Below, one piece after another: positions 1 through 64,000 of a DNA stretch of 64,000 nucleotides. A model generated the notes under the pieces. It saw only the letters and a list, made by a program, of their open reading frames with translations. It was not told where the DNA came from and ran no database searches. The translations under genes and the position numbers were made by a program. How positions within the stretch are numbered: position 1 is the first letter of the stretch; each line of letters opens with the position of its first letter. The DNA is from Pyropia yezoensis (taxonomy: Eukaryota; Rhodophyta; Bangiophyceae; Bangiales; Bangiaceae), in assembly GCA_009829735.1 (NCBI GenBank), contig CM020619.1:11647777-11711776 (forward strand), read 5' to 3'.

Positions 1-2
1 CC

Positions 3-2624
3 CCCGGGGCCCCCCCCGGCCCGCCCGCGTCCGTTTCACTCGACTACTGGCCCGCCCACCGCGAGCCCGGCCGCATCACCTTCACGGCCGTCCCGGTGGC
101 CGCGTCCGACGTGGGCGCTTTTGTCGCGGCGCCGCCGCCCGCGCCGGGCCTGGGCCTGGCTGGCCTGGCCGCCGCCGACGGCGCGGCCACCGCCGCCGAT
201 GCCGCCACCGCCCGCCTGGTGACGATCGTCCACGAGCCGCCCCTGCCCGGGGGGCACGCGTTCAAGCGGGCGGCGATGACGCTGCACCCGCGGCGGGTCA
301 ACGTGGAGGCCCTCTTGCTGTCGACGATGCGCGCGCGGTCCGCCGCCCGGCTGGTCGCGCTCGCCGACGCGCTGTTGGTGGCGCGGCCGGGCTCCCCGTG
401 GACGCCGCTGGTGCCGGCGCAGCTGCTCGTGTCGGCGGGGCCCGCGCTCGAGCCGGTCGACGGCGCGGGTGGCGGCGGCGGCGGCGGCACGGTGGACACC
501 GTGCCGCTGCCACCGTCTGGCGCGACGCTGGTCATCCGCCTGCGGGGCGCCCACACGGGCCTGACGGTGCGGCCGTCGTGTCGGTCGGGGGGCATCCGGC
601 TGCGCATCATTGGCGCGGCCGCCCTGGCTGTCCCGCCGTCGGTAGTGACGTCGGCGGGCGGCGCGTCGGGCGGCGCGGCGGCGGTGCCCGGCGTGGGCTC
701 GTCCACCAACGCGCTCGCCGCAGACGCGGGGGTGTGGCAGGGGGAGCGCCACTTTGCGTCGGCCGCCGACGAGTACATAGCCGTTGCCGCGGCCGTGGCG
801 GGCGTGCACCGGCGGCTGCAGCTGGAAGCGTCTGCGCGGGCGGTGTGCGCGCTGGATATCGGCGTGTCCCGCACGCTGCCGCCCGGCACCGCGTCGGTGG
901 CGGCGTCGGCCGCGGCGGAGCTGACGGCGAGCCAGCTGGTGCCGCCGTTTGCCCCGCTCGAGCGCCGTGCCCCGCGGCGCTTCCTGACGCTCGCGCCCCC
1001 GCCGCCGCCGCCCGTGCCGTCGCCGCCGCCCACGCCACGCGCGCCGCTCTACGTGCGGCGGTCGCCGCGGGCGGCGGCGGTCGGGGCCGACGCGCACCCG
1101 GCCAAGGCGTCGCCGGCGGTGGCGTCGCTGTCGCCAACGTCAGCAGCGGTGGTCAAGCGGCCACGCCTGACGTACGCGACGACCAGCGACAGCCTGGTGT
1201 TTATTCAGGAGACGGCCTACTTTGCCGAGCTCTCTGCCGCCACGGCCGCGTTTAGTAGCTGGGGCAGCGGCGGTGGGATGGGGAGCCCCACCGCCATCAC
1301 TGATGGGGTGCCCACCGCCGGCGCTGACGGCGGCATGCTCGTTGCCGCCGACGAGGTGGACCGGTACGCGGGCTCCGCCGCCGCGGCCGCTGCCTGGGCG
1401 GTCGCGCGGGAGGCGGTCGAGCGGCGGCTACGGCGGGACTCGCTGCTCCGTGCGTTTGCCGCGGCGAATGTCGCGTCGGCGCTGCCGTCGCCCGCGTCGC
1501 TGTCGACGCACGCGGCGTCAGCTGCGGCGGCCGCCGCGGCAGCCGCAGCGGCCGCGGCGGCGGCGGCGTCCGCGTCGGCCGCGCTGGGCACCCGTGGCGG
1601 CAGCGGCGGTAGTGGGGCGGCCGGCGGTGGCGGCGGCGGAGGCGGCGGCGGCGGCACTGGCGGCGGCACCATCCGCGGCGGCGTCAGCAGTGGCGGCGAG
1701 GCGGCAGCCCACTACGGGTCCTCCCGTCACGTGCCGCAGACGCCGTCGTCGTCCTCCTCGTCGGGGGACGACGCGGACCTGGATGTGGACACGGCGTCGC
1801 GGACGCTGCTCAAGATCAAGTGCGAGCCGCTGCCCGTCCGCCGTGCGGAGCTCCTCCTCCGCGGCAGCGAGGCGTGGCAGGTGCGGCTGGAGCTGCTGCC
1901 CCCCATCTTTGACTCGACCCTCTCCCCGCTGTCGCCGTCGGGGTGGCTCGCGATGGCCACGGGGGTGGGCGCACCACCCGTGCTGTCGCCGGCACCGGCG
2001 GCGGGTGCCGCTGCCGGCGGGGCCACCACGGGCGCGACGGAGCCGCTGGGCAGCCCCTGGCCGGTGGGCGTGTCGTGCGTCGGCTCCACCCTCACCTTTA
2101 CATACCCGTCGCCCAACGCGTCGTCGGTGCGGAGCTTCTTCCGGGACCTCACCCGCGCGCGCACGGCCGCGGCGCTCGCGCGGGGGTTGCCCCCGTCGCC
2201 CTACTACACCGTCCTCCGCCGGTCGCCGGTGCGGATCGTCGTTGGGGTGGGGCCTAAGCGGCTGCGGCCGCCGCCCAACGCGGCGCCGCTGGCCAACGGC
2301 GCACCCGCGGGGGCGGCGCGGCCGGGCGCGGCCGCCCCCCCCACCGGGGCGGCTGGCGCGCGGGTCCTCCAGCGTCGCCGGCGGCCGCTTGCCGTTGACG
2401 GTGGGCGCTGTGGGCGTGCCGGCCGCCGACGCCGCCGCCCCTCCTGGTCTTTGTGGCCGTCGGCGTGCGCCGTGCGGCGGCGCGGCGCAGCGGATCGCGC
2501 CCGGGCGGGGGCGGCTGGCGCGCGGGCCCTCCAGCGTCGCCGGCGGCCGCTAGTCGTTGACGGTGGGCGCTGTGGGCGTGCCGGCCGCCGCCGCCGCCGC
2601 CCCTCCTGGTCTTTGTGGCCGTAG
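3..2624 (+). CDS. MED14-like Mediator subunit, C-terminal part (5' end outside window)
   Basis: The frame is open from base 3, so the true start lies upstream; the first GTG at 96 is internal. The best match I can recall is Mediator subunit 14 (RGR1), the scaffold linking Mediator's tail to its core in the nucleus. The order fits plant and animal MED14: an LDYW-type strand, a block ending VTIVHEPPLP, then a helix NVEALLLSTMRARSAARL equivalent to the conserved 'xVExLLLxaixxRxxxRL' region. A later block, LLKIKCEPLPVRRAEL then WQVRLELLPP (about 1800-1905), is also protein-like. Between them lie poly-Ala (about 1518-1590) and poly-Gly (about 1620-1670) tracts and Pro-rich linkers. The C-terminus is a 54-residue tandem duplication. 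Third positions are almost all G/C and there is no visible intron. The assignment is by remembered motifs, not a search; a different large nuclear protein is possible. Confidence 0.55.
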   Translation, partial: PGAPPGPPASVSLDYWPAHREPGRITFTAVPVAASDVGAFVAAPPPAPGLGLAGLAAADGAATAADAATARLVTIVHEPPLPGGHAFKRAAMTLHPRRVNVEALLLSTMRARSAARLVALADALLVARPGSPWTPLVPAQLLVSAGPALEPVDGAGGGGGGGTVDTVPLPPSGATLVIRLRGAHTGLTVRPSCRSGGIRLRIIGAAALAVPPSVVTSAGGASGGAAAVPGVGSSTNALAADAGVWQGERHFASAADEYIAVAAAVAGVHRRLQLEASARAVCALDIGVSRTLPPGTASVAASAAAELTASQLVPPFAPLERRAPRRFLTLAPPPPPPVPSPPPTPRAPLYVRRSPRAAAVGADAHPAKASPAVASLSPTSAAVVKRPRLTYATTSDSLVFIQETAYFAELSAATAAFSSWGSGGGMGSPTAITDGVPTAGADGGMLVAADEVDRYAGSAAAAAAWAVAREAVERRLRRDSLLRAFAAANVASALPSPASLSTHAASAAAAAAAAAAAAAAAASASAALGTRGGSGGSGAAGGGGGGGGGGGTGGGTIRGGVSSGGEAAAHYGSSRHVPQTPSSSSSSGDDADLDVDTASRTLLKIKCEPLPVRRAELLLRGSEAWQVRLELLPPIFDSTLSPLSPSGWLAMATGVGAPPVLSPAPAAGAAAGGATTGATEPLGSPWPVGVSCVGSTLTFTYPSPNASSVRSFFRDLTRARTAAALARGLPPSPYYTVLRRSPVRIVVGVGPKRLRPPPNAAPLANGAPAGAARPGAAAPPTGAAGARVLQRRRRPLAVDGGRCGRAGRRRRRPSWSLWPSACAVRRRGAADRARAGAAGARALQRRRRPLVVDGGRCGRAGRRRRRPSWSLWP

Positions 2625-2669
2625 GCGTGAGCGGTGCGGCGGCTGGGCGCGGCGGAGTGTGGGGCAGCA
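2346..2669 (+). repeat. 162-bp tandem duplication spanning the MED14-like stop codon
   Basis: Two adjacent copies with a 162-bp period (GGCTGGCGCGCGGG at 2351 and 2513). The period is 54 codons, so the frame is kept. In the second copy a TCG codon has become TAG, and this is the stop at 2622-2624. The copies differ at few positions, so the duplication is recent. Confidence 0.85.
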
Positions 2670-2686
2670 GTCGTTGTGTTGCGAGA

Positions 2687-5600
2687 ATGGACTTGGGATC
2701 GTCGAGCTCGTCGGGCTCGTCCCTCGACGGGTCTCCTGTCATTACTGTTTCAACGCCATCCACCGCTGCTCCAGCCGCAAGCTCTGGGTGCGCCCCTTCT
2801 GTTCTCAACTATGCGGACATCAGCATGGATGTTGACGATGGCTTCTTGGCGATGACGCACGGCAGTAGCCCGTTGGATGTCGGGCTTGCTGCCAATACCG
2901 GTGGTGTGGAGGACGCTGTTGACGACGGTGGCGGAGCTGGAGGTGCTGATGACGGTGTTGCAGGCGTCGAAGGTGCTGATGTTGCAGATGCCGGTGGTGC
3001 TGGTGTTGCAGTTGCCGGTGAGGCTGATGTTGGTCATCCTCCACGTGGGCAAGTGCCGCCTGCTGGCAAGCGACGATTGATGTACGGTCAAAATCGCCCT
3101 GGACCTAAACATGGAGGAGGAGGCCGGAGGAAGGGGTCTGGGCGCCAGACCAGGACGAACTTTGGTCGTGGCGCGCGTCGCGCAATCGGGTCGTACCTGT
3201 GCGAGACGTCGGCCGAGGCATTGTCGTCCGCCTGTGGCATTCCGATGGCGGCAGGTGAGCGGACGGTCAAGATGCTTCACGAATGGTCCACCCTCCCTGG
3301 AAGCGAGGAGGTGTGGCTGGTCCCTGGCGTCTTCGGCGTTGTGGCCCGGTGGGGTGAATGGCGCAGAGACTCGCAGGGAAAGTCAGCCAGCGTGTGCGTT
3401 TGGCTGGGATCCGACGGGCTGTCACGGTGCACGTGCATCGGCGCCACCTCCCATCATGACAACCACGTCCTCGAGCGACGAACAACATGCCGACACGCCG
3501 GCATTTTTGATGCATTACTGGGCGATATCGCGAGCGCTCTCGGTGCACCAGCCGACAAGGTGCGGCAGCAGTTTGTGAAGCGCGTTCAACAAGAGCGGGA
3601 AGCTGATGGCGATGATCAACTTGCAGCGCACGGGAGTACTTTTCACGTACTCAGCGGCCTGTACGTCGCTGTCTGCCCCTCCGCCATTGGCGTTGTGCCC
3701 GTGCCTGTGTACCTAACCTCAACACGCTCTTCATGCAGCTTTTGCCTCGGTGCGCGCACGAGATGCTGCTCCCTCCTTGCGGTTGCCCAAGAATGCGGAG
3801 CACCCAACCGCGCACACCACGCGTCTGCGCAGAGCTCTACTCGGTCCCTGGAGGTGTCGGCAGTGTCGCGCCTTCCTCTTCCTCTGCACAACTGCATTGC
3901 AGCTGTTCGACTCAACGGTGAGGTGTCTGCCTTGGCTGCTGCTGGTGGCGTGTTTTCGGTACCAGCACCGAGCCGGTGCTTGTACTGCACCAGCCGCGGA
4001 GAGGAGCATGAGCTTTCCAACCCGTCCACAAGGGAAGGGGTCATGGTGTGCTCGAGGGGTTTCTGCAAGACGGAGGTGGTGGTTTCCAAGTGCTCTTCGT
4101 GCAAGCAGTGGGTCTCCCGTGACGGACGTGATCAGCACATCATCCTGCTCACTACCACGACGGCGGCGACGGTGTGCTGGGCGCGGTCCATGGCTTCAAG
4201 CGCTGCGGACGGAATGGCGTTGACGACCAGCACCACGCGATGGCTGCGAGCCGTCCGGCGGGGGATGGTTGCTGGTGTTTTGCCACAAGATTGCCCGACG
4301 CGCAGTGGCAGGATCCTGCGCAATATTGTGCTCGTGGCCCTCAAGCTGATGGTGGAACAGCTACCCTCTGCGCTCTTTTCCTGCCACCACTGCATGGATG
4401 CGGATGGGCGGTACCTCTGCGTGTCGGCGGCCTCCATCTGGGTGGGCTTTGGCAGCGGCGTCGAGCACGTCACGTTCCAGCACGTCACTGAAGCAGTTCC
4501 CGAGAACCGCCAGGCTGTCCGCGCAGCATACCTGGTAAGAGGGGAGAGCGTCCGCCGCGTGATCCGCGACGTTATGAATCCGTGCAAGGATTTCAAGCTG
4601 CTCGCCAGGACAACGCGCCCCGCGGAGATTGCCGTAAGTCTTCTTCTTCCTGAAGCCCTCCCATCCACTCGCATTTTGGAGGCCACTGCGGCCGAGGAGG
4701 CCATCGCCAAGCTACTGTCATCCGTGTACGACATGGAGAAGGCGGGGCGCAAGCTGCTGGTGGCGCTGAAGGGAGCGCTGGCAACGTATAAGACACGAAA
4801 CCGAGCGGAGGGGGAGCGGCGTTCTGCTGCTGCACGCCACCTGTCAGCCTACATCGACGCCAAGAGACCGATGACTACCCCGGCGCCCTCTGGACCTACT
4901 ACACCAGCCGAGCACCCTCCTCGTGGTGCGGCAGACGGGGGCACCGCTCCATCCCGACGGCACGCAACGACACCGACGCCTGTGGGGTTGGTGCGCAACG
5001 ACGCCGTTCCCGTGAAGTCGGCTGGGGCTTCAAACTTTCCGGGCAGGGCCAAGCTTCTCCTTGTTGTTCGTCCTGCCAACGTCGCGTCGCACGGGTGGGC
5101 GGCCAAGAAGAGAAAGCCAGACTGTGGGAGGAAGGCCTTTAATGCCGGCAAAGGTGACGTGGACACGACGTCACCCTTTTTACGGTCTCACATCAAGGAA
5201 CTCGACAAGGACAGCCGGCGAGAGCTGCTCTCTTTCGTGACAGCCATCACGATTGACAGCGTTGTGCTCCCCTTTCGGCCGTGTCACGCTGCTGTTTTGC
5301 GGACGCTGGCCGAGGACCTGCTCCGTCCGGATCACCCCACGGTCATGGCGGGTGCTCTTGCGTTGGCTACTTCTGGTGAGCAACTTTCTGCGGCGGACAA
5401 GACACCCACGGTCGAGCTTTTGCGCGACTTGCGGTTCATGCACCTGGGCGTGCCGTCGTGCGTGTCCTTGTTTCCCAAGGTGGTGGAACTGAACGGCGCG
5501 TTGGCGGGGGTGCTGGTGCGCATCTCTGAGTCGATCGACAAGTTTGTACTGGAGTGGCGCAACGGGCCCGAGCAGACCCGCAAGTACCAGGAGAGCTGGG

Positions 5601-6631
5601 GGGGCGTTGGGAAGTCGCAGGCCGAGCTGTGCGACGTGTTCAAGAAGGCGCACCCCTCTGCGTCAGGCAACCACGAGGTGACCGGCACGTGCGCGCCGTC
5701 TCTGCCCCAGTGCCGGCCGGAGCCGTTCTTGTGGGAGGAGGTATTATCAACTGGCATGTGCTCGAAGCATTATGCCAAGGCCCACAAGTTCTCGCCAGGC
5801 GCCATGACGTTTTGCTGCGGCTGCAAGCACCCCCTCATCTTGGCTTTTACCGTGTTGGACCGCAAGGAGGCTCCCCAAGTGCTGCTCAACATGCTCCTCA
5901 CGAGGTTTGCGCGCTTGCCTCGGTTCCTGATCTACGACTTCTCTTGCGGGGCGTTTCGAGTGGCGCTGGGGAAGATCGGCTGGCTGCTGATGGACTGCAC
6001 CATCGTGTCCGACCGGTTCCACATTTTCAACCACCTCTGCTCCGACGCGTTCGACCCCCGCTCCTACACGGCGCTGGACGGCGTGGACTCGGGGGCTCCT
6101 GAGCAGCGCAATGCGCCCATTCGGCGGATCCAAACGACGCTGCAGGGCATGGGCGTTGCGCCGTACACCAACTTACTCGCCTACCAGACGGGATTGCTCA
6201 ACCACGAGGCGCAGACCAAGTGGGACCTCGGGGTGGAACGGCTGCCGGAGGACGTTGACTTGGCCGGGGCGTACTTCTCGAAGTACGCGTGCTTGTGCTG
6301 CGACGGGGACGACGACCGTTCATCGGACGACTCGTCCGCAAGCCGTGAGGTGTCTGAAGGGGAGGGGCAGTCTGGTGATGAGTCTGGATCGTCATCTTCG
6401 CAGCATGAGCCCAGTGCCGATGCCACGGGGGCGGAGGGTGGGGAGGGTGAGACAGTTGAGGCGTGTGTGGCTCGTGAGGGGGATGCGGATGGTGCGGACG
6501 ATGAAGAAGACCGGGGCAGTGGTGACAGCGCATCTCCGCTGTCCGAGGATGTTGATGCTGTATCCTTGCCGGACAGCACGTCCAGTGATGGCGGTGTGAG
6601 CGTGAGCGGGGACGACTCGTTTGATGAGTAA
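2687..6631 (+). CDS. KDZ-type DNA transposase with SWIM-like zinc finger
   Basis: Predicted cut-and-paste transposase of the Kyakuja-Dileera-Zisupton group, 1314 residues. I chose the first ATG (2687); the frame is open a little upstream but without another ATG. Residues 248-270 hold CxC...CxH (CTC and CRH), a SWIM-type zinc site. A multi-cysteine region follows (CLYC, SRGFC, KCSSC, about 4000-4110). The catalytic part has FCCGCKHP, then IYDFSCGAF with Asp about residue 1084, then SDRFHIFNHLC with Asp about 1109, and DGVDSGAPEQRN. This is the family layout 'YDfxC...DxFHxxxHxxC...DGxxxE'. The C-terminus (from about 6300) is an acidic Ser/Asp/Glu tail. The whole gene is one open frame, so it may be recent. 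No terminal inverted repeats or target duplication were found. Codon use is less GC-extreme than in the gene before it. Confidence 0.7.
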   Translation: MDLGSSSSSGSSLDGSPVITVSTPSTAAPAASSGCAPSVLNYADISMDVDDGFLAMTHGSSPLDVGLAANTGGVEDAVDDGGGAGGADDGVAGVEGADVADAGGAGVAVAGEADVGHPPRGQVPPAGKRRLMYGQNRPGPKHGGGGRRKGSGRQTRTNFGRGARRAIGSYLCETSAEALSSACGIPMAAGERTVKMLHEWSTLPGSEEVWLVPGVFGVVARWGEWRRDSQGKSASVCVWLGSDGLSRCTCIGATSHHDNHVLERRTTCRHAGIFDALLGDIASALGAPADKVRQQFVKRVQQEREADGDDQLAAHGSTFHVLSGLYVAVCPSAIGVVPVPVYLTSTRSSCSFCLGARTRCCSLLAVAQECGAPNRAHHASAQSSTRSLEVSAVSRLPLPLHNCIAAVRLNGEVSALAAAGGVFSVPAPSRCLYCTSRGEEHELSNPSTREGVMVCSRGFCKTEVVVSKCSSCKQWVSRDGRDQHIILLTTTTAATVCWARSMASSAADGMALTTSTTRWLRAVRRGMVAGVLPQDCPTRSGRILRNIVLVALKLMVEQLPSALFSCHHCMDADGRYLCVSAASIWVGFGSGVEHVTFQHVTEAVPENRQAVRAAYLVRGESVRRVIRDVMNPCKDFKLLARTTRPAEIAVSLLLPEALPSTRILEATAAEEAIAKLLSSVYDMEKAGRKLLVALKGALATYKTRNRAEGERRSAAARHLSAYIDAKRPMTTPAPSGPTTPAEHPPRGAADGGTAPSRRHATTPTPVGLVRNDAVPVKSAGASNFPGRAKLLLVVRPANVASHGWAAKKRKPDCGRKAFNAGKGDVDTTSPFLRSHIKELDKDSRRELLSFVTAITIDSVVLPFRPCHAAVLRTLAEDLLRPDHPTVMAGALALATSGEQLSAADKTPTVELLRDLRFMHLGVPSCVSLFPKVVELNGALAGVLVRISESIDKFVLEWRNGPEQTRKYQESWGGVGKSQAELCDVFKKAHPSASGNHEVTGTCAPSLPQCRPEPFLWEEVLSTGMCSKHYAKAHKFSPGAMTFCCGCKHPLILAFTVLDRKEAPQVLLNMLLTRFARLPRFLIYDFSCGAFRVALGKIGWLLMDCTIVSDRFHIFNHLCSDAFDPRSYTALDGVDSGAPEQRNAPIRRIQTTLQGMGVAPYTNLLAYQTGLLNHEAQTKWDLGVERLPEDVDLAGAYFSKYACLCCDGDDDRSSDDSSASREVSEGEGQSGDESGSSSSQHEPSADATGAEGGEGETVEACVAREGDADGADDEEDRGSGDSASPLSEDVDAVSLPDSTSSDGGVSVSGDDSFDE

Positions 6632-8339
6632 AGTATGATACCCCCGACGCCCTCAAAGCCATGAGTCAGCTTCAGCGCCGACCGCGGCGCACCAGAATCA
6701 CGCAAGGGAACGCATCAACCATCACCCTCATCGACAGGGCCGGGACCCGCCCACACCGTCCACGTCGGCAAAAAAAGTAAATCAGCACCATATTGAGCAT
6801 CACGCGACGGCACGACCGCTACGGGAGGGGGCACGGAATCACCACCGCGACCGCCATTAGCGGCGGCACGGCACAGCCAAGACCACCGCCATCAGTAGTG
6901 TTGACGTCTGCCACAATCACCGCCATAAGCTGAGACACGGCCCGGCCACCACGATAGCCGTAGCCGGTGGCACGCCCCAACTGCCACGAACACCATCGGC
7001 GTGGGAGCGGCCCCTACCACCACGACGGTCATCGGCGGAAGCGGCGCCCGGACAGCATAACCGCTGCAGACGGGGGCACATCCCCGCGGCCATCACCGTC
7101 GTTGGTGGCGGCCTACGCCACCACCACCACCTCCGTCGGTGGGAGACCGGGCGGACCTACACGACCGGCATCCGCGCGAGTACGGCCCAGGGACCACCAC
7201 CACAAACTTCAGAGGGGACCACGGCCGCCATCACGACCGCGGCCGCGGCGGTGGACACGGTGATCGTCGCCGCGACCGCCACCGCTGGGGGGGGTGCCGC
7301 TGGTAGCCTCCCACAGCCACCGGCGTCACTTCCGCCTTTGCCGGCAACGCCACCGCCGTCGCCGCCACCGCCGCCGCCGCCGCAGCCGCCGTCGCCGTCG
7401 CCGCGCCGCCGCCGCCGCCGCCGCCGCCGCCTCCGCAGTCGCCGCCGTCACCACCGTCATGGCGGCTGGCCCTAGCGGCGGCCATCCCCCAGCAGCACGG
7501 CTGCCGCGGCCAGCACTACCATTGTCCGCAACCCGCGCAGGAGGGCGCCTGGTTTGGCAACCCCTGCGCGCGGCGCCCACCGCAATGGCCGCCCGCCCAC
7601 GCCAGCGGCCCCCCCACAAACAGCCCCATGGGCGGGGAATCGGCCCCGACACGACGTCCGCCATGGGCGGGGGCACAGCTCCGCCGCCACCGTCGTCGTT
7701 GGGTGGTACGCCCCGCGACCAGCACCGCCACCGGTGCGCAGACGCGACAGCAGCAGAAAGCACCATCGTCAGGGGCTCACCCCATGACTGTTGCCGCCGT
7801 CTGTTGGAGCGCGGCCGAGGGCACGCAGCGTCGTCAACGGGAGACCGCCCGCATCACTCCTGCCATACCCGGCTGCGGCGAGCCGGCGCAATAGGCAAGT
7901 GGGCACGCAACGACAAAGAAGGTCGTCAAGCCCGCCGTTGGGCAGGGGTAAACGACCATCGGAGGGGTGCTAGAGCGCTGGATCAAGGCGTGGATTTTTG
8001 CAAAATGTGGCCACGTGCGACCTTTACATAAACATTGTGTAGAAATATATAGGTTTCAACGGGTACTTTCGCGTTGGGGTTTGAGTGTTGCTTCAACAGC
8101 GAAGCATCATTGGTCAACTTCCACATCATGAGATTTCCAATTGCCTTTTTGCTCCTGAGTTTTATGTTTTCTATGTAACGTATTCTCATTTTCTCCACGG
8201 CCGCCACGACTGCAGCACTCGTACATCCCGCTGCGACGTCCTTGTGCTCCGCCGTCCCCGTCCGCAGTCATCATTGCGCGGGGCACAACGGTTGCATTCT
8301 CAGCAGCGTGACTTCGGCCGGCATGCATGGCTGTCCCGC
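6632..8339. other. Intergenic DNA, no supported gene
   Basis: No frame here looks like a protein. The first 150 bases are an ordinary 3' flank, 6836-7330 is an old degenerate repeat (listed separately), and 7340-7470 is dominated by CCG/CGC triplets that open several frames at once. Bases 7990-8190 form an island clearly richer in A/T than its surroundings, just outside the satellite; it could hold a promoter or a matrix-attachment-like sequence, but I see no specific motif. Confidence 0.5.
6836..7330 (+). repeat. Degenerate ~35-bp tandem repeat
   Basis: About a dozen units of 31-42 bp can be cut by eye, each starting near A(C/T)CACC, with a middle like GCCATCGGCGG and an end like CACGGCCCGGCC (for example units starting near 6880, 6914, 6949 and 6987). 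Units are strongly diverged and vary in length, so this is an old array. Continuation to about 7780 is possible but weaker. Confidence 0.45.
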
Positions 8340-10554
8340 GTTTGGCGGCGGCGGCGGTGGCGACGGCGGTGCGGCAGACGGGGGTGGAGCTAGCGGCGGC
8401 AACGGCTGAGCGGCCGCGGGGGGGGGGGGAACGGGCGACGACGGCCAGCGGATGGCGGCTCTCGGCAGCAACGGTGGAGCGGCCGCGGGGGGGGGATGGA
8501 TGGGCGACGACGGCCGGTGGCTGGCGGCTCGCGGTGGGAATGGTGGAGCTCTGGCGGGGGGGGGGAACGGGCGACGACAGCTGGCTGCTGGCGGCTTGCG
8601 GCGGCAACGGTGGAGCGGCGGCGGGGGGGGGGGGGGACGTGCGACGGCGGCCAGTGGCTGGCGGCTCTCGGCGGCAACGGTGGAGTGGCGGTGAAGGGGG
8701 GGGAGAGGGGCGATGACGACCGGCGGCTGGCGGCTCTCGGCGGCAACGGTGGAGCGGCCGCGGGGGGGGGGGACAGGCGACGACAGCTGGCTGCTGGCGG
8801 CTTGCGGCGCCGACGATGGAGCGGCGGCGGGGGGGGGGGGGACGGGCGACGGCGGCCAGCGGCTGGCGGCTTGCGGCGCCAACGATGGAGCGGCGGCGGG
8901 GGGGGGGGGGGACGGGTGACGGCGGCCAGCGGCTGGCGGCTCTCGGCGGCAACGGTGGAGTGGCGGTGAAGGGGGGGGAGAGGGGCGATGACGACCGGCG
9001 GCTGGCGGCTCTCGGCGGCAACGGTGAAGCGGCCGCGGGGGGGGGATGGATGGGCGACCACGGCCGGTGGCTGGCGGCTCGCGGTGGGAATGGTGGAGCT
9101 CTGGCGGGGGGGGGGGGACGGGCGACGACAGCTGGCTGCTGGCGGCTTGCGGCGCCGACGATGGAGCGGCGGCGGGGGGGGGGGGACGGGCGACGGCGGC
9201 CAGCGGCTGGCGGCTTGCGGCGCCAACGATGGAGCGGCGGCGGGGGGGGGGGGGGGACGGGTGACGGCGGCCAGCGGCTGGCGGCTATCGGCGGCAACGG
9301 TGGAGTGGCGGTGAAGGGGGGGGAGAGGGGCGATGACGACCGGCGGCTGGCGGCTCTCGGCGGCAACGGTGGAGCGGCCGCGGGGGGAGGATGGATGGGC
9401 GACGACGGCCGGTGGCTGGCGGCTCGCGGTGGGAATGGTGGAGCTCTGGCGGGGGGGGGGGGACGGGCGACGACAGCTGGCTGCTGGCGGCTTGCGGCGC
9501 CGACGATGGAGCGGCGGCGGGGGGGGGGGGGGACGGGCGACGGCGGCCGGCGGCTGGCGGTTCTCGGCGGCAACGGTGGAGTGGCGGTGAAGGGGGGGGA
9601 GAGGGGCGATGACGACCGGCGGCTGGCGGCTCTCGGCGGCAACGGTGGAGCGGTCGCGGGGGGGGATGGATGGGCGACCGCGGCCGGTGGCTGGCGGCTC
9701 GCGGTGGGAATGGTGGAGCTGTGCGGGGGGGGGGGGACGGGCGACGACAGCTGGCTGCTGGCGGCTTGCGGCGCCGACGATGGAGCGGCGGCGGGGGGGG
9801 GGGGGACGGGAGACCGCGGCCAGCGGCTGGCGGCTTGCGGCGCCAACGATGGAGCGGCGGCGGGGGGGGGGGGGGACGGGTGACGGCGGCCAGCGGCTGG
9901 CGGCTCTCGGCGGCAACGGTGGAGTGGCGGTGAAGGGGGGGGGAGAGGGGCGATGACGACCGGCGGCTGGCGGCTCTCGGCGGCAACGGTGGAGCGGTCG
10001 CGGGGGGGGGATGGATGGGCGACCGCGGCCGGTGGCTGGCGGCTCGCGGTGGGAATGGTGGAGCTCTGGCGGGGGGGGGGGGGACGGGCGACGACAGCTG
10101 GCTGCTGGCCGCTTGCGGCGCCGACGATGGAGCGGCGGCGGGGGGGGGGGGGACGGGAGACCGCGGCCAGCGGCTGGCGGCTTGCGGCGCCAACGATGGA
10201 GCGGCGGCGGGGGGGGGGGGGGACGGGTGACGGCGGCCAGCGGCTGGCGGCTCTCGGCGGCAACGGTGGAGTGGCGGTGAAGGGGGGGGAGAGGGGCGAT
10301 GACGACCGGCGGCTGGCGGCTCTCGGCGGCAACGGTGGAGCGGCCGCGGGGGGGGATGGATGGGCGACCACGGCCGGTGGCTGGCGGCTCGCGGTGGGAA
10401 TGGTGGAGCTCTGGCGGGGGGGGGGGGACGGGCGACGACAGCTGGCTGCTGGCCGCTTGCGGCGCCGACGATGGAGCGGCGGCGAGGGGGGGGGGGGACG
10501 GGCGACGGCGGCCAGCGGCTGGGCGGCTTGCGGCGCCAACGATGGAGCGGCGGC
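8340..10554 (+). repeat. G-rich satellite, left block (about 31 monomers)
   Basis: Tandem ~69-bp monomers, each ending in a run of 7-13 G. Five monomer types follow one another in order and form a higher-order unit of about 344 bp. One landmark (GGCGATGACGACCGG) recurs with ATGs at 8713, 8988, 9333, 9609, 9953 and 10299, that is, steps of 344-346 bp (five monomers) and 275-276 bp (four monomers). The left edge (8340-8455) is degenerate, as at the margins of arrays homogenised from the inside. The block runs into the assembly gap. The minus strand is stop-free over long stretches because the monomers lack stops; I do not call these coding. Confidence 0.95.
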
Positions 10555-11054
10555 NNNNNNNNNNNNNNNNNNNNNNNNNNNNNNNNNNNNNNNNNNNNNN
10601 NNNNNNNNNNNNNNNNNNNNNNNNNNNNNNNNNNNNNNNNNNNNNNNNNNNNNNNNNNNNNNNNNNNNNNNNNNNNNNNNNNNNNNNNNNNNNNNNNNNN
10701 NNNNNNNNNNNNNNNNNNNNNNNNNNNNNNNNNNNNNNNNNNNNNNNNNNNNNNNNNNNNNNNNNNNNNNNNNNNNNNNNNNNNNNNNNNNNNNNNNNNN
10801 NNNNNNNNNNNNNNNNNNNNNNNNNNNNNNNNNNNNNNNNNNNNNNNNNNNNNNNNNNNNNNNNNNNNNNNNNNNNNNNNNNNNNNNNNNNNNNNNNNNN
10901 NNNNNNNNNNNNNNNNNNNNNNNNNNNNNNNNNNNNNNNNNNNNNNNNNNNNNNNNNNNNNNNNNNNNNNNNNNNNNNNNNNNNNNNNNNNNNNNNNNNN
11001 NNNNNNNNNNNNNNNNNNNNNNNNNNNNNNNNNNNNNNNNNNNNNNNNNNNNNN
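10555..11054. other. Assembly gap (500 N)
   Basis: Exactly 500 N, which looks like a placeholder of unknown true size. The satellite ends at its left edge and the interior of Ty3/gypsy element E1 begins at its right edge, so the missing sequence should contain E1's 3' LTR and polypurine tract plus more satellite. Confidence 0.95.
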
Positions 11055-11060
11055 GAGGAG

Positions 11061-13449
11061 ATGGAGGACGACGCGCCTGTCGGTCCGACGCCGCGCGTTA
11101 CGGGGTGAGCTCGTCTGACGACGACGGGCCTGCGGTGTCCGTCCGTCTGTCGGCCGGAGGACTGTCGTCCGTGTGCAGCGGCACGACGGTGCCGTCGCCG
11201 GAGGTCAACCCGGCGGTCAACCGCGCGTGGCGGCTTCTACCCCCTCTCTGCCGGCTGCCCGGATGGAGCCTGGTGCCGGTGCCGGCTCACCGCAGGTACC
11301 TCAAGATGGTCCGCCCTGCGGCGGAGGTCGCGACCCGCAGCCGACTCCGGCTGGTCAAGGTGGTCCGGGTGTCCGGGCGGTGACTCCTCGAGGCGGTCCG
11401 ACGTTGACGCGGGTGGTGGTGGCGGTGCGACACCCGGTGGCGGCGGGTCAAGACGGTGCGGGTGTCCGCACGGCCGGGGCTCCGGCTCCGGAGGCTGTCC
11501 AAGTGCCTTCCCCTTCCGAGGCGGGGCTACGCCGACGGGTGGTGCCGGCGCCGGTGCCGTACCTGCGGTGCCGCGGGCGTCGAGCGGTCAAGACGCTCCT
11601 TCTCCCATGGCGGTTGACACCGGGAGTTACTCCGGGCGGGCGCCCGCCCTTCTTCTTCCTCCTCGGCCTCGTCCATCTCCGACGTCGGCCCCCTCTGCCG
11701 GTGGTGCGTCCCCCGGCGCCCCCGATTCTTCCTGGTCCTGCCCGGGTTGCCCCGTTGGGTGGCGGCGTCGCCGTGGCGGCGGGTCAACCCGCCATGTCGG
11801 TGTCCGACTTGGTGGCTCGGGTTCGAGGCCTCACGGTGCAAGAGTCGATGGAGTCCGATGGGCGTATGCGGGTGGACTTCCACCTGGTGCATCCCCGTGG
11901 AGAATCCTCCCGGCGCGTCAAGGTGGACCCGTGCTGGGAGCGGGAGTTGGTGCGGCTGGTCAACCAGCCGAACGCGGTCCGGTGGAACACCATTGGATCC
12001 TGAGTCAGCCGGACGACCGGCCATGCGCAGCTCTGGCGCACCCGGGTGGGACGGGGTGAGGTCTACCTCGACCCTAACTTCGGGGTCTGCGACCTGATTG
12101 CCCCCGCGTTGCCGCGGGAGATTGACTACCCGGCTAGTGCTCGGGGGATTGCGGCGGCGGCGGAGCCGGTTGCGTTTGGGGAGACGGTGAGCCGTACCGG
12201 TCGGTATCCCGACTTTGACTACTACCCGGGGTACCCCCGTATCTGTCGTTGACGCCCCCTACCCGCCCATGGCGGGGTTGAAGTCGCGTCGAGTTGGCGA
12301 CGTAACCATGGTGTCATGGCGGATGCGTTCCGCACGGATATAACGTGTGCGTTGCAGACCGGCAACGGTCGTGCTCCGGTATACACTCCCGTGCGCCCGC
12401 CGCTATGGCAGGAGGGGTGGGAACCCGCCCCTGCTTTCCGGTTTGACACCGGCTCCTGCCTCCGATACTTCGGGAGTGTGTTGGCCTCCCGGCCGGTCCA
12501 CCCGTTGCAGGGTACCTTCACCCTTGAGGTTACCCTCGGGCAGGCTTCATCCTTCTTGCTGTCCGTCCGCCGGCAGGGTCGTCTGTTTCATCTTCCGACG
12601 GGTGTCCGTCGGCACATCGCGCAGTTGGGCGTGGATCTGATAGCCGCCAAGACCGGGTTGGCCCGGGAGTTCGAAGCCCTGCTGGCTGTTCACGATGCCG
12701 TGAACTGGGCTGGGGTGTTGGCCCTTCCCCCGTACCGGGACCCGCAGGCTGGGGCTTCCCCCTTGCCTCGTCACTCGTTGCGTGTCCGGCGTACTCAGCC
12801 GGGTGAGCCTAGTTGCCATGGGTGGGCGTCCACCGAGGCCGTTCCTGACCTGGGTATTCCCATGGTTATCCATGACCCTCTTCAGGTCCTTGCCCTGTGG
12901 TTCGGTAACCCGATACCGGCGGCGGTTGGCCGTCGTCCCCGAGAGTGGGGCTCTGTGGGTGGGGAGCGTGAGGTGTCCCGTCGTCGGGCGGAGTACCGCC
13001 GTGGTTACGGTGGAGCCCCTTCGGTAGGGTCCTACCGGGCCTCGTATCAGGTGCCACCGGCTCCGGTGGTAGCCGTGTCGGCTCCTGTGGGTCCTCTGGC
13101 TGCGCCAGTGTCACCTCCCGCCCCTGTCCTACATGACGGGGGTCCCCGTCTCTGGTATGAAGGCGTTGACGCCCTTGTTACCCGCGCAATGCGTGGGGGT
13201 CTCTCTGTTAGCTGGGGGGATATCCCCCCAGGTGCTGCGCTGGTTGGGTCAGCGCGTTGCTTCGGTGGCGTGCTGGACCGCCTCCAGAAAGCTCTGGAGG
13301 ACGTGGAGGCTGGCCGCAGCACCCTCGTCCAGCTATGCACCGAGGTAACTCGGGTGGTCGACCGTCGTGACATTGCCGACCGGTGGAGCACGGAAGTATA
13401 CGCGCTTACGCGTGAGTGGCCTCCCTCGGGCAGTGGGTCTACCCACTGA
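11061..13449 (+). pseudogene. Antisense accessory gene of E1, interrupted
   Basis: This gene runs opposite to gag-pol, between pol's 3' end and the missing 3' LTR. It resembles the E2 gene at 32924-34798: E1 SVRRQGRLFHLP matches E2 SCVQRRGMLWHLP. Both are preceded by an LEV-type strand and followed about 35 residues later by a (V/L)H-x3-5-W motif. The start MEDDAPVG (ATG 11061) resembles E2's MEDTSYGA. The frame used from about 11263 to 13449 contains two in-frame TGA codons, at 12001 and 12250, and the first 200 bases are frameshifted against the rest. The clean part, from ATG 12316 to 13449, encodes 377 residues without membrane segments or recognisable enzyme motifs. I do not know its function. 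It is not envelope-like, since no signal peptide or transmembrane helix is seen. Confidence 0.6.
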
Positions 13450-13930
13450 GGAGTGCTATTTGTTTGTGAGGGAGAGGGTCCCGGCAACCCTTATGGTAGC
13501 CGGGTAGTAGTGAGTATAAACTCATCCCCCGCTGGGGGCATTGCTTGCCTCTGTTTGCTGCCCTGGGGAGTACCCCTTCTGGCTCAGTGGTGCCTTGCCT
13601 CCCGCCCAACTTCTTCCGGTTGGTTCATGCTTGGGGAGGTTATCCTCCCTCACTTTGTGTCTTGGCTTGGGGAGGTCATCCTCCCGTGTAAGCTCCCTAG
13701 TTACTTCGATATTATCGGAGTTAGCCTTTACCTTTAAGTTAACTTATTAAGGTTCAGGTTTTTACTTAGTTACCTAAGCTTAGCTCTACTTAGTTACCTA
13801 AGCTTGGTTCGACTTAGAAACCTAAGTCTGATTTGACTTAGAAACCTAAGTCTGCCGTAACCATGTCACACCCTACTTAGTAGGTATAAGCCTCACCCCC
13901 CAACAGCCGAAGTCGGTGTCGGTTGGGTTG
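13450..13930. promoter_or_regulatory. Spacer with hairpin cluster between convergent genes of E1
   Basis: The opposite-strand gene and pol converge here, 481 bp apart. Two GGGAGG-N4-CCTCCC hairpins lie at 13634-13649 and 13670-13685. Four hairpins CTTAG-N4-CTAAG recur with an exact 24-bp period at 13765, 13789, 13813 and 13837; the last two have 6-bp stems (ACTTAG AAAC CTAAGT). A further CCTAC-TTA-GTAGG stands near 13872. The region is AT-richer than the genes. A role in 3'-end formation for both transcripts is an inference from position. Confidence 0.55.
13765..13860. repeat. Four 24-bp repeats, each a hairpin
   Basis: Exact 24-bp period; each unit contains CTTAG, a 4-nt loop (TTAC twice, AAAC twice) and CTAAG. 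The two loop variants occur as adjacent pairs, which suggests stepwise duplication with selection for pairing. Confidence 0.85.
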
Positions 13931-16900
13931 TTACAGTAGGCGTCGTCGCCTCATGTAAGGCATGAGTAGTTGGCGGGGTATATTCGCCGCCTGTTCCCAG
14001 GTGGGTGAGTCGTATCCGACCCACATAACCTTGACGTACCAGGGTCCTGGTATGTCCGGGTCGGTGTGTCCGACCACGCTCTCTACTTGGTATGGAATCC
14101 CATCCGGTCCCACCGGGTCATCCGACCGGTGGGTTGTAAGAGCTTCATGTAGCAACCCAGCCGGTACCGGCTGAGGCTGTTCCGGCTTCGGAGCAGGTGT
14201 GACATCATTCATACTGATGCGTTGGATCTCCGTATCGGAGTGTAAGATAACAGAGTGGTCATCTCTGTGGAGGATCTGGTACGGTCCCTTGACCGGTTGC
14301 ATAAGCTTGTTCCCTCGGAACTTCTGGTGTCTGATATAGACCCAGTCACCTGTTACCAGGGTTGCGTTTCGCACCCGTAGTCGGGCGTCGAAGTTCTTCT
14401 TGTATCGAAGTTGTGTTCTGTCAAGGGCACCCTTGAGCTTAGGAATCATCCACGATAGCTTGGCCAACCAAGCTAGGTGGATGCGTTCGGCGGGTCGGCC
14501 CTTCGGTGTATCATACCGAGTGCACCTGCCTGGCGGCAGCGTCAGGTTACCGACGCCTAGTGGCATGACCCATTCCAGTGGGGCGATGTTGGTACTCCGA
14601 TGTGGCCTGGCATTGTATGCCAGGGTGAGTACGGACAGAAGCCTGTCCCAAGTGTTCGTGTGCTCTGCCACGTAGCACTGTAGCATCTTGACGATGGTGC
14701 GGTTGAACCGCTCCACCTGCCCGTTGGACTGCGGGTGGTAGTCGGATGCCCGACGTGGTTCGATACCGAACATGCCCAGGACCTTTGTGCAGAATGCCGA
14801 CGTAAGGTTTGCTCCGTTATCGGAGAGGAGTTGCTTCATGACTCCGTATGCACTGATCCAGTGGTCAACCACTGCGTTCATAATCGTGTATGCCGTATCA
14901 TTCGGGATGGCTGCCGCTCGTGACAGCTTGGTGAATCGGTCAGACATGACCAGGATGTACCTGTTCCCTTCTTCCGTTACCGGAAGTGGCCCGAGTATGT
15001 CGATAGCGACTTGCTCGTTGGGCCCATCGGGTGGGAATAGCTTCATGGCAGACGCCTGCCTATGTAGACTCATGCGGTTACGCGCACAGGGGTGGCATCC
15101 CCTTACGTGGTCGACCACGTCGACGGCCATTGCTGGCCAGTAGAAGAACCTTCGCATTGCTGCGAACATACGTGAACCCCCCGGGTGTCCGGCTGTAGGG
15201 TTCTCATGTTCTCGTTCCATGACGGCTTGCCGTAAGGACACGGGAACCACGACTTGATGTCGTCCATCGGCGGGTGCCCGCCGGAATATGAGTCCGTCTT
15301 CGTTCTCGGAGAAGATGCCGGCCGTACCGGCCAGGAGGTTAGCACGATGACGTCTACAGTCATCGTCGTTGGCCTGTGCCTCGCGGAAGTCCGCGAGGGT
15401 CAATGGGCACGCAAAGTGTGCCATGGTATGGTCAGCCATACCCTGGGTAGCATTACCCACCATGCACACCGGTACTACCGGGATGTCCTCGTCCACCGGG
15501 CGGGTATCCCCGCTCGGGGTGTCGAGTCGAGACAACGCGTCTCCGAGGTGGTGGGTTGACCCAGCCTTATACACCGTGCGGTAGTCGTGCTCGGCCATCT
15601 TCAACCTCCATCGGGCTAGCCTCCCATGGCTATCGGAATCCTTGTCACCAAGGTTGAGGAGCCATCGTAGGGGTTCGTGGTCGGACCTCACGATGAACCT
15701 GGAGCCCTCCAGGTATGGACGGAGCAGTTGCACTGCCCATATAACTCCGAGGCATTCACGCTCGGTGGCACTATAGTTCCGCTCAGCCGGGTTGAGTGTC
15801 CGGCTGAAGTACCCTACCGGACGTAGGTCCGGGATAACGTTATCGGTACCGATCAACGTCTCTCCCTGTAACAGGGTGCATCCCACTTGTGTATCACACG
15901 CATCGACATCGATGACGAAGGTACCCCGTCTATGCGGTAACGCAAGGACGGGTGGGGCTAGTAGGGCTCGCTTCAGCGACTCGAATGCCTCCTCTTCGCT
16001 AGGCGAAGGGGGTTGGAGTACCTTGGGTAAGGTACTGCTCGTAAGAACCGTTAACGGTTTAGCTATCCGAGCGAAGTCCTTGACGAACCGTCGGTATACA
16101 TTGCACATTCCCAGGAAGCTCTTGAGCTGCGTCTGGGTGTTAGGGAACCGGGCATCCCGGAGTGCCCGGGTATTGGCTTCGAGTACCCCTAGTTTACCAG
16201 GGGTTATCTGGTGGCCCAGATATTTGACCGTCTGTTGGAAGAAGGCGCACTTCTTCAGACGCAGGGTTACCCCGGCGTTCCTCAAGAGGGTGAGTACCTC
16301 GTCAACATGTTGTACATGGTCATCCATGGTACGCGAGAAGACGATGACGTCATCGAGGTACACTAGGCAGTTACGCCACTTCACCCCCGACAGTATGATG
16401 TCGATAGCCCGCTGGAATGTAGCGGGGGCGTTGGACAATCCGAAGGGCATCCTTAGGAACTCGTACACTCCACTGTGACAGACGAATGCCGTCTTGGGGA
16501 TATCCTCGTCCGCCACCGGGATCTGCCAGTATCCGGCATTGCAGTCGATGGTGGTAAACACCGTAGCCTCCCCCAGGGAGTCGATGCATTCATCCATCCT
16601 TGGTAAAGGGTATGAGTCCTTCTTGGTAACCAAGTTGAGGCGTCGGTAATCGATGCAAAACCGAGGGGTTTGATCCTTCTTCGGCACAATAACGACTGGG
16701 GCACCCCATTCCGACATCGAAGGTCGGATCACCTTAGCTTCACTCATCCTCTTCACTTCTCCATCAACGATCTCTCGTTGCATAGGTCCCGCTCGGTGCG
16801 GTTGTGAGCGGGCGGGTCGTGCGCCTGGTACCAGGTCTATACGATGTTGGGTTGCCCCAATGGTCCCCAAGGCCCCGCCTGTCCACATAACGTCATGCTT

Positions 16901-18097
16901 TCTTAGCATCCGTCGTACCCCTTCGGCTACCGAAGGGGGAAGGTGGTCGAGGTCAGCCTCGGCCAGTGCCTTCAAGGCCTCTTGGTCCTTTGGCGGCAGG
17001 TCCGCCGGAGCCGCTGATGGGTTAGGCTTCCCGTCATCGGGTTGCTGTCGCTCGGTGGTCTCGGCGACCGCCAGTACTTCAAGTGGTTCCACTTGACCTT
17101 CCTTATCAGGGGTAAGGATATCTCCTTCGTAGAGTTCGGCAATCCCGAGGATAGTTCCCTTCGGGAGGGTGACTGCCTTACGGCGGTAGTTCGCCATCAC
17201 TAGGAGGGACGACCCTCCTGCTGGGAGGTCTATGAGACCGTTGGCCATGGTCAACCCATGGCGCTTGTACGTCCGTAGGTTGGACTGGACTCTGCAGATG
17301 CCTGCGAGGTCGCAGGTAACCGGGAGGACTGTCTCTGACAACGGCTCAAAGCGAGTTCGCTTGGCCAACCGAAGTGTCTTCGGCTCGACGCTTGCGTACA
17401 CCTCAGCCACGTTAACGTGGCTTCCTTGTAGCGTCAGGTCCCTGACGATAGCCGTGTGTCCTCGCTTCGTCCCGTCGGCTTCTTGAAGCTCGACGGTCCT
17501 CCGGCCTGGCCGGATTGCATCAACGTGAACGTTGATGAAGGTGCACCCCAGTATGCAGGGCACCGATAGCGTTTCACATACCAGGAAGTCAACTTCCGTG
17601 GTGAGATCCCCGATGGTAACCTGCAGCGACATCGCTGCGGTCGTACGAATGAGTCGACCATTCGCGTCCTTGATGGTGGGTCCCCGAGTCACTCTGACTC
17701 GTGGAAGCCACTTGTCCGGGAGGGTATCCTTCCGGATAAGGTTGGGTCCAGCCCCTGTGTCCAGTACAGGGTAGTACGATCGTGTCGACTGGGGGTCAAC
17801 CCCCAGTGTGGCTGATACCTTGAAGTTCTCCAAGGTAAACAACACATGTCCTACACCGATATCCGGTGTAGCTCGGGCATCCTGAACAGGGCCCTTGTCT
17901 GGTTCAACGTGACGGGGCTTCCCGTCCTCTCCTCCCAACCTTGGAGGTTGGTCATCAATCCCCTGACGCCGTGTCGTCGGGGCCGGAAGGTGTACCCGGG
18001 GGTTGATGCGGCGTCGGCTCAACCGCGCTCTCCGTGGGGCTTTCCCCGCGGTACTCCGGGGTGGCTTGCTTGGGTGACCCCAGCGCCCCCCGGTCAT
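13931..18097 (-). CDS. E1 Pol: protease, reverse transcriptase, RNase H, integrase, chromodomain-like tail
   Basis: Polyprotein of 1388 residues that copies element RNA into DNA and inserts it. The aspartic protease site is DTGAG at 113-117. The reverse transcriptase has its first Asp at about 518 (TTIDCNAGYW) and YLDD at 580-583. RNase H follows (FVIDVDACD). The integrase has an H-H-C-C zinc site (ending CHPCARN), then Asp 1033 (AIDILGPL), Asp 1093 (LSDNGAN) and Glu 1129 (NGQVERFN), the expected D,D(35)E spacing. The C-terminus (GPWYVKVMWVGYDSPTWEQ) resembles a chromodomain, so E1 is a chromovirus-type element. The ATG at 18097 lies 8 nt after the gag stop. No stops or frameshifts interrupt it, so it is potentially active. 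The coding sequence is packed with short hairpins (see findings). Confidence 0.95.
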   Translation of the reverse strand: MTGGRWGHPSKPPRSTAGKAPRRARLSRRRINPRVHLPAPTTRRQGIDDQPPRLGGEDGKPRHVEPDKGPVQDARATPDIGVGHVLFTLENFKVSATLGVDPQSTRSYYPVLDTGAGPNLIRKDTLPDKWLPRVRVTRGPTIKDANGRLIRTTAAMSLQVTIGDLTTEVDFLVCETLSVPCILGCTFINVHVDAIRPGRRTVELQEADGTKRGHTAIVRDLTLQGSHVNVAEVYASVEPKTLRLAKRTRFEPLSETVLPVTCDLAGICRVQSNLRTYKRHGLTMANGLIDLPAGGSSLLVMANYRRKAVTLPKGTILGIAELYEGDILTPDKEGQVEPLEVLAVAETTERQQPDDGKPNPSAAPADLPPKDQEALKALAEADLDHLPPSVAEGVRRMLRKHDVMWTGGALGTIGATQHRIDLVPGARPARSQPHRAGPMQREIVDGEVKRMSEAKVIRPSMSEWGAPVVIVPKKDQTPRFCIDYRRLNLVTKKDSYPLPRMDECIDSLGEATVFTTIDCNAGYWQIPVADEDIPKTAFVCHSGVYEFLRMPFGLSNAPATFQRAIDIILSGVKWRNCLVYLDDVIVFSRTMDDHVQHVDEVLTLLRNAGVTLRLKKCAFFQQTVKYLGHQITPGKLGVLEANTRALRDARFPNTQTQLKSFLGMCNVYRRFVKDFARIAKPLTVLTSSTLPKVLQPPSPSEEEAFESLKRALLAPPVLALPHRRGTFVIDVDACDTQVGCTLLQGETLIGTDNVIPDLRPVGYFSRTLNPAERNYSATERECLGVIWAVQLLRPYLEGSRFIVRSDHEPLRWLLNLGDKDSDSHGRLARWRLKMAEHDYRTVYKAGSTHHLGDALSRLDTPSGDTRPVDEDIPVVPVCMVGNATQGMADHTMAHFACPLTLADFREAQANDDDCRRHRANLLAGTAGIFSENEDGLIFRRAPADGRHQVVVPVSLRQAVMEREHENPTAGHPGGSRMFAAMRRFFYWPAMAVDVVDHVRGCHPCARNRMSLHRQASAMKLFPPDGPNEQVAIDILGPLPVTEEGNRYILVMSDRFTKLSRAAAIPNDTAYTIMNAVVDHWISAYGVMKQLLSDNGANLTSAFCTKVLGMFGIEPRRASDYHPQSNGQVERFNRTIVKMLQCYVAEHTNTWDRLLSVLTLAYNARPHRSTNIAPLEWVMPLGVGNLTLPPGRCTRYDTPKGRPAERIHLAWLAKLSWMIPKLKGALDRTQLRYKKNFDARLRVRNATLVTGDWVYIRHQKFRGNKLMQPVKGPYQILHRDDHSVILHSDTEIQRISMNDVTPAPKPEQPQPVPAGLLHEALTTHRSDDPVGPDGIPYQVESVVGHTDPDIPGPWYVKVMWVGYDSPTWEQAANIPRQLLMPYMRRRRLL

Positions 18098-18105
18098 CCT
18101 TCCTC

Positions 18106-20289
18106 TTACTCGTTTCCCGCCCTTGGTAGGGTGCTGTCCGCCGGGACATCCGGCTGAGGAGGTGCCCCCTCGACGGCCAGTACTCCACCTGGAGCTGGCT
18201 GCCTACCCGGTGCGGGTCCGGGTGCTCGGGCGGGATACCCCCCGGTGGATGCCTTGCGTTGCGCCGCTGCCCGCCGAGACTCCTCGGGGATGAGTGGGCA
18301 GGAAGACACCCAGTGCTGGGGATCCCCACACAACATACATCCGGACGTGCCGGTCCCCCCTTGAGGTCGCATCGGGGTAGCCCCGTAGCTACGGTTGCCT
18401 CCCTCGGGCGCCCGAGTGCCTGCTCCCTGGTAGGCCTTGGGTCCTTGGGTCAACCGGAACATGGACTCCCCCAACCGGTTGGGACGGCCCGCAATCTGCG
18501 GGGGTGCCTCCGTGCGCACCGCCCATGTTGGCAAGGGTTGGTGAGGGTTACCCGTCACCGGGGAGTACCCCGTAGTCCGCACATACGGGACGCGCCGTCC
18601 CGTTCCTTCGTTGACCTGGAACTGGGTTCCAGCCGGGGCGATGTACGCTACCGTACCATGTTCATCAATCACCGGCGTCGCCGGTAGCAACAGGTGGCCC
18701 TGTTGGTCGACTAGAGGGTCACCCTCACCAATAGGGGTATGTTCGGTCGCCACCAGTACTGGTGCGGCCTTACGTTCCACCTTATCTTGCCTCGGTACCG
18801 GGGTAAGACTGGGCTTGCCTCCCTCACCCTTGGGCTTCGGGGCCAAGGCACACTCCGGGTGTAGAACCCGGTAGGCGTCCCCTAGGGACTTGCACATATG
18901 CATCAGTCGACTGAAGTTCGTCCGTGCCGTGTTGGCGCCCCGTGCGGATATCCGCACGTAGTTGGGTACTCCTGCGAACAGGATGGCCCGTAGCTCCCCT
19001 TCTCCGAGGAGCTTCCCCAGCTCGTAGTCGAGCTCTTGGATCCGGCGTCCAAACATCTCCTCATCCTCCCAGGACTGGGCGGTGGCAGTGCGAAGGGCCC
19101 GATAGTGGTCCTCGCACTTGTCCTCACTGAGGTAGCTGCTCAGCAGCTCCTTCAATATCCCACGGTAATCCATGGGGGTGGCCGCGACCCTCATTCCCGG
19201 CATCGGGGATGCCTGGCGAAGAATGCCTCGCACCCGTTCATCAACAAAGAACGGGAGGATCTCCAGAGCCAGCCCCTCGTTAACGAGCGCCTTGTCTGCG
19301 GCTGCCTTGAAGCTAGTCAAGAAGCCGATGACTGCCAACGGGCGTCCGTTCGGCCCCCCGAACATAGGGACTCCCTTCATAAGGGTCTGCATAGAGCGGA
19401 TCGCCCGATGCGACGTATTACGCATCGATTCCGATACGGTGGTAGAGCGGTCCTCCAAACGATAACGTTCCGGAGTACGAACCGACCGGAAGACCTCGTT
19501 GACGATCTCCGTGTCAGCGTCCTGGATATCCAGTCGCTTAGCCAGTTGATGAGCGAACTCATCGGACTCCATCCGCTTCAGTAGGCTCGCAGTTACCTGC
19601 GCGGTCATAGCTTCCACCACTGAAGATGGTACTTCAGGCGTCGGCACCTCGGGAACCCGAGTTGCCGGGCCTCCTTCGTCGTGGGGGTACTGCGAGAGGG
19701 TACCCCCTCCCCCAATAACCGACTCTCTCCCGGCGTACGTATCTGCCGGGTCGTGTCCGCGGAGTCCGCTTCGGGTGCTCCGAGCGTATTGCTCCGTGTG
19801 ACTCCGTTCCAACTCTGCCGACGAGTCGGATCCATACCCCACTGTGTCCGGGGGTTGTCCAGGAGTAGCAACACCGGGGTTGACCCTGGTGGACTCCGAA
19901 AGTAGTCCGGCCGGTTCGAACCGTACCGGTGTGGGAGGAACACGACGGGGTCCCGTCGTGTGCCGTGTTGACATCAACACTGCCATTGCGTCCTCCGTCC
20001 GATCTTGACGGGCGTCGAGCCCGGAAAACCGGGCCTCGATGCGGGCCAATGATGCCATCAGGGAATCCCCTGGTGAAGGAGGCGGCGGAGTGAGGTCGGT
20101 CGACGACAGTTGAGGCGGGCCCCCGCCTCCTGCCGTCCGAGCCGTGCCAAACGTCGATCCGGCACCGGAAAGCATTGGCGTCTCAATGTTATCGATCGGG
20201 TTCCCGATCCCGGTTCCCGTAGTCACCTCCGGGGTCGGCGTCGACGCCGATCCGTCATCTTGAACGTTCCCCGTCTCTTGGGTAGACAT
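18106..20289 (-). CDS. E1 Gag (capsid/nucleocapsid)
   Basis: Structural protein of 727 residues forming the cytoplasmic particle. I start at the ATG at 20289; a GTG two codons earlier is not needed. The N-terminal third is Ser/Pro/Gly/Thr-rich. The middle (about 19600-18900) is helical and capsid-like. A single zinc knuckle CX2CX4HX4C (CMLCGDPQHWVSSC) lies near 18310-18350 and would bind RNA. The protein ends AGNE-stop, the same end as E2 Gag. The stop TAA (18106-18108) is followed by GAGGAAGG and then pol's ATG, so Pol may be made by termination-reinitiation, not by a fusion. Confidence 0.9.
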   Translation of the reverse strand: MSTQETGNVQDDGSASTPTPEVTTGTGIGNPIDNIETPMLSGAGSTFGTARTAGGGGPPQLSSTDLTPPPPSPGDSLMASLARIEARFSGLDARQDRTEDAMAVLMSTRHTTGPRRVPPTPVRFEPAGLLSESTRVNPGVATPGQPPDTVGYGSDSSAELERSHTEQYARSTRSGLRGHDPADTYAGRESVIGGGGTLSQYPHDEGGPATRVPEVPTPEVPSSVVEAMTAQVTASLLKRMESDEFAHQLAKRLDIQDADTEIVNEVFRSVRTPERYRLEDRSTTVSESMRNTSHRAIRSMQTLMKGVPMFGGPNGRPLAVIGFLTSFKAAADKALVNEGLALEILPFFVDERVRGILRQASPMPGMRVAATPMDYRGILKELLSSYLSEDKCEDHYRALRTATAQSWEDEEMFGRRIQELDYELGKLLGEGELRAILFAGVPNYVRISARGANTARTNFSRLMHMCKSLGDAYRVLHPECALAPKPKGEGGKPSLTPVPRQDKVERKAAPVLVATEHTPIGEGDPLVDQQGHLLLPATPVIDEHGTVAYIAPAGTQFQVNEGTGRRVPYVRTTGYSPVTGNPHQPLPTWAVRTEAPPQIAGRPNRLGESMFRLTQGPKAYQGAGTRAPEGGNRSYGATPMRPQGGTGTSGCMLCGDPQHWVSSCPLIPEESRRAAAQRKASTGGYPARAPGPAPGRQPAPGGVLAVEGAPPQPDVPADSTLPRAGNE

Positions 20290-20495
20290 GGTCACAATCA
20301 GTCAACCGACGTATCAATCACCACGAACAAGAGAGCGAGGGGGTAGATTGGGGAGAGTACAGTAGATCACAGTCAAAGGTAAAAACTCAACACAATCGAT
20401 CAGGTCGCAACACCACGAGTACAAGAAAAGGACCGGATCCCTATCCGTGTGCCAGGGCCGAAGACGGCGTCACCACAAGGGTGACGGAAACCCGT

Positions 20496-20512
20496 CCCCT
20501 GCTGCTCCACCA
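20496..20512 (-). promoter_or_regulatory. E1 primer-binding site
   Basis: Read on the minus strand, TGGTGGAGCAGCAGGGG begins one base inside the 5' LTR. TGG pairs with a tRNA 3' CCA; the tRNA would have an acceptor strand starting GGAGCAG. I cannot name the tRNA. E2 has the identical sequence. Confidence 0.75.
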
Positions 20513-20513
20513 A

Positions 20514-20878
20514 TGTAGCACAATAGGAATCCGTCGCACGTCCACTCTCAGGGAACACTCACCAAGGGGGATCGGCACCAACGTCACCGGGAGGCCAAGG
20601 TTGCTGTCCTTGGAGCGCAAGCCACGGGACCAAGATGGGAGCCCAAATGGGAGGGGTTTGTTGTTCTACCTTGGCCGGCGGTGGATTCGCCACCGGCCCC
20701 CTCGTTATAAACCCTCGGAGACACTACTAACTACCCTCCACCCCAAGATGCAAGTCCCTCTGGTCATACGTAACTTATAGATACCGTGACCAGTACGAAC
20801 TATCAAATTGAAAATTAAGGGTTAGAAGTAGCCCCCCCCTAATATTAGGGTCACAATACGGTCAACCATATTGCTACA
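20514..20878 (-). repeat. E1 5' LTR (365 bp)
   Basis: The LTR starts TGTAGCA and ends TGCTACA on the plus strand, a perfect 7-bp inverted end with TG/CA. The primer-binding site abuts its inner edge and the satellite its outer edge. Read on the minus strand, a TATA-like TTTATAA near 20704-20711 lies about 170 bp downstream of the LTR start, a reasonable place for the U3 promoter. The partner LTR is in the gap. Confidence 0.85.
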
Positions 20879-23800
20879 GCGGCTCGCGGTGGGAATGGTG
20901 GAGCTCTGGCGGGGGGGGGGGACGAGCGACGACAGCTGGCTGCTGGCGGCTTGCGGCGCCGACGATGGAGCGGCGGCGGGGGGGGGGGGACGGGCGACGG
21001 CGGCCAGCGGCTGGCGGCTTGCGGCGCCAACGATGGAGCGGCGGCGGGGGGGGGGGGGGACGGGTGACGGCGGCCAGCGGCTGGCGGCTCTCGGCGGCAA
21101 CGGTGGAGTGGCGGTGAAGGGGGGAGAGAGGGGCGATGACGACCGGCGGCTGGCGGCTCTCGGCGGCAACGGTGGAGCGGCCGCGGGGCGGGGATGGATG
21201 GGCGACCACGGCCGGTGGCTGGCGGCTCGCGGTGGGAATGGTGGAGCTCTGGCGGGGAAGGGGGGACGGGCGACGACAGCTGGCTGCTGGCCGCTTGCGG
21301 CGCCGACGATGGAGCGGCGGCGGGGGGGGGGGGACGGGCGACGGCGGCCAGCGGCTGGCGGCTTGCGGCGCCAACGATGGAGCGGCGGCCGGGGGGGGGG
21401 GGGACGAATGACGGCGGGCAGCGGCTGGCGGCTCTCGGCGGCAACGGTGGAGTGGCGGCGAAGGGGGGGCAGAGGGGCGATGACGACCGGCGGCTGGCGG
21501 CTCTCGGCGGCAACGGTGGAGCGGCCGCGGGGGGGGGATGGATGGGCGACCACGGCCGGTGGCTGGCGGCTCGCGGTGGGAATGGTGGAGCTCTGGCGGG
21601 GGGGGGGGACGGGCGACGACAGCTGGCTGCTGGCGGCTTGCGGCGCCGACGATGGAGCGGCGGCGGGGGGGGGGGGGGACGGGCGACGGCGGCCAGCGGC
21701 TGGCGGTTCTCGGCGGCAACGGTGGAGTGGCGGTGAAGGGGGGGGAGAGGGGCGATGACGACCGGCGGCTGGCGGCTCTCGGCGGCAACGGTGGAGCGGC
21801 CGCGGGGGGGGGATGGATGGGCGACCACGGCCGGTGGCTGGCGGCTCGCGGTGGGAATGGTGGAGCTCTGGCGGGGGGGGGGGGACGGGCGACGACAGCT
21901 GGCTGCTGGCGGCTTGCGGCGCCGACGATGGAGCGGCGGCGGGGGGGGGGGGGACGGGCGACGGCGGCCAGCGGCTGGCGGCTTGCGGCGCCAACGATGG
22001 AGCGGCGGCGGGGGGGGGGGGGGACGGGTGACGGCGGCCAGCGGCTGGCGGCTCTCGGCGGCAACGGTGGAGTGGCGGTGAAGGGGGGGGAGAGGGGCGA
22101 TGACGACCGGCGGCTGGCGGCTCTCGGCGGCAACGGTGGAGCGGCCGCGGGGGGGGGATGGATGGGCGACGACGGCCGGTGGCTGGCGGCTCGCGGTGGG
22201 AATGGTGGAGCTCTGGCGGGGGGGGGGGACGGGCGACGACAGCTGGCTGCTGGCGGCTTGCGGCGCCGACGATGGAGCGGCGGCGGGGGGGGGGGGGACG
22301 GGCGACGGCGGCCAGCGGCTGGCGGCTTGCGGCGCCAACGATGGAGCGGTGGCCGGGGGGGGGGGGGACGAATGACGGCGGCCAGCGGCTGGCGGCTCTC
22401 GGCGGCAACGGTGGAGTGGCGGTGAAGGGGGGGGAGAGGGGCGATGACGACCGGCGGCTGGCGGCTCTCGGCGGCAACGGTGGAGCGGCCGCGGAGGGGG
22501 ATGGATGGGCGACGACGGCCGGTGGCTGGCGGCTCGCGGTGAAAATGGTGGAGCTCTGGCGGGGGGGGGGGATGGGCGACGACAGCTGGCTGCTGGCGGC
22601 TCGCGGCGCCGACGATGGAGCGGCGGCGGGGGGGGGGGGGACGGGCGACGGCGGCCAGCGGCTGGCGGCTCTCGGCGGCAACGGTGGAGTGGCGGTGAAG
22701 GGGGGGGAGAGGGGCGATGACGACCGGCGGCTGGCGGCTCTCGGCGGCAACGGTGAAGCGGCCGCGGGGGGGGATGGATGGGCGACGACGGCCGGTGGCT
22801 GGCGGCTCGCGGTGGGAATGGTGGAGCTCTGGCGGGGGGGGGGGACGGGCGACGACAGCTGGCTGCTGGCGGCTTGCGGCGCCGACGATGGAGCGGCGGC
22901 GGGGGGGGGGGGACGGGCGACGGCGGCCAGCGGCTGGCGGCTTGCGGCGCCAACGATGGAGCGGCGGCGGGGGGGGGAGGACGGGCGACGGCGGCCAGCG
23001 GCTGGCGGCTTGCGGCGCCAACGATGGAGCGGCGGCGAGGGGGGGGGGGGACGGGTGACGGCGGCCAGCGGCTGGCGGCTCTCGGCGGCAACGGTGGAGT
23101 GGCGGTGAAGGGGGGGGAGAGGGGCGATGACGACCGGCGGCTGGCGGCTCTCGGCGGCAACGGTGGAGCGGCCGCGGGGGGGGGATGGATGGGCGACCAC
23201 GGCCGGTGGCTGGCGGCTCGCGGTGGGAATGGTGGAGCTCTGGCGGGGGGGGGGGGACGGGCGACGACAGCTGGCTGCTGGCCGCTTGCGGCGCCGACGA
23301 TGGAGCGGCGGCGGGGGGGGGGGGACGGGCGACGGCGGCCAGCGGCTGGCGGCTTGCGGCGGCAACGGTGGAGCGGCGGCGGGGGGGGGGGGGACGGGCG
23401 ACGGCGGCCAGCGGCTGGCGGTTCTCGGCGGCAACGGTGGAGTGGCGGTGAAGGGGGGGGAGAGGGGCGATGACGACCGGCGGCTGGCGGCTCTCGGCGG
23501 CAACGGTGGAGCGGCCGCGGGGGGGGATGGATGGGCGACGACGGCCGGTGGCTGGCGGCTCGCGGTGGGAATGGTGGAGCTCTGGCGGGGGGGGGGGGAC
23601 GGGCGACGACAGCTGGCTGCTGGCGGCTTGCGGCGCCGACGATGGAGCGGCGGCGGGGGGGGGGGGACGGGCGACGGCGGCCGCGGCTGGCGGCTTGCGG
23701 CGCCAACGATGGAGCGGCGGCGGGGGGGGGGGGGACTGGTGACGGCGGCCAGCGGCTGGCGGCTCTCGGCGGCAACGGTGGAGTGGCGGTGAAGGGGGGG

Positions 23801-23991
23801 AGAGGGGCGATGACGACCGGCGGCTGGCGGCTCTCGGCGGCAACGGTGGAGCGGCCGCGGGGGGGGATGAATGGGCGACCACGGCCGGTGGCTGGCGGCT
23901 CGCGGTGGGAATGGTGGAGCTCTGGCGGGGGGGGGGGACGGGCGACGACAGCTGGCTGCTGGCGGCTTGCGGGCCGACGATGGAGCGGCGG

Positions 23992-24048
<57 letters not shown>

Positions 24049-26880
24049 GGGCGACGGCGGCCAGCGCTGGCGGCTTGCGGCGCCACGATGGAGCGGCGGC
24101 GGGGGGGGGGGGGACGGGTGACGGCGGCCAGCGGCTGGCGGCTCTCGGCGGCAACGGTGGAGTGGCGGTGAAGGGGGGGGAGAGGGGCGATGACGACCGG
24201 CGGCTGGCGGCTCTCGGCGGCAACGGTGGAGCGGCCGCGGGGGGGGGATGGATGGGCGACCACGGCCGGTGGCTGGCGGCTCGCGGTGGGAATGGTGGAG
24301 CTCTGGCGGGGGGGGGGGACGGGCGACGACAGCTGGCTGCTGGCGGCTTGCGGCGCCGACGATGGAGCGGCGGCGGGGGGGGGGGGGACGGGCGACGGCG
24401 GCCAGCGGCTGGCGGCTTGCGGCGCCAACGATGGAGCGGCGGCGGGGGGGGGGGGACGGGCGACGGCGGCAGCGGCTGGCGGCTTGCGGCGCCAACGATG
24501 GAGCGGCGGCGGGGGGGGGGGGGACGGGGACGGGCCAGCGGCTGGCGGCTCTCGGCGGCAACGGTGGAGTGGCGGTGAAGGGGGGGAGAGGGGCGATGAC
24601 GACCGGCGGCTGGCGGCTCTCGGCGGCAACGGTGGAGCGGCCGCGGGGGGGGATGGATGGGAGACGACGGCCGGTGGCTGGCGGCTCGCGGTGGGAATGG
24701 TGGAGCTCTGGCGGGGGGGGGGGACGGGCGACGACAGCTGGCTGCTGGCGGCTTGCGGCGCCGACGATGGAGCGGCGGCGGGGGGGGGGGGGACGGGCGA
24801 CGGCGGCCAGCGGCTGGCGGCTTGCGGCGGCAACGGTGGATCGGCGGCGGGGGGGGGGGGGACGGGTGACGGCGGCCAGCGGCTGGCGGCTCTCGGCGGC
24901 AACGGTGGAGTGGCGGTGAAGGGGGGGGAGAGGGGCGATGACGACCGGCGGCTGGCGGCTCTCGGCGGCAACGGTGGAGCGGCCGCGGGGGGGGGATGGA
25001 TGGGCGACGACGGCCGGTGGCTGTCGGCTCGCGGTGGGAATGGTGGAGCTCTGGCGGGGGGGGGGGACGGGCGACGACAGCTGGCTGCTGGCGGCTTGCG
25101 GCGCCGACGATGGAGCGGCGGCGGGGGGGGGGGGGACGGGCGACGGCGGCCAGCGGCTGGCGGCTTGCGGCGCCAACGATGGAGCGGCGGCGGGGGGGGG
25201 GGGGGACGGGTGACGGCGGCCAGCGGCTGGCGGCTCTCGGCGGCAACGGTGGAGTGGCGGTGAAGGGGGGGGAGAGGGGCGATGACGACCGGCGGCTGGC
25301 GGCTCTCGGCGGCAACGGTGGAGCGGCCGCGGGGGGGGGATGGATGGGCGACCACGGCCGGTGGCTGGCGGCTCGCGGTGGGAATGGTGGAGCTCTGGCG
25401 GGGGGGGGGGACGGGCGACGACAGCTGGCTGCTGGCGGCTTGCGGCGCCGACGATGGAGCGGCGGCGGGGGGGGGGGGGACGTGCGACGGCGGCCAGCGG
25501 CTGGCGGCTTGCGGCGCCAACGATGGAGCGGCGGCGGGGGGGGGGGGGACGGGTGACGGCGGCCAGCGGCTGGCGGCTCTCGGCGGCAACGGTGGAGTGG
25601 CGGTGAAGGGGGGGGAGAGGGGCGATGACGACCGGCGGCTGGCGGCTCTCGGCGGCAACGGTGGAGCGGCCGCGGGGGGGGGATGGATGGGCGACGACGG
25701 CCGGTGGCTGGCGGCTCGCGGTGGGAATGGTGGAGCTCTGGCGGGGGGGGGGGGACGGGCGACGACAGCTGGCTGCTGGCGGCTTGCGGCGCCGACGATG
25801 GAGCGGCGGCGGGGGGGGGGGGGACGGGCGACGGCGGCCAGCGGCTGGCGGCTTGCGGCGCCAACGATGGAGCGGCGGCGGGGGGGGGGGGGACGGGTGA
25901 CGGCGGCCAGCGGCTGGCGGCTCTCGGCGGCAACGGTGGAGTGGCGGTGAAGGGGGGGGAGAGGGGCGATGACGACCGGCGGCTGGCGGCTCTCGGCGGC
26001 AACGGTGGAGCGGCCGCGGGGGGGGGATGGATGGGCGACGACGGCCGGTGGCTGGCGGCTCGCGGTGGGAATGGTGGAGCTGTGCGGGGGGGGGGGGACG
26101 GGCGACGACAGCTGGCTGCTGGCGGCTTGCGGCGCCGACGATGGAGCGGCGGCGGGGGGGGGGGGACGTGCGACGGCGGCCAGCGGCTGGCGGCTTGCGG
26201 CGCCAACGATGGAGCGGCGGCGGGGGGGGGGGGGACGGGTGACGGCGGCCAGCGGCTGGCGGCTCTCGGCGGCAACGGTGGAGTGGCGGTGAAGGGGGGG
26301 GAGAGGGGCGATGACGACCGGCGGCTGGCGGCTCTCGGCGGCAACGGTGGAGCGGCCGCGGGGGGGGGATGGATGGGCGACGACGGCCGGTGGCTGGCGG
26401 CTCGCGGTGGGAATGGTGGAGCTCTGGCGGGGGGGGGGGGACGGGCGACGACAGCTGGCTGCTGGCGGCTTGCGGCGCCGACGATGGAGCGGCGGCGGGG
26501 GGGGGGGGACGGGCGACGGCGGCCAGCGGCTGGGGGCTTGCGGCGCCAACGATGGAGCGGCGGCGGGGGGGGGGGGGACGGGTGACGGCGGCCAGCGGCT
26601 GGCGGCTCTCGGCGGCAACGGTGGAGTGGCGGTGAAGGGGGGGAGAGGGGCGATGACGACCGGCGGCTGGCGGCTCTCGGCGGCAACGGTGGAGCGGCCG
26701 CGGGGGGGGGATGGATGGGCGACGACGGCCGGTGGCTGGCGGCTCGCGGTGGGAATGGTGGAGCTGTGCGGGGGGGGGGGGACGGGCGACGACAGCTGGC
26801 TGCTGGCGGCTTGCGGCGCCGACGATGGAGCGGCGGCGGGGGGGGGGGGGACGTGCGACGGCGGCCAGCGGCTGGCGGCT
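20879..26880 (+). repeat. G-rich satellite, right block (about 87 monomers, ~343-bp higher-order unit)
   Basis: Same monomers and order as the left block. Landmark ATGs of the GATGACGACCGG monomer lie at 21136, 21480, 21755, 22100, 22444, 22717, 23127, 23470, 23810, 24190, 24596, 24938, 25282, 25625, 25969 and 26311. Steps are mostly 340-346 bp (five monomers), with 273-275 bp (four) and 380-410 bp (about six) variants. Every monomer carries an 8-13-base G run on the plus strand, so the array holds on the order of 90 regularly spaced G tracts with quadruplex potential. Units near 25-26.3 kb are almost identical. The block begins at E1's LTR end and stops inside a monomer at 26880, where integrase sequence begins. 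Confidence 0.97.
23993..24046 (+). repeat. 54-base G homopolymer inside the satellite
   Basis: Other monomers have 7-13 G at this point. The flanking monomers show single-base losses (near 23971, 24065 and 24086) not seen elsewhere, so a local sequencing or consensus error is likely. Confidence 0.8.
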
Positions 26881-28086
26881 CATTACTACTGGAAGTCTAT
26901 GCGGCAGGACATCCAAAGATACGTACAATCATGTGATTCGTGCCAGCGGAACAAGGCTAGCACTCATTCACCTCTGGGTCATCTCAAACCACTCGAACCC
27001 CCAAGCCAAAGATGGGCAAGTGTCTCCATGGACTTTATCACCCCACTGCCACTGACACCACGAGGCCACAACGGCATTTATGTCGTTGTTGACCGACTCA
27101 CCAAGATGATTCGCCTGGCACCAATGAAGCCGGAATGTACAGCGCCGGTCACAGCTCAGCTTTACCACGATCACGTCTATCGCAACCACGGCCTACCTCA
27201 AGAAGTCGTCTGTGACCGCGACCCCATCTTTTTCTCCAACTTCTGGCGGTCACTGACAAAGATTCTCAAGGTCAAGATCAAAGCCTCATCGGCCTACCAC
27301 CCGCAGACGAACGGCCAAACTGAGATTATGAACAAGAAAATTGAAGAAATCCTCAGAAACTTCGTCAACCATCATCAAGGCGACTGGGATCTTTTCCTCG
27401 TTGGCGCGGAAGTTGCGTACAGCCGGTCACCTAATGCCGTAACCACGTACTCTCCATTTTTCTTGAACTACGGGTTTGAACCAAGGACCGTGCCTATGGA
27501 CATCCTCGACAGCAGGGACTCAAATCTTCCTGCTGTGTCGGATTGGCTATCCAGCCTCCACGATGCTCAAAAGACGGCTATCGCCGCCATCAAGAGCGCC
27601 AATGAGACGCGCGCGGCGTACGCAAACCGTCATCGCCGACCATGCACAATCGCTGTGGGCGACCACGTACTCCTCAGCACCAAGAACCTCTTGCCCGGCG
27701 CTTTTCAAGGCGCTCGTAAGCTGATGCCCAAATACTCCGGACCCTACAAAGTCACGGAGAGCATCAATGACGTCACGTTCTGTCTCGATCTTCCTCAAGC
27801 TGTCCTCGATCGCAAAGTTCACAACGCTTTCCATGCCAGCCTCCTGAAGCCGTACCGCGCTGATCCGTATGGTCGACTTCCTCCCGTTCCACCCCCGGTT
27901 GCATTTCCGGATGGCTCGGTCGAGTATGAAGTGGACTCCATTATACGGTCACGAAAGCGCCGTGGACGACTGCAGTACCTCGTCAAATGGAAAGGCTGCG
28001 ACATCAGCGAGAACTCTTGGCTGACAAAGCAAGACCTTGTGAACGCCCCTGAAGTTTTAGACGCGTTTCTTCGACGCGCGTCCTAA
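26881..28086 (+). pseudogene. 5'-truncated chromovirus integrase with chromodomain
   Basis: Only the 3' end of a Ty3/gypsy pol remains, 401 codons plus stop with no interruption. It starts within the integrase zinc domain (HYYWKSM, then SCDSC), followed by the core with Asp in SMDFITPLP, Asp in VCDRDPIF and Glu in NGQTEIMNKK. The C-terminus is a classical chromodomain (VEYEVDSIIRSR, QYLVKWKGC, ENSW). The first codon follows directly and in frame after satellite sequence. Base composition is near 50-55% GC, far below the neighbours, and the protein is clearly different from E1-E3, so this is a separate lineage, possibly of foreign origin. Protease, reverse transcriptase, gag and 5' LTR are absent. 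Confidence 0.92.
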
Positions 28087-28164
28087 GGGGGGGGAGGTGT
28101 AAGGATTTACCCCTTAAATCCCCACCCGGAACCCAGGGGATATGGACAGGGACCTCTCCTTACA
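28087..28164 (+). repeat. Polypurine tract and start of 3' LTR of the truncated chromovirus
   Basis: GGGGGGGGAGG (28087-28097) directly after the stop codon is a polypurine tract. TGTAAGGA at 28098 starts the LTR. TCCTTACA at 28157-28164 is its exact inverted complement, which would give a 67-bp LTR. That is very short, so either the LTR has a large internal deletion or the true end lies further right; a TATATA at 28772 may belong to it. Confidence 0.5.
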
Positions 28165-30367
28165 TGTCCGGCCCCGATAACTCCCCCCAAGACACATCAA
28201 TTCCCCACTACCCTGGGCGACACCACGCTGTATCCCTGACATTTTGCGGACGTCGGCCGACCGCACGAAAGCCACCGTCAACGCATTGTCGGAACCCTGT
28301 CATGGACGTCGAAACTCGACAGCGAGGAGCGAGTGACATCGTCCACCAACCACGGGCGGACATCCCCGTCTGTGCTGCCTGAATTCTATTCTCTGCGCTG
28401 CTTGAAAGCTGGCATCAAGGACCAGTCACATGATTCACCGACACTGAGGACACCGCACATCCTCGCTGGCGGCTGAGTGCGATATGACTGGCTCGCCGGC
28501 TTTTGGATTGATTGAATTTGGCCTTGCTGGCCCTTACAGCCAGTCGGACCTTCTGGCCGACCGGCGTGTGGAGCCGGCTGGTGGGGCGCGCTGGGCGCCA
28601 TCCACGGGACCTCCTTCGTTTCGGGCAAACTGGGGCTGCACTCCTTTAGTGCGCACGCCCGCCCATGCTTTGTTCTGAGAGACATGCTTTGTTTTTGGAC
28701 CGTTCTGTGCCTACCGGCGGTGCGATGGGGAAACGCATGCTTTTGGGCACCTCGTGTGCCCCGACGCGAGTATATAGTGCGTGGATGTCGGCGCCACCGG
28801 AGGAGACGAGAGGGGCAACCACAGACACAGACCAAAGACACTGTTTACCTTTTATACCCTCGATCCCCACCGACGTCGCGCCCATCTTCTTCCCCAGACC
28901 CACCCCCGTCGAGACCACCGTCCTCTTCCCCGTGCCCCGCCGCCCCATTGGCTCGCAGGGCCCGCTGACACCCCCACGAGTACGTTGAGAGCTATTGGCC
29001 AACGGCATCAAGGTGGCTGGTTCTCTCCGGGCGGTGCGTCTTTTACTCAACGGAGATTTGGCGTTTCTCTACGGAATTCTTGGTCAGCAAGGCGCCTCGG
29101 CTAGGCAGCCGTGTGTCTGATGCACTGCGGTCGCCCGACCAAGCGGTGGAAATGAAGAACTCTTGGCCGAGCATGGTCGTCTGCAAGAGCTTGCGACTTC
29201 ACCCGCTCACCTTCGGGAGCGGACGCATTTGCTTAAAATAATGGACTCCTATGCAGACGATGTAAACGACAGCCTGCCGCTGCCCTTGAGGCCCGCGGAG
29301 CACTTATCGATTGAGCGGGCACAGTTGTTTGCCGCTGAACCATGCCAAATTGGGGTGGCGCCGCTCCACCTAACACTTGGCGTCACGCAGGCGCTACTGT
29401 CTATTCTACCTTGCAAAAGCTTCATATGAATCCGTCCAGAGATTCATTTGAAGCTCTTCTCGGATCGCCCGATGCAGCACCCATTCATATGAAATCGGGT
29501 ATTCTTCCACCTACGAGATCACTCTCTGACGCTTCACGGCGGCCGTGCACCGCGAGCCACTGTTGGCAACAGCTGAGCACAAAGCGCGTGACCACGAGAC
29601 TCTGTCGCCGCATGCAAAATTTTGGTGCTCGTCGACAGTTGCCCGCAACACCGCCCTGTCAACGCCCCGTCCCAGCAGTGCCACTTCTTCAACACGCCCC
29701 CCCCACGATCCCGCCGGCTCATCTGCCCGCCCTCTCTGCCACCACTCGAAACCGACAGGATCCACCGGTGTGGCGCCAACACGTGACAGAACCCACCGAA
29801 CCAGACCAGTCTGTAGCCAATGCACGTCGCTCGTATCCTTCTACCGGCCCCCCCCATGCTGGCAGGGGGCCCTTTTCGAGACACGGTCGCTGACCCACTC
29901 TCGCGGCCCATTCGTCCGTTGCCACTGCCACCCCACCCCCCGTCCCTCCCCCTGCCCCGCAACGCCCCGGTCAGCTGGCCGCTCTCCAAACCGCTGTCCT
30001 CACTCAACGTGGACCCCTGCCTGGCGAGATTACACCACGTGCACCGCGCTGTGGCCCCCTCCAACACGCGGTAGCTTCTCGCGCGATCGCTACATACAGG
30101 CCAACTATTATACCACAACATGGGAGGCGTGCGCACGACGAGGGAGGTGCCAGTCCCTCCTGCGCGCCCCCCCTTCCACCCGCCTCCATACATCGTCACA
30201 CTCCGTCTATGCTGAAAGCGCTCGCCCTCACGAGCGTTGGCACTCGCGACGCAGCCACGCGCATCCCATAGGGTCGCCAACATATATACCCAACCGCTGA
30301 CAGCCCGCCCGACGCGCGACACCTTGGTGCCCGCCCACAGTAGATTCACTTCACCCTCGCCATCCCG
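28165..30367. other. Non-coding region
   Basis: No frame of convincing protein character on either strand; open frames overlap one another and have mixed composition. TATATA-type motifs occur at 28772 and near 30286. Part of the left side may be remaining LTR. Otherwise I see nothing specific. Confidence 0.4.
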
Positions 30368-32356
30368 TCACACACTCATCGCATGCGTACTCCGCATGTG
30401 GCCTGCGAAGCAAGATCTGCCGGTGCGCGGGCCACACAGAAGCGCCTCCTTGACTCCCGGGGTATCGCGGCAGGTTGAGCAAACAAGAGAAGTCTTGTAG
30501 GAGCACTCCAGACACTGGCGCTGGGCCAAGTGGTTGGTTGATGGATGCCGCCGCTTGGTTGTGGGTAACAAATGCGTGCCCACCCCGTACGCCAGGTGCG
30601 TCATATCCTCCTCGGGATTGGCAGGCACCGCCCGCTGCCGTGTGCCGGTGACGTCAAAGGTGTTGTCGATGAGCTCGGTCGCGAGTTGCTCGTAGAACTG
30701 AGGCTGCAGGAGTGTCGCGGCAGGCCCTCTTGCGCCATGGTACAGCATCCACGAGTCGACAAGGCAGATGCCCAGCAACGAGTGGTTGACACGCGTTGAC
30801 CAGTCGTGTGTGCCCAGCTTCTTCTCAAGCCGCAGATCGTCCCGCCGACAACGGTTGTGCCGGTCCATCTGAGAGCAACAGCCATAGTAGATCTCTGCCA
30901 CTCGAGGTTGACGAACGATCAGGGACACCCGTTGAGCTCCACCTTCTTCCGTTTCCCGCCACCGCAAGCGCTCGTACGGGGTGCCCGGTTGGTTGCTGGA
31001 AGCGGAGGCAATAAAGAACCGCCTCTCGCGATACACCCATACCACGGCAATCAGGTCCGGCCGGCCGGACTCATCTCGATGGACCATGGTCACTTGATCC
31101 CCTCGACCGCAGAGCTCGCGAGCGGAGAGGAACGCCAGAGGAATCAGCCGATGTGCTGTCTTCACGACGCCGATGAAGCGTAAGCCAGCCGCCTTCAGAG
31201 CCATGGCCGCCCCAACACTTGCGAAATAAGAATCGGCGCACACAATCCGGTCCGTCCCCGACCATGGCTCCACCAACCGCATCATGATGACAGTGCCGTG
31301 GGCTCCGGCACGTTCCTCCTCAGTAAAGCTCGCATGCTGGTCCGCGGAGGTGGTGACCACGTGCAGCCCCAGCATGATCCCGCTCCGGCCGCAGGCGGCG
31401 TCTTGAATCTCACAGCCATTTTCGGGCTTCCGATCGATAGCTACGTAGTTGGGCAAGCCCCGCTATATCCAGTGACCCCCTTGACCGTACCTCCGCGATA
31501 TCGACTCATCCACGCCGATGGTGTCACCGGGGGTGACATTGGCTGCACGGTGGGCATTGATCGACCGCACGAAGTCGTTGACCAGCCCCTATCGTCGTTG
31601 CTCCGATCCCGGGTCAGGTGCGTCGGCATCTTCCGAGTTGCTTTGACTGAACGCCAGGCACGACCAGAGGGTGTCAAAGCGACGGCGCGGCATTCCCGTG
31701 CTGCACCCAAACGCTGGTGCAGGCAAGTGCTTAGTCCTCGGAGTGGTGGACCACAGCTCGGCACGTGTCCCAAACTCGAAGCGCGTTGAAAGAAGGAGGA
31801 TGCCAAAGAACTTTAAAACCTCCCCCAGTGTGGTAGTCGGATGGCCCTTGACCACCAACCTTGCCGAGGTCAAGACCACCATCCGTGTCAGCTGGTCGGG
31901 CGGGAAGACAGCCAGAAAGTAGTCCAGTGGCGAGCGCGTTCGCCCGGTGCCGACAGAGTCCCCCCCCTCCGTGATAATCTCGCCGCCAAGCGTGCGTACG
32001 GACCACTGGCCGCGAGCGGCAGGGCCACCGATTGGCTGCAACACGTCAGCAGGCTCCCATTTGAAGCCGTGGGCCACGACGGGTGTTGGCTGCGCTGTCG
32101 TACCCGTCGCGGCGGCGGCAGCTGCGGCGGACAGGGGTGAGGAAGAGAGTGCGGGGAGAGCCCGCTGGCTTGGGAGGTCCGCAGGGGACTCGAGGGAGGA
32201 GAACGCCAGAGGGGGGCCCGCCTGGCTCGGCCGGTCGCACTGAGGCTCGCGAGGAGGGAGTGGGGAACGGGGACCACGTGACAGGAGGGGAGCACCTGGC
32301 CTGGCAGTGGACGCGCCATCTCGCGTCGCACCTGGCCCGGCAGTGGACGCGCCATC
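30368..32356 (-). pseudogene. piggyBac-type transposase, two in-frame stops
   Basis: DDD transposase of the piggyBac (DDE_Tnp_1_7) family. The N-terminal domain (DYFLAVFPPDQLTRMV, LGEVLKFFGILLL, YxW-type ELWSTTP) lies near 31940-31790. The catalytic aspartates are at 31508-31510 (GVDES), 31232-31234 (CADSYFAS) and 30863-30865 (SQMDRHNR). A Cys-rich C-terminal finger (CLECSYK, CSTC) follows. All parts share one frame, broken by TAG at 31589-31591 and TAG at 31463-31465; both could come from CAG. The start is unclear: the frame runs into a 36-bp duplication and then into E2's LTR. Terminal repeats and flanking TTAA were not found. The upstream part is Ala/Pro-rich. Confidence 0.85.
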
Positions 32357-32364
32357 TCGCCACC
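32293..32364. repeat. 36-bp tandem duplication at the piggyBac/E2 boundary
   Basis: CACCTGGCCTGGCAGTGGAC at 32293 recurs with one change at 32329. The second copy ends where E2's truncated LTR begins. Confidence 0.8.
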
Positions 32365-32585
32365 CAGAATCTCCCACCCCAGCACCTGCCCACCGGGCCA
32401 CACGAAAATTCAAGACGATAAGTGCAGAAAACCCTCAAATCCAAGTTGGATTTACTACTAAGCTAACTATCCCAAACTTAGGGAATACGGACCCAAATGC
32501 AGGGGGAGGAACGGATCAGGCTAGTGGCCTGCCGCCCCTTGCATGGCACGTGTTGCCCCCGTACCTGGGGGTCAATACTGCCACA
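32357..32585 (-). repeat. E2 3' LTR, truncated to 229 bp
   Basis: Matches 41266-41494 with about three substitutions. The inner end TGCCACA (32579-32585) is intact; the outer ~240 bp are missing. Confidence 0.92.
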
Positions 32586-32600
32586 CTCCCCTCTCCTCAG
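32586..32600 (-). promoter_or_regulatory. E2 polypurine tract
   Basis: On the minus strand CTGAGGAGAGGGGAG directly precedes the 3' LTR, the normal primer site for plus-strand DNA synthesis. It fixes the element's orientation and places the opposite-strand gene inside the element. The fragment in the copia element has the same tract next to its LTR. Confidence 0.85.
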
Positions 32601-32923
32601 TTCCGACCGACCCGGTCGGCCCTCTGAGGGGATGCGTAAACGCACGTCTCGGCGTTTGGGGCGCGACTTGCTGTCCCCCCTTGAGTACGTAACGCGGATG
32701 TGGAGGCGGTCACGCTGACCGCCCCTCTCCTCAAGCTTGCCCACTCGGCAGCTTGCTCTCCCCGGCTCGCACTTCACCATCACCACCACCTCCGCTTCAC
32801 CTTCCACTGGGCCGCCCCACGCTGGGGAGGCCACCCGTCTACCCACGATCCGAGTCCCCCTCAACTCGAGGCGGGTCTCGTGCCGCTGTAGCCAGGGCGT
32901 CTCTCCCCAACTTGGGGAGAGCC
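32601..32923 (+). promoter_or_regulatory. Leader of the E2 antisense gene
   Basis: 323 bp between the polypurine tract and the antisense ATG, kept nearly unchanged in the second copy (51073-51396). It contains strong hairpins, for example GGCGGTCA-CGC-TGACCGCC near 32705. If the antisense gene has its own promoter it should be here or in the LTR; no TATA box is evident. Confidence 0.4.
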
Positions 32924-34798
32924 ATGGCGACCCCGGGAGTGGAGACGGACTCTCTTGACGAACGTATGGAGGACACCTCCTACGGTGCAGCTCCCGCAGG
33001 GACTTCCGGCGGGGCCTCTGCGATCGCTCCGGGGGATGGGACTCCCGCGTCACCCGGCTTTGGGTTGACGGCGGGATCTCTCCCGGAGGCGGGACAAGTT
33101 GTCCCGCGTGAGGCCTTGCGGCGGTGGTTTTACCCCGCTTGGCCTCTATATGAGGAGGGGTTGACTGTTCTTCGCTGTGGCTGACTTGGCGCAGCGATGG
33201 GTCGGGTATGGGACCGCCTACGGGAGAAGTATCCCCGTAGGGTCGGGTTCCCTGCCGGCTTCAGGACGGACCAGTTTGCCTTCCTGGACGACGAGGAGGT
33301 CGAGGACGTACAGCGTGCCAAGGCCATGGTGGACCGCGGGGGAACTATCCCAGGTCCCGGCGACTTGCCGACCTTTACTTGGGACGCGGTGGCAACTCGC
33401 CCCCCGTACCTTCACGAGGCCGATCCGCACACTCATCACTTTGATGTGCGGATGGAGAAGGACTTCCGGCGAGGTCCCTACTTGGTGACCTCGGCTCAAC
33501 TTGAGTTTCCTCAGCAGTCTGCTGCCAGTAAGGAGCAGTACTATCCGAAGAAGCCCGAGTGGTGGCCTCAAGTTGAGGTCCCCTACGGGTTCCCGGCGTT
33601 GCTGCCACGGTTGGGTGACCACTTCGGCTCCGTCATGTTGACGGCTGGCCCTGATCACCTGGTGAGGGCCATGTTGGCCACCCAGTGGCTCCTCGAGGTC
33701 ATGTCGACCTGGGTGTCTTGTGTTCAGCGGCGGGGGATGCTCTGGCATCTCCCCCTTCGGCTTATCCAAGGTTTGGAACAGCTCACCCCTCAGCTAGTTG
33801 CTGAGGGGTGCTCATCAGGACAACTCACTCTACTTGAGGAGGTGCTCCGCCTCCACAAGTTTATCGAGTGGGAGAGCATCGAGCACAAGTTGCGCCGCCC
33901 CACTCGTGGGCTCAAGGACGATGGCGCACTTCGCCAGTTCGTATGGGTCGCTCGTGAACTTCATGACGGCCGTGAGGTCCTACAAGAGGGGTTGGGCATC
34001 GGGGACTACCCGTATGCCCCGGGGGTGGATCGCCACACTGCGCCACCCCCGGACAAGGCCAGAGTTATAGCCGTGCCCTCACATGATGACCATATGACTC
34101 AACCCACTGCGGGGGCCCCAAGTCGGGGTCGCGGTTACACCCGGGTCCCGCCACCTCGGCGTGCCCCTCCGCTTCCTCCTGTCCCCAACCAGCTGCACGG
34201 GGACATCCCGACTAGCGTGGCCGTTGAGTCGTCCACCCCGGTGTCCCCCAACTTTGGGGCCACCCTCCTGACGGTATACCCCAAGTTGGTGTTACCGCCC
34301 ACGCCTCTAACCTCAGAGATGATGATCACCACGTTGGTGCGCACCATTTCCTGGTTGGCCGCGTGGACCGCAACCCTTCAAACTTCCGAGACTCCTCAAC
34401 TTGAGGAGCGCGTTCGTACTGCAGTGGCGACCGCGAGTTGCGAGTCGGTGGCGGAGTTTATGACGGCCGAGTTGGCTCGCATTGGGGCTATTATGCCCCA
34501 TCCAGCCCCACTTGGGCGTGGCAAACGTCGTGCGAGCCGGGCATACTCGCCTCCTCGCCGTCGTCGCCGACGCTCGCGGCGCTCTCCCTCCGTGTCGGAA
34601 GACGAGTTGTCTTACTCCGTCTCGGAGTCCTCGACTCCGTCAGAGTCGGAGTCGGTCCGGCGTCTGCGTCGCCAACTTGCGCGCAAGACTAAGCAGAAGA
34701 GCAGCCGCGGTCGTCGCCACTTGCGCGACCGTGAGGGGCGCGACGGGTACGACTTGGAGCCGCCGGCCCCTTCGACTGGTGGGGAGCGTTATCGCTGA
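32924..34798 (+). pseudogene. Antisense accessory gene of E2 (one TGA)
   Basis: 625 codons opposite to gag-pol, from ATG 32924 (start MATPGVETDS). An in-frame TGA at 33182-33184 interrupts it; the second copy has CGA at the same codon (51655-51657), so this is a C-to-T nonsense mutation and the ancestral frame was complete. The central region is well folded in appearance, with Trp/Leu-rich stretches (WLLEVMSTWVSC, GMLWHLPLRLI, HKFIEWESIEHKL). It is followed by a Pro-rich linker and a C-terminal basic, RS-like tail (RRRRRRSRRSPSVSED, then RQLARKTKQKSSRGRR), suggesting nuclear location or RNA binding. No signal peptide or membrane helix. I recognise no known family; it resembles only the E1 gene. 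Confidence 0.75.
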
Positions 34799-34978
34799 GG
34801 GTCTCGCCGCTCGCCTCCACGTGAGGGCGAGGGCCGTGGGGTTGGAGAGTCTAGCATGCATGCCTAGTTGGCAGCTGCCTTTGTTGTGAGAGTGTGAGGG
34901 TGAGGGCTGCAGTTAAAAGCCACTCTGCGTACCACTTCGACTTGAAGCACTCTCTTGGCACTGTTGCTCGGCCTTCCC
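34799..34978. promoter_or_regulatory. Convergent spacer of E2 with hairpins
   Basis: 180 bp between the antisense stop and pol's stop. It contains CTAGCATGCATGCCTAG-type and CCCTCA-CGT-TGAGGG (about 34976) self-complementary segments. It takes the same position as E1's hairpin cluster but has an unrelated sequence. Confidence 0.4.
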
Positions 34979-37900
34979 TCACGTTGAGGGAGGGCTGTTA
35001 GGGTCTATCTCATTCCGGGCACAGTAGGCCCGGACCTTCTCAGCGGGAAGGTCCTCCACATATTCCCACGTATCATCCTTGGCTTTGTAGCCGAACCAAC
35101 GCACCCTCAACATGAGGCGGTCAGTGTCCTCATCCCAGCCGTGGTCGATGAACTTATCGAACACGTACTCCTGCGGGCCCTGTTTGGCCGCAGGCCGTGA
35201 GGGGAGGCGCCACTCTTCCAACGCACGCGCCCAAGCTGGGTCGCCTGCAGGCGGTGGTGCAACTTTGACCACGTCCTGTCCGTTCACTGTGCGGACCCCA
35301 TCGTCACTTTCGATGGTGAAGCGCCGCCCATCAGTACGAAGGACCTGGTACGGCCCCTTCGTCTGGAATACCAACTTACCCCCAGTTGGGGTGTGTGAGT
35401 GGACCAATACCCAATCACCCTGCTCGGGGACATGCTTGGCGTTGCGCACCTTTTTGTCAAAGGTACGCTTGTAGCGCTTTTGTGCTTTGTCCATCTCAGC
35501 CCTGACTTTAGGGATGAGGTTTTCAAGCCTAGCAGCGAACTCCGCCTTACTCTCAGTAGGAGTAGGCGTCCTGCCACCATCCTCCCTAGTTGGGAGCGGC
35601 CGCCGCACGGCAGTAGACCGCACGCGACGGGGGGTCACAAAAGCGAGGGGTACTTCCCCGGTAGATGAGTGAACCTGCGAATTGTAGGCAGTGGTAAGAA
35701 TAGAAATGTATTGGTCCCACGTTTTCACGTGCTCACTCACATAGTGGCGCAGCTGCCTAACAATAGTTTTGTTGAAGCGCTCCACCTGCCCATTAGTTTG
35801 TGGGTGGTAGGGGGTGGCATAGTTTGCCCGCACCCCCAACATATCCAGCACTCCCTGAAACAGTACAGACGCAAATTGCGGTCCATTGTCCGATAGTGTA
35901 CTATCCGGAATGCCATACGCGGCAACCCAGTGATCTAGGAAGGCTGACACGACCGACATGGCCGTGATCTCTGCCAGTGGGATCGCTCGCGTAAGTTTCG
36001 TGAAGCGGTCACAGATAACCAGGAGATACTGGTTGCCCTCCTCGGTCACTGGCAGTGGCCCAAGGATGTCCATCGCCAACGCGGCAAAGGGCTCCTTGGC
36101 CGGGAACAATAGCATAGCCGTACTAGGCCGCCGTTCCATCAGACGGTTCTGTGCACAACTTGTGCAGGCAGCCACCCAACTGTAGATGTCCACCACCATG
36201 GACGGCCAGTAGTACCTGGTCCTCAGGGTCTGGTACAGTTTACTAGACCCCCAGGTGTCCACCTGTGGGAGCGTTATGCTCCCTCTCAAGGATACTATCC
36301 TTGAGGGATGCGGGGACGACAAGTTGTTCGGTCCCCTGGAATACCCCCCTCCTCATGAGGAGGCCATCGTCTCCCAGAAAGAACCGCGTCTCCGCCACCG
36401 TATCCAGTGTATCCCTCTGCGACTTGCAGAAGGGATCCTCAGCCTGGGCCTTCACCACCTCGTCCAGGGACAGGGGCAAGTACTTCTTGTTCCCTGGCGC
36501 CTCGGGGTTCAACGCCTGACCCGAGCGCGTGACTACCCCCACGATGGGGATGTCCTCATCGACTGGGTTAGTGTCCAGCCCCTCGGTAGGTACCCGACAG
36601 AGGCCGTCGGCCAAGGCATGTTGCCTGCCAGGTCGGTACTCAATATCAAAGTTGAAGGGTGCCAGTCGCACCCTCCACCGGTTGAGACGAGTGTTCGTAC
36701 AGTCCGTCTTGAAGATGAACTGCAACGCGCGGTGGTCACAGCGGATGAGGAACTTCTCACCCTCTAGGTAGTGACGAAGTGACGTCACCGCCGACACCAC
36801 TGCGAGTCCTTCCAACTCGGTGACTCCGTAGTTCTTCTCGGCCGAGTTCAGCCCCTTGCTGAAGTATCCCACCGGCAAGTACTCCTTGTCCGGCTGCTGC
36901 TGAAGCAACACACAACCAAGTTGGTCGTAGCTAGCGTCCACATCCAGGATGTAGTGGCCTCCCAACCTGGGAATAGCCAGGATAGGGGGCTTCAGCAGAA
37001 GGTCCCGAAGAGTCTCAAAGGATTCCTGCTCCACCCGACTTGGGGGAGGCAGGTTCTTCGGTAGCGTTGAGCTCACTAACTCATTCAACGGTTTCGCCAC
37101 CTTGGCGAAGCCCTTGGTGAAACGTCGGTACACGTTACACATCCCGAGGAAGCTCCTCATCTGGGTCTGGGTCCGGGGGTACTGAGCCTTACGGATGGCC
37201 CTCAAGTTTTTCTCGTTGACACTGAGACGCCCCGGACGGACAACATGTCTCAAGTATTCCACCTCTTGAGTGGAGAGGTGGCACTTACTCGTCTTCAGTG
37301 ACACACCGGCGTCAGCAAGTAGCTTGAACACCTGGCCAAGATGGCCAATGTGTTCCTCCGGACTTCGGGAGAACACAATGATATCGTCTTGGTACACGAG
37401 ACAGATCTGCCACCGTACTCCGGCCAGAATCATGTCCATAGCGCGCTGGAAAGTTGCCGGCGCGTTACACAGGCCAATCGGTAGACGCTTGCACTGGTAG
37501 GTACCACAGTGACAGGTAAAGGTAGTTTTATGCCTGTCCTCCGGGGCAATGGGAATTTGCCAGTACCCCGCCTTACAGTCCAGGGTAGAGACCACGTTCG
37601 CCTCCCCCAGGGAGTCCAGACAGTCGTCCATCCTAGGTAGGGGATAACCGTCCTTCACCGTGTTCTCGTTGAGCTTACGGTAGTCGATACAGAACCGGGG
37701 GGTCCCATCAACTTTGGGGACGATAACCACCGGACTCGCCCACTCGGCGTTACTGGCCTCGATCACATCGAGGGCCTCCATGCGAGAAACTTGCTCCTTA
37801 ACGACGGCCCTTGAACGGGGTCATCCCCTATACGGTTGTTGGCGTATAGGGGGTGCACCGGGCTTCAACTCGATCCGGTGTTGGGTGGCTCTCATGAGTC

Positions 37901-38963
37901 CGTATTGGCCATCCCACAACTTGAGATATTGGTCCAAGAGGCGTTCAACTTGAACCCTCAACCTGGGTGGGACACCCTCCATGTTCACATGGGGCCGAGG
38001 AGAGGCGGCCGACTTGGCTTGATGCTTCTCCTTTCCGGAGTTCGGGTCGCTACTTGCGCCCGCGTTGAGGTTGACCGCTACTACCGGTCCCTCGTGTTGG
38101 TCGATATAGCCGAACTTGGCTCCCGAATTGAAGTACTTGGGCGACGAGCTCAGGTTCATAACCTGGATCCTCCACGGGACTCCGGCTTTGGAGTCCATCG
38201 TGCCAAGGGCAACATGCACTTGGTGCTTGCGAGCAAGACGGGGGTGAGGGTGCACCAACCCGTTCCCCGTATAATCAGTTACAACGTCAACGTGCGCCAC
38301 CGAGTTGGGGGGCAACGTGACTTTGCGGGCTAAACGCAGGGTAGCAGTAAACCCTTCCCTCACAGAGCAAACAGGCTTCGACTGTGCGACTGTCACAGGA
38401 GCCACAGACTTTCCCTTACCAAGGATGGGGATGGTTTCCCCATTCATAAACTTGACCCGATACTCAGGGCCACAAATCAAAGGCACTTGTGTAACAACAT
38501 AAGGGGTACCCAGAAGCAGGGGTACCGATATATTCTCAACTACTCGATAGGTCACGTCGACCTCATGGGTCCCCAACCTAGTTGGTAAGGTCACGGCACC
38601 AACGATGGGAAGTACCCCACCATTGATATCGATCAGATGGTCAGCTTTAGACCTCCAGCGTTGGAGCTTCATCTCCTTTGGTAATAGCGACTTGCGTATC
38701 AAGGAGGCTCCTGACCCGGTATCAAGTACGATACGGGCACAACAGGCACGGCCGGGGGCAAGTTGCACCCGTCCAGCCACCTGGAAGTTCTCACCCGTCA
38801 GCACCGCGATGACCCGACGTGGGTTTACGTTCTTGGGGAGTCCCACCCGAGGTGGGCGGACTCCCTTAGGCCGCCGCAGTATCCGGCACGGTTGGTTCGT
38901 CCTCTTGACCCACTTGGCCGAGGCTGCCGTTGTGAGCTTCGGACGACCAGCTCCAACGGTCAT
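34979..38963 (-). pseudogene. E2 Pol, one stop and one frameshift
   Basis: The polyprotein starts at ATG 38963, which overlaps the gag stop as ATGA. Order: protease (VLDTGSGASLI), reverse transcriptase (FCIDYRKLN, STLDCKAGYW, catalytic box YQDD), RNase H (YILDVDASYD), integrase zinc site (ending CTSCAQN), core (AMDILGPL, LSDNGPQF, NGQVERFN) and a chromodomain-like tail (LRVRWFGYKAKDDTWEYVE). A TGA at 37821-37823 splits protease from reverse transcriptase; CGA is the likely ancestor. One extra base in a G run near 36247-36251 shifts the frame just before the integrase zinc domain. Both lesions are small, so E2 was functional recently. Confidence 0.92.
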
Positions 38964-40906
38964 TCGTTTCCCGCCGACTTGGCGTCCGAATCTGAGGACG
39001 AAGGGGAAGACGACGAGTCCGAGGACGACGTTTCCGCCCCCTCCGCCGAGGGTGTGGCGACCGCCACCACCGGTCGAGACCAACCCTCGCGGCGTGAACG
39101 TACTTCGTTCGTAGCCGACTTCTTACTCGCATTCCTAACAAGTTGTTGGATGCGCTTACTCAACTTGGGGCAATCATATGCCCAGTGTCCATCGGAGTTG
39201 CAGTTCCAACACCGATTGTCAGTTCCCGGAGGGGTCTTCCCAACTGGGGAAGACGAAGAGATACCCTGGGAAGTTCCCACGGCAGCTACCACCCTCTCCT
39301 TGCGGATTCGGCGTGCCTCTCTCAACTATCTGGCCTGGCGCGCCTCCTCCCGTTCCTTGGCCAACTCGGCTTGACGCTCCTGGCGTTGTTCCTCCCGCAA
39401 CTTGCGGTAGGCCTCGCCTCTGCGGTAGGCGAACCTAGCCAACTCGGCCAGGGTCGCCCAGGCAGTGTTATGCTCCCGGGTCTCCATCCGGACTGACCGA
39501 TTGAGTCCCTCCACAAACCGACTCTTCACCACAGCTTGTGGATAAAGAAACCCACAAAGATTGTTGAGCTTACGGACTCGCTCCGCAAAGGACAACTCGT
39601 CCTCCGCCTCTTCCTGATGGGCTTGCGTAAACTCCTCGACTTGAGAAGCCAACGCTGCTTCATCAACCATGGCTCTCAACAACCAGTTGACGAGCTCCAA
39701 ATAGGACGTCACCTCCCCAGCGCCTCCATTTGAGGAGCTGGGCATGACGGACATAAGTTCTGTCCGCAGGTCTCCCTTCGTAAACTCCTGTAGCATGTAA
39801 GAAGCCATGCCTTCACTTATGGCATTGTCGTCACAGGCTTTTGTGAAACGACGTAGGAACTCAAAGACACGGAGGGGGGGAGTTCCATCCCACTCCGCCT
39901 TGTGCCCAAAAGAGTGAAGTGCACTCTTCTTGGCACGGCCCATGGCTCGGGCCTGGTCAGGACCATACGCCACCGACTTGTTGTGGAGGGCGTAGGTCTC
40001 ACAATCAAAGATCCTCTGGTAGACCGGGTTGGCTACCTGGATCTTGGGCGGTACCTCACGTTGAGGGAACAGCCGCTGTGGCACTGGAGTAAATTCACCC
40101 TCAGTGCCTGTAGTCCGGCGCGGCGCGCTTGGTGTAGCCGCCGGCGTTGCCGGGGGAAGCTCCCCCATGAAGGGCGTACGCCCCACCGAGTATGGTGTGG
40201 CTCCCTCGTTGGGAGTCACAGGTGTCGTTCCCTGTTCGGGGCGACCCGAGATAGGCGTGAGGAGGGATTCCCCCTGCGCCTGCGGGCTCGAAAGCCCCGA
40301 TCCGGTCTGGACATTAAGGCCATCTGGCAAACTCGCCACAATCTGATTCAGAATAGTATTCGTCATCGTGACCACCAGGTCCGGCAAAGTCTGCTGCAAC
40401 ATTTCGGTCGCCTCCCGACGGACAGTTTCCGCGAGGAGTGGATTGACGACTCCAGTTGAGTCTCGGTCCGCCTCCGGGAGTCCACCTGAGGGGTAACCAC
40501 GTTCCTCAGGGGTCTCAACCGGGGGCATGGGCGCGAGCCCATCGCCGACCAACGGAGGTCCGCCGTCCTCCGAAAGCCTAGTTGGGGACGGCTTCAAGCC
40601 AAAGTTGGCTCCAACCCGAGTGGCACCCGCGGGGACAGTCCTCACCCCTTGGGACGTTCCCGTTGAGTGTACCACACGGTGGCCAGACTTCGGCCCACCC
40701 ACATCAGAAGTGTCACCCGAGTGAACTCCCGACTGAGACGGGGTGGCCTGTTGCCCGCCCGCACTTCCAGTCTTGCTGGCTTGAGGGACCTCTAGTCCCT
40801 CTGCGACCCCAGGTAAACCCACCTGTGTCTCACCAATATTCAAAGGCACTGAAGTACGTGCGTCACCCGTGTACTCCCCGGACGACGGGGGGTCCGAACT
40901 AGTCAT
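38960..40906 (-). pseudogene. E2 Gag, one TAG
   Basis: From ATG 40906 (MTSSDPPSS). A Ser/Thr/Gly/Pro-rich N-terminus is followed by a capsid-like helical part (about 40050-39450), an Arg/Glu-rich segment, a zinc knuckle CX2CX4HX4C (CWNCNSDGHWAYDC) and an acidic Ser-rich end closing with AGNE. An in-frame TAG at 39326-39328 would remove the zinc knuckle. The stop TGA (38960-38962) overlaps pol's ATG. Confidence 0.9.
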
Positions 40907-41006
40907 GTTGGCAGACGATCCGTATGCCACGGTCCAAGTCCACCGTTCCTCTGAGACAGAGGGCCCCCTACACCCGGGTGCACCCGGAGGTAAAGTTTAC
41001 CTCTGT

Positions 41007-41023
41007 CCCCTGCTGCTCCACCA
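41007..41023 (-). promoter_or_regulatory. E2 primer-binding site
   Basis: Minus strand TGGTGGAGCAGCAGGGG, two bases inside the 5' LTR, identical to E1's. Confidence 0.8.
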
Positions 41024-41025
41024 AG

Positions 41026-41494
41026 TGTGGCAAAAACCACTTACACACACGGCACCCAAGTTGGGGCGGTGTACAAGGGCTGCCTCCCGTGTCGGGGGAA
41101 CCGGAAGAAGTGCAAGTCGCACACACTCTGTCCCTGTTGTGGGGCAAACCCCCCACTGACAAACAAGAGGATGGTGTGTGGTCCAACAGTTTCTTGGTCG
41201 GGACGGGGACGCAGGGCCAAGCCCCGCTGTCCCTCCCCATATCCCCCCAGGGTCCCCTCAGAACCTCGCCACTCAGAATCTCCCACCCCAGCACCTGCCC
41301 ACCGGGCCACACGAAAATTCAAGACGATAAATGCAGAAAACCCTCAAATCCAAGTTGGATTTACTACTAAGCTAACTATCCCAAACTTAGGGAATACGGA
41401 CCCAAATGCAGGGGGAGGAACGGATCAGGCTAGTGGCCTGCCGCCACTTGCATGGCACGTGTTGCCCCCGTACCTGGGGGTCAATACTGCCACA
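41026..41494 (-). repeat. E2 5' LTR (469 bp)
   Basis: Plus strand begins TGTGGCA and ends TGCCACA, a perfect 7-bp inverted pair. A nearly complete copy is at 50590-51058 within the copia element. Confidence 0.92.
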
Positions 41495-44400
41495 CATTTA
41501 TTGAACGCGTCCCGGGCTTCCCGTGCCCGCATCCATACTAGATCCCCTGCCTTAGGCGGGGGAGCACGTGTGATATTGTCTTTACTCTGGGTCTGCTCTC
41601 CCGTAGGTGTTTCAATAAGAAGCCGCTGCCCGTCTGTGCGTAGCACCATATGCGGTCCCTTCGTCCTTGAAGACATTTTCGTCCGCCCCTTAGCAAAGAA
41701 TTTCACATAAACCCAATCTTCTGGAGACATAGTGTCTTTGTCTTGTTGAATACCAGCGTCATAAACACGTTTGTAGGCCTCTTGGGCCTTATCCAAAGTC
41801 TTCCTAATCCGGGGGATTAGGTGGCGCATTTCCTTCACATATTGAACCGCCGCCGTATCGGCATCAGGCTCTTCCGTGTCCACAGAGCGTACCTTAGGTA
41901 AGCGCTCAATATTCGACGCTTGCAAGCGCCGAGGGCTCACAAAAGCCATTGGGGCTACCCCAGTGCTCGAATGCACCTGCATATTATATGCAGTCGTCAG
42001 GAGGGACACATAGCGATCCCATTCCCGTAGGTGCTTGGACGAATACGTCCGTAGCTGCCGCATGATTGTCTTGTTGTACCGTTACACTTGACCGTTGGTC
42101 TGTGGGTGATATGGAGTCGTATAGTTTGTGGAGATCCCTAGGAGCCCCATGACTCCTTTGAAATAGACGGCCGCAAACTGAGGTCCGTTGTCCGTCAGAG
42201 TGGAATCCGGGATGCCATAGGCAGCCACCCAATAATCGATAAATGCAGAGGCTACCGCAAGGGCAGTCGTGCCCGATAGTGGGACCGCCCTCACCAGTTT
42301 GGTGAACCGGTCGCACATCACCAGGAGCATGGTGTGCCCATTCTCCGTCTTCGGAAGGGGACCCAGCAAATCCATGGCCACCGATTGGAATGGCTCATGG
42401 GCGGGGAAAAGCTTCATAGGAGACTTATGCCTCCTCTCCGATATGCGGTTCATGGTACATCCTGGGCAGTTATAGACATACCCGTATACATCCGCCACTA
42501 GGGCGGGCCACTAAAAATACTGGCGCATCGTCCTGTACATCTTCCGGGAACCCGGATGACCCGCCGTAGGCGCGTCATGATACATTTCCAGAACACGCTT
42601 CCTCAGTGTGTCCGGGATGACCCATTGGTTATTCCCCCCGAGTAGGGAGTGGCGACACAGTACACCATCGTCGTCTTCAAAGAAGAAGGCGTTCCGCTGC
42701 CAACGGGCATCCTTTGGGGGGATGAGAGGCCCCTCCATCCGGCGTTGTTTGCAAAAATCATCAGAGGCCTGGGCCTCAATGAGCTCTCGAAGCGTAATCT
42801 TCCCGAGGCCCTTAGGGCTTCGGTCTGTGAGGGCCTTTGCTGACCGGGTCACCGCCAATGCGGGTATATGGTCATCCAAAGGTGTCCTATCCAAGCCATC
42901 CGTAGAAAGGCGAGACAGGGCATCAGCCACTTTGTGGTCCTTCCCCGGTTTGTGCTTAATTTGGTACAAGAATTCCGCCAAGCGGAGCCTCCAGCCCGTA
43001 AAGCGTCGATTAGGGCTATTGCTTGTCATCACAGAAGTGAGGGCAGAATGGTCACAGCGCACCAGACATTCGGATCCTTCCAAGAAGGAACGCAGGTAGG
43101 TCACTGACCATACCACTCCGAGTGCCTCAATTTCTGTGGCACAATAGTTCCGTTCGGCCGGGGATAGACCCCGACTAAAATACCCGACGGGGAGATACTC
43201 CCCGTCCTCTTGTTGTTGCAGCAAGGCACAGCCCAGCTGCTCATAGCTGGCGTACACCTCCAAAATATAATGGGCTCCCTCCCGAGGGATGGCCAAATTG
43301 GGAGGCTTCAAGAGGCAGTCTCGAAGCTCCTCGAACGCCGCTTGAGTCTCCTCCGTCGGAGGAGGTAGTTCCTTGGCTAGGTGCGTACTAGTCAGCACGT
43401 TCAGCGGTCGAGCGATACGGGCAAAATTCGGGACAAACCTTCGGTATACCCCGCACATGCCCAAGAAGCTCTTCAGCTGCGTTTGTGTACCCGGATAATG
43501 CAACCCCTTCAGGGCTTTGGTATTCTTCTCATTCACGGCCACTCGCCCTGGGCGGATGACATGTCCCAAATATTCGACCTCCCTCTGAAAGAGGTGGCAC
43601 TTGGACGCCTTCAGCGACACGCCGTTCACCTTGAGGAGACTCAAAACTTGTTCCAGGTGGTGCAGGTGCTCCTCGTCAGAACGAGAAAAGACGATAACAT
43701 CGTCTAAATATACGAGGCATGTCTGCCACTTCACTCCAGCCAGGATAATATCCATAGCTCTCTGAAAAGTCGCTGGAGCGTTGCAGAGCTCAAAAGGCAA
43801 CCGCGTACATTGCTATATGCCCTTGTGGCCCGTAAAGGCCGTCAGGTGCTTATCCTCTTGTGCAATAGGAATTTACCAATATCCAGCGTTACAATCTAGG
43901 GTGCTAAACACCCTGGCCTCCCCTAGGGAGTCCAAGCATTCATCCATCCTTGGGATGGGATATGCGTCCTTCACCGTGACGAGGTTGAGCCGCCGGTAGT
44001 CAATGCAGAACCGGGGCGTACCGTCCGACTTCGGGACGACTACCACGGGACTAGCCCACTCGCCCTCGGCGGGTTCAACAACGTCGAGTTTTCGCATTCG
44101 TACCACCTGTTCCCCTTCCAACTGGCGATGCTTGTGCCCCGCCTTGTAGGGATGTTGCCTTACCGGGGTTGCCCCGGGTTTTAAGCGGATACGGTGCACG
44201 GTATTCTTGGTGAGCCCAAGAGTACCATCCCATAGGGATTTGTATTTCTCCACCAGCTCCAAGAGCTGGCCACGTAGGGCTTCAGGGACCTCTCCCAGGT
44301 CAACCTCAGAATGGGCGCCCTCCTCCTTCACCGCAGGACCTTCTCTCAGCTTCTGCATCTCTTCTTGAGAGACGCTCAGTATAGGTCCTTGATAGGATGA

Positions 44401-45240
44401 TATTGACGCCACCACCGTCCCAACGGGAAGGCGGACCATCCTTGGCGTAGGATTCATCATTTGCACGGTGTATGGGGCGTCCCGGTTTAGCTCCGCAGGG
44501 CCGTTCGCCTCGTGAACACCGTACTTGGAGGCGATACGGGGCTGCCTGGAAATAATCCCGTGGCCTTGGAAATTCCCTCGCACCTTCACATGGGAGATAA
44601 CCCCAGGCTTCAGCCTCAACTTGTGACACAAGGTGAGTTTTGCGGTCTTGACCTGTGGACAAGCGCACACGGGGTTCCATTTAATGGGACTCGTTTCCAC
44701 ATGCCCCATATCCCGCAGAATCGGGACAACCATCCCTGTCTTGAGGGTCACCGTCTGGTCCTCACAGGAGATGGTTTTCACCTCGGTGTCACCAAATGAA
44801 TTTCCTAATATGACGGGTACGGACATATTATCGATCACTCCAAAGCAGACATAGGAGACTTTGTCTCCCACTTGTACGCCCAAGCGTACAGTTCCTCGAA
44901 TGGGGAGCCACCCCCCTTTCAGGTCAAAGTACAATATATTCTCCAGCTCCCCTAGGGGCTGGAGCCCCATTCCCTTCGGGAGCAAGGAGCTTCGAATCAA
45001 GTAGGGCCCGCTGCCGGTATCCAGGACAGCGTGCAAAGCATGATTTAACCCTTCAGTAGCAAACAAATGTACAGCCAGCTGATAGCTGGATGAAGGTATA
45101 ATCGCGCAAATATCATTTTCCCGTTTCACCCCCTTAGGGAGTGCCAATAATGCAGGCTTGTTCGTCGGGGGGCGGCGCAAAATCCTCTTAGGCCCCCCCG
45201 TATCAGGGGACGTAGTGGGAGAAGCTCTAGGGGGACCGCC
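41495..45240 (-). pseudogene. E3 Pol, several in-frame stops, 3' truncated
   Basis: One continuous frame with protease (VLDTGSGPYLI), reverse transcriptase (FCIDYRRLN, STLDCNAGYW, YLDD), RNase H (YILEVYASYE), integrase zinc site (NCPGCTMNR) and core (AMDLLGPL, LTDNGPQF, HPQTNGQV). Stops interrupt it at 43873 (TAA right after GYW, where relatives have Gln), near 43812 (TAG), 42511 and 42082. Apart from these the frame is never shifted. In RNase H the first Asp of 'DVDAS' has become Glu and the second Tyr. The chromodomain region is lost at the E2 junction. No ATG lies near the gag stop. Confidence 0.9.
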
Positions 45241-45242
45241 CC

Positions 45243-46960
45243 TTACGCGTTTCCCGAAGCTGAGGAATCGGAGGAACTCCCCTTGGGGGAACTCGGTCGA
45301 TCTACGTTCCCCTTTGGGGAGGGCGTAACCGCAGCAATCGCCCCGCCGGTGCGGGCGGAGTCACGGGCTTCCTTGCGCTCCGCGCGCGCCTTGGCCATCT
45401 GTGCTCGAGTCGCCTCCGGGAGGTGTGGACAATTTGACATCCAGTGGGAGGTACTCTTACAGACGTGGCAGGGGAAGAGTTCCCGCTTCCCGTCCGTCCA
45501 TCTGGACCCCCCAGAGGGTCGATAATCCTTGCGGGAAGAGCCAGAGGCCTCCCCCACCTCCTGGGGTGACGACGTAACGGCCGCCAGAGCCCGACGCGGC
45601 ACGCGGCGAGCGTTACGCTCCGCGTCTTCTTTTGCCTTCAGCTCCTTGGCGGCGGCTTGAACCCGCCGCCGGAAATCTCCTGCCCGTTACGCATACTGTA
45701 CTACGAGCTCAGTAGGAGCATGAGGGTGGTCAGCCACGTAGTTGCGCACCTCGTGCCGAATTTCCCACGAGGTGCCCTGCATAAAGCGGGCTCGGACCTG
45801 GCCCGAGGCTTGTATATAACCACACTTCGCGTGGAGTTCCATGAGGCGGCGATGGAACGCCGTCTCCGTCTCATCTTCCTCTGGGGAGGCACCATTAAGA
45901 ATGGCCTCCTGTTCATTCAGGAGATGCTCATCTGCGTATGCGCGCAGAAGCCAATTCACCAGTTCCAAATAGGAGGGCACCTCCCCAGTGCGCCGGCCGT
46001 CATCGACGGACGGGCGAATTCGATAAAGGTCCCTCTTCAAGGGATCCTTGATAACTTCCGGGAGGAGAAGCAAAGCTCGCCCCTCTGAGAGGCCATTATC
46101 ATTTGCCGCTTTTACAAAGCGGTTGACAAATTCGAAGACTCCCAGAGGAGGGTCTCCCCCCCTTTCACAATCGCAACCAAATGTACTGGCCAGGTCCTTT
46201 CGCTTCTTACCCAGGCCTTGAGCCTCGGCTCCCCATACTCGGTTGTCCTTGTTCTTGAGAGCATATGTCTCACAGTCCAGCAGGCTCGCATAACGATCGT
46301 CTGCCGGAATAATTTTGGGGGGAATCTCCCGTAGGGGGGCCCCGGTCCTGCCTGAGCGGAGACCGCTCGGACTACAGGTCGCGGGCGCCGACGGCGCTCG
46401 GGAGGCGAAGCCTCCCCTCCGGAATAACCCGAAGTCGACTCAGATGAAGAACTGGGCTGCCGGCCACGCTGGCGCTCCCGTTTTTGCACACTTTACTCCA
46501 CAAAACTCAACCGTTGGTTGAGTGGAGTCAGTAGGCCGCTAACAGCTTCCACCATGGCTCTCTTCCGTTCCTCCGAAGGAGTATCCGATCCAGGGGCCAC
46601 AAATGCTCGAGGTGTCTCCTTAGGAGACGATGCCCCCGTGAGGGGAACCGGAGGGGTGGGCGTTTCCTTAGAATCCACTCCCGCAAAGGGGAGAATCCCA
46701 GGAAAATTGCCGAAGCCGGTTTAATGCCCTCCCTCGCGCTTCCCGCGCGGCTGGGAATACGGTTCGCCCGATGAGCCCTCCGAACCGATTTCCAGCGGGG
46801 GTAGCCGGGTAGTCACCCTACGGGTGGCCAGATCATCAACTCCAACCCCTTGGGCGCGAGGAGAAGCAGCGCCTCCAATCGCCCTCTCCTTCGTCACGGA
46901 TGAACCGCCCTCCAGGACTCCCATCTCCCCCTGAGGGGGATTCTGCACGTTATCAGACAT
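45243..46960 (-). pseudogene. E3 Gag, frameshifted
   Basis: From ATG about 46960 (MSDNVQNPP) through several open pieces: two N-terminal parts in one frame (to about 46112), then a shifted frame with the capsid-like region (SYLELVNWLLRAYADEH, about 45990) and a zinc knuckle CX2CX4HX4C (CHVCKSTSHWMSNC, about 45470). It ends GNA-stop at 45243, close to the AGNE ends of E1 and E2. YLELVNWLLRA is nearly identical in E2 Gag, showing common descent. Confidence 0.8.
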
Positions 46961-47057
46961 CACTACAACCGCGTTCCCTTAGGGAAGACAGAGCACAACC
47001 ACAGAAAGAGTACGAAGAAGAGGTAGACCCCTTTGGCCAGAAGGAACCTAGTCCCCT

Positions 47058-47074
47058 CCCCCGCTGATCCACCA
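47058..47074 (-). promoter_or_regulatory. E3 primer-binding site
   Basis: Minus strand TGGTGGATCAGCGGGGG, two bases inside the LTR; same type as E1/E2 with three differences. Confidence 0.65.
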
Positions 47075-47076
47075 AA

Positions 47077-47750
47077 TGTAGTGTTTTTACGTACCTCAGG
47101 CGCGTAGCACCCAGAACACACAGAGAAAAAACCCACCAAGAACGCGGGGAGACAGGAGAGAAACCGAACCGCCGACCGCCTGGCTGGTTCACGCGGGGAT
47201 CCGCGACCAGGACGACAGTGTTCAAGCACACGCAAGTCTGTTTTTTCCGAAGGGGGAAGCAACGCGCACCCCCACGCACACTCTTACCCTCTCTCACCCG
47301 CACCCAGCAACCCTCCACACCGGGCCACGTGCGGGCCAATCAAAACCCTCCAACATGTCCGGAGGGCCCCCTCCCCCACGGATCATGCCTGCCAGCGGGG
47401 CAGGAACCTCCAAGATACGGGGAAGAGGAGCCCCGCCGGACATCAGTGCCCACACTCAGGATCTCCCCAATCTCACAATCACGCAAAATACACAATCAAA
47501 TCCAAACCCCAAATGCATCCCATCCCGGAATATTGACCAATGGCCAATTCCGGTCAGGGGAAAATCCCATACCCTGGAAATCCCAACATGGGCTCCAGAA
47601 CCAATGGCCAATTCCGGTCAGGGGAAAATCCCATACCCTGGAAATCCCAACATGGGCTCCAGAACCAATGGCGACCCGGTCCCATCTCCATAGGAGGGGA
47701 CCAATCGGAAGCCAGTAAAATCCCAATGGGCCAAATCGGCCCCGTCCTCC
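47077..47750 (-). repeat. E3 5' LTR (outer end approximate)
   Basis: Starts TGTAGTG directly after the primer-binding site. The expected end CACTACA is not present; CACTAGG near 47750 may be its mutated form. It holds a 64-bp tandem repeat. Confidence 0.5.
47537..47672. repeat. 64-bp direct repeat in the E3 LTR
   Basis: CCAATGGCCAATTCCGGTCA starts at 47537 and 47601 with two identical 64-bp copies; a third begins at 47665 and diverges after eight bases. Confidence 0.9.
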
Positions 47751-47753
47751 TCA

Positions 47754-48125
47754 CTAGGAAGGTGGGCACAGGGGTACGACGCGATCTCTACGAGGTCCCC
47801 CACGTGGAGGGCCCATAGGGTCCCTACGCCTGCCTCTGGTCGACGGCACCGCGGGTCCATCGGCCGACCCCTGTGAGCCGCAGCGACGCAGCAGCACATT
47901 GTACCTAGCCTTTGCCACCTCGTCCGAGAACTCTCGCTTTGCGACGCCGAGTAAGAGGATGCCGTCGACGGCGGTGGAACCGGCGGTCAGGTCGGCGGCG
48001 GCCGCAAAGGGCGCCCACACGAACCCCCACAGAAGGCACTCGTGGCCCACCGAGATGGACAGCACCCACCCGTCGGGGGTGATGGGGGCGGCGAGGGAGC
48101 GGTAGAAGGATGGGGAGGGCGAGTC
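47754..48125 (-). CDS. Hypothetical protein fragment
   Basis: An open stretch without an ATG reads SFYRSLAAPITP, WVLSISVGHECLLWGF, VDGILLLGVAKREFSDEV and ARYNVLLRRCG, which has the look of a globular protein. It may be the last exon of a gene or a fragment left by transposon insertions. A stop lies upstream in frame near 48130, and a spliced link to the next entry is possible but not shown. I do not recognise the family. Confidence 0.3.
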   Translation of the reverse strand, partial: DSPSPSFYRSLAAPITPDGWVLSISVGHECLLWGFVWAPFAAAADLTAGSTAVDGILLLGVAKREFSDEVAKARYNVLLRRCGSQGSADGPAVPSTRGRRRDPMGPPRGGPRRDRVVPLCPPS

Positions 48126-48397
48126 GCTCGTTCAGCGACCGCGCATAAAGGGGAGTTGGGAGGCGCGGGAGGGGGGGGGGTACGCCGACCGCGACCGCCC
48201 GCAACCTCCACCACCGCCGCCATCGCCACCACCACCGCTGCTGCTGCGGCCACCACCACCTCCGCTGCAGCTGCTAGCGCTGCCGCAAACGCCTTCGTTC
48301 GAAATCGGTGGCAAAGACATAGTGGACGTGGAGAGAGCGCCAGCAGCTGGAGCACACCTCAGACGGGGCCGCTGCTCGCCGGGGGCGACCTGGTGAC

Positions 48398-48775
48398 CTA
48401 TGAATCCGGCCCGCCAGCTTCGCCGCCCCCGCGGTCACGGTCACCGCTACCTTTGCCGTCGCCGCCGCCGCTGCCGCTTCTGCTTCCGCTGCTCTCGCGG
48501 CCACCACTGCCGCCACCGCTGCCACTGGCGCCGCTGACGCCGCTTCCACCCATGCCGCAGCCGCCACCGCCGCTGCATTCCCTGTCGGCGGGCACTGCGG
48601 CGCGCGTTGCCGTCGCCGAAACGCCTGCCGGTGACATAGGCGCCGGCGTCGGGTGCGCATCGCCGAAGCGGACGCGGGGCGTCGTCCGCGGCGTGTTGCG
48701 CTCTGCATCCCCATCACGGAGGACGAAGGGGAGGAGGGCAGAGCCACTAGATACAATTCGGGCCACACACCTCAT
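48398..48775 (-). CDS. Hypothetical Gly/Ser-rich protein
   Basis: 125 codons from ATG 48775. The N-terminal half is mixed and has TPRVRFGDA, a form of the RVxF motif used by protein-phosphatase-1 partners; the second half is Gly/Ser-rich low complexity. Third positions are mostly G/C. The opposite strand is also open here (Pro-rich), so the call is weak. It may be a first exon of the gene fragment to its left. Confidence 0.25.
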   Translation of the reverse strand: MRCVARIVSSGSALLPFVLRDGDAERNTPRTTPRVRFGDAHPTPAPMSPAGVSATATRAAVPADRECSGGGGCGMGGSGVSGASGSGGGSGGRESSGSRSGSGGGDGKGSGDRDRGGGEAGGPDS

Positions 48776-48814
48776 TAGACGTAGTATTCGTGTCGTATAC
48801 TGAACTCCTAATCA

Positions 48815-48935
48815 CGTCCCCAATCACTCGTTTTCTTGCCGCGCGTGACGTGTGATCACGCGCTAATTCACGCATGAGATCACGCGAAATACGTGATCTT
48901 ACATCACGAGCTGCGCGTGATACCCGAGCCTACCT
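48815..48935. promoter_or_regulatory. Cluster of ATCACG/CGTGAT motifs
   Basis: Within about 120 bp the hexamer ATCACG or its complement occurs about seven times (for example GTGATCACGCG, GAGATCACGCG, TACGTGATC, CATCACGAG, GCGTGATAC). The region is intergenic and just upstream of the minus-strand frame at 48775, so a regulatory cluster is plausible. Confidence 0.35.
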
Positions 48936-49431
48936 CACCCGCCCGCCCCGAGGGCCCGAGGGACCTCGGCGAGGCTCGGGTGCCATGCAGACATGAGATT
49001 TGTGTTTTGGTTAGGGACGCTTTTGGTTTTTGATTAGAGCTTCCGGTGACATCTGAAACGTTTAAACATTTGAATATTTCCTGCTCGCCATGTATCTATC
49101 TGGCATGCGGTGAAGAGAGTGTCGTGTTGGACTCACGTTCTTGGACCTCCAGGAGGAGCACATTAGTGGAGACATACAATGGTGGAGAGGGAGCGCTAAG
49201 GGGGTGAGGAAGGAGCGCCATCTTCTGAACGGTGTTTGATGGTGGCGTCGGCGTGCGGCTTCCGCGGGCAGCTCTCGTACATGACTCGACGAGAACGAGG
49301 CGAGAAGAGTGAAGGCGAGGGGAGGGAGTGGGCGTGCTTTTCAATGTAGAAATAGGTGAGGCTTTGTGGGGAGCGGGGGCGTGGGGTGTGCTTGCGTGGA
49401 TCGCGGCCGTCCCGTCGCCTGGCACACGCTG

Positions 49432-49629
49432 ACGACGCCGCCAAGCTCCGAGAGCGTCACCTTGGTTATGCCGGGGAAGGTCATCACGGCGAGCCAGGCA
49501 CAGCTGGCTCGCCTCGGCCGCGTGCTCCTCGAATCGGGGATGGTGGTGCTGACGGAGCGGCCGACGCAGCCGCTCAACGGCCACAACGTGCTGTTCTACG
49601 GCACGCAGGGCAGGCGGAATGACTTCTAG
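49432..49629 (+). CDS. Hypothetical C-terminal coding segment
   Basis: Nearly every codon ends in G or C and the peptide reads like a folded domain (VTLVMPGKVITASQ, ARLGRVLLESGMVVL, NGHNVLFYGTQG), ending at a TAG at 49627. Coding character fades upstream of about 49430, suggesting a splice acceptor or a broken gene. An ATG-like start for the frame is not evident. No family recognised. Confidence 0.35.
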   Translation, partial: TTPPSSESVTLVMPGKVITASQAQLARLGRVLLESGMVVLTERPTQPLNGHNVLFYGTQGRRNDF

Positions 49630-50333
49630 GAACAGCTTGGAGGAGGGGGGAAGGGGGATGGGTGAGAGGGGACGAAGGTGGAGAAGAGACGGAGGGAGTT
49701 CCCGGAGGGCCGGTTGTCAGGGGACCACCAGCCCCTGCCGGGGTATGCCTTGGTCGGTGGCTGTCCCAACTCATACGTACACAGAGCTGCGGACGTGTCA
49801 ACTACTCTCGGACCTCGGAGGGGTGGTGGGAGAACGGGGGCCTCCCCGCATGCGTGATGCGGGGGGGCGACGGGGGTGCCTGTGGATGAAGAGCGCGAGA
49901 ATGGACCAGATGGACAGGAAGAGAGGGGGCGGGTGCGGGGGCGGAGAGATTGGCGTAGCCCAGGTGGCAATGGTGACGGGAGGCGACTGCTCGAAATAAA
50001 GCGGAGGCCAACATGAGTTCCAAAAGTCGATACAATATTATATCTCATGTATTTTTTCGTGGTGGTCGAGGTCATGAGGTGAAAGTGTTATCCCTAGGAT
50101 TCTATAGGCTGATGCCCGATGACCTTGCTGCGCTCCGGGCCATCCCTTAACTTTGCGGCTAGGATAGGTCGAGAGCTCGGCACGAGGTCCCCACGTTAAC
50201 AGATAGGTCAGATTCTATTGGCCGACTGAATTCGGAATCTCGTATATGCATGGCACTTGAGCCCTCGGTGACGCATCCAGGCATTCAGGGTTGTTGTGGC
50301 GGGTGCGCCTGGGAGGCGTCGGTTCGAGGAGCA
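49630..50333. other. Non-coding left flank of the copia element
   Basis: Purine-rich from 49630 to 49980, then AT-richer unique DNA. I see no gene, tRNA or repeat. GGTTCGAGGAGC at 50321 recalls a tRNA T-loop, but no cloverleaf can be built. Confidence 0.4.
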
Positions 50334-50338
50334 AAAAC
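50334..50338. repeat. Target-site duplication AAAAC, left
   Basis: Identical to 56339-56343, the 5-bp duplication made by the copia integrase. Confidence 0.9.
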
Positions 50339-50474
50339 TGTGGATAGTCGTGCCTTGGAAGGTTGCCGCCCGAGATCGGCCGACGTGCGGCCGCGGGCGG
50401 GTCTCCTTTTATTGCAGGCAGAAAGTTGATGCGGGTAAATATCAAGTACGATGCGGCTGTAGTTATCTCTCACA
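50339..50474 (-). repeat. Copia 3' LTR (136 bp)
   Basis: Plus strand starts TGTGGATAG and ends TCTCTCACA. The next bases inward read GGGCAGGAAG on the minus strand, a weak polypurine tract. Confidence 0.92.
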
Positions 50475-50576
50475 CTTCCTGCCCGTCGGGCCGGTCGGAT
50501 CGCCTGCCTCGATGTCTTGTTTCGGCGGCGTCTAGGTCGCGACGCGGCTGCTCTCATACATGGCACACTTCCCCGT

Positions 50577-50591
50577 CCTGCGTCCCCCCCG
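50577..50591. repeat. 15-bp direct repeat bounding the gypsy fragment, left
   Basis: CCTGCGTCCCCCCCG, repeated exactly at 52611-52625 on the other side of the gypsy fragment. Confidence 0.8.
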
Positions 50592-52610
50592 TGGCAAAAA
50601 CCACTCGCACACGCGGCACCCAAGTTGGGGCGGTGTACAAGGGCTGCCTCCCGTGTCGGGGGAACCGGAAGAAGTGCAAGTCGCACACACTCTGTCCCTG
50701 TTGTGGGGCAAACCCCCCACTGACAAACAAGAGGATGGTGTGTGGTCCAACAGTTTCTTGGTCGGGACGGGGACGCAGGGCCAAGCCTCGCTGTCCCTCC
50801 CCTTATCCCCCCAGGGTCCACTCAGAATCTCGCCACTCAGAATCTCGCACCCCAGCACCTGCCCACCGGGCCACACGAAAATTCAAGACGATAAATGCAG
50901 AAAACCCTCAAATCCAAGTTGGATTTACTACTAAGCTAACTATCCCAAACTTAGGGAATACGGACCCAAATGCAGGGGGAGGAACGGATCAGGCTAGTGG
51001 CCTGCCGCCCCTTGCATGGCACGTGTTGCCCCCGTTCCTGGGGGTCAATACTGCCACGCTCCCCTCTCCTCAGTTCCGACCGACCCGGTCGGCCCTGTGA
51101 AGGGGTGCGCAAACGCACGTCTCGGCGTTGGGGGCGCGACTTGCTGTCCCCCATCGAGTACGTAACGCGGATGTGGAGGCGGTCACGTTGACCGCCCCTC
51201 TCCTCAAGCTTGCCCACTCGGCAGCTTGCTCTCCTCGGTTCACACTTCACCATCACCACCACCTCCGCTTCACCTTCCACTGGGCCGCCCCACGCTGGGG
51301 AGGCCACCCGTCTACCCACGATCCGAGCCCCCCTCAACTCGAGGCGGGTCTCGTGCCGCTGTAGCCAGGGCGTCTCTCCCCAACTTGGGGAGAGCCATGG
51401 CGACCCCGGGAGTGGAGACGGACTCTCTTGACGAGCGTATGGAGGATACCACCTACGGTGCAGCGCCCGCCGGAACTTCCGGCGGGGGCTCCGCGATCGC
51501 TCCGGGGGATGGGACTCCCGCGTCACCCGGCTGTGGGTTGACGGCGGGATCTCCCCCGGAGGCGGGACAAGTTGTCCCGCGTGAGGCCTTGGGGCGGTGG
51601 TTTTACCCCGCTTGGCCTCTATATGAGGAAGGGTTGACTGTTCTTCGCTGTGGCCGACTTGGCGCAGCGATGGGTCGGGTATGGGACCGCCTACGGGAGA
51701 AGTATCCCCGTAGGGTCGGGTTCCCTGCCGGCTTCAGGACGGACCAGTTTGCCTTCCTGGACGACGAGGAGGTCGAGGACGTACAGCGTGCCAAGGCCAT
51801 GGTGGACCGCGGGGGAACTATCCCGGGTCCCGGCGACTTGCCGACCTTTACTTGGGACGCGGTGGCAACTCGCCCCCCGTACCTTCACGAGGCCGATCCG
51901 CACACTCATCACTTTGATGTGCGGATGGAGAAGGACTTCCGGCGAGGTCCCTACTTGGTGACCTCGGCTCAACTTGAGTTTCCTCAGCAGTCTGCTGCCA
52001 GTAAGGAGCAGTACTATCCGAAGAAGCCCGAGTGGTGGCCTCAAGTTGAGGTCCCCTACGGGTTCCCGGCGTTGCTGCCACGGTTGGGTGACCACTTCGG
52101 CTCCGTCATGTTGACGGCTGGCCCTGATCACCTGGTGTGGGCCATATTGGCCACCCAGTGGCTCCTCGAGGTCATGTCGACCTGGGTGTCTTGTGTTCAG
52201 CGGCGGGGGATGCTCTGGCATCTCCCCCTTCGGCTTATCCAAGGTTTGGAACAGCTCACCCCTCAGCTAGTTGCTGAGGGGTGCTCATCAGGACAACTCA
52301 CTCTACTTGAGGAGGTGCTCCGCCTCCACAAGTTTATCGAGTGGGAGAGCATCGAGCACAAGTTGCGCCGCCCCACTCGTGGGCTCAAGGACGATGGCGC
52401 ACTTCGCCAGTTCGTATGGGTCGCTCGTGAACTTCATGACGGCCGTGAGGTCCTACAAGAGGGGTTGGGCATCGGGGACTACCCGTATGCCCCGGGGGTG
52501 GATCGCCACACTGCGCCACCCCCGGACAAGGCCAGAGTTATAGCCGTGCCCTCACATGATGACCATATGACTCAACCCACTGCGGGGGCCCCAAGTCGGG
52601 GTCGCGGTTA
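50590..52610 (-). mobile_element. E2-type Ty3/gypsy fragment inside the copia element
   Basis: Contains a full 469-bp LTR (50590-51058, with both terminal bases changed), polypurine tract, antisense leader and the first two thirds of the antisense gene. Similarity to E2 stops abruptly at 52610; pol, gag and the 5' LTR are absent. A 15-bp direct repeat flanks it. Sequence is nearly identical to E2, so transfer was recent. Confidence 0.92.
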
Positions 52611-52674
52611 CCTGCGTCCCCCCCGGTTGGGATGTCAACCCAGGTTGATGCCCCGTCGCGGCGTGTTGCGGTAG
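51397..52674 (+). pseudogene. Antisense accessory gene, third copy, 3' truncated
   Basis: ATG 51397; identical to E2's gene apart from scattered substitutions, and uninterrupted where E2 has TGA (here CGA at 51655-51657). Element-derived coding ends at 52610; the frame then runs through 21 foreign codons to a stop at 52674. The Pro-rich linker and RS-like tail are lost. Confidence 0.85.
52611..52625. repeat. 15-bp direct repeat bounding the gypsy fragment, right
   Basis: Exact match to 50577-50591. Confidence 0.8.
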
Positions 52675-52679
52675 CCGTC

Positions 52680-53230
52680 CTACGTCGTCGTGGAGGTGAC
52701 GCTTGGGTGTAGCAGTCCGGTGGCCAGCGCGACGGAGAGCGCGTTGTTTGGCGCGGGGAGGCTAAAGGTGGGCTTGGAGAGGGGGTCGGCGGGGTTGTGT
52801 TCGCCAGGTATGTGGTTAAGCTCGGCGATGACGCCGGTGAGGAGCGAGCGGCGGAGTATGAGCAGGTCGTTCTTGCCGCTCATGTCAGCGGGGTCCAGGA
52901 AAGATGTGACGATGTTGTACAGCGTAGCTGAGTCCGTGTAGGCTCGAGGGGGATTTTGTTGGTCCATCAGCTCCTCGAGAAGTTGGCGGATGTCCAGGGC
53001 GGCGGCGACGGCGTCGGCCAGCGCGAGTAGCTCGCCCGCCGTCGTGCCGCGGCGAACGCGGGAGGGGCGGTGCGATGCCCAGTGTAGGGGGGCAAAGCGG
53101 TGCGTGCTGTCCGTGAGGACGATGATGTACCCGACTTGGTGTATGGCAAAGGCCGACACGGTGGACCCGGAGTAATCAGCGTAGACGGCGACGCGCAGGC
53201 TGTCACGGTTCATCTTTGGGAAGGTGAGCG
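52680..53230 (-). pseudogene. Copia RNase H region
   Basis: Last domain of the copia polyprotein. It degrades element RNA during copying. Motifs: Asp in VYADYSGS, Glu in TTAGELLALADA, Asp in AYTDSATLYN and Asp in NPADPLSKP. It is in a different frame from the integrase before it, and the junction is at CTTCCCAAAGATGAACC on the minus strand. The whole reverse transcriptase domain (expected here) is missing, so a deletion also caused the shift. Upstream ATGs in this frame lie in integrase sequence and are not real starts. Confidence 0.88.
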
Positions 53231-56055
53231 TGATGGGAGTGGACGACACCGCGTAGCCAGCCGTGGCGCTCTCTGCGGAAGAGCACCTCCTGGCCAACCC
53301 CAAAGTACGGGACCACCGTTCCGGGGTGCAACAGTGCGCCGCGCAGGCGGTCCGCGGCGGTGTGCCGCTCCATGGTGGCGCGCGCGACCTGCATTGCGCG
53401 CGCGCGGTCCGCGATGGATGGCGCGGCGTGGGCGTTTTCGCCAATGAGGAGGCGGGGTGGCTCGCTGGTTACGGCCGTGGTGGGCGCGATCCCGTGCGCG
53501 CGGGGCGCGTCGTTCCGCGCCTTGTAAGCCATGGCGAGCGCCAGGTCTGTGGCCAGGGCGGGGGTCTCCGACATGATGCGGAGGTAGGCGTCGCGGATGG
53601 GGCCGTGATGGCGTTCTTGGCAGCCGATGGACCATGGGGCTTCGGTGGGTGCAACGCGCCAGTGGATGCCCATTGAGTTAAGCGCGTTGACGACGACGTC
53701 GTTTTCCGCTTCTGAGCCGCGGTCTGTCATGACGGCTTCGGGGCGGCCGTGGATGACCAGCCACGCGAGGTAGAGCAGGGCAAAGATGATCTCGCCACGC
53801 ATGGATGAGACAAATCGGCCTTGCCTATGGTCGGTGTGTAGACACGTGATGTCGAGCACCTTGGGAGCCGTCGGTGAGATTTGGAAGACTTCCATGGCGA
53901 TGACCTTGTTGAAGACAAGTGGTCGGAGTGGCGACGCGTATCGGGGGCGGCGGGGTAGGTGCGAGTACGTTTAACACGGTACGCAGGCCGTGGTGATGTC
54001 CTTGAGGGTGGCGATATCGGACGCCTAGAAAGTGTGGGGTGGGAAGGCGCTAGTGAGCGTGGCGACACTGGCGTGGCCAAACTGGCGGTGTGCCAGCGAC
54101 AGTTCCGCTCGCGTGTAGTAGAGGGATGTTGCGGAGGTGGGCGTGAGGGGTTCTGGCGGGGGGGGGGTGGTGAGGTGGCCCCGTTGGATAGCGCACTGCA
54201 CAGGTGTGTCCTCTGGTGCGAAGGTGGCGAGCTTCTTCGCGGTGTGGACGACGAGGTTGAGGCGCATGTGAGAGGGGAGGCCGATGAGAAGGGGCACGAT
54301 GTCGTGCCGGAGCACGAAAACCCGTGGTAGGTGGATGTAGAGGGTGGCGCCCATTGTCGCCGTCGTTGCTAGGCGCAGGGAAACGCACCCAACGGTGTCG
54401 GGCACTTCGTGGCCCATGGCTCATCGGGCGGTTGTTGAGGCCATGGGTGATGTTGCGTGCTGGGGGTTGCGAGCCAGCCACGCATCGCCGACGATGTCGC
54501 CAGGGCTGCCAATGTCCAGGATGGCGGTGTTGATGGCGGGCTCCGAGACAGCCCACGACGCTGCCAGGACGAGTAGTTCTTGGGGTGGGATGGGCGGCGG
54601 AGCGATGAGCGGCGGCGTGGTGTGGTCCGTGAGAGTAGGCGGCGTGGTTGTGGTCGCGTGCCGCTCGTCCTGCGGGGGGCGACTGGAACCGCCGCGCAGG
54701 TTGGGGCACTGGCGGGCGAAGTGGTCGGTGCCTTGGCAGTTGTGGCACGGGTTGCTTGGGCCCGGTCCACGATATCTGCTGAGCGGGCGGACGGTGGCGC
54801 GGTCCGTGCGGTATGGCGTGGAAGAGTTGGCCCTAAACCTCTTGAGGACGTAGAATGCGCGGTTGGGCTCGTCAGGGTCCGTGTCCACGTTCACCATCAT
54901 TGTGTCGGTGTCGGCGTGTGTCGTGTTGTCGGCCGTGTCGGTTACGTAGGTGGGGGTGGGAGTGGTAGTGACGGCCGACGCGGGGGGGAGAGTGGTGACC
55001 GCGTTTTCCGGTGGACGCGTTGACGGCGGGCCCGTCGTGAGCATCAGCTTGGCACGTGCCGCTAAGATGTGGGGGTCGCCAGCCGAGTCCGGGATGACGG
55101 TGGCTGCAAACCACTGACCGCGAATGGCGTCCATGATTTTGTCCGTCAGCATGTCGGCGGTGTGGTAACGTGCGGGCAGCTGAGTCTGGAGCGTGACGAG
55201 TCTGCCGATCATACGCTCGAATCCGACGACCTCGGTGTCGCCTTCCACATGTGGCTCGGAGGCAACGGTGGCGGTCTGCCACAGGGTGCGGTTGCGCAGG
55301 TTGCGGGCAGTTGAAGATACGCGGTTGTCGATTGCGTCCCATATGGCGTCGGCAGAGTACCCGTCCAGGTCGTGGATGAGCGCCGGGAGGTTGTGCTCCG
55401 TTTGCTGGACGGAAAACTGGATGCAGTTGGCAGGCTGGTTGTGCGGCACGCCAAAAGCGTCGCACTTCTTGAAGAAGGTGGTGCGTGCGCGAGTAACGGA
55501 CCCATCGTCGCGTCCGCCGTATTGGCGGACGGGGGTGTAGAACTGCGCCATGTAGCGCACGGAGCTTGATACGCTTCGCCGGTACGTCCCTTGGTTGGGC
55601 TCCTCGGCGGCCAGCGACACAAAGATGGGCGCGGTGAGTGGCGGTGTAGCCGCGAAGCTTGGCGGTGGCGCCGGCGGGGCGGAGTTGTCTGCTGGTGTAG
55701 TGGAGGCGCTGGTGGCGAGCGTCGGATCGTGTCCACGCAAGGCGGCTACGTTCAGGTAGTGGCCGTCCAGGTAGCTCTTGAGGACAGACTTGCGGGATGC
55801 GCCGTGGATGGATCTTGACAGATGGACCGGGTAGGGCGCCCAGATACTGTTGATCAACACGGAGATGCGCGGCGTCTGGTTGTTCGTGAGGGCGTCGAGG
55901 TCGTAGTCGCCAATGATGATCCCGACCGCGGAGCAGATGCCATCGTCTGTTCAGGATTGGGCGCCAGCGACATGGGCGGCGGCGAGGCGGTGGGTGATGT
56001 CGGTGAAGTTGGTGGGGTCGGTCGTGATGGTGTCGATGAATGAGGACAGGTCCAT
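53203..56055 (-). pseudogene. Copia Gag-protease-integrase, several in-frame stops
   Basis: One unshifted frame from ATG 56055 (MDLSSFIDTITTD). Gag with a zinc knuckle CX2CX4HX4C (CHNCQGTDHFARQC) lies near 54740. The protease region has LDIGSPGD, where DSG is usual. The gag-pre-integrase zinc site is HRQFGH then CVPC. The integrase has Asp in DITCLHTD, Asp in VMTDRGSE and Glu in CQERHH. Stops: TGA 55951-55953, TGA 54421-54423, TAG 54025-54027 and TAA 53971-53973; the frame ends with TGA at 53203. The two internal TGA codons stand where CGA would be a natural ancestor. The absence of shifts suggests point decay after insertion. Confidence 0.88.
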
Positions 56056-56183
56056 GACGGGGCGAGGTGGTGGAGGCGGGTAGTGTGCAGCGGTCCGTGG
56101 CGTGGAGGTCCTGGCGCGCAGCGGGTGATGTTGCGTGGGAGGAAGGCCGGGCTACGGGGGTGGGGAGCGTGAACCCTCAGCGT

Positions 56184-56202
56184 CGGTGACCCAAAACTAC
56201 CA
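56184..56202 (-). promoter_or_regulatory. Copia primer-binding site
   Basis: Minus strand TGGTAGTTTTGGGTCACC begins exactly inside the 5' LTR. It differs from the E1-E3 site, so another tRNA or tRNA fragment would be used. Confidence 0.6.
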
Positions 56203-56338
56203 TGTGGATAGTCGTGTCTTGGAAGGTTGCCGCCCGAGATCGGCCGACGTGCGGCCGCGGGCGGGTCTCCTTTTATTGCAGACAGATAGTTTATGCGGGT
56301 AAATATCAAGTACGATGCGGCTGTAGTTATCTCTCACA
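56203..56338 (-). repeat. Copia 5' LTR (136 bp)
   Basis: TGTGGATAG to TCTCTCACA on the plus strand. On the minus strand AATAAA (56272-56277) could act as a polyadenylation signal. The length is small for a copia LTR. Confidence 0.92.
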
Positions 56339-56343
56339 AAAAC
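56339..56343. repeat. Target-site duplication AAAAC, right
   Basis: Pairs with 50334-50338. Confidence 0.9.
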
Positions 56344-56687
56344 ACATCAGAATCAGCGTCGTGCTACGCTTGAGTTTTCGACCTCCGCGTATCACGGGTC
56401 GAGAAGAGATCCCATAAGTACTGGCCGCCAATACTCGGGCGATTTCCAAGCCAGCGTATGGTGGATGCACGCTCATGAAACAAGTGAGTATTCGGGATGC
56501 TGAGCGAAAATGGTACGAGTACCGTCAATACTTTTGAAAAGTACGCGCGTATACGCTTGAGCCAGATACGCTTGACAACCCCTAGTGGCAAGGCCACTGG
56601 CGCCCGCAGGAACGAGAGGTAAACACATAGAATACATATGCCACCATCAGAGAGGCAGGCCAAACATGCTTGCACCTGACGGCGGCG
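56344..56687. other. Intergenic, AT-richer
   Basis: No open frame of interest. It separates the copia element from the 3' end of the next minus-strand gene and probably contains that gene's 3' UTR. Confidence 0.4.
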
Positions 56688-58156
56688 TTAAAACAGCGTC
56701 CTCGGCTTGGCGCGTGCCCCGCGCCGGCCGCTACGGGACGACGCCACCGACGGCGCCACCGGCCGGCCGCGCCCCCCCGACGCGGGCGCCCGCCCGATGC
56801 CGCCGCCACGGCCTGCCGACGCTCTCGACGCGCCAGACGGCGGCGGCGGCGGCGGTGGCGCCACCGCCGGCGCCGGCGCTGACGGCGCGGGAGCCACCAC
56901 CGCAGCGGTCGCGGGGGCGGCGACAGCTGCCCTGTCGGGGGCGGCGGCGGCGGCGGCGGCGGCGGCGGCACCCGCACCGCCCGACGTGCTCTTCCGCGCG
57001 CCCCCCCGCCGTCGGTGCGACGGTGGGGGCGGCGGCCGCGGCGGCGGCGGCTCCCCATCCGACCCGTCGGATGCCTCGCCCATGACCATCCGCGGCGGGG
57101 GGCGCGGCACGACCGGCAACGACGGCGACGGCAAGGCGGTCGCCTCAACGAGGCCTCCCCCCCCGTCCACGCCTGCCGGTGGGGACGGCAGCACCGACAG
57201 CGGCGGTGGCGCCGGCGGCGACCGCGGTGCCACGCCCGCCACGCCAGAGAGGAGCGCGACAATCGCCGGGTCGCCGCCGGGGCCACCACCCGCCGCCGCC
57301 GCCGCCGGCGTCCCCTCCCCCCCACCCAACGGCGGCCGGCTCGGCCGCGGCGCCCCCGCCGCACGCACGCCGTGCCACCAGGCGGGCGGCGGGGGCGGCG
57401 GCGGCCGCCGTGGCACCAGCCCCGCGGCAGCCAGGAAGGACGCCAGCCGCTGCGCGCGGGCCGACGGGGCGGGAGCGGCCGCCGGCGGGGGGAATAATGG
57501 CAGCCGATTCAGGGACGGTGGCATCGCCACCGCCGCCGCCGCGGGGGGGGGCGGCGACGGCGGCGGGGGCGCCCACGCGGGCCGCCGTGACGGCGGTGGC
57601 GCCCCCACCCCCGCCGGCGGTGGCGGAAACGGTGGGGGGGCGGACGGCGCCACGGGCGGCACCGCCGGCAGCGGCGGCGGCGGTGGCGGCGGCGGGGGAG
57701 GCCCGAGGCGGGCGGCGGCGGCCGCCCATGCCTGCGGCGGCACGGCCGCGGCGGAGCGGCCGACGGCGGCGGCGATGCGGTCCCAGGCGCCGCCCCCCTC
57801 TCCTTCCCGCTGGTAGAGGCGCACGTGGGCGGGGCGCCCCCCCCCCCGTGCCGCCCCTCCTCCCCCGGCGGCACACCCCCCCGCGCCGCCACCCGACGGC
57901 GCGGCGGCGGCGGCGTCCACCGCGGGCACCGCCGCGGCGACCGCCCCCAGGAGCGCCCACGCCGGCCGCAGCGCGTACGCGACGAGCAGCCGCCCCGCCA
58001 CCGCCGGCGGTACCGCCGCCGCCGCCGCCGTCGCGGTGCCCGCGTACGGGCCCACCGTGGCCAGCCGCAGGTGCAAGCAGTGGCGGCGGCCGTCGGCCGC
58101 CGCCGCCCCACCGCCGCCGTCGGCCGCGGGCGCCAGCCACAGCGCCGGCATCGGGC

Positions 58157-58187
<31 letters not shown>

Positions 58188-58518
58188 GCCGTCGCCGCCG
58201 GCAGCGGCGGCGGTGGCGGCGGCAGCCAGCGGGGCCGCCACCCCCAGCGGCACCGCCTCCCCGTGGGGGCCCACCAGCGGCGCCCCCACCGCGGCCACCA
58301 CCTCCCCCGCGGCCGTGACGCCAAAGAGGGTCACCACCGCGGCGCCACCACCGCCGCCGGCGCCACCGCCGGCGCCACCGCCGGTGCGGCCACCGCCGGG
58401 GGCGGGCCCTATCGCCAGCTGCACCCCCCCGCCGGCGCCGCCGGCAAGATGAATCCACGGCGTCCCCGCCAGGCGGGACGCCGCCGCAACAGCTTCTGGA
58501 GGAACCGGGGGGGGGGGT

Positions 58519-58591
<73 letters not shown>

Positions 58592-60118
58592 ACGCCGACG
58601 CCGACGCCGCTACAGGTGCAGCCGTGGCCACCGCCGGGGGTGCAAGGGTGACCGCCGCCGCCGCAGCCGCCGCCACCGGGAACGCAGGGGCGGCCGCCGC
58701 CACCGTCGCCGCCGAGGGAGGCCCCACCGGCGGCCAAGCGGGGGGCGGCGGCAGCGGCGGCGACGGGGCGGGGAGGCCGCCTACCGCCCCCGCGCCCGCC
58801 ACGGCGGGTAGACACGCAGCGGCCGAGGCGGCGGCCGTGCGTGCTGGCAGGGGCGCCCCTGCCGGCGATGATGCCACTGCCAGTGGCGCCACTGGCCCGC
58901 CAGGCGTGCGCCATCGCGCAGCGGCGGCATCCTCACTGGTGGCCGGCGACGGGGTGGAGTCAAAGGCTGGGGCGGCGGCGGGGGCGGCGGCGGCAGCGGG
59001 AGCGGGGGCAGGAGCGGGGGCAGGAGCGGCAGCGGGAGCGGGAGCGGGAGCGGGAGCGGGAGCGGGGGCGGGAGCGGGAGCGGGAGCGGGAGCGGGAGCG
59101 GGAGCGGGAGCGGGAGCGGGAGCGGGAGCGGGAGCGGGAGCGGGGGCGGGAGCGGGCGCAGGGGCAGGGGCAGGGGCGAAAACGGGAGCGGGAGCGGGAG
59201 CAGGGGCGGGCGCGACGGGCGGGGGCGGCGCAGGCGCAGGCGCCAGCGCCACCCCCCCCCCCCCCCCCCCCCCCCCGCCGCCGCGGGGGGCCGCGGCGGC
59301 CCCCCGCGGGGGCGGCGCGGGGCGCCCCCCCCCCCCCCCCCCCCAGCGGCGGGAGCGCCCACCCCGGCGACGACGACGCCGGCGCCGCCGGCGACCACGG
59401 CGGCGGCGGCGGCGGCGGGAGGAGGGGGAGGGCGGTGGCGCCACCGGCGGCGACCCGCGGCGCCGTGACCGCGGCGGCGGCGACCGGCGGCGCCGTGACG
59501 GGGACAGGGGGGACGTCGGGGGGGGGTGAGGCGGAGCACCCCCGCCGGCGTTTGCCACTGCCGGCCGTGGCCGCCGCCGGGCGGGCGGCGGTGGCCATCC
59601 ACGCACGGCGGGGCGCCGACCCCCCCCGTGCGAGCGCGCAGACCGCGAGCGCGCAGACGCCCGTGGGCGTCGCGCGGCGACAAGGGCGTGTGAACGGCGG
59701 GTGGGGGGGGGGGGGGGGGGGGGGAGTAAGCGAGGGGAAGGGGAGGGGGGGGGGGCGGGAGGGAGGGGGGGGGGGGGAAGCGGCAGGCGGGCGGCACGCT
59801 CGTGCAGCCGCGCCGGGATACGGGGGGAGGGGGGCAAAGGGCGGGCGGGGAGGGAGTGGAGGGGAGGAGGGTTGGGGCGGGGGGGGGGTGGGTGCCGGCG
59901 AGCGCGCCGCGCGCAGGCCAAGGGGTGGTGGGCTGGGAGGGGGCGCCGGCGGGGCGCCGCAGCCGCGCAAGCGCCGCAGCCGCGCAGCGCCGCTTGCGCG
60001 CTGGCACTGCGTCGCGGCGGACCGAGCGGCGTGTCACCGTGCGCACGGTGGGGGGGTGGTGCGCCTGCCGAGTATGACTCTACGCGTGGCCGCACCGTTT
60101 TTTCTTCTTCTTGCTCCA
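56688..60118 (-). CDS. Large Pro/Ala/Gly-rich low-complexity protein (start uncertain)
   Basis: The frame is open from 60800 to a TAA at 56688. I prefer the ATG near 60118 (MEQEEEKTV); upstream sequence reads as non-coding. The N-terminal half is almost wholly low complexity: Pro/Ser/His-rich, then an (Ala-Pro)n stretch from the hexamer at 58995-59155, then poly-Ala from (GCC)24. Non-repetitive islands follow: TPWIHLAGG, HCLHLRLATVGPYAG, GRLLVAYALRPAWALLGAV, AWDRIAAAVGRSAAAV (weakly like a SANT/Myb helix) and SLNRLPLFPP. The end is basic (SGRRGARAKPRTLF). Two C runs (59252-59276, 59325-59344) may be miscounted, so the N-terminal frame is unreliable. Function unknown; a nuclear regulatory protein is only a guess. 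Confidence 0.45.
58519..58590. repeat. (GCC)n microsatellite, about 24 units
   Basis: Encodes poly-Ala on the minus strand. Confidence 0.95.
58995..59155. repeat. (GGAGCG)n hexamer repeat
   Basis: About 26 units with a few GGGGCG variants; encodes alternating Ala-Pro on the minus strand. Confidence 0.93.
59252..59344. repeat. Two long C homopolymers (25 and 20 bases)
   Basis: Runs at 59252-59276 and 59325-59344 separated by CCGCGGGGGG-type sequence; the length is doubtful. A comparable G run is at 59703-59724. Confidence 0.85.
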
Positions 60119-60603
60119 TTAAGTGGCCCCCGTGGGGGCCACGTGGGCCCCGTGGATGCCGTGCCCGCCGCGCACTTCCCGCCACGCGCCGGCCAGTCTG
60201 GCGCAAGCGCGAGCGCGCCGGGACGGGTCGCTCGCCCCCCTCTCCCCACGTGGCGGGTGCGCGCGTCGAGTCGGCGGGATCATGCTTTGTTATTGCTTGC
60301 CTTTCTCCATTGTAACTTACCGAGCGATCGACTGGGTCGAGTGCGGCGGTGGGGGAGGTGCAATCGTATCTCCAGTGGGGAGCGCGACTGACTGGGACGG
60401 TCGACCTGACGGGGGACCGGGCCAGGCGGGCGGGCGTGGCCACGGCGCGGCGCCGTACTCCACGACCACCGCCTGCCTCCACCCTTGCCCCCCGCCGGGT
60501 CGGCACGTCCGTCGTCTTTCGCGCTGTGGAGCTACCCCCTTGGCGCTCAGACGACGTCTGGGGCCTCGCGGCTCTGGGCTGACGGTACCTGGGTTGCGGC
60601 CCG

Positions 60604-61937
60604 ATGCTGGCGCTTGCGTCAACGCTGCCCCTCTCGGAGGGCCGTGGTACGGGGGTTGGCCCCGCCCCACGCCGGCCCCTTGTGGGTAACGGTGAACTTG
60701 GCCTCGTGGTGGAGCGCGTGTTTCGTGCTGTGGCGGTCCTCCCGTTCGCTTGGGCTCCGGTCAAGGAGCCGATCCAAGTCGCACCGGGGGCGCTGCCCAA
60801 CGTTAGTAGCTGTGCCGGTGACGGGGACGAGATCGAGGAGGTGCGGCGGGATCAAGGTGACGGAGCTGGTGGTGGAGCCGCCAACAACCAAGGCCCTCCC
60901 CCTCCCGCCCCCCCCCCCCCCCCCCCCTCCCCCCCCTCCCCTCCCCCCCGGCCCACCTAACGGCGGAGGCGGCGACGGCCGACCGCCCCGACGGAACCCG
61001 CCACGTGGCGACCGTCGCGCTGCCTTGGCAGTTGACGACGAGGAGGACGCGGAAGACGAGGACGACGACGACCGCACGTGGGACCCGCTGCTCGACAACG
61101 AGCCACCCCCCGACGACGTCTACGGCCGTCTCCCTTCCCGCGTGCAGGCTGCCCCGCCTGCCCACTTTACGCGCGCAGGGGAGCGTCGGGCCTTGGCACG
61201 CCGCATCCCCATCTGGGGCTTCCCTCTGCCCCCATCCCGCCCCGACGAGTTCGGCGACCGATTTCCCCGGCCGTTCCGGGTGCACAACGACAGCCGCTGG
61301 ACCGAGGCGTTTGCGTCTGCCCCCGCCCCCGTCGTCGCCGACGCCCGCACCATCTACAACGTGTCAACCTGGGTGCAGCACCTCCACAACCGCCTGCTGG
61401 AGGCCGAGACGGACCGCCTCGCCGGCGAACTGACGGCGCGCGACCTACTCCAAGAGGTGACCTACTCGCGATCGGCGCTGCACCAGCTCTACCTCATCTT
61501 GGTCACCCGCTACACGGTGCTTCAGTCCCAAACGAACAACCCTACCTTGGCGGCCAACCTCCAAGACCTCCTCCTGGAGCCCGACGATCGCGACGCCATC
61601 TACCGCTCCACCACGGACTTCTTCGCGTCAACGGTCCTCGCCCACCGGGCCTTCTCCGTCTCGCGGGAGCAGGCGGAGCTCGTCCAGCGCCGCCTGCGCC
61701 CCCGGCGTCCCGCGCCGCCTCCAGGCCAGCCCAACCCCAACCAACCCACTGCCGCGGCCCGCCGCCGACAGGCGCGCCGCGATCAAGCCCTTACGAACGC
61801 CCAACGTGCTGGTCAAGGTGGCGGAGGCGGCGGGCCAGGCGGCGGCCATGGCGCCGGCGGGGGCGGCAATGGCCAGCAACCCAACGGTGGCGGCAACCGC
61901 AACGCCGGCAACGGCGGCGGCGGCGGCGCGGCCCGAC

Positions 61938-61987
<50 letters not shown>

Positions 61988-62047
61988 CGTCGCCCGGCGG
62001 GCGGCGCTGGGCCCGGCGGCGCCGGGGAAGCGCCGGCGGCCGCCTGA
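60604..62047 (+). CDS. DIRS-like element Gag (possible frameshift in a C run)
   Basis: First protein of the element that continues to the window end. From 60961 to the TGA at 62045 one frame gives an acidic segment (DDEEDAEDEDDDD), a core without zinc fingers (FGDRFPRPFRVHNDS, YNVSTWVQHLHNRLLEAETDRL, LHQLYLILVTRYTVLQSQ) and a Gly-rich, basic tail. That frame has no ATG. The adjacent frame has ATG 60604 and reads well (LGLVVERVFRAVAVLPFAW) up to the C run at 60908-60950, so a miscounted homopolymer probably splits one gene. A role as particle protein is inferred from position before the polymerase. Confidence 0.6.
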
Positions 62048-64000
62048 GCCGCCCGATGGACGACCGACCGCGTCCCCGCCTAACCAGCGGCGGCGGTCGG
62101 CCAGCCCACCTCGCTTGCCGGGTGGGTGCGCAGCTACACAGGCACGCAACCGGCGGCGCCGGCCACACCGCGCCGCCCGGCGAGCCGCCGTCACGCGGCT
62201 CGCACAAGAGACTGCCCGGGCGCCCCCGCACGCGCACGCACGACGCGTCCGCGGCTCACTGGCGCAGTGGAACAAGATTGGCGCCTCGACCTGGGCTCTC
62301 CAGGTGCTGCACTTTGGTTACCGCATCCCGTGGGTGCGGAAGCCGGCGCACCACCGCTCGGCGCCGTACCCGCAGTCGCCGGCGGACTTGAAGTTTTCTT
62401 CCAAGACGGTGGACGACTGGGCCCACCACGCCTTTGTCCAGGAGCTGAGCCCGGCGGACGCTGCAGCAGCCAAGGACGTCGCGCCGACCTTCGTCGCCAA
62501 GGGCAACTCCAAGGACCGCCTCGTGGTGGACCTGTCGCGCAAGAACGCCAACATGGCCGACAGGAAGTTCAAGTACGACTCCCTGGCCCGCTTCACCGCG
62601 CAGCTGCAGCCCAACGACAACCTGATCAGCTGGGACATCCAGAACGCCTTCTTCCACGTCCCCCTCTCGCCGGCGGACCAGCGTCGGCTGGCGTTCCGGG
62701 TGGGCGACCGCGTGTTTCTCCCGCTCGTGCTCCCGTTCGGCATGAAGCTGTCTCCGTACGTCTTCACCAAGACAATGCGCCCGGTCGTCGCGGCCCTCCG
62801 CCACCGGGGCCTACGCATGATAGAGTACATCGACGAATTCGCCTCGACGGCGCCGGGGCCCGCCCCGTCGTCGTCAGCGGCCGCGACCGCGACGCGGTTG
62901 TGGGTCCTGGACTTCTTTGCTTCCTTGGGCATCGCTGTCCACCCGACCAAGGGCGCCGTCTGCGGGACCACGGCGCTCCCCCTCCTTGGCTTTGTCGTCG
63001 AGACGGAGCGCCGCCTGATCCTCCTCCCGCCCAAGCGCCTGGACGCCATCGTATCCGCGGCCAAGGCGCTGTCGTCGGCGGCCAACAAGAACGGGCGTCG
63101 AGTGCCATTCAAGGCCTTGCAACGCTTCACGGGCAAGGGGGTGGCCTGCACGCCCGCCATCCCCGCGGCGCGGCTCAACCCGCGCCGTCTCTACGCCGCC
63201 CAACGCGGACAGATGACGCACCGCTACGTGCGGCTGTGCCTCGGCGCCCTCCGCGACCTCAAGTGGTGGAGGTCGCTGACGACCTCCCGAGACGTCGGCC
63301 GGGCCCTATGGCCCGCGTCGCTCGGCCTCTTGACGACCGACGCGTCTCCATGGGGCTGGGGCGGCACATGGAACAACCTGGTGCCGGCACAAGGCTTCTT
63401 CGCCGCGGGTTACCTCCCCCTGCACATCAACGTGAAGGAGGTGGCGGCCGTCCGGCTCTCCATCGAGGCCTTCTACCGCCAGTTCCCCCTCTCGAGGGGC
63501 GAGCTCGACCTGCTGATCGACAACAAGGTCGCCATGCACGTGATCAACGCGTGCTTTACGCGCTCTCCCGCGTTGGCCGCAGAGCTGCGGCAGCTTTACG
63601 TCCTGTGCCGCACCCTCGGACTATCCATCCGGGCCTCCTGGATCCCGTCGCTGGCCAACATCTGGGCCGACAAGCTCAGCCGCGACCGAGACGGCACCGA
63701 CTGGCGCCTGGCCGCCCCGCTCTTTCGTCGGCTGGACAGCCTCTTTGGGGTTCACGAGGTCGGCCTCTTCGCGGCGTCGAACAACACCCACTGCGCCCGC
63801 TTCTACTCCTTCCCGGCGTCCCCCGGCTGCGACGCCATCAACGCGCTGGACCAGAGCTGGGCCGTGGGCAACCTCTACGCCAACCCGCCCTTCTCGCTCA
63901 TCCCCCTCGCCTTGAACAAGATCGTGGCCGACTGCGCCACCGTCACCCTCATCTTGCCCATCTGGCAAGCCCAGCTCTGGTGGGCAGAAACCGTCGCGCG
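62040..64000 (+). CDS. DIRS-like Pol: reverse transcriptase, RNase H, methyltransferase-like domain (continues beyond window)
   Basis: The frame is open to the last base and overlaps the end of gag in the +1 frame; no clear ATG is seen, so it may be expressed by frameshift. The RT starts near 62265 (QWNKIGASTWALQVLHFGY), with KGNSKDRLVVDLSRKN, Asp in SWDIQNAFFH and, at the usual YxDD site, YIDE (62826-62837). RNase H: Asp in TTDASPWGWGG, Glu in NVKEVAAV, Asp in LLIDNKVAM and NIWADKLSRD. Then VGLFAASNNTH and LYANPPFSLI, the DNA-adenine-methyltransferase-like region typical of DIRS elements. A tyrosine recombinase should follow outside the window. There are no LTRs, as expected for this order. 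Confidence 0.88.

Follow-up and report, generated by a model that had tools for sequence, protein, structure and literature searches.

Short perfect hairpins dispersed along Ty3/gypsy retrotransposons of Pyropia yezoensis and their possible role as cis-acting sites

The replication of hepatitis B virus, like that of LTR retrotransposons, proceeds through reverse transcription. Dispersed packaging signals have been described for RNA viruses and hepatitis B virus, with the motif -RGAG- in the loops of stem-loops (PMC7612645; see also PMC3593212 and PMC7793301). In Nematomorpha, palindromes in mitochondrial coding sequences reach 284 bp and their arms evolve in concert (PMC6649704), while quasipalindrome template-switching is a replication-associated mutation in E. 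coli (PMC7202029). In the plant Retand LTR retrotransposons, which are of the gypsy type, an antisense ORF separates pol from the 3' LTR (PMC11963269).

The hairpins described here, found in the window (i.e., the whole 64,000-nt stretch of P. yezoensis DNA analysed) and in related elements of the genome, resemble in part the first three of these systems. Like the dispersed packaging signals of PMC7612645, they are many short stem-loops along an entire genome, although how clearly a common loop motif emerges varies between families; unlike them, they do not tolerate G.U pairs, carry the motif in both orientations in two families and reside in LTR retrotransposons, where capsid binding is putative. 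As in the nematomorph genes (PMC6649704), perfect inverted repeats lie in conserved protein genes and are paid for by synonymous sites, but here the arms measure 6–10 bp, the loops are family-specific and the stems of the element termed E1 are conserved rather than converted. Perfect short inverted repeats are also the product of template-switching as covered in PMC7202029, whereas comparison of E1 copies shows hardly any paired changes. E1 shares with Retand the gypsy type and the position of the antisense ORF; according to PMC11963269, Retand antisense ORFs mostly carry TRP28, whereas those found here had no significant Pfam match. The word hairpin is absent from the main text of that paper, and our literature searches listed no comparable system of hairpin sites for LTR retrotransposons.

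E1, whose pol gene is on the minus strand, is a Ty3/gypsy LTR retrotransposon spanning 11055..20878, as delimited by aligning copies, comparing flanks and locating pol domains. The copies L041 (11055-20878), L047 (12655-20879) and L045 (11055-19140) align at 98.8–98.9%, and beyond 20878 the flanks of E1 copies diverge. The 5' LTR (TGTAGCA...TGCTACA; 20514..20878, minus strand) was placed by the end common to copies with different flanks. The LTRs have TG...CA ends, both of which recur elsewhere about 363 nt apart, and paired LTR starts are found at other loci; the 3' LTR of the window copy, together with about 0.6 kb, is hidden by a 500-N gap (10555-11054). A probable primer binding site, read from the sequence and starting with TGG, lies 1 nt past the LTR (20496..20512, minus strand). 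It is followed by a gag ORF with a CCHC zinc knuckle (18106..20295, minus strand) and a pol ORF (13931..18097, minus strand) with Pfam matches in the order protease, RT, RNase H and integrase, the protease match being slightly under the cut-off (25.2 vs. 28.2 bits). The antisense ORF (12316..13449, plus strand) is located between pol and the 3' LTR and is homologous to its counterparts in the gypsy families A and F, which in turn link it weakly to that of family B. A scan of 11055-20900 against Rfam at gathering scores found no known RNA family, and a search of viral contigs with peptide patterns found no relatives.

We defined a hairpin as a perfect stem of at least 6 bp with a loop of at most 5 nt and compared the counts in 17079-17951 and in pol, the latter non-overlapping, with those in 1000 codon-preserving and 1000 dinucleotide shuffles. 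All 15 hairpins listed in the original prediction for 17079-17951 are present, two of them beginning 1–2 nt earlier at full length, and two more (17244..17262 and 17911..17926) raise the total to 17. All on the minus strand, they are located (stem length in bp/loop length in nt) at 17079..17096 (8/2), 17202..17219 (7/4), 17244..17262 (7/5), 17301..17316 (7/2), 17349..17362 (6/2), 17369..17383 (6/3), 17405..17422 (9/0, extended), 17432..17447 (7/2, extended), 17500..17514 (7/1), 17518..17537 (9/2), 17584..17597 (6/2), 17623..17638 (7/2), 17685..17701 (7/3), 17788..17807 (9/2), 17851..17871 (8/5), 17911..17926 (6/4) and 17935..17951 (7/3). The shuffled counterparts of this segment contained on average 2.23 (codon-preserving; maximum 9) or 1.26 hairpins (dinucleotide; maximum 6). 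For the entire pol ORF, the 52 hairpin centres, 50 of them non-overlapping, compare with 7.36 ± 2.57 in codon-preserving (maximum 16) and 5.68 ± 2.37 in dinucleotide shuffles (maximum 14), which bears out the predicted saturation.

The feature had been described for the coding sequence of E1, which proved too narrow: the excess spans the whole element. Hairpins numbered 29 vs. 6.0 expected in gag (300 codon shuffles), 6 vs. 0.5 in the UTR (13450-13930) and 8 vs. 2.0 in the antisense ORF region, and in the 3' region (11055-13449) they were 3.7–4.0 times as frequent as expected. The excess is also found in four further gypsy families of the genome (A, D, E3 and F), with loops that differ between families, neither of which the original prediction had covered. 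These elements carry one perfect mini-hairpin per hundred or two letters, also within protein genes. Family B, at 0.7–1.1 times expectation in 9 of 9 loci, has no excess, and host-like stretches of the window (3001-7300, 28100-31500 and 53000-56500) reach only 1.1–1.5 times expectation; a stretch with a fragment of family A (48000-53000) reaches 2.0 times. Given that family B lacks the hairpins and the host-like stretches have few, they are not due to composition or a genome-wide mutation bias. The spacing of hairpins was indistinguishable from random, with no regular period.

Two of the further elements lie in the window on the minus strand, i.e., E2, a member of family A (34979..40930) with mostly odd loops, and E3 (41425..47500). 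Loop lengths peak at 0, 2 and 4 nt in E1 (63 of 89 loops are even), 4 nt in D, 3 or 1 nt in E3, 5 and 7 nt plus 1 and 3 nt in A, and 5 and 7 nt in F. The loop centres are TA and TG/CA in E1, TA in D and, on the sense strand, TAA/TAG in E3, while the related families A and F have ACT/AGT in common. This motif signal is clear in F, A and D, fair in E3 and weak in E1; the stem arms of F, A, D and E3 show no strong sequence consensus. The motif occurs in both orientations in A and F (AGT:ACT of 12:10 and 15:12, respectively) and leans to the sense strand in E3 (13:2) and E1 (23:11), whereas the TA of family D is its own complement.

Two candidates for a factor limited to hairpin families were rejected. 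A zinc-knuckle pattern is present in E1, F, L051 and the gag of hairpin-free family B, while the reading frames of families A, D and E3, which have hairpins, yielded no match to it. The antisense ORF does not separate the two kinds of family either, because family B carries a homologue (25%, E = 3e-5). In the fetched part of family D, no significant antisense ORF homologue was found.

Constraint on the stems was assessed at third codon positions by comparing the window copy with nine copies of the E1 subfamily. Here and in the 15-copy comparison of family A, hairpins were defined on single reference copies, because selecting those shared by half or more of the copies disfavours stem variants. 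Inherited changes affected 12 of 235 third positions in stems vs. 172 of 1111 outside (OR 0.29, p = 5.6e-6) and were thus about three times rarer in stems, which bears out the original proposal that synonymous positions are tuned to pairing. Loops were not depleted (7 of 42), nor were control stems displaced by -40, -25, +25 or +40 nt. Such stem-confined depletion of inherited changes is a signature of purifying selection. Single-copy changes, which are probably mostly post-insertion, gave an OR of 0.70 (p = 0.15). It should be noted that for all third-position changes the +25 control showed a mild dip (OR 0.70, p = 0.04), and that at fourfold sites stems had fewer single-copy changes as well (OR 0.52, p = 0.05). 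Seven subfamily copies cover the full 4.3-kb stretch and differ from the window copy by 3.7–4.8%; in these and in the window copy, 47–55 hairpins each are retained. Of the compensatory evolution envisaged between copies, the conservation of stems was observed, but double changes were rare, with one double Watson-Crick change among all E1 stem pairs compared.

Among 15 copies of family A (4 of 18 loci, L015, L032, L033 and L038, were left out because of Ns or greater divergence), shared variants in stems had ORs of 0.11–0.66, varying with the four reference copies, and loops were more variable than the rest of the sequence. With the window copy as reference, stem constraint was not significant (p = 0.35 for loops of at most 5 nt and 0.075 for loops of at most 9 nt). 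Compared with L056, which is 85% identical, the stems of family A were not more conserved (30/201 vs. 401/2762). Family F is uninformative on constraint because its two copies align over 3.5 kb at 99.9% identity, and family B is too poor in hairpins to serve as a control.

Pairing in the stems is strictly Watson-Crick, with G.U treated as a mismatch. Stems with one G.U were no more enriched than those with one A.C, no family favoured G.U, and changes within E1 stems gave A.C in 23 cases vs. G.U in 11. In a separate comparison by orientation and motif, family D without the motif leaned to G.U (10 vs. 2), while E1 and E3 leaned to A.C. Together with the largely strand-symmetric signal, the rejection of G.U counts against ordinary RNA folding.

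At somewhat less than even odds, our preferred reading is that the retrotransposon carries the hairpins as dispersed cis-acting sites, maintained by selection and bound by an element-encoded nucleic-acid-binding protein. Each site would have a footprint of about 20 nt, consisting of a short loop on a perfect Watson-Crick stem whose sequence is arbitrary, with the loop size and, in several families, the central bases typical of a family or pair of related families. In the simplest version, Gag or the antisense-ORF product would bind many of these sites throughout the element, either on both transcript strands or on single-stranded cDNA, and would package, condense or protect the element's nucleic acid, so that the hairpins would do for a retrotransposon what dispersed packaging signals do for viruses. 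A protein reader, its identity, the strand and the step are what we infer. Against sites of this kind stand the two-way motif of families A and F, since signals in packaged sense RNA are expected in the sense orientation only, and family B, which has a zinc-knuckle gag and an antisense ORF homologue yet no hairpins. The uneven clarity of the motif, the random-like spacing, the knuckle-free frames of A, D and E3, the fourfold-site and +25 results in E1, and the comparisons of family A with the window copy as reference or with L056 likewise count against it. With a shade more reserve, we suggest that at least five Ty3/gypsy families write hairpin sites that differ between families at synonymous positions, and that an element-encoded factor reads them on DNA or both strands as a private self-marking code.

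It is unlikely, though far from negligible, that the stems are functionless products of hairpin-templated mutation, in which, during reverse transcription, the nascent strand folds back on itself at pause motifs that differ between families, and one arm serves as template for the other (i.e., quasipalindrome correction). The arms are arbitrary in sequence and strictly Watson-Crick, and in E1 pol one-mismatch stems are enriched 1.8–3.7 times vs. 25 times for perfect stems. Loop sizes and centres specific to families could mirror different reverse transcriptases, and the effect extends into non-coding parts. Visual comparison of family A with L056, where stems are otherwise not conserved, revealed two paired double changes, and the authors of the nematomorph study propose such conversion for its coding palindromes in their discussion (PMC6649704). 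However, about half of the stem mutations should then become paired double changes, while the 36 third-third stem pairs of E1 pol show 9 single and 0 double changes, compared with roughly 3–6 doubles that we estimate from 172/1111. This near-absence argues against fast hairpin-templated conversion between E1 copies. By our own sum, the excess of one-mismatch 7-bp stems in E1 pol (about 43) is close to that of perfect ones (39), as in a tug-of-war, and sister family B of the same genome lacks the feature. Thus, templated mutation, one of the mechanisms originally offered, is weakened by the scarcity of double changes in E1 and by family B.

Selection for RNA folding as such is known as genome-scale ordered RNA structure. 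That such selection, or a need for both strands to fold, for example because sense and antisense transcripts would otherwise anneal and the resulting double-stranded RNA would feed silencing, accounts for the hairpins is likewise unlikely, slightly more so than templated mutation. In five families, but not in family B, folding energies per 100 nt lie below those of dinucleotide shuffles (mean z of -1.2 to -2.7), folding on both strands would account for the rejection of G.U, and the antisense ORFs suggest antisense transcripts. On the other hand, G.U is not favoured over A.C, the sense and antisense strands do not differ in folding, the loop sizes and centre motifs of the families are left without explanation, and an antisense ORF is also present in hairpin-free family B. 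RNA-structure selection, another of the original proposals, thus loses ground through the missing preference for G.U, the equal folding of the strands and the two-way motif in A and F.

We consider it very improbable that the hairpins are preferred landing pads for integration, with the loop as target duplication. The symmetric centre bearing a family motif would fit such self-targeting, as would the 2 of 10 E1 insertions examined that sit, as judged by eye, in other E1 copies. The target duplications of E1 measure 5 bp (GCAAC, CGGTG and CGTAG; exact in 3 of 10 insertions, with a mismatch in one more), which implies an odd axis, whereas E1 loops are mostly even; none of the target sites read is a perfect palindrome, and neither of the nested insertions coincides with a hairpin centre (by eye, few insertions). 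Self-targeting is therefore unsupported for E1. The chance that randomness, base composition, codon bias or an assembly artefact produced the excess is practically nil, since the count was reached in 0 of 1000 codon-preserving and 0 of 1000 dinucleotide shuffles and copies at separate places retain their hairpin number, even if the first estimate behind the original prediction was rough.

Should a protein of the element read the hairpins, the retrotransposon would label its nucleic acid from end to end as self, and families may stay apart by loop size and loop motif. Should the hairpins instead arise because particular reverse transcriptases miscopy, snap-back synthesis would have left an unusually strong trace in them. 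Under both readings, one genome with hairpin and hairpin-free families offers a ready-made comparison. Because silent positions carry the signal, the hairpins are removable by synonymous recoding that leaves the proteins untouched. Among protein relatives of the family A antisense ORF, one was found, with 95% identity.

The E1 coding sequence is the pol ORF (13931-18097) of a minus-strand Ty3/gypsy element, with protease, RT, RNase H and integrase domains in this order (Pfam; the protease match is slightly under the Pfam cut-off). Its gag, which contains a CCHC knuckle, is located upstream of pol; the 5' LTR lies at 20514-20878 (-), and the 3' LTR is masked by a 500-N gap (10555-11054). Counted as non-overlapping perfect stems of at least 6 bp with loops of 0-5 nt, the hairpins of E1 pol exceed chance: 50 were found, compared to 7.36 ± 2.57 (max 16) in 1000 shuffles preserving protein and codon usage and 5.68 ± 2.37 (max 14) in 1000 dinucleotide shuffles. 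The original prediction that this sequence is saturated with short perfect hairpins drew on 17079-17951, where the shuffle test confirmed the excess (17 vs. 2.23, codon-preserving, and 1.26, dinucleotide). Across the LTR and 5' region, gag, pol, UTR and 3' region of E1, hairpins were 3.7 to 11 times expectation, and the excess faded with loops beyond ~9 nt. Three host-like stretches of the window had just 1.1-1.5 times expectation, and 48000-53000 had 2.0 times.

The hairpin excess is a property of particular families. A pattern search for RT motifs found 2087 places in the genome, of which the first 30 loci in genome order (3 kb each, Ns removed) were grouped by BLAST into four families. Hairpins were 2.7-5.1 times expectation in family A (18 loci, and the family of the window's gypsy element E2), 5.0 times in family D (2 loci), 2.8 times in family F (1 locus) and 0.7-1.1 times in family B (9 loci), which was not wholly flat (perfect 7-bp stems, 5 vs. 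2.5). Given that the G+C content of family B resembles that of family A, their difference is not due to composition or a genome-wide process. E3, the third gypsy element of the window, was hairpin-enriched as well. At L051:1-2000, next to an RT family that has no clear excess of hairpins, 19 hairpins (loops 0-5) were counted vs. ~2.8 expected, chiefly with loops of 0 and 4; this is possibly another hairpin-bearing element.

Peak loop lengths were 0/2/4 nt for E1, 4 nt for D, 3 and 1 nt for E3, 5/7 nt (plus 1 and 3) for A and 5/7 nt for F. E1 hairpins were centred on TA and TG/CA, D hairpins on TA, E3 hairpins on TAA/TAG and the hairpins of both A and F on ACT/AGT; A and F are ~67% alike over their aligned parts. 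Near-perfect stems centred on these motifs numbered 53 vs. 8.9 in E1, 35 vs. 1.7 in D, 15 vs. 1.1 in E3, 22 vs. 1.1 in A and 27 vs. 1.1 in F, ratios that are inflated because the motifs were picked from these very sequences. No strong consensus was found in the hairpin arms; in family F, C came right after the centre AGT in 18 of 27.

The hairpins are probably maintained by selection. Nine E1 subfamily copies (L052-L055, L057-L060 and L081, with L055 and L060 counted only over their aligned parts) were compared with the window copy, from which they differed by 3.7-5.5%. Third-codon-position changes common to at least two copies affected 12/235 positions in stems and 172/1111 outside (OR 0.29, p = 5.6e-6), as well as 7/42 in loops; at fourfold sites, the shared changes were 9/141 vs. 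104/601. For single-copy changes, the ORs were 0.70 (p = 0.15) at third positions and 0.52 (p = 0.05) at fourfold sites. Shared changes were not depleted in control stems displaced by -40, -25, +25 or +40 nt, with a mild dip in all changes combined at +25 nt (OR 0.70, p = 0.04). Pairwise counts for L052-L055 were consistent with the nine-copy result, third positions of gag in one copy (5/86 vs. 44/431) pointed in the same direction as pol with few events, and hairpin number was maintained (47-55 in a 4.3-kb stretch of the window and seven copies). Six near-identical E1 copies (99%) had no stem depletion, a result to be expected if the few changes they carry are recent. The constraint pattern recurred in family A, more weakly and varying with the reference copy. 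The A stems were not conserved relative to the 85%-identical locus L056, itself hairpin-poor (8 vs. 6.4); over longer time scales, hairpins are thus gained and lost.

Between E1 copies, stems were conserved, but the compensatory changes sought under the original prediction were scarce: 36 third-third stem pairs of E1 had 9 single changes and no double one, and all stem pairs compared had, in total, one double Watson-Crick change. If the stems were made by reverse-transcriptase snap-back or templated arm-to-arm conversion, fast copying between arms would predict roughly 3-6 double changes at these 36 pairs, as estimated from the shared rate. Two paired double changes between family A and L056, detected by eye, are consistent with such conversion, which the scarcity in E1 renders less likely and which we consider rather doubtful.

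The pairing rule is DNA-like, i.e., Watson-Crick and mostly strand-symmetric, as mispairs, folding and motif orientation indicate. In E1 pol, perfect 7-bp stems were enriched 25 times, and those with one internal mispair 2.9 times for G.U, 3.7 times for A.C and 1.8-2.6 times for other mismatches; G.U enrichment did not exceed that of A.C in any 7-bp stem set compared. Motif-centred sites, summed over five rows, had 42 G.U and 53 A.C; among three rows without motif, D favoured G.U (10 vs. 2), and E1 (15 vs. 5) and E3 (7 vs. 2) favoured A.C. Changes within E1 stems produced A.C 23 times and G.U 11 times, opposite to the prediction for sense-RNA folding. The motifs occurred in both orientations in A (12:10) and F (15:12), leaned toward sense in E1 (TG over CA, 23:11) and were nearly all sense in E3 (TAA/TAG, 13:2). 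In five families, though not in B, folding energies were lowered equally for the two strands, which would fit RNA folding of both strands, an explanation that we consider unlikely.

The favoured, though tentative, explanation is that the hairpins are dispersed, selected sites read by a putative element-encoded protein, its main rivals being reverse-transcriptase snap-back and RNA folding of both strands. Among the titles and abstract openings listed, mostly from outside subscription journals, for retrotransposon hairpins and palindromes, short LTR inverted repeats, quasipalindromes, dispersed packaging signals, antisense ORFs and Porphyra/Pyropia retrotransposons, no earlier report of such hairpins was found. 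Antisense ORFs occupy the interval between pol and the 3' LTR at 12316-13449 (+) in E1 and at 33197-34798 (+) and 51670-52770 (+) in the window, a location known in plant Retand elements (PMC11963269); others are found at L049:5694-8000 (-) and, in family B, at L050+L083 8393-8821. They are homologous across gypsy families (E1-A 28%, A-F 34%, F-B 25%), and those of E1, A and F had no significant Pfam match. The family A ORF, the one searched, had a single relative, 95% identical, among 5.8 billion proteins.

A role of the hairpins as integration landing pads was not supported for E1: judged by eye, the target sites read did not form perfect palindromes, and the two E1 insertions nested in further E1 copies were away from hairpin centres. 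The target duplication was 5 bp, exact in 3/10 insertions and with a mismatch in one more; in the other 6/10, the end was not found or masked, element sequence lay downstream or no duplication was clear. In the genome searched (107.5 Mb, 11 contigs; C1, C2 and C3 of 43.6, 34.3 and 29.4 Mb), a 2-kb pol piece matched at 99-100% at all 40 places scored out of 1288 candidates, the window's own among the 40, and the first 16 letters of the E1 LTR occurred exactly 1374 times. Recurring E1 LTR ends spaced by ~880, 1227 and 2028 bp at C1:807795-819798, C1:1497766-1507603, C1:833903-837974 and C1:1581223-1585296 (G000, the same genome) appear to mark LTR-bearing units arranged in tandem. E1 is flanked at 8389-10554 (beyond the N gap) and 20879-26881 by large arrays of a 69-bp G-rich minisatellite that include long open frames, and this array appears to be the site into which E1 inserted. 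At 26311-28086 (+) lies a further gypsy integrase ORF, which also has a chromodomain as well as an SH3 domain of Tf2-1-like type.
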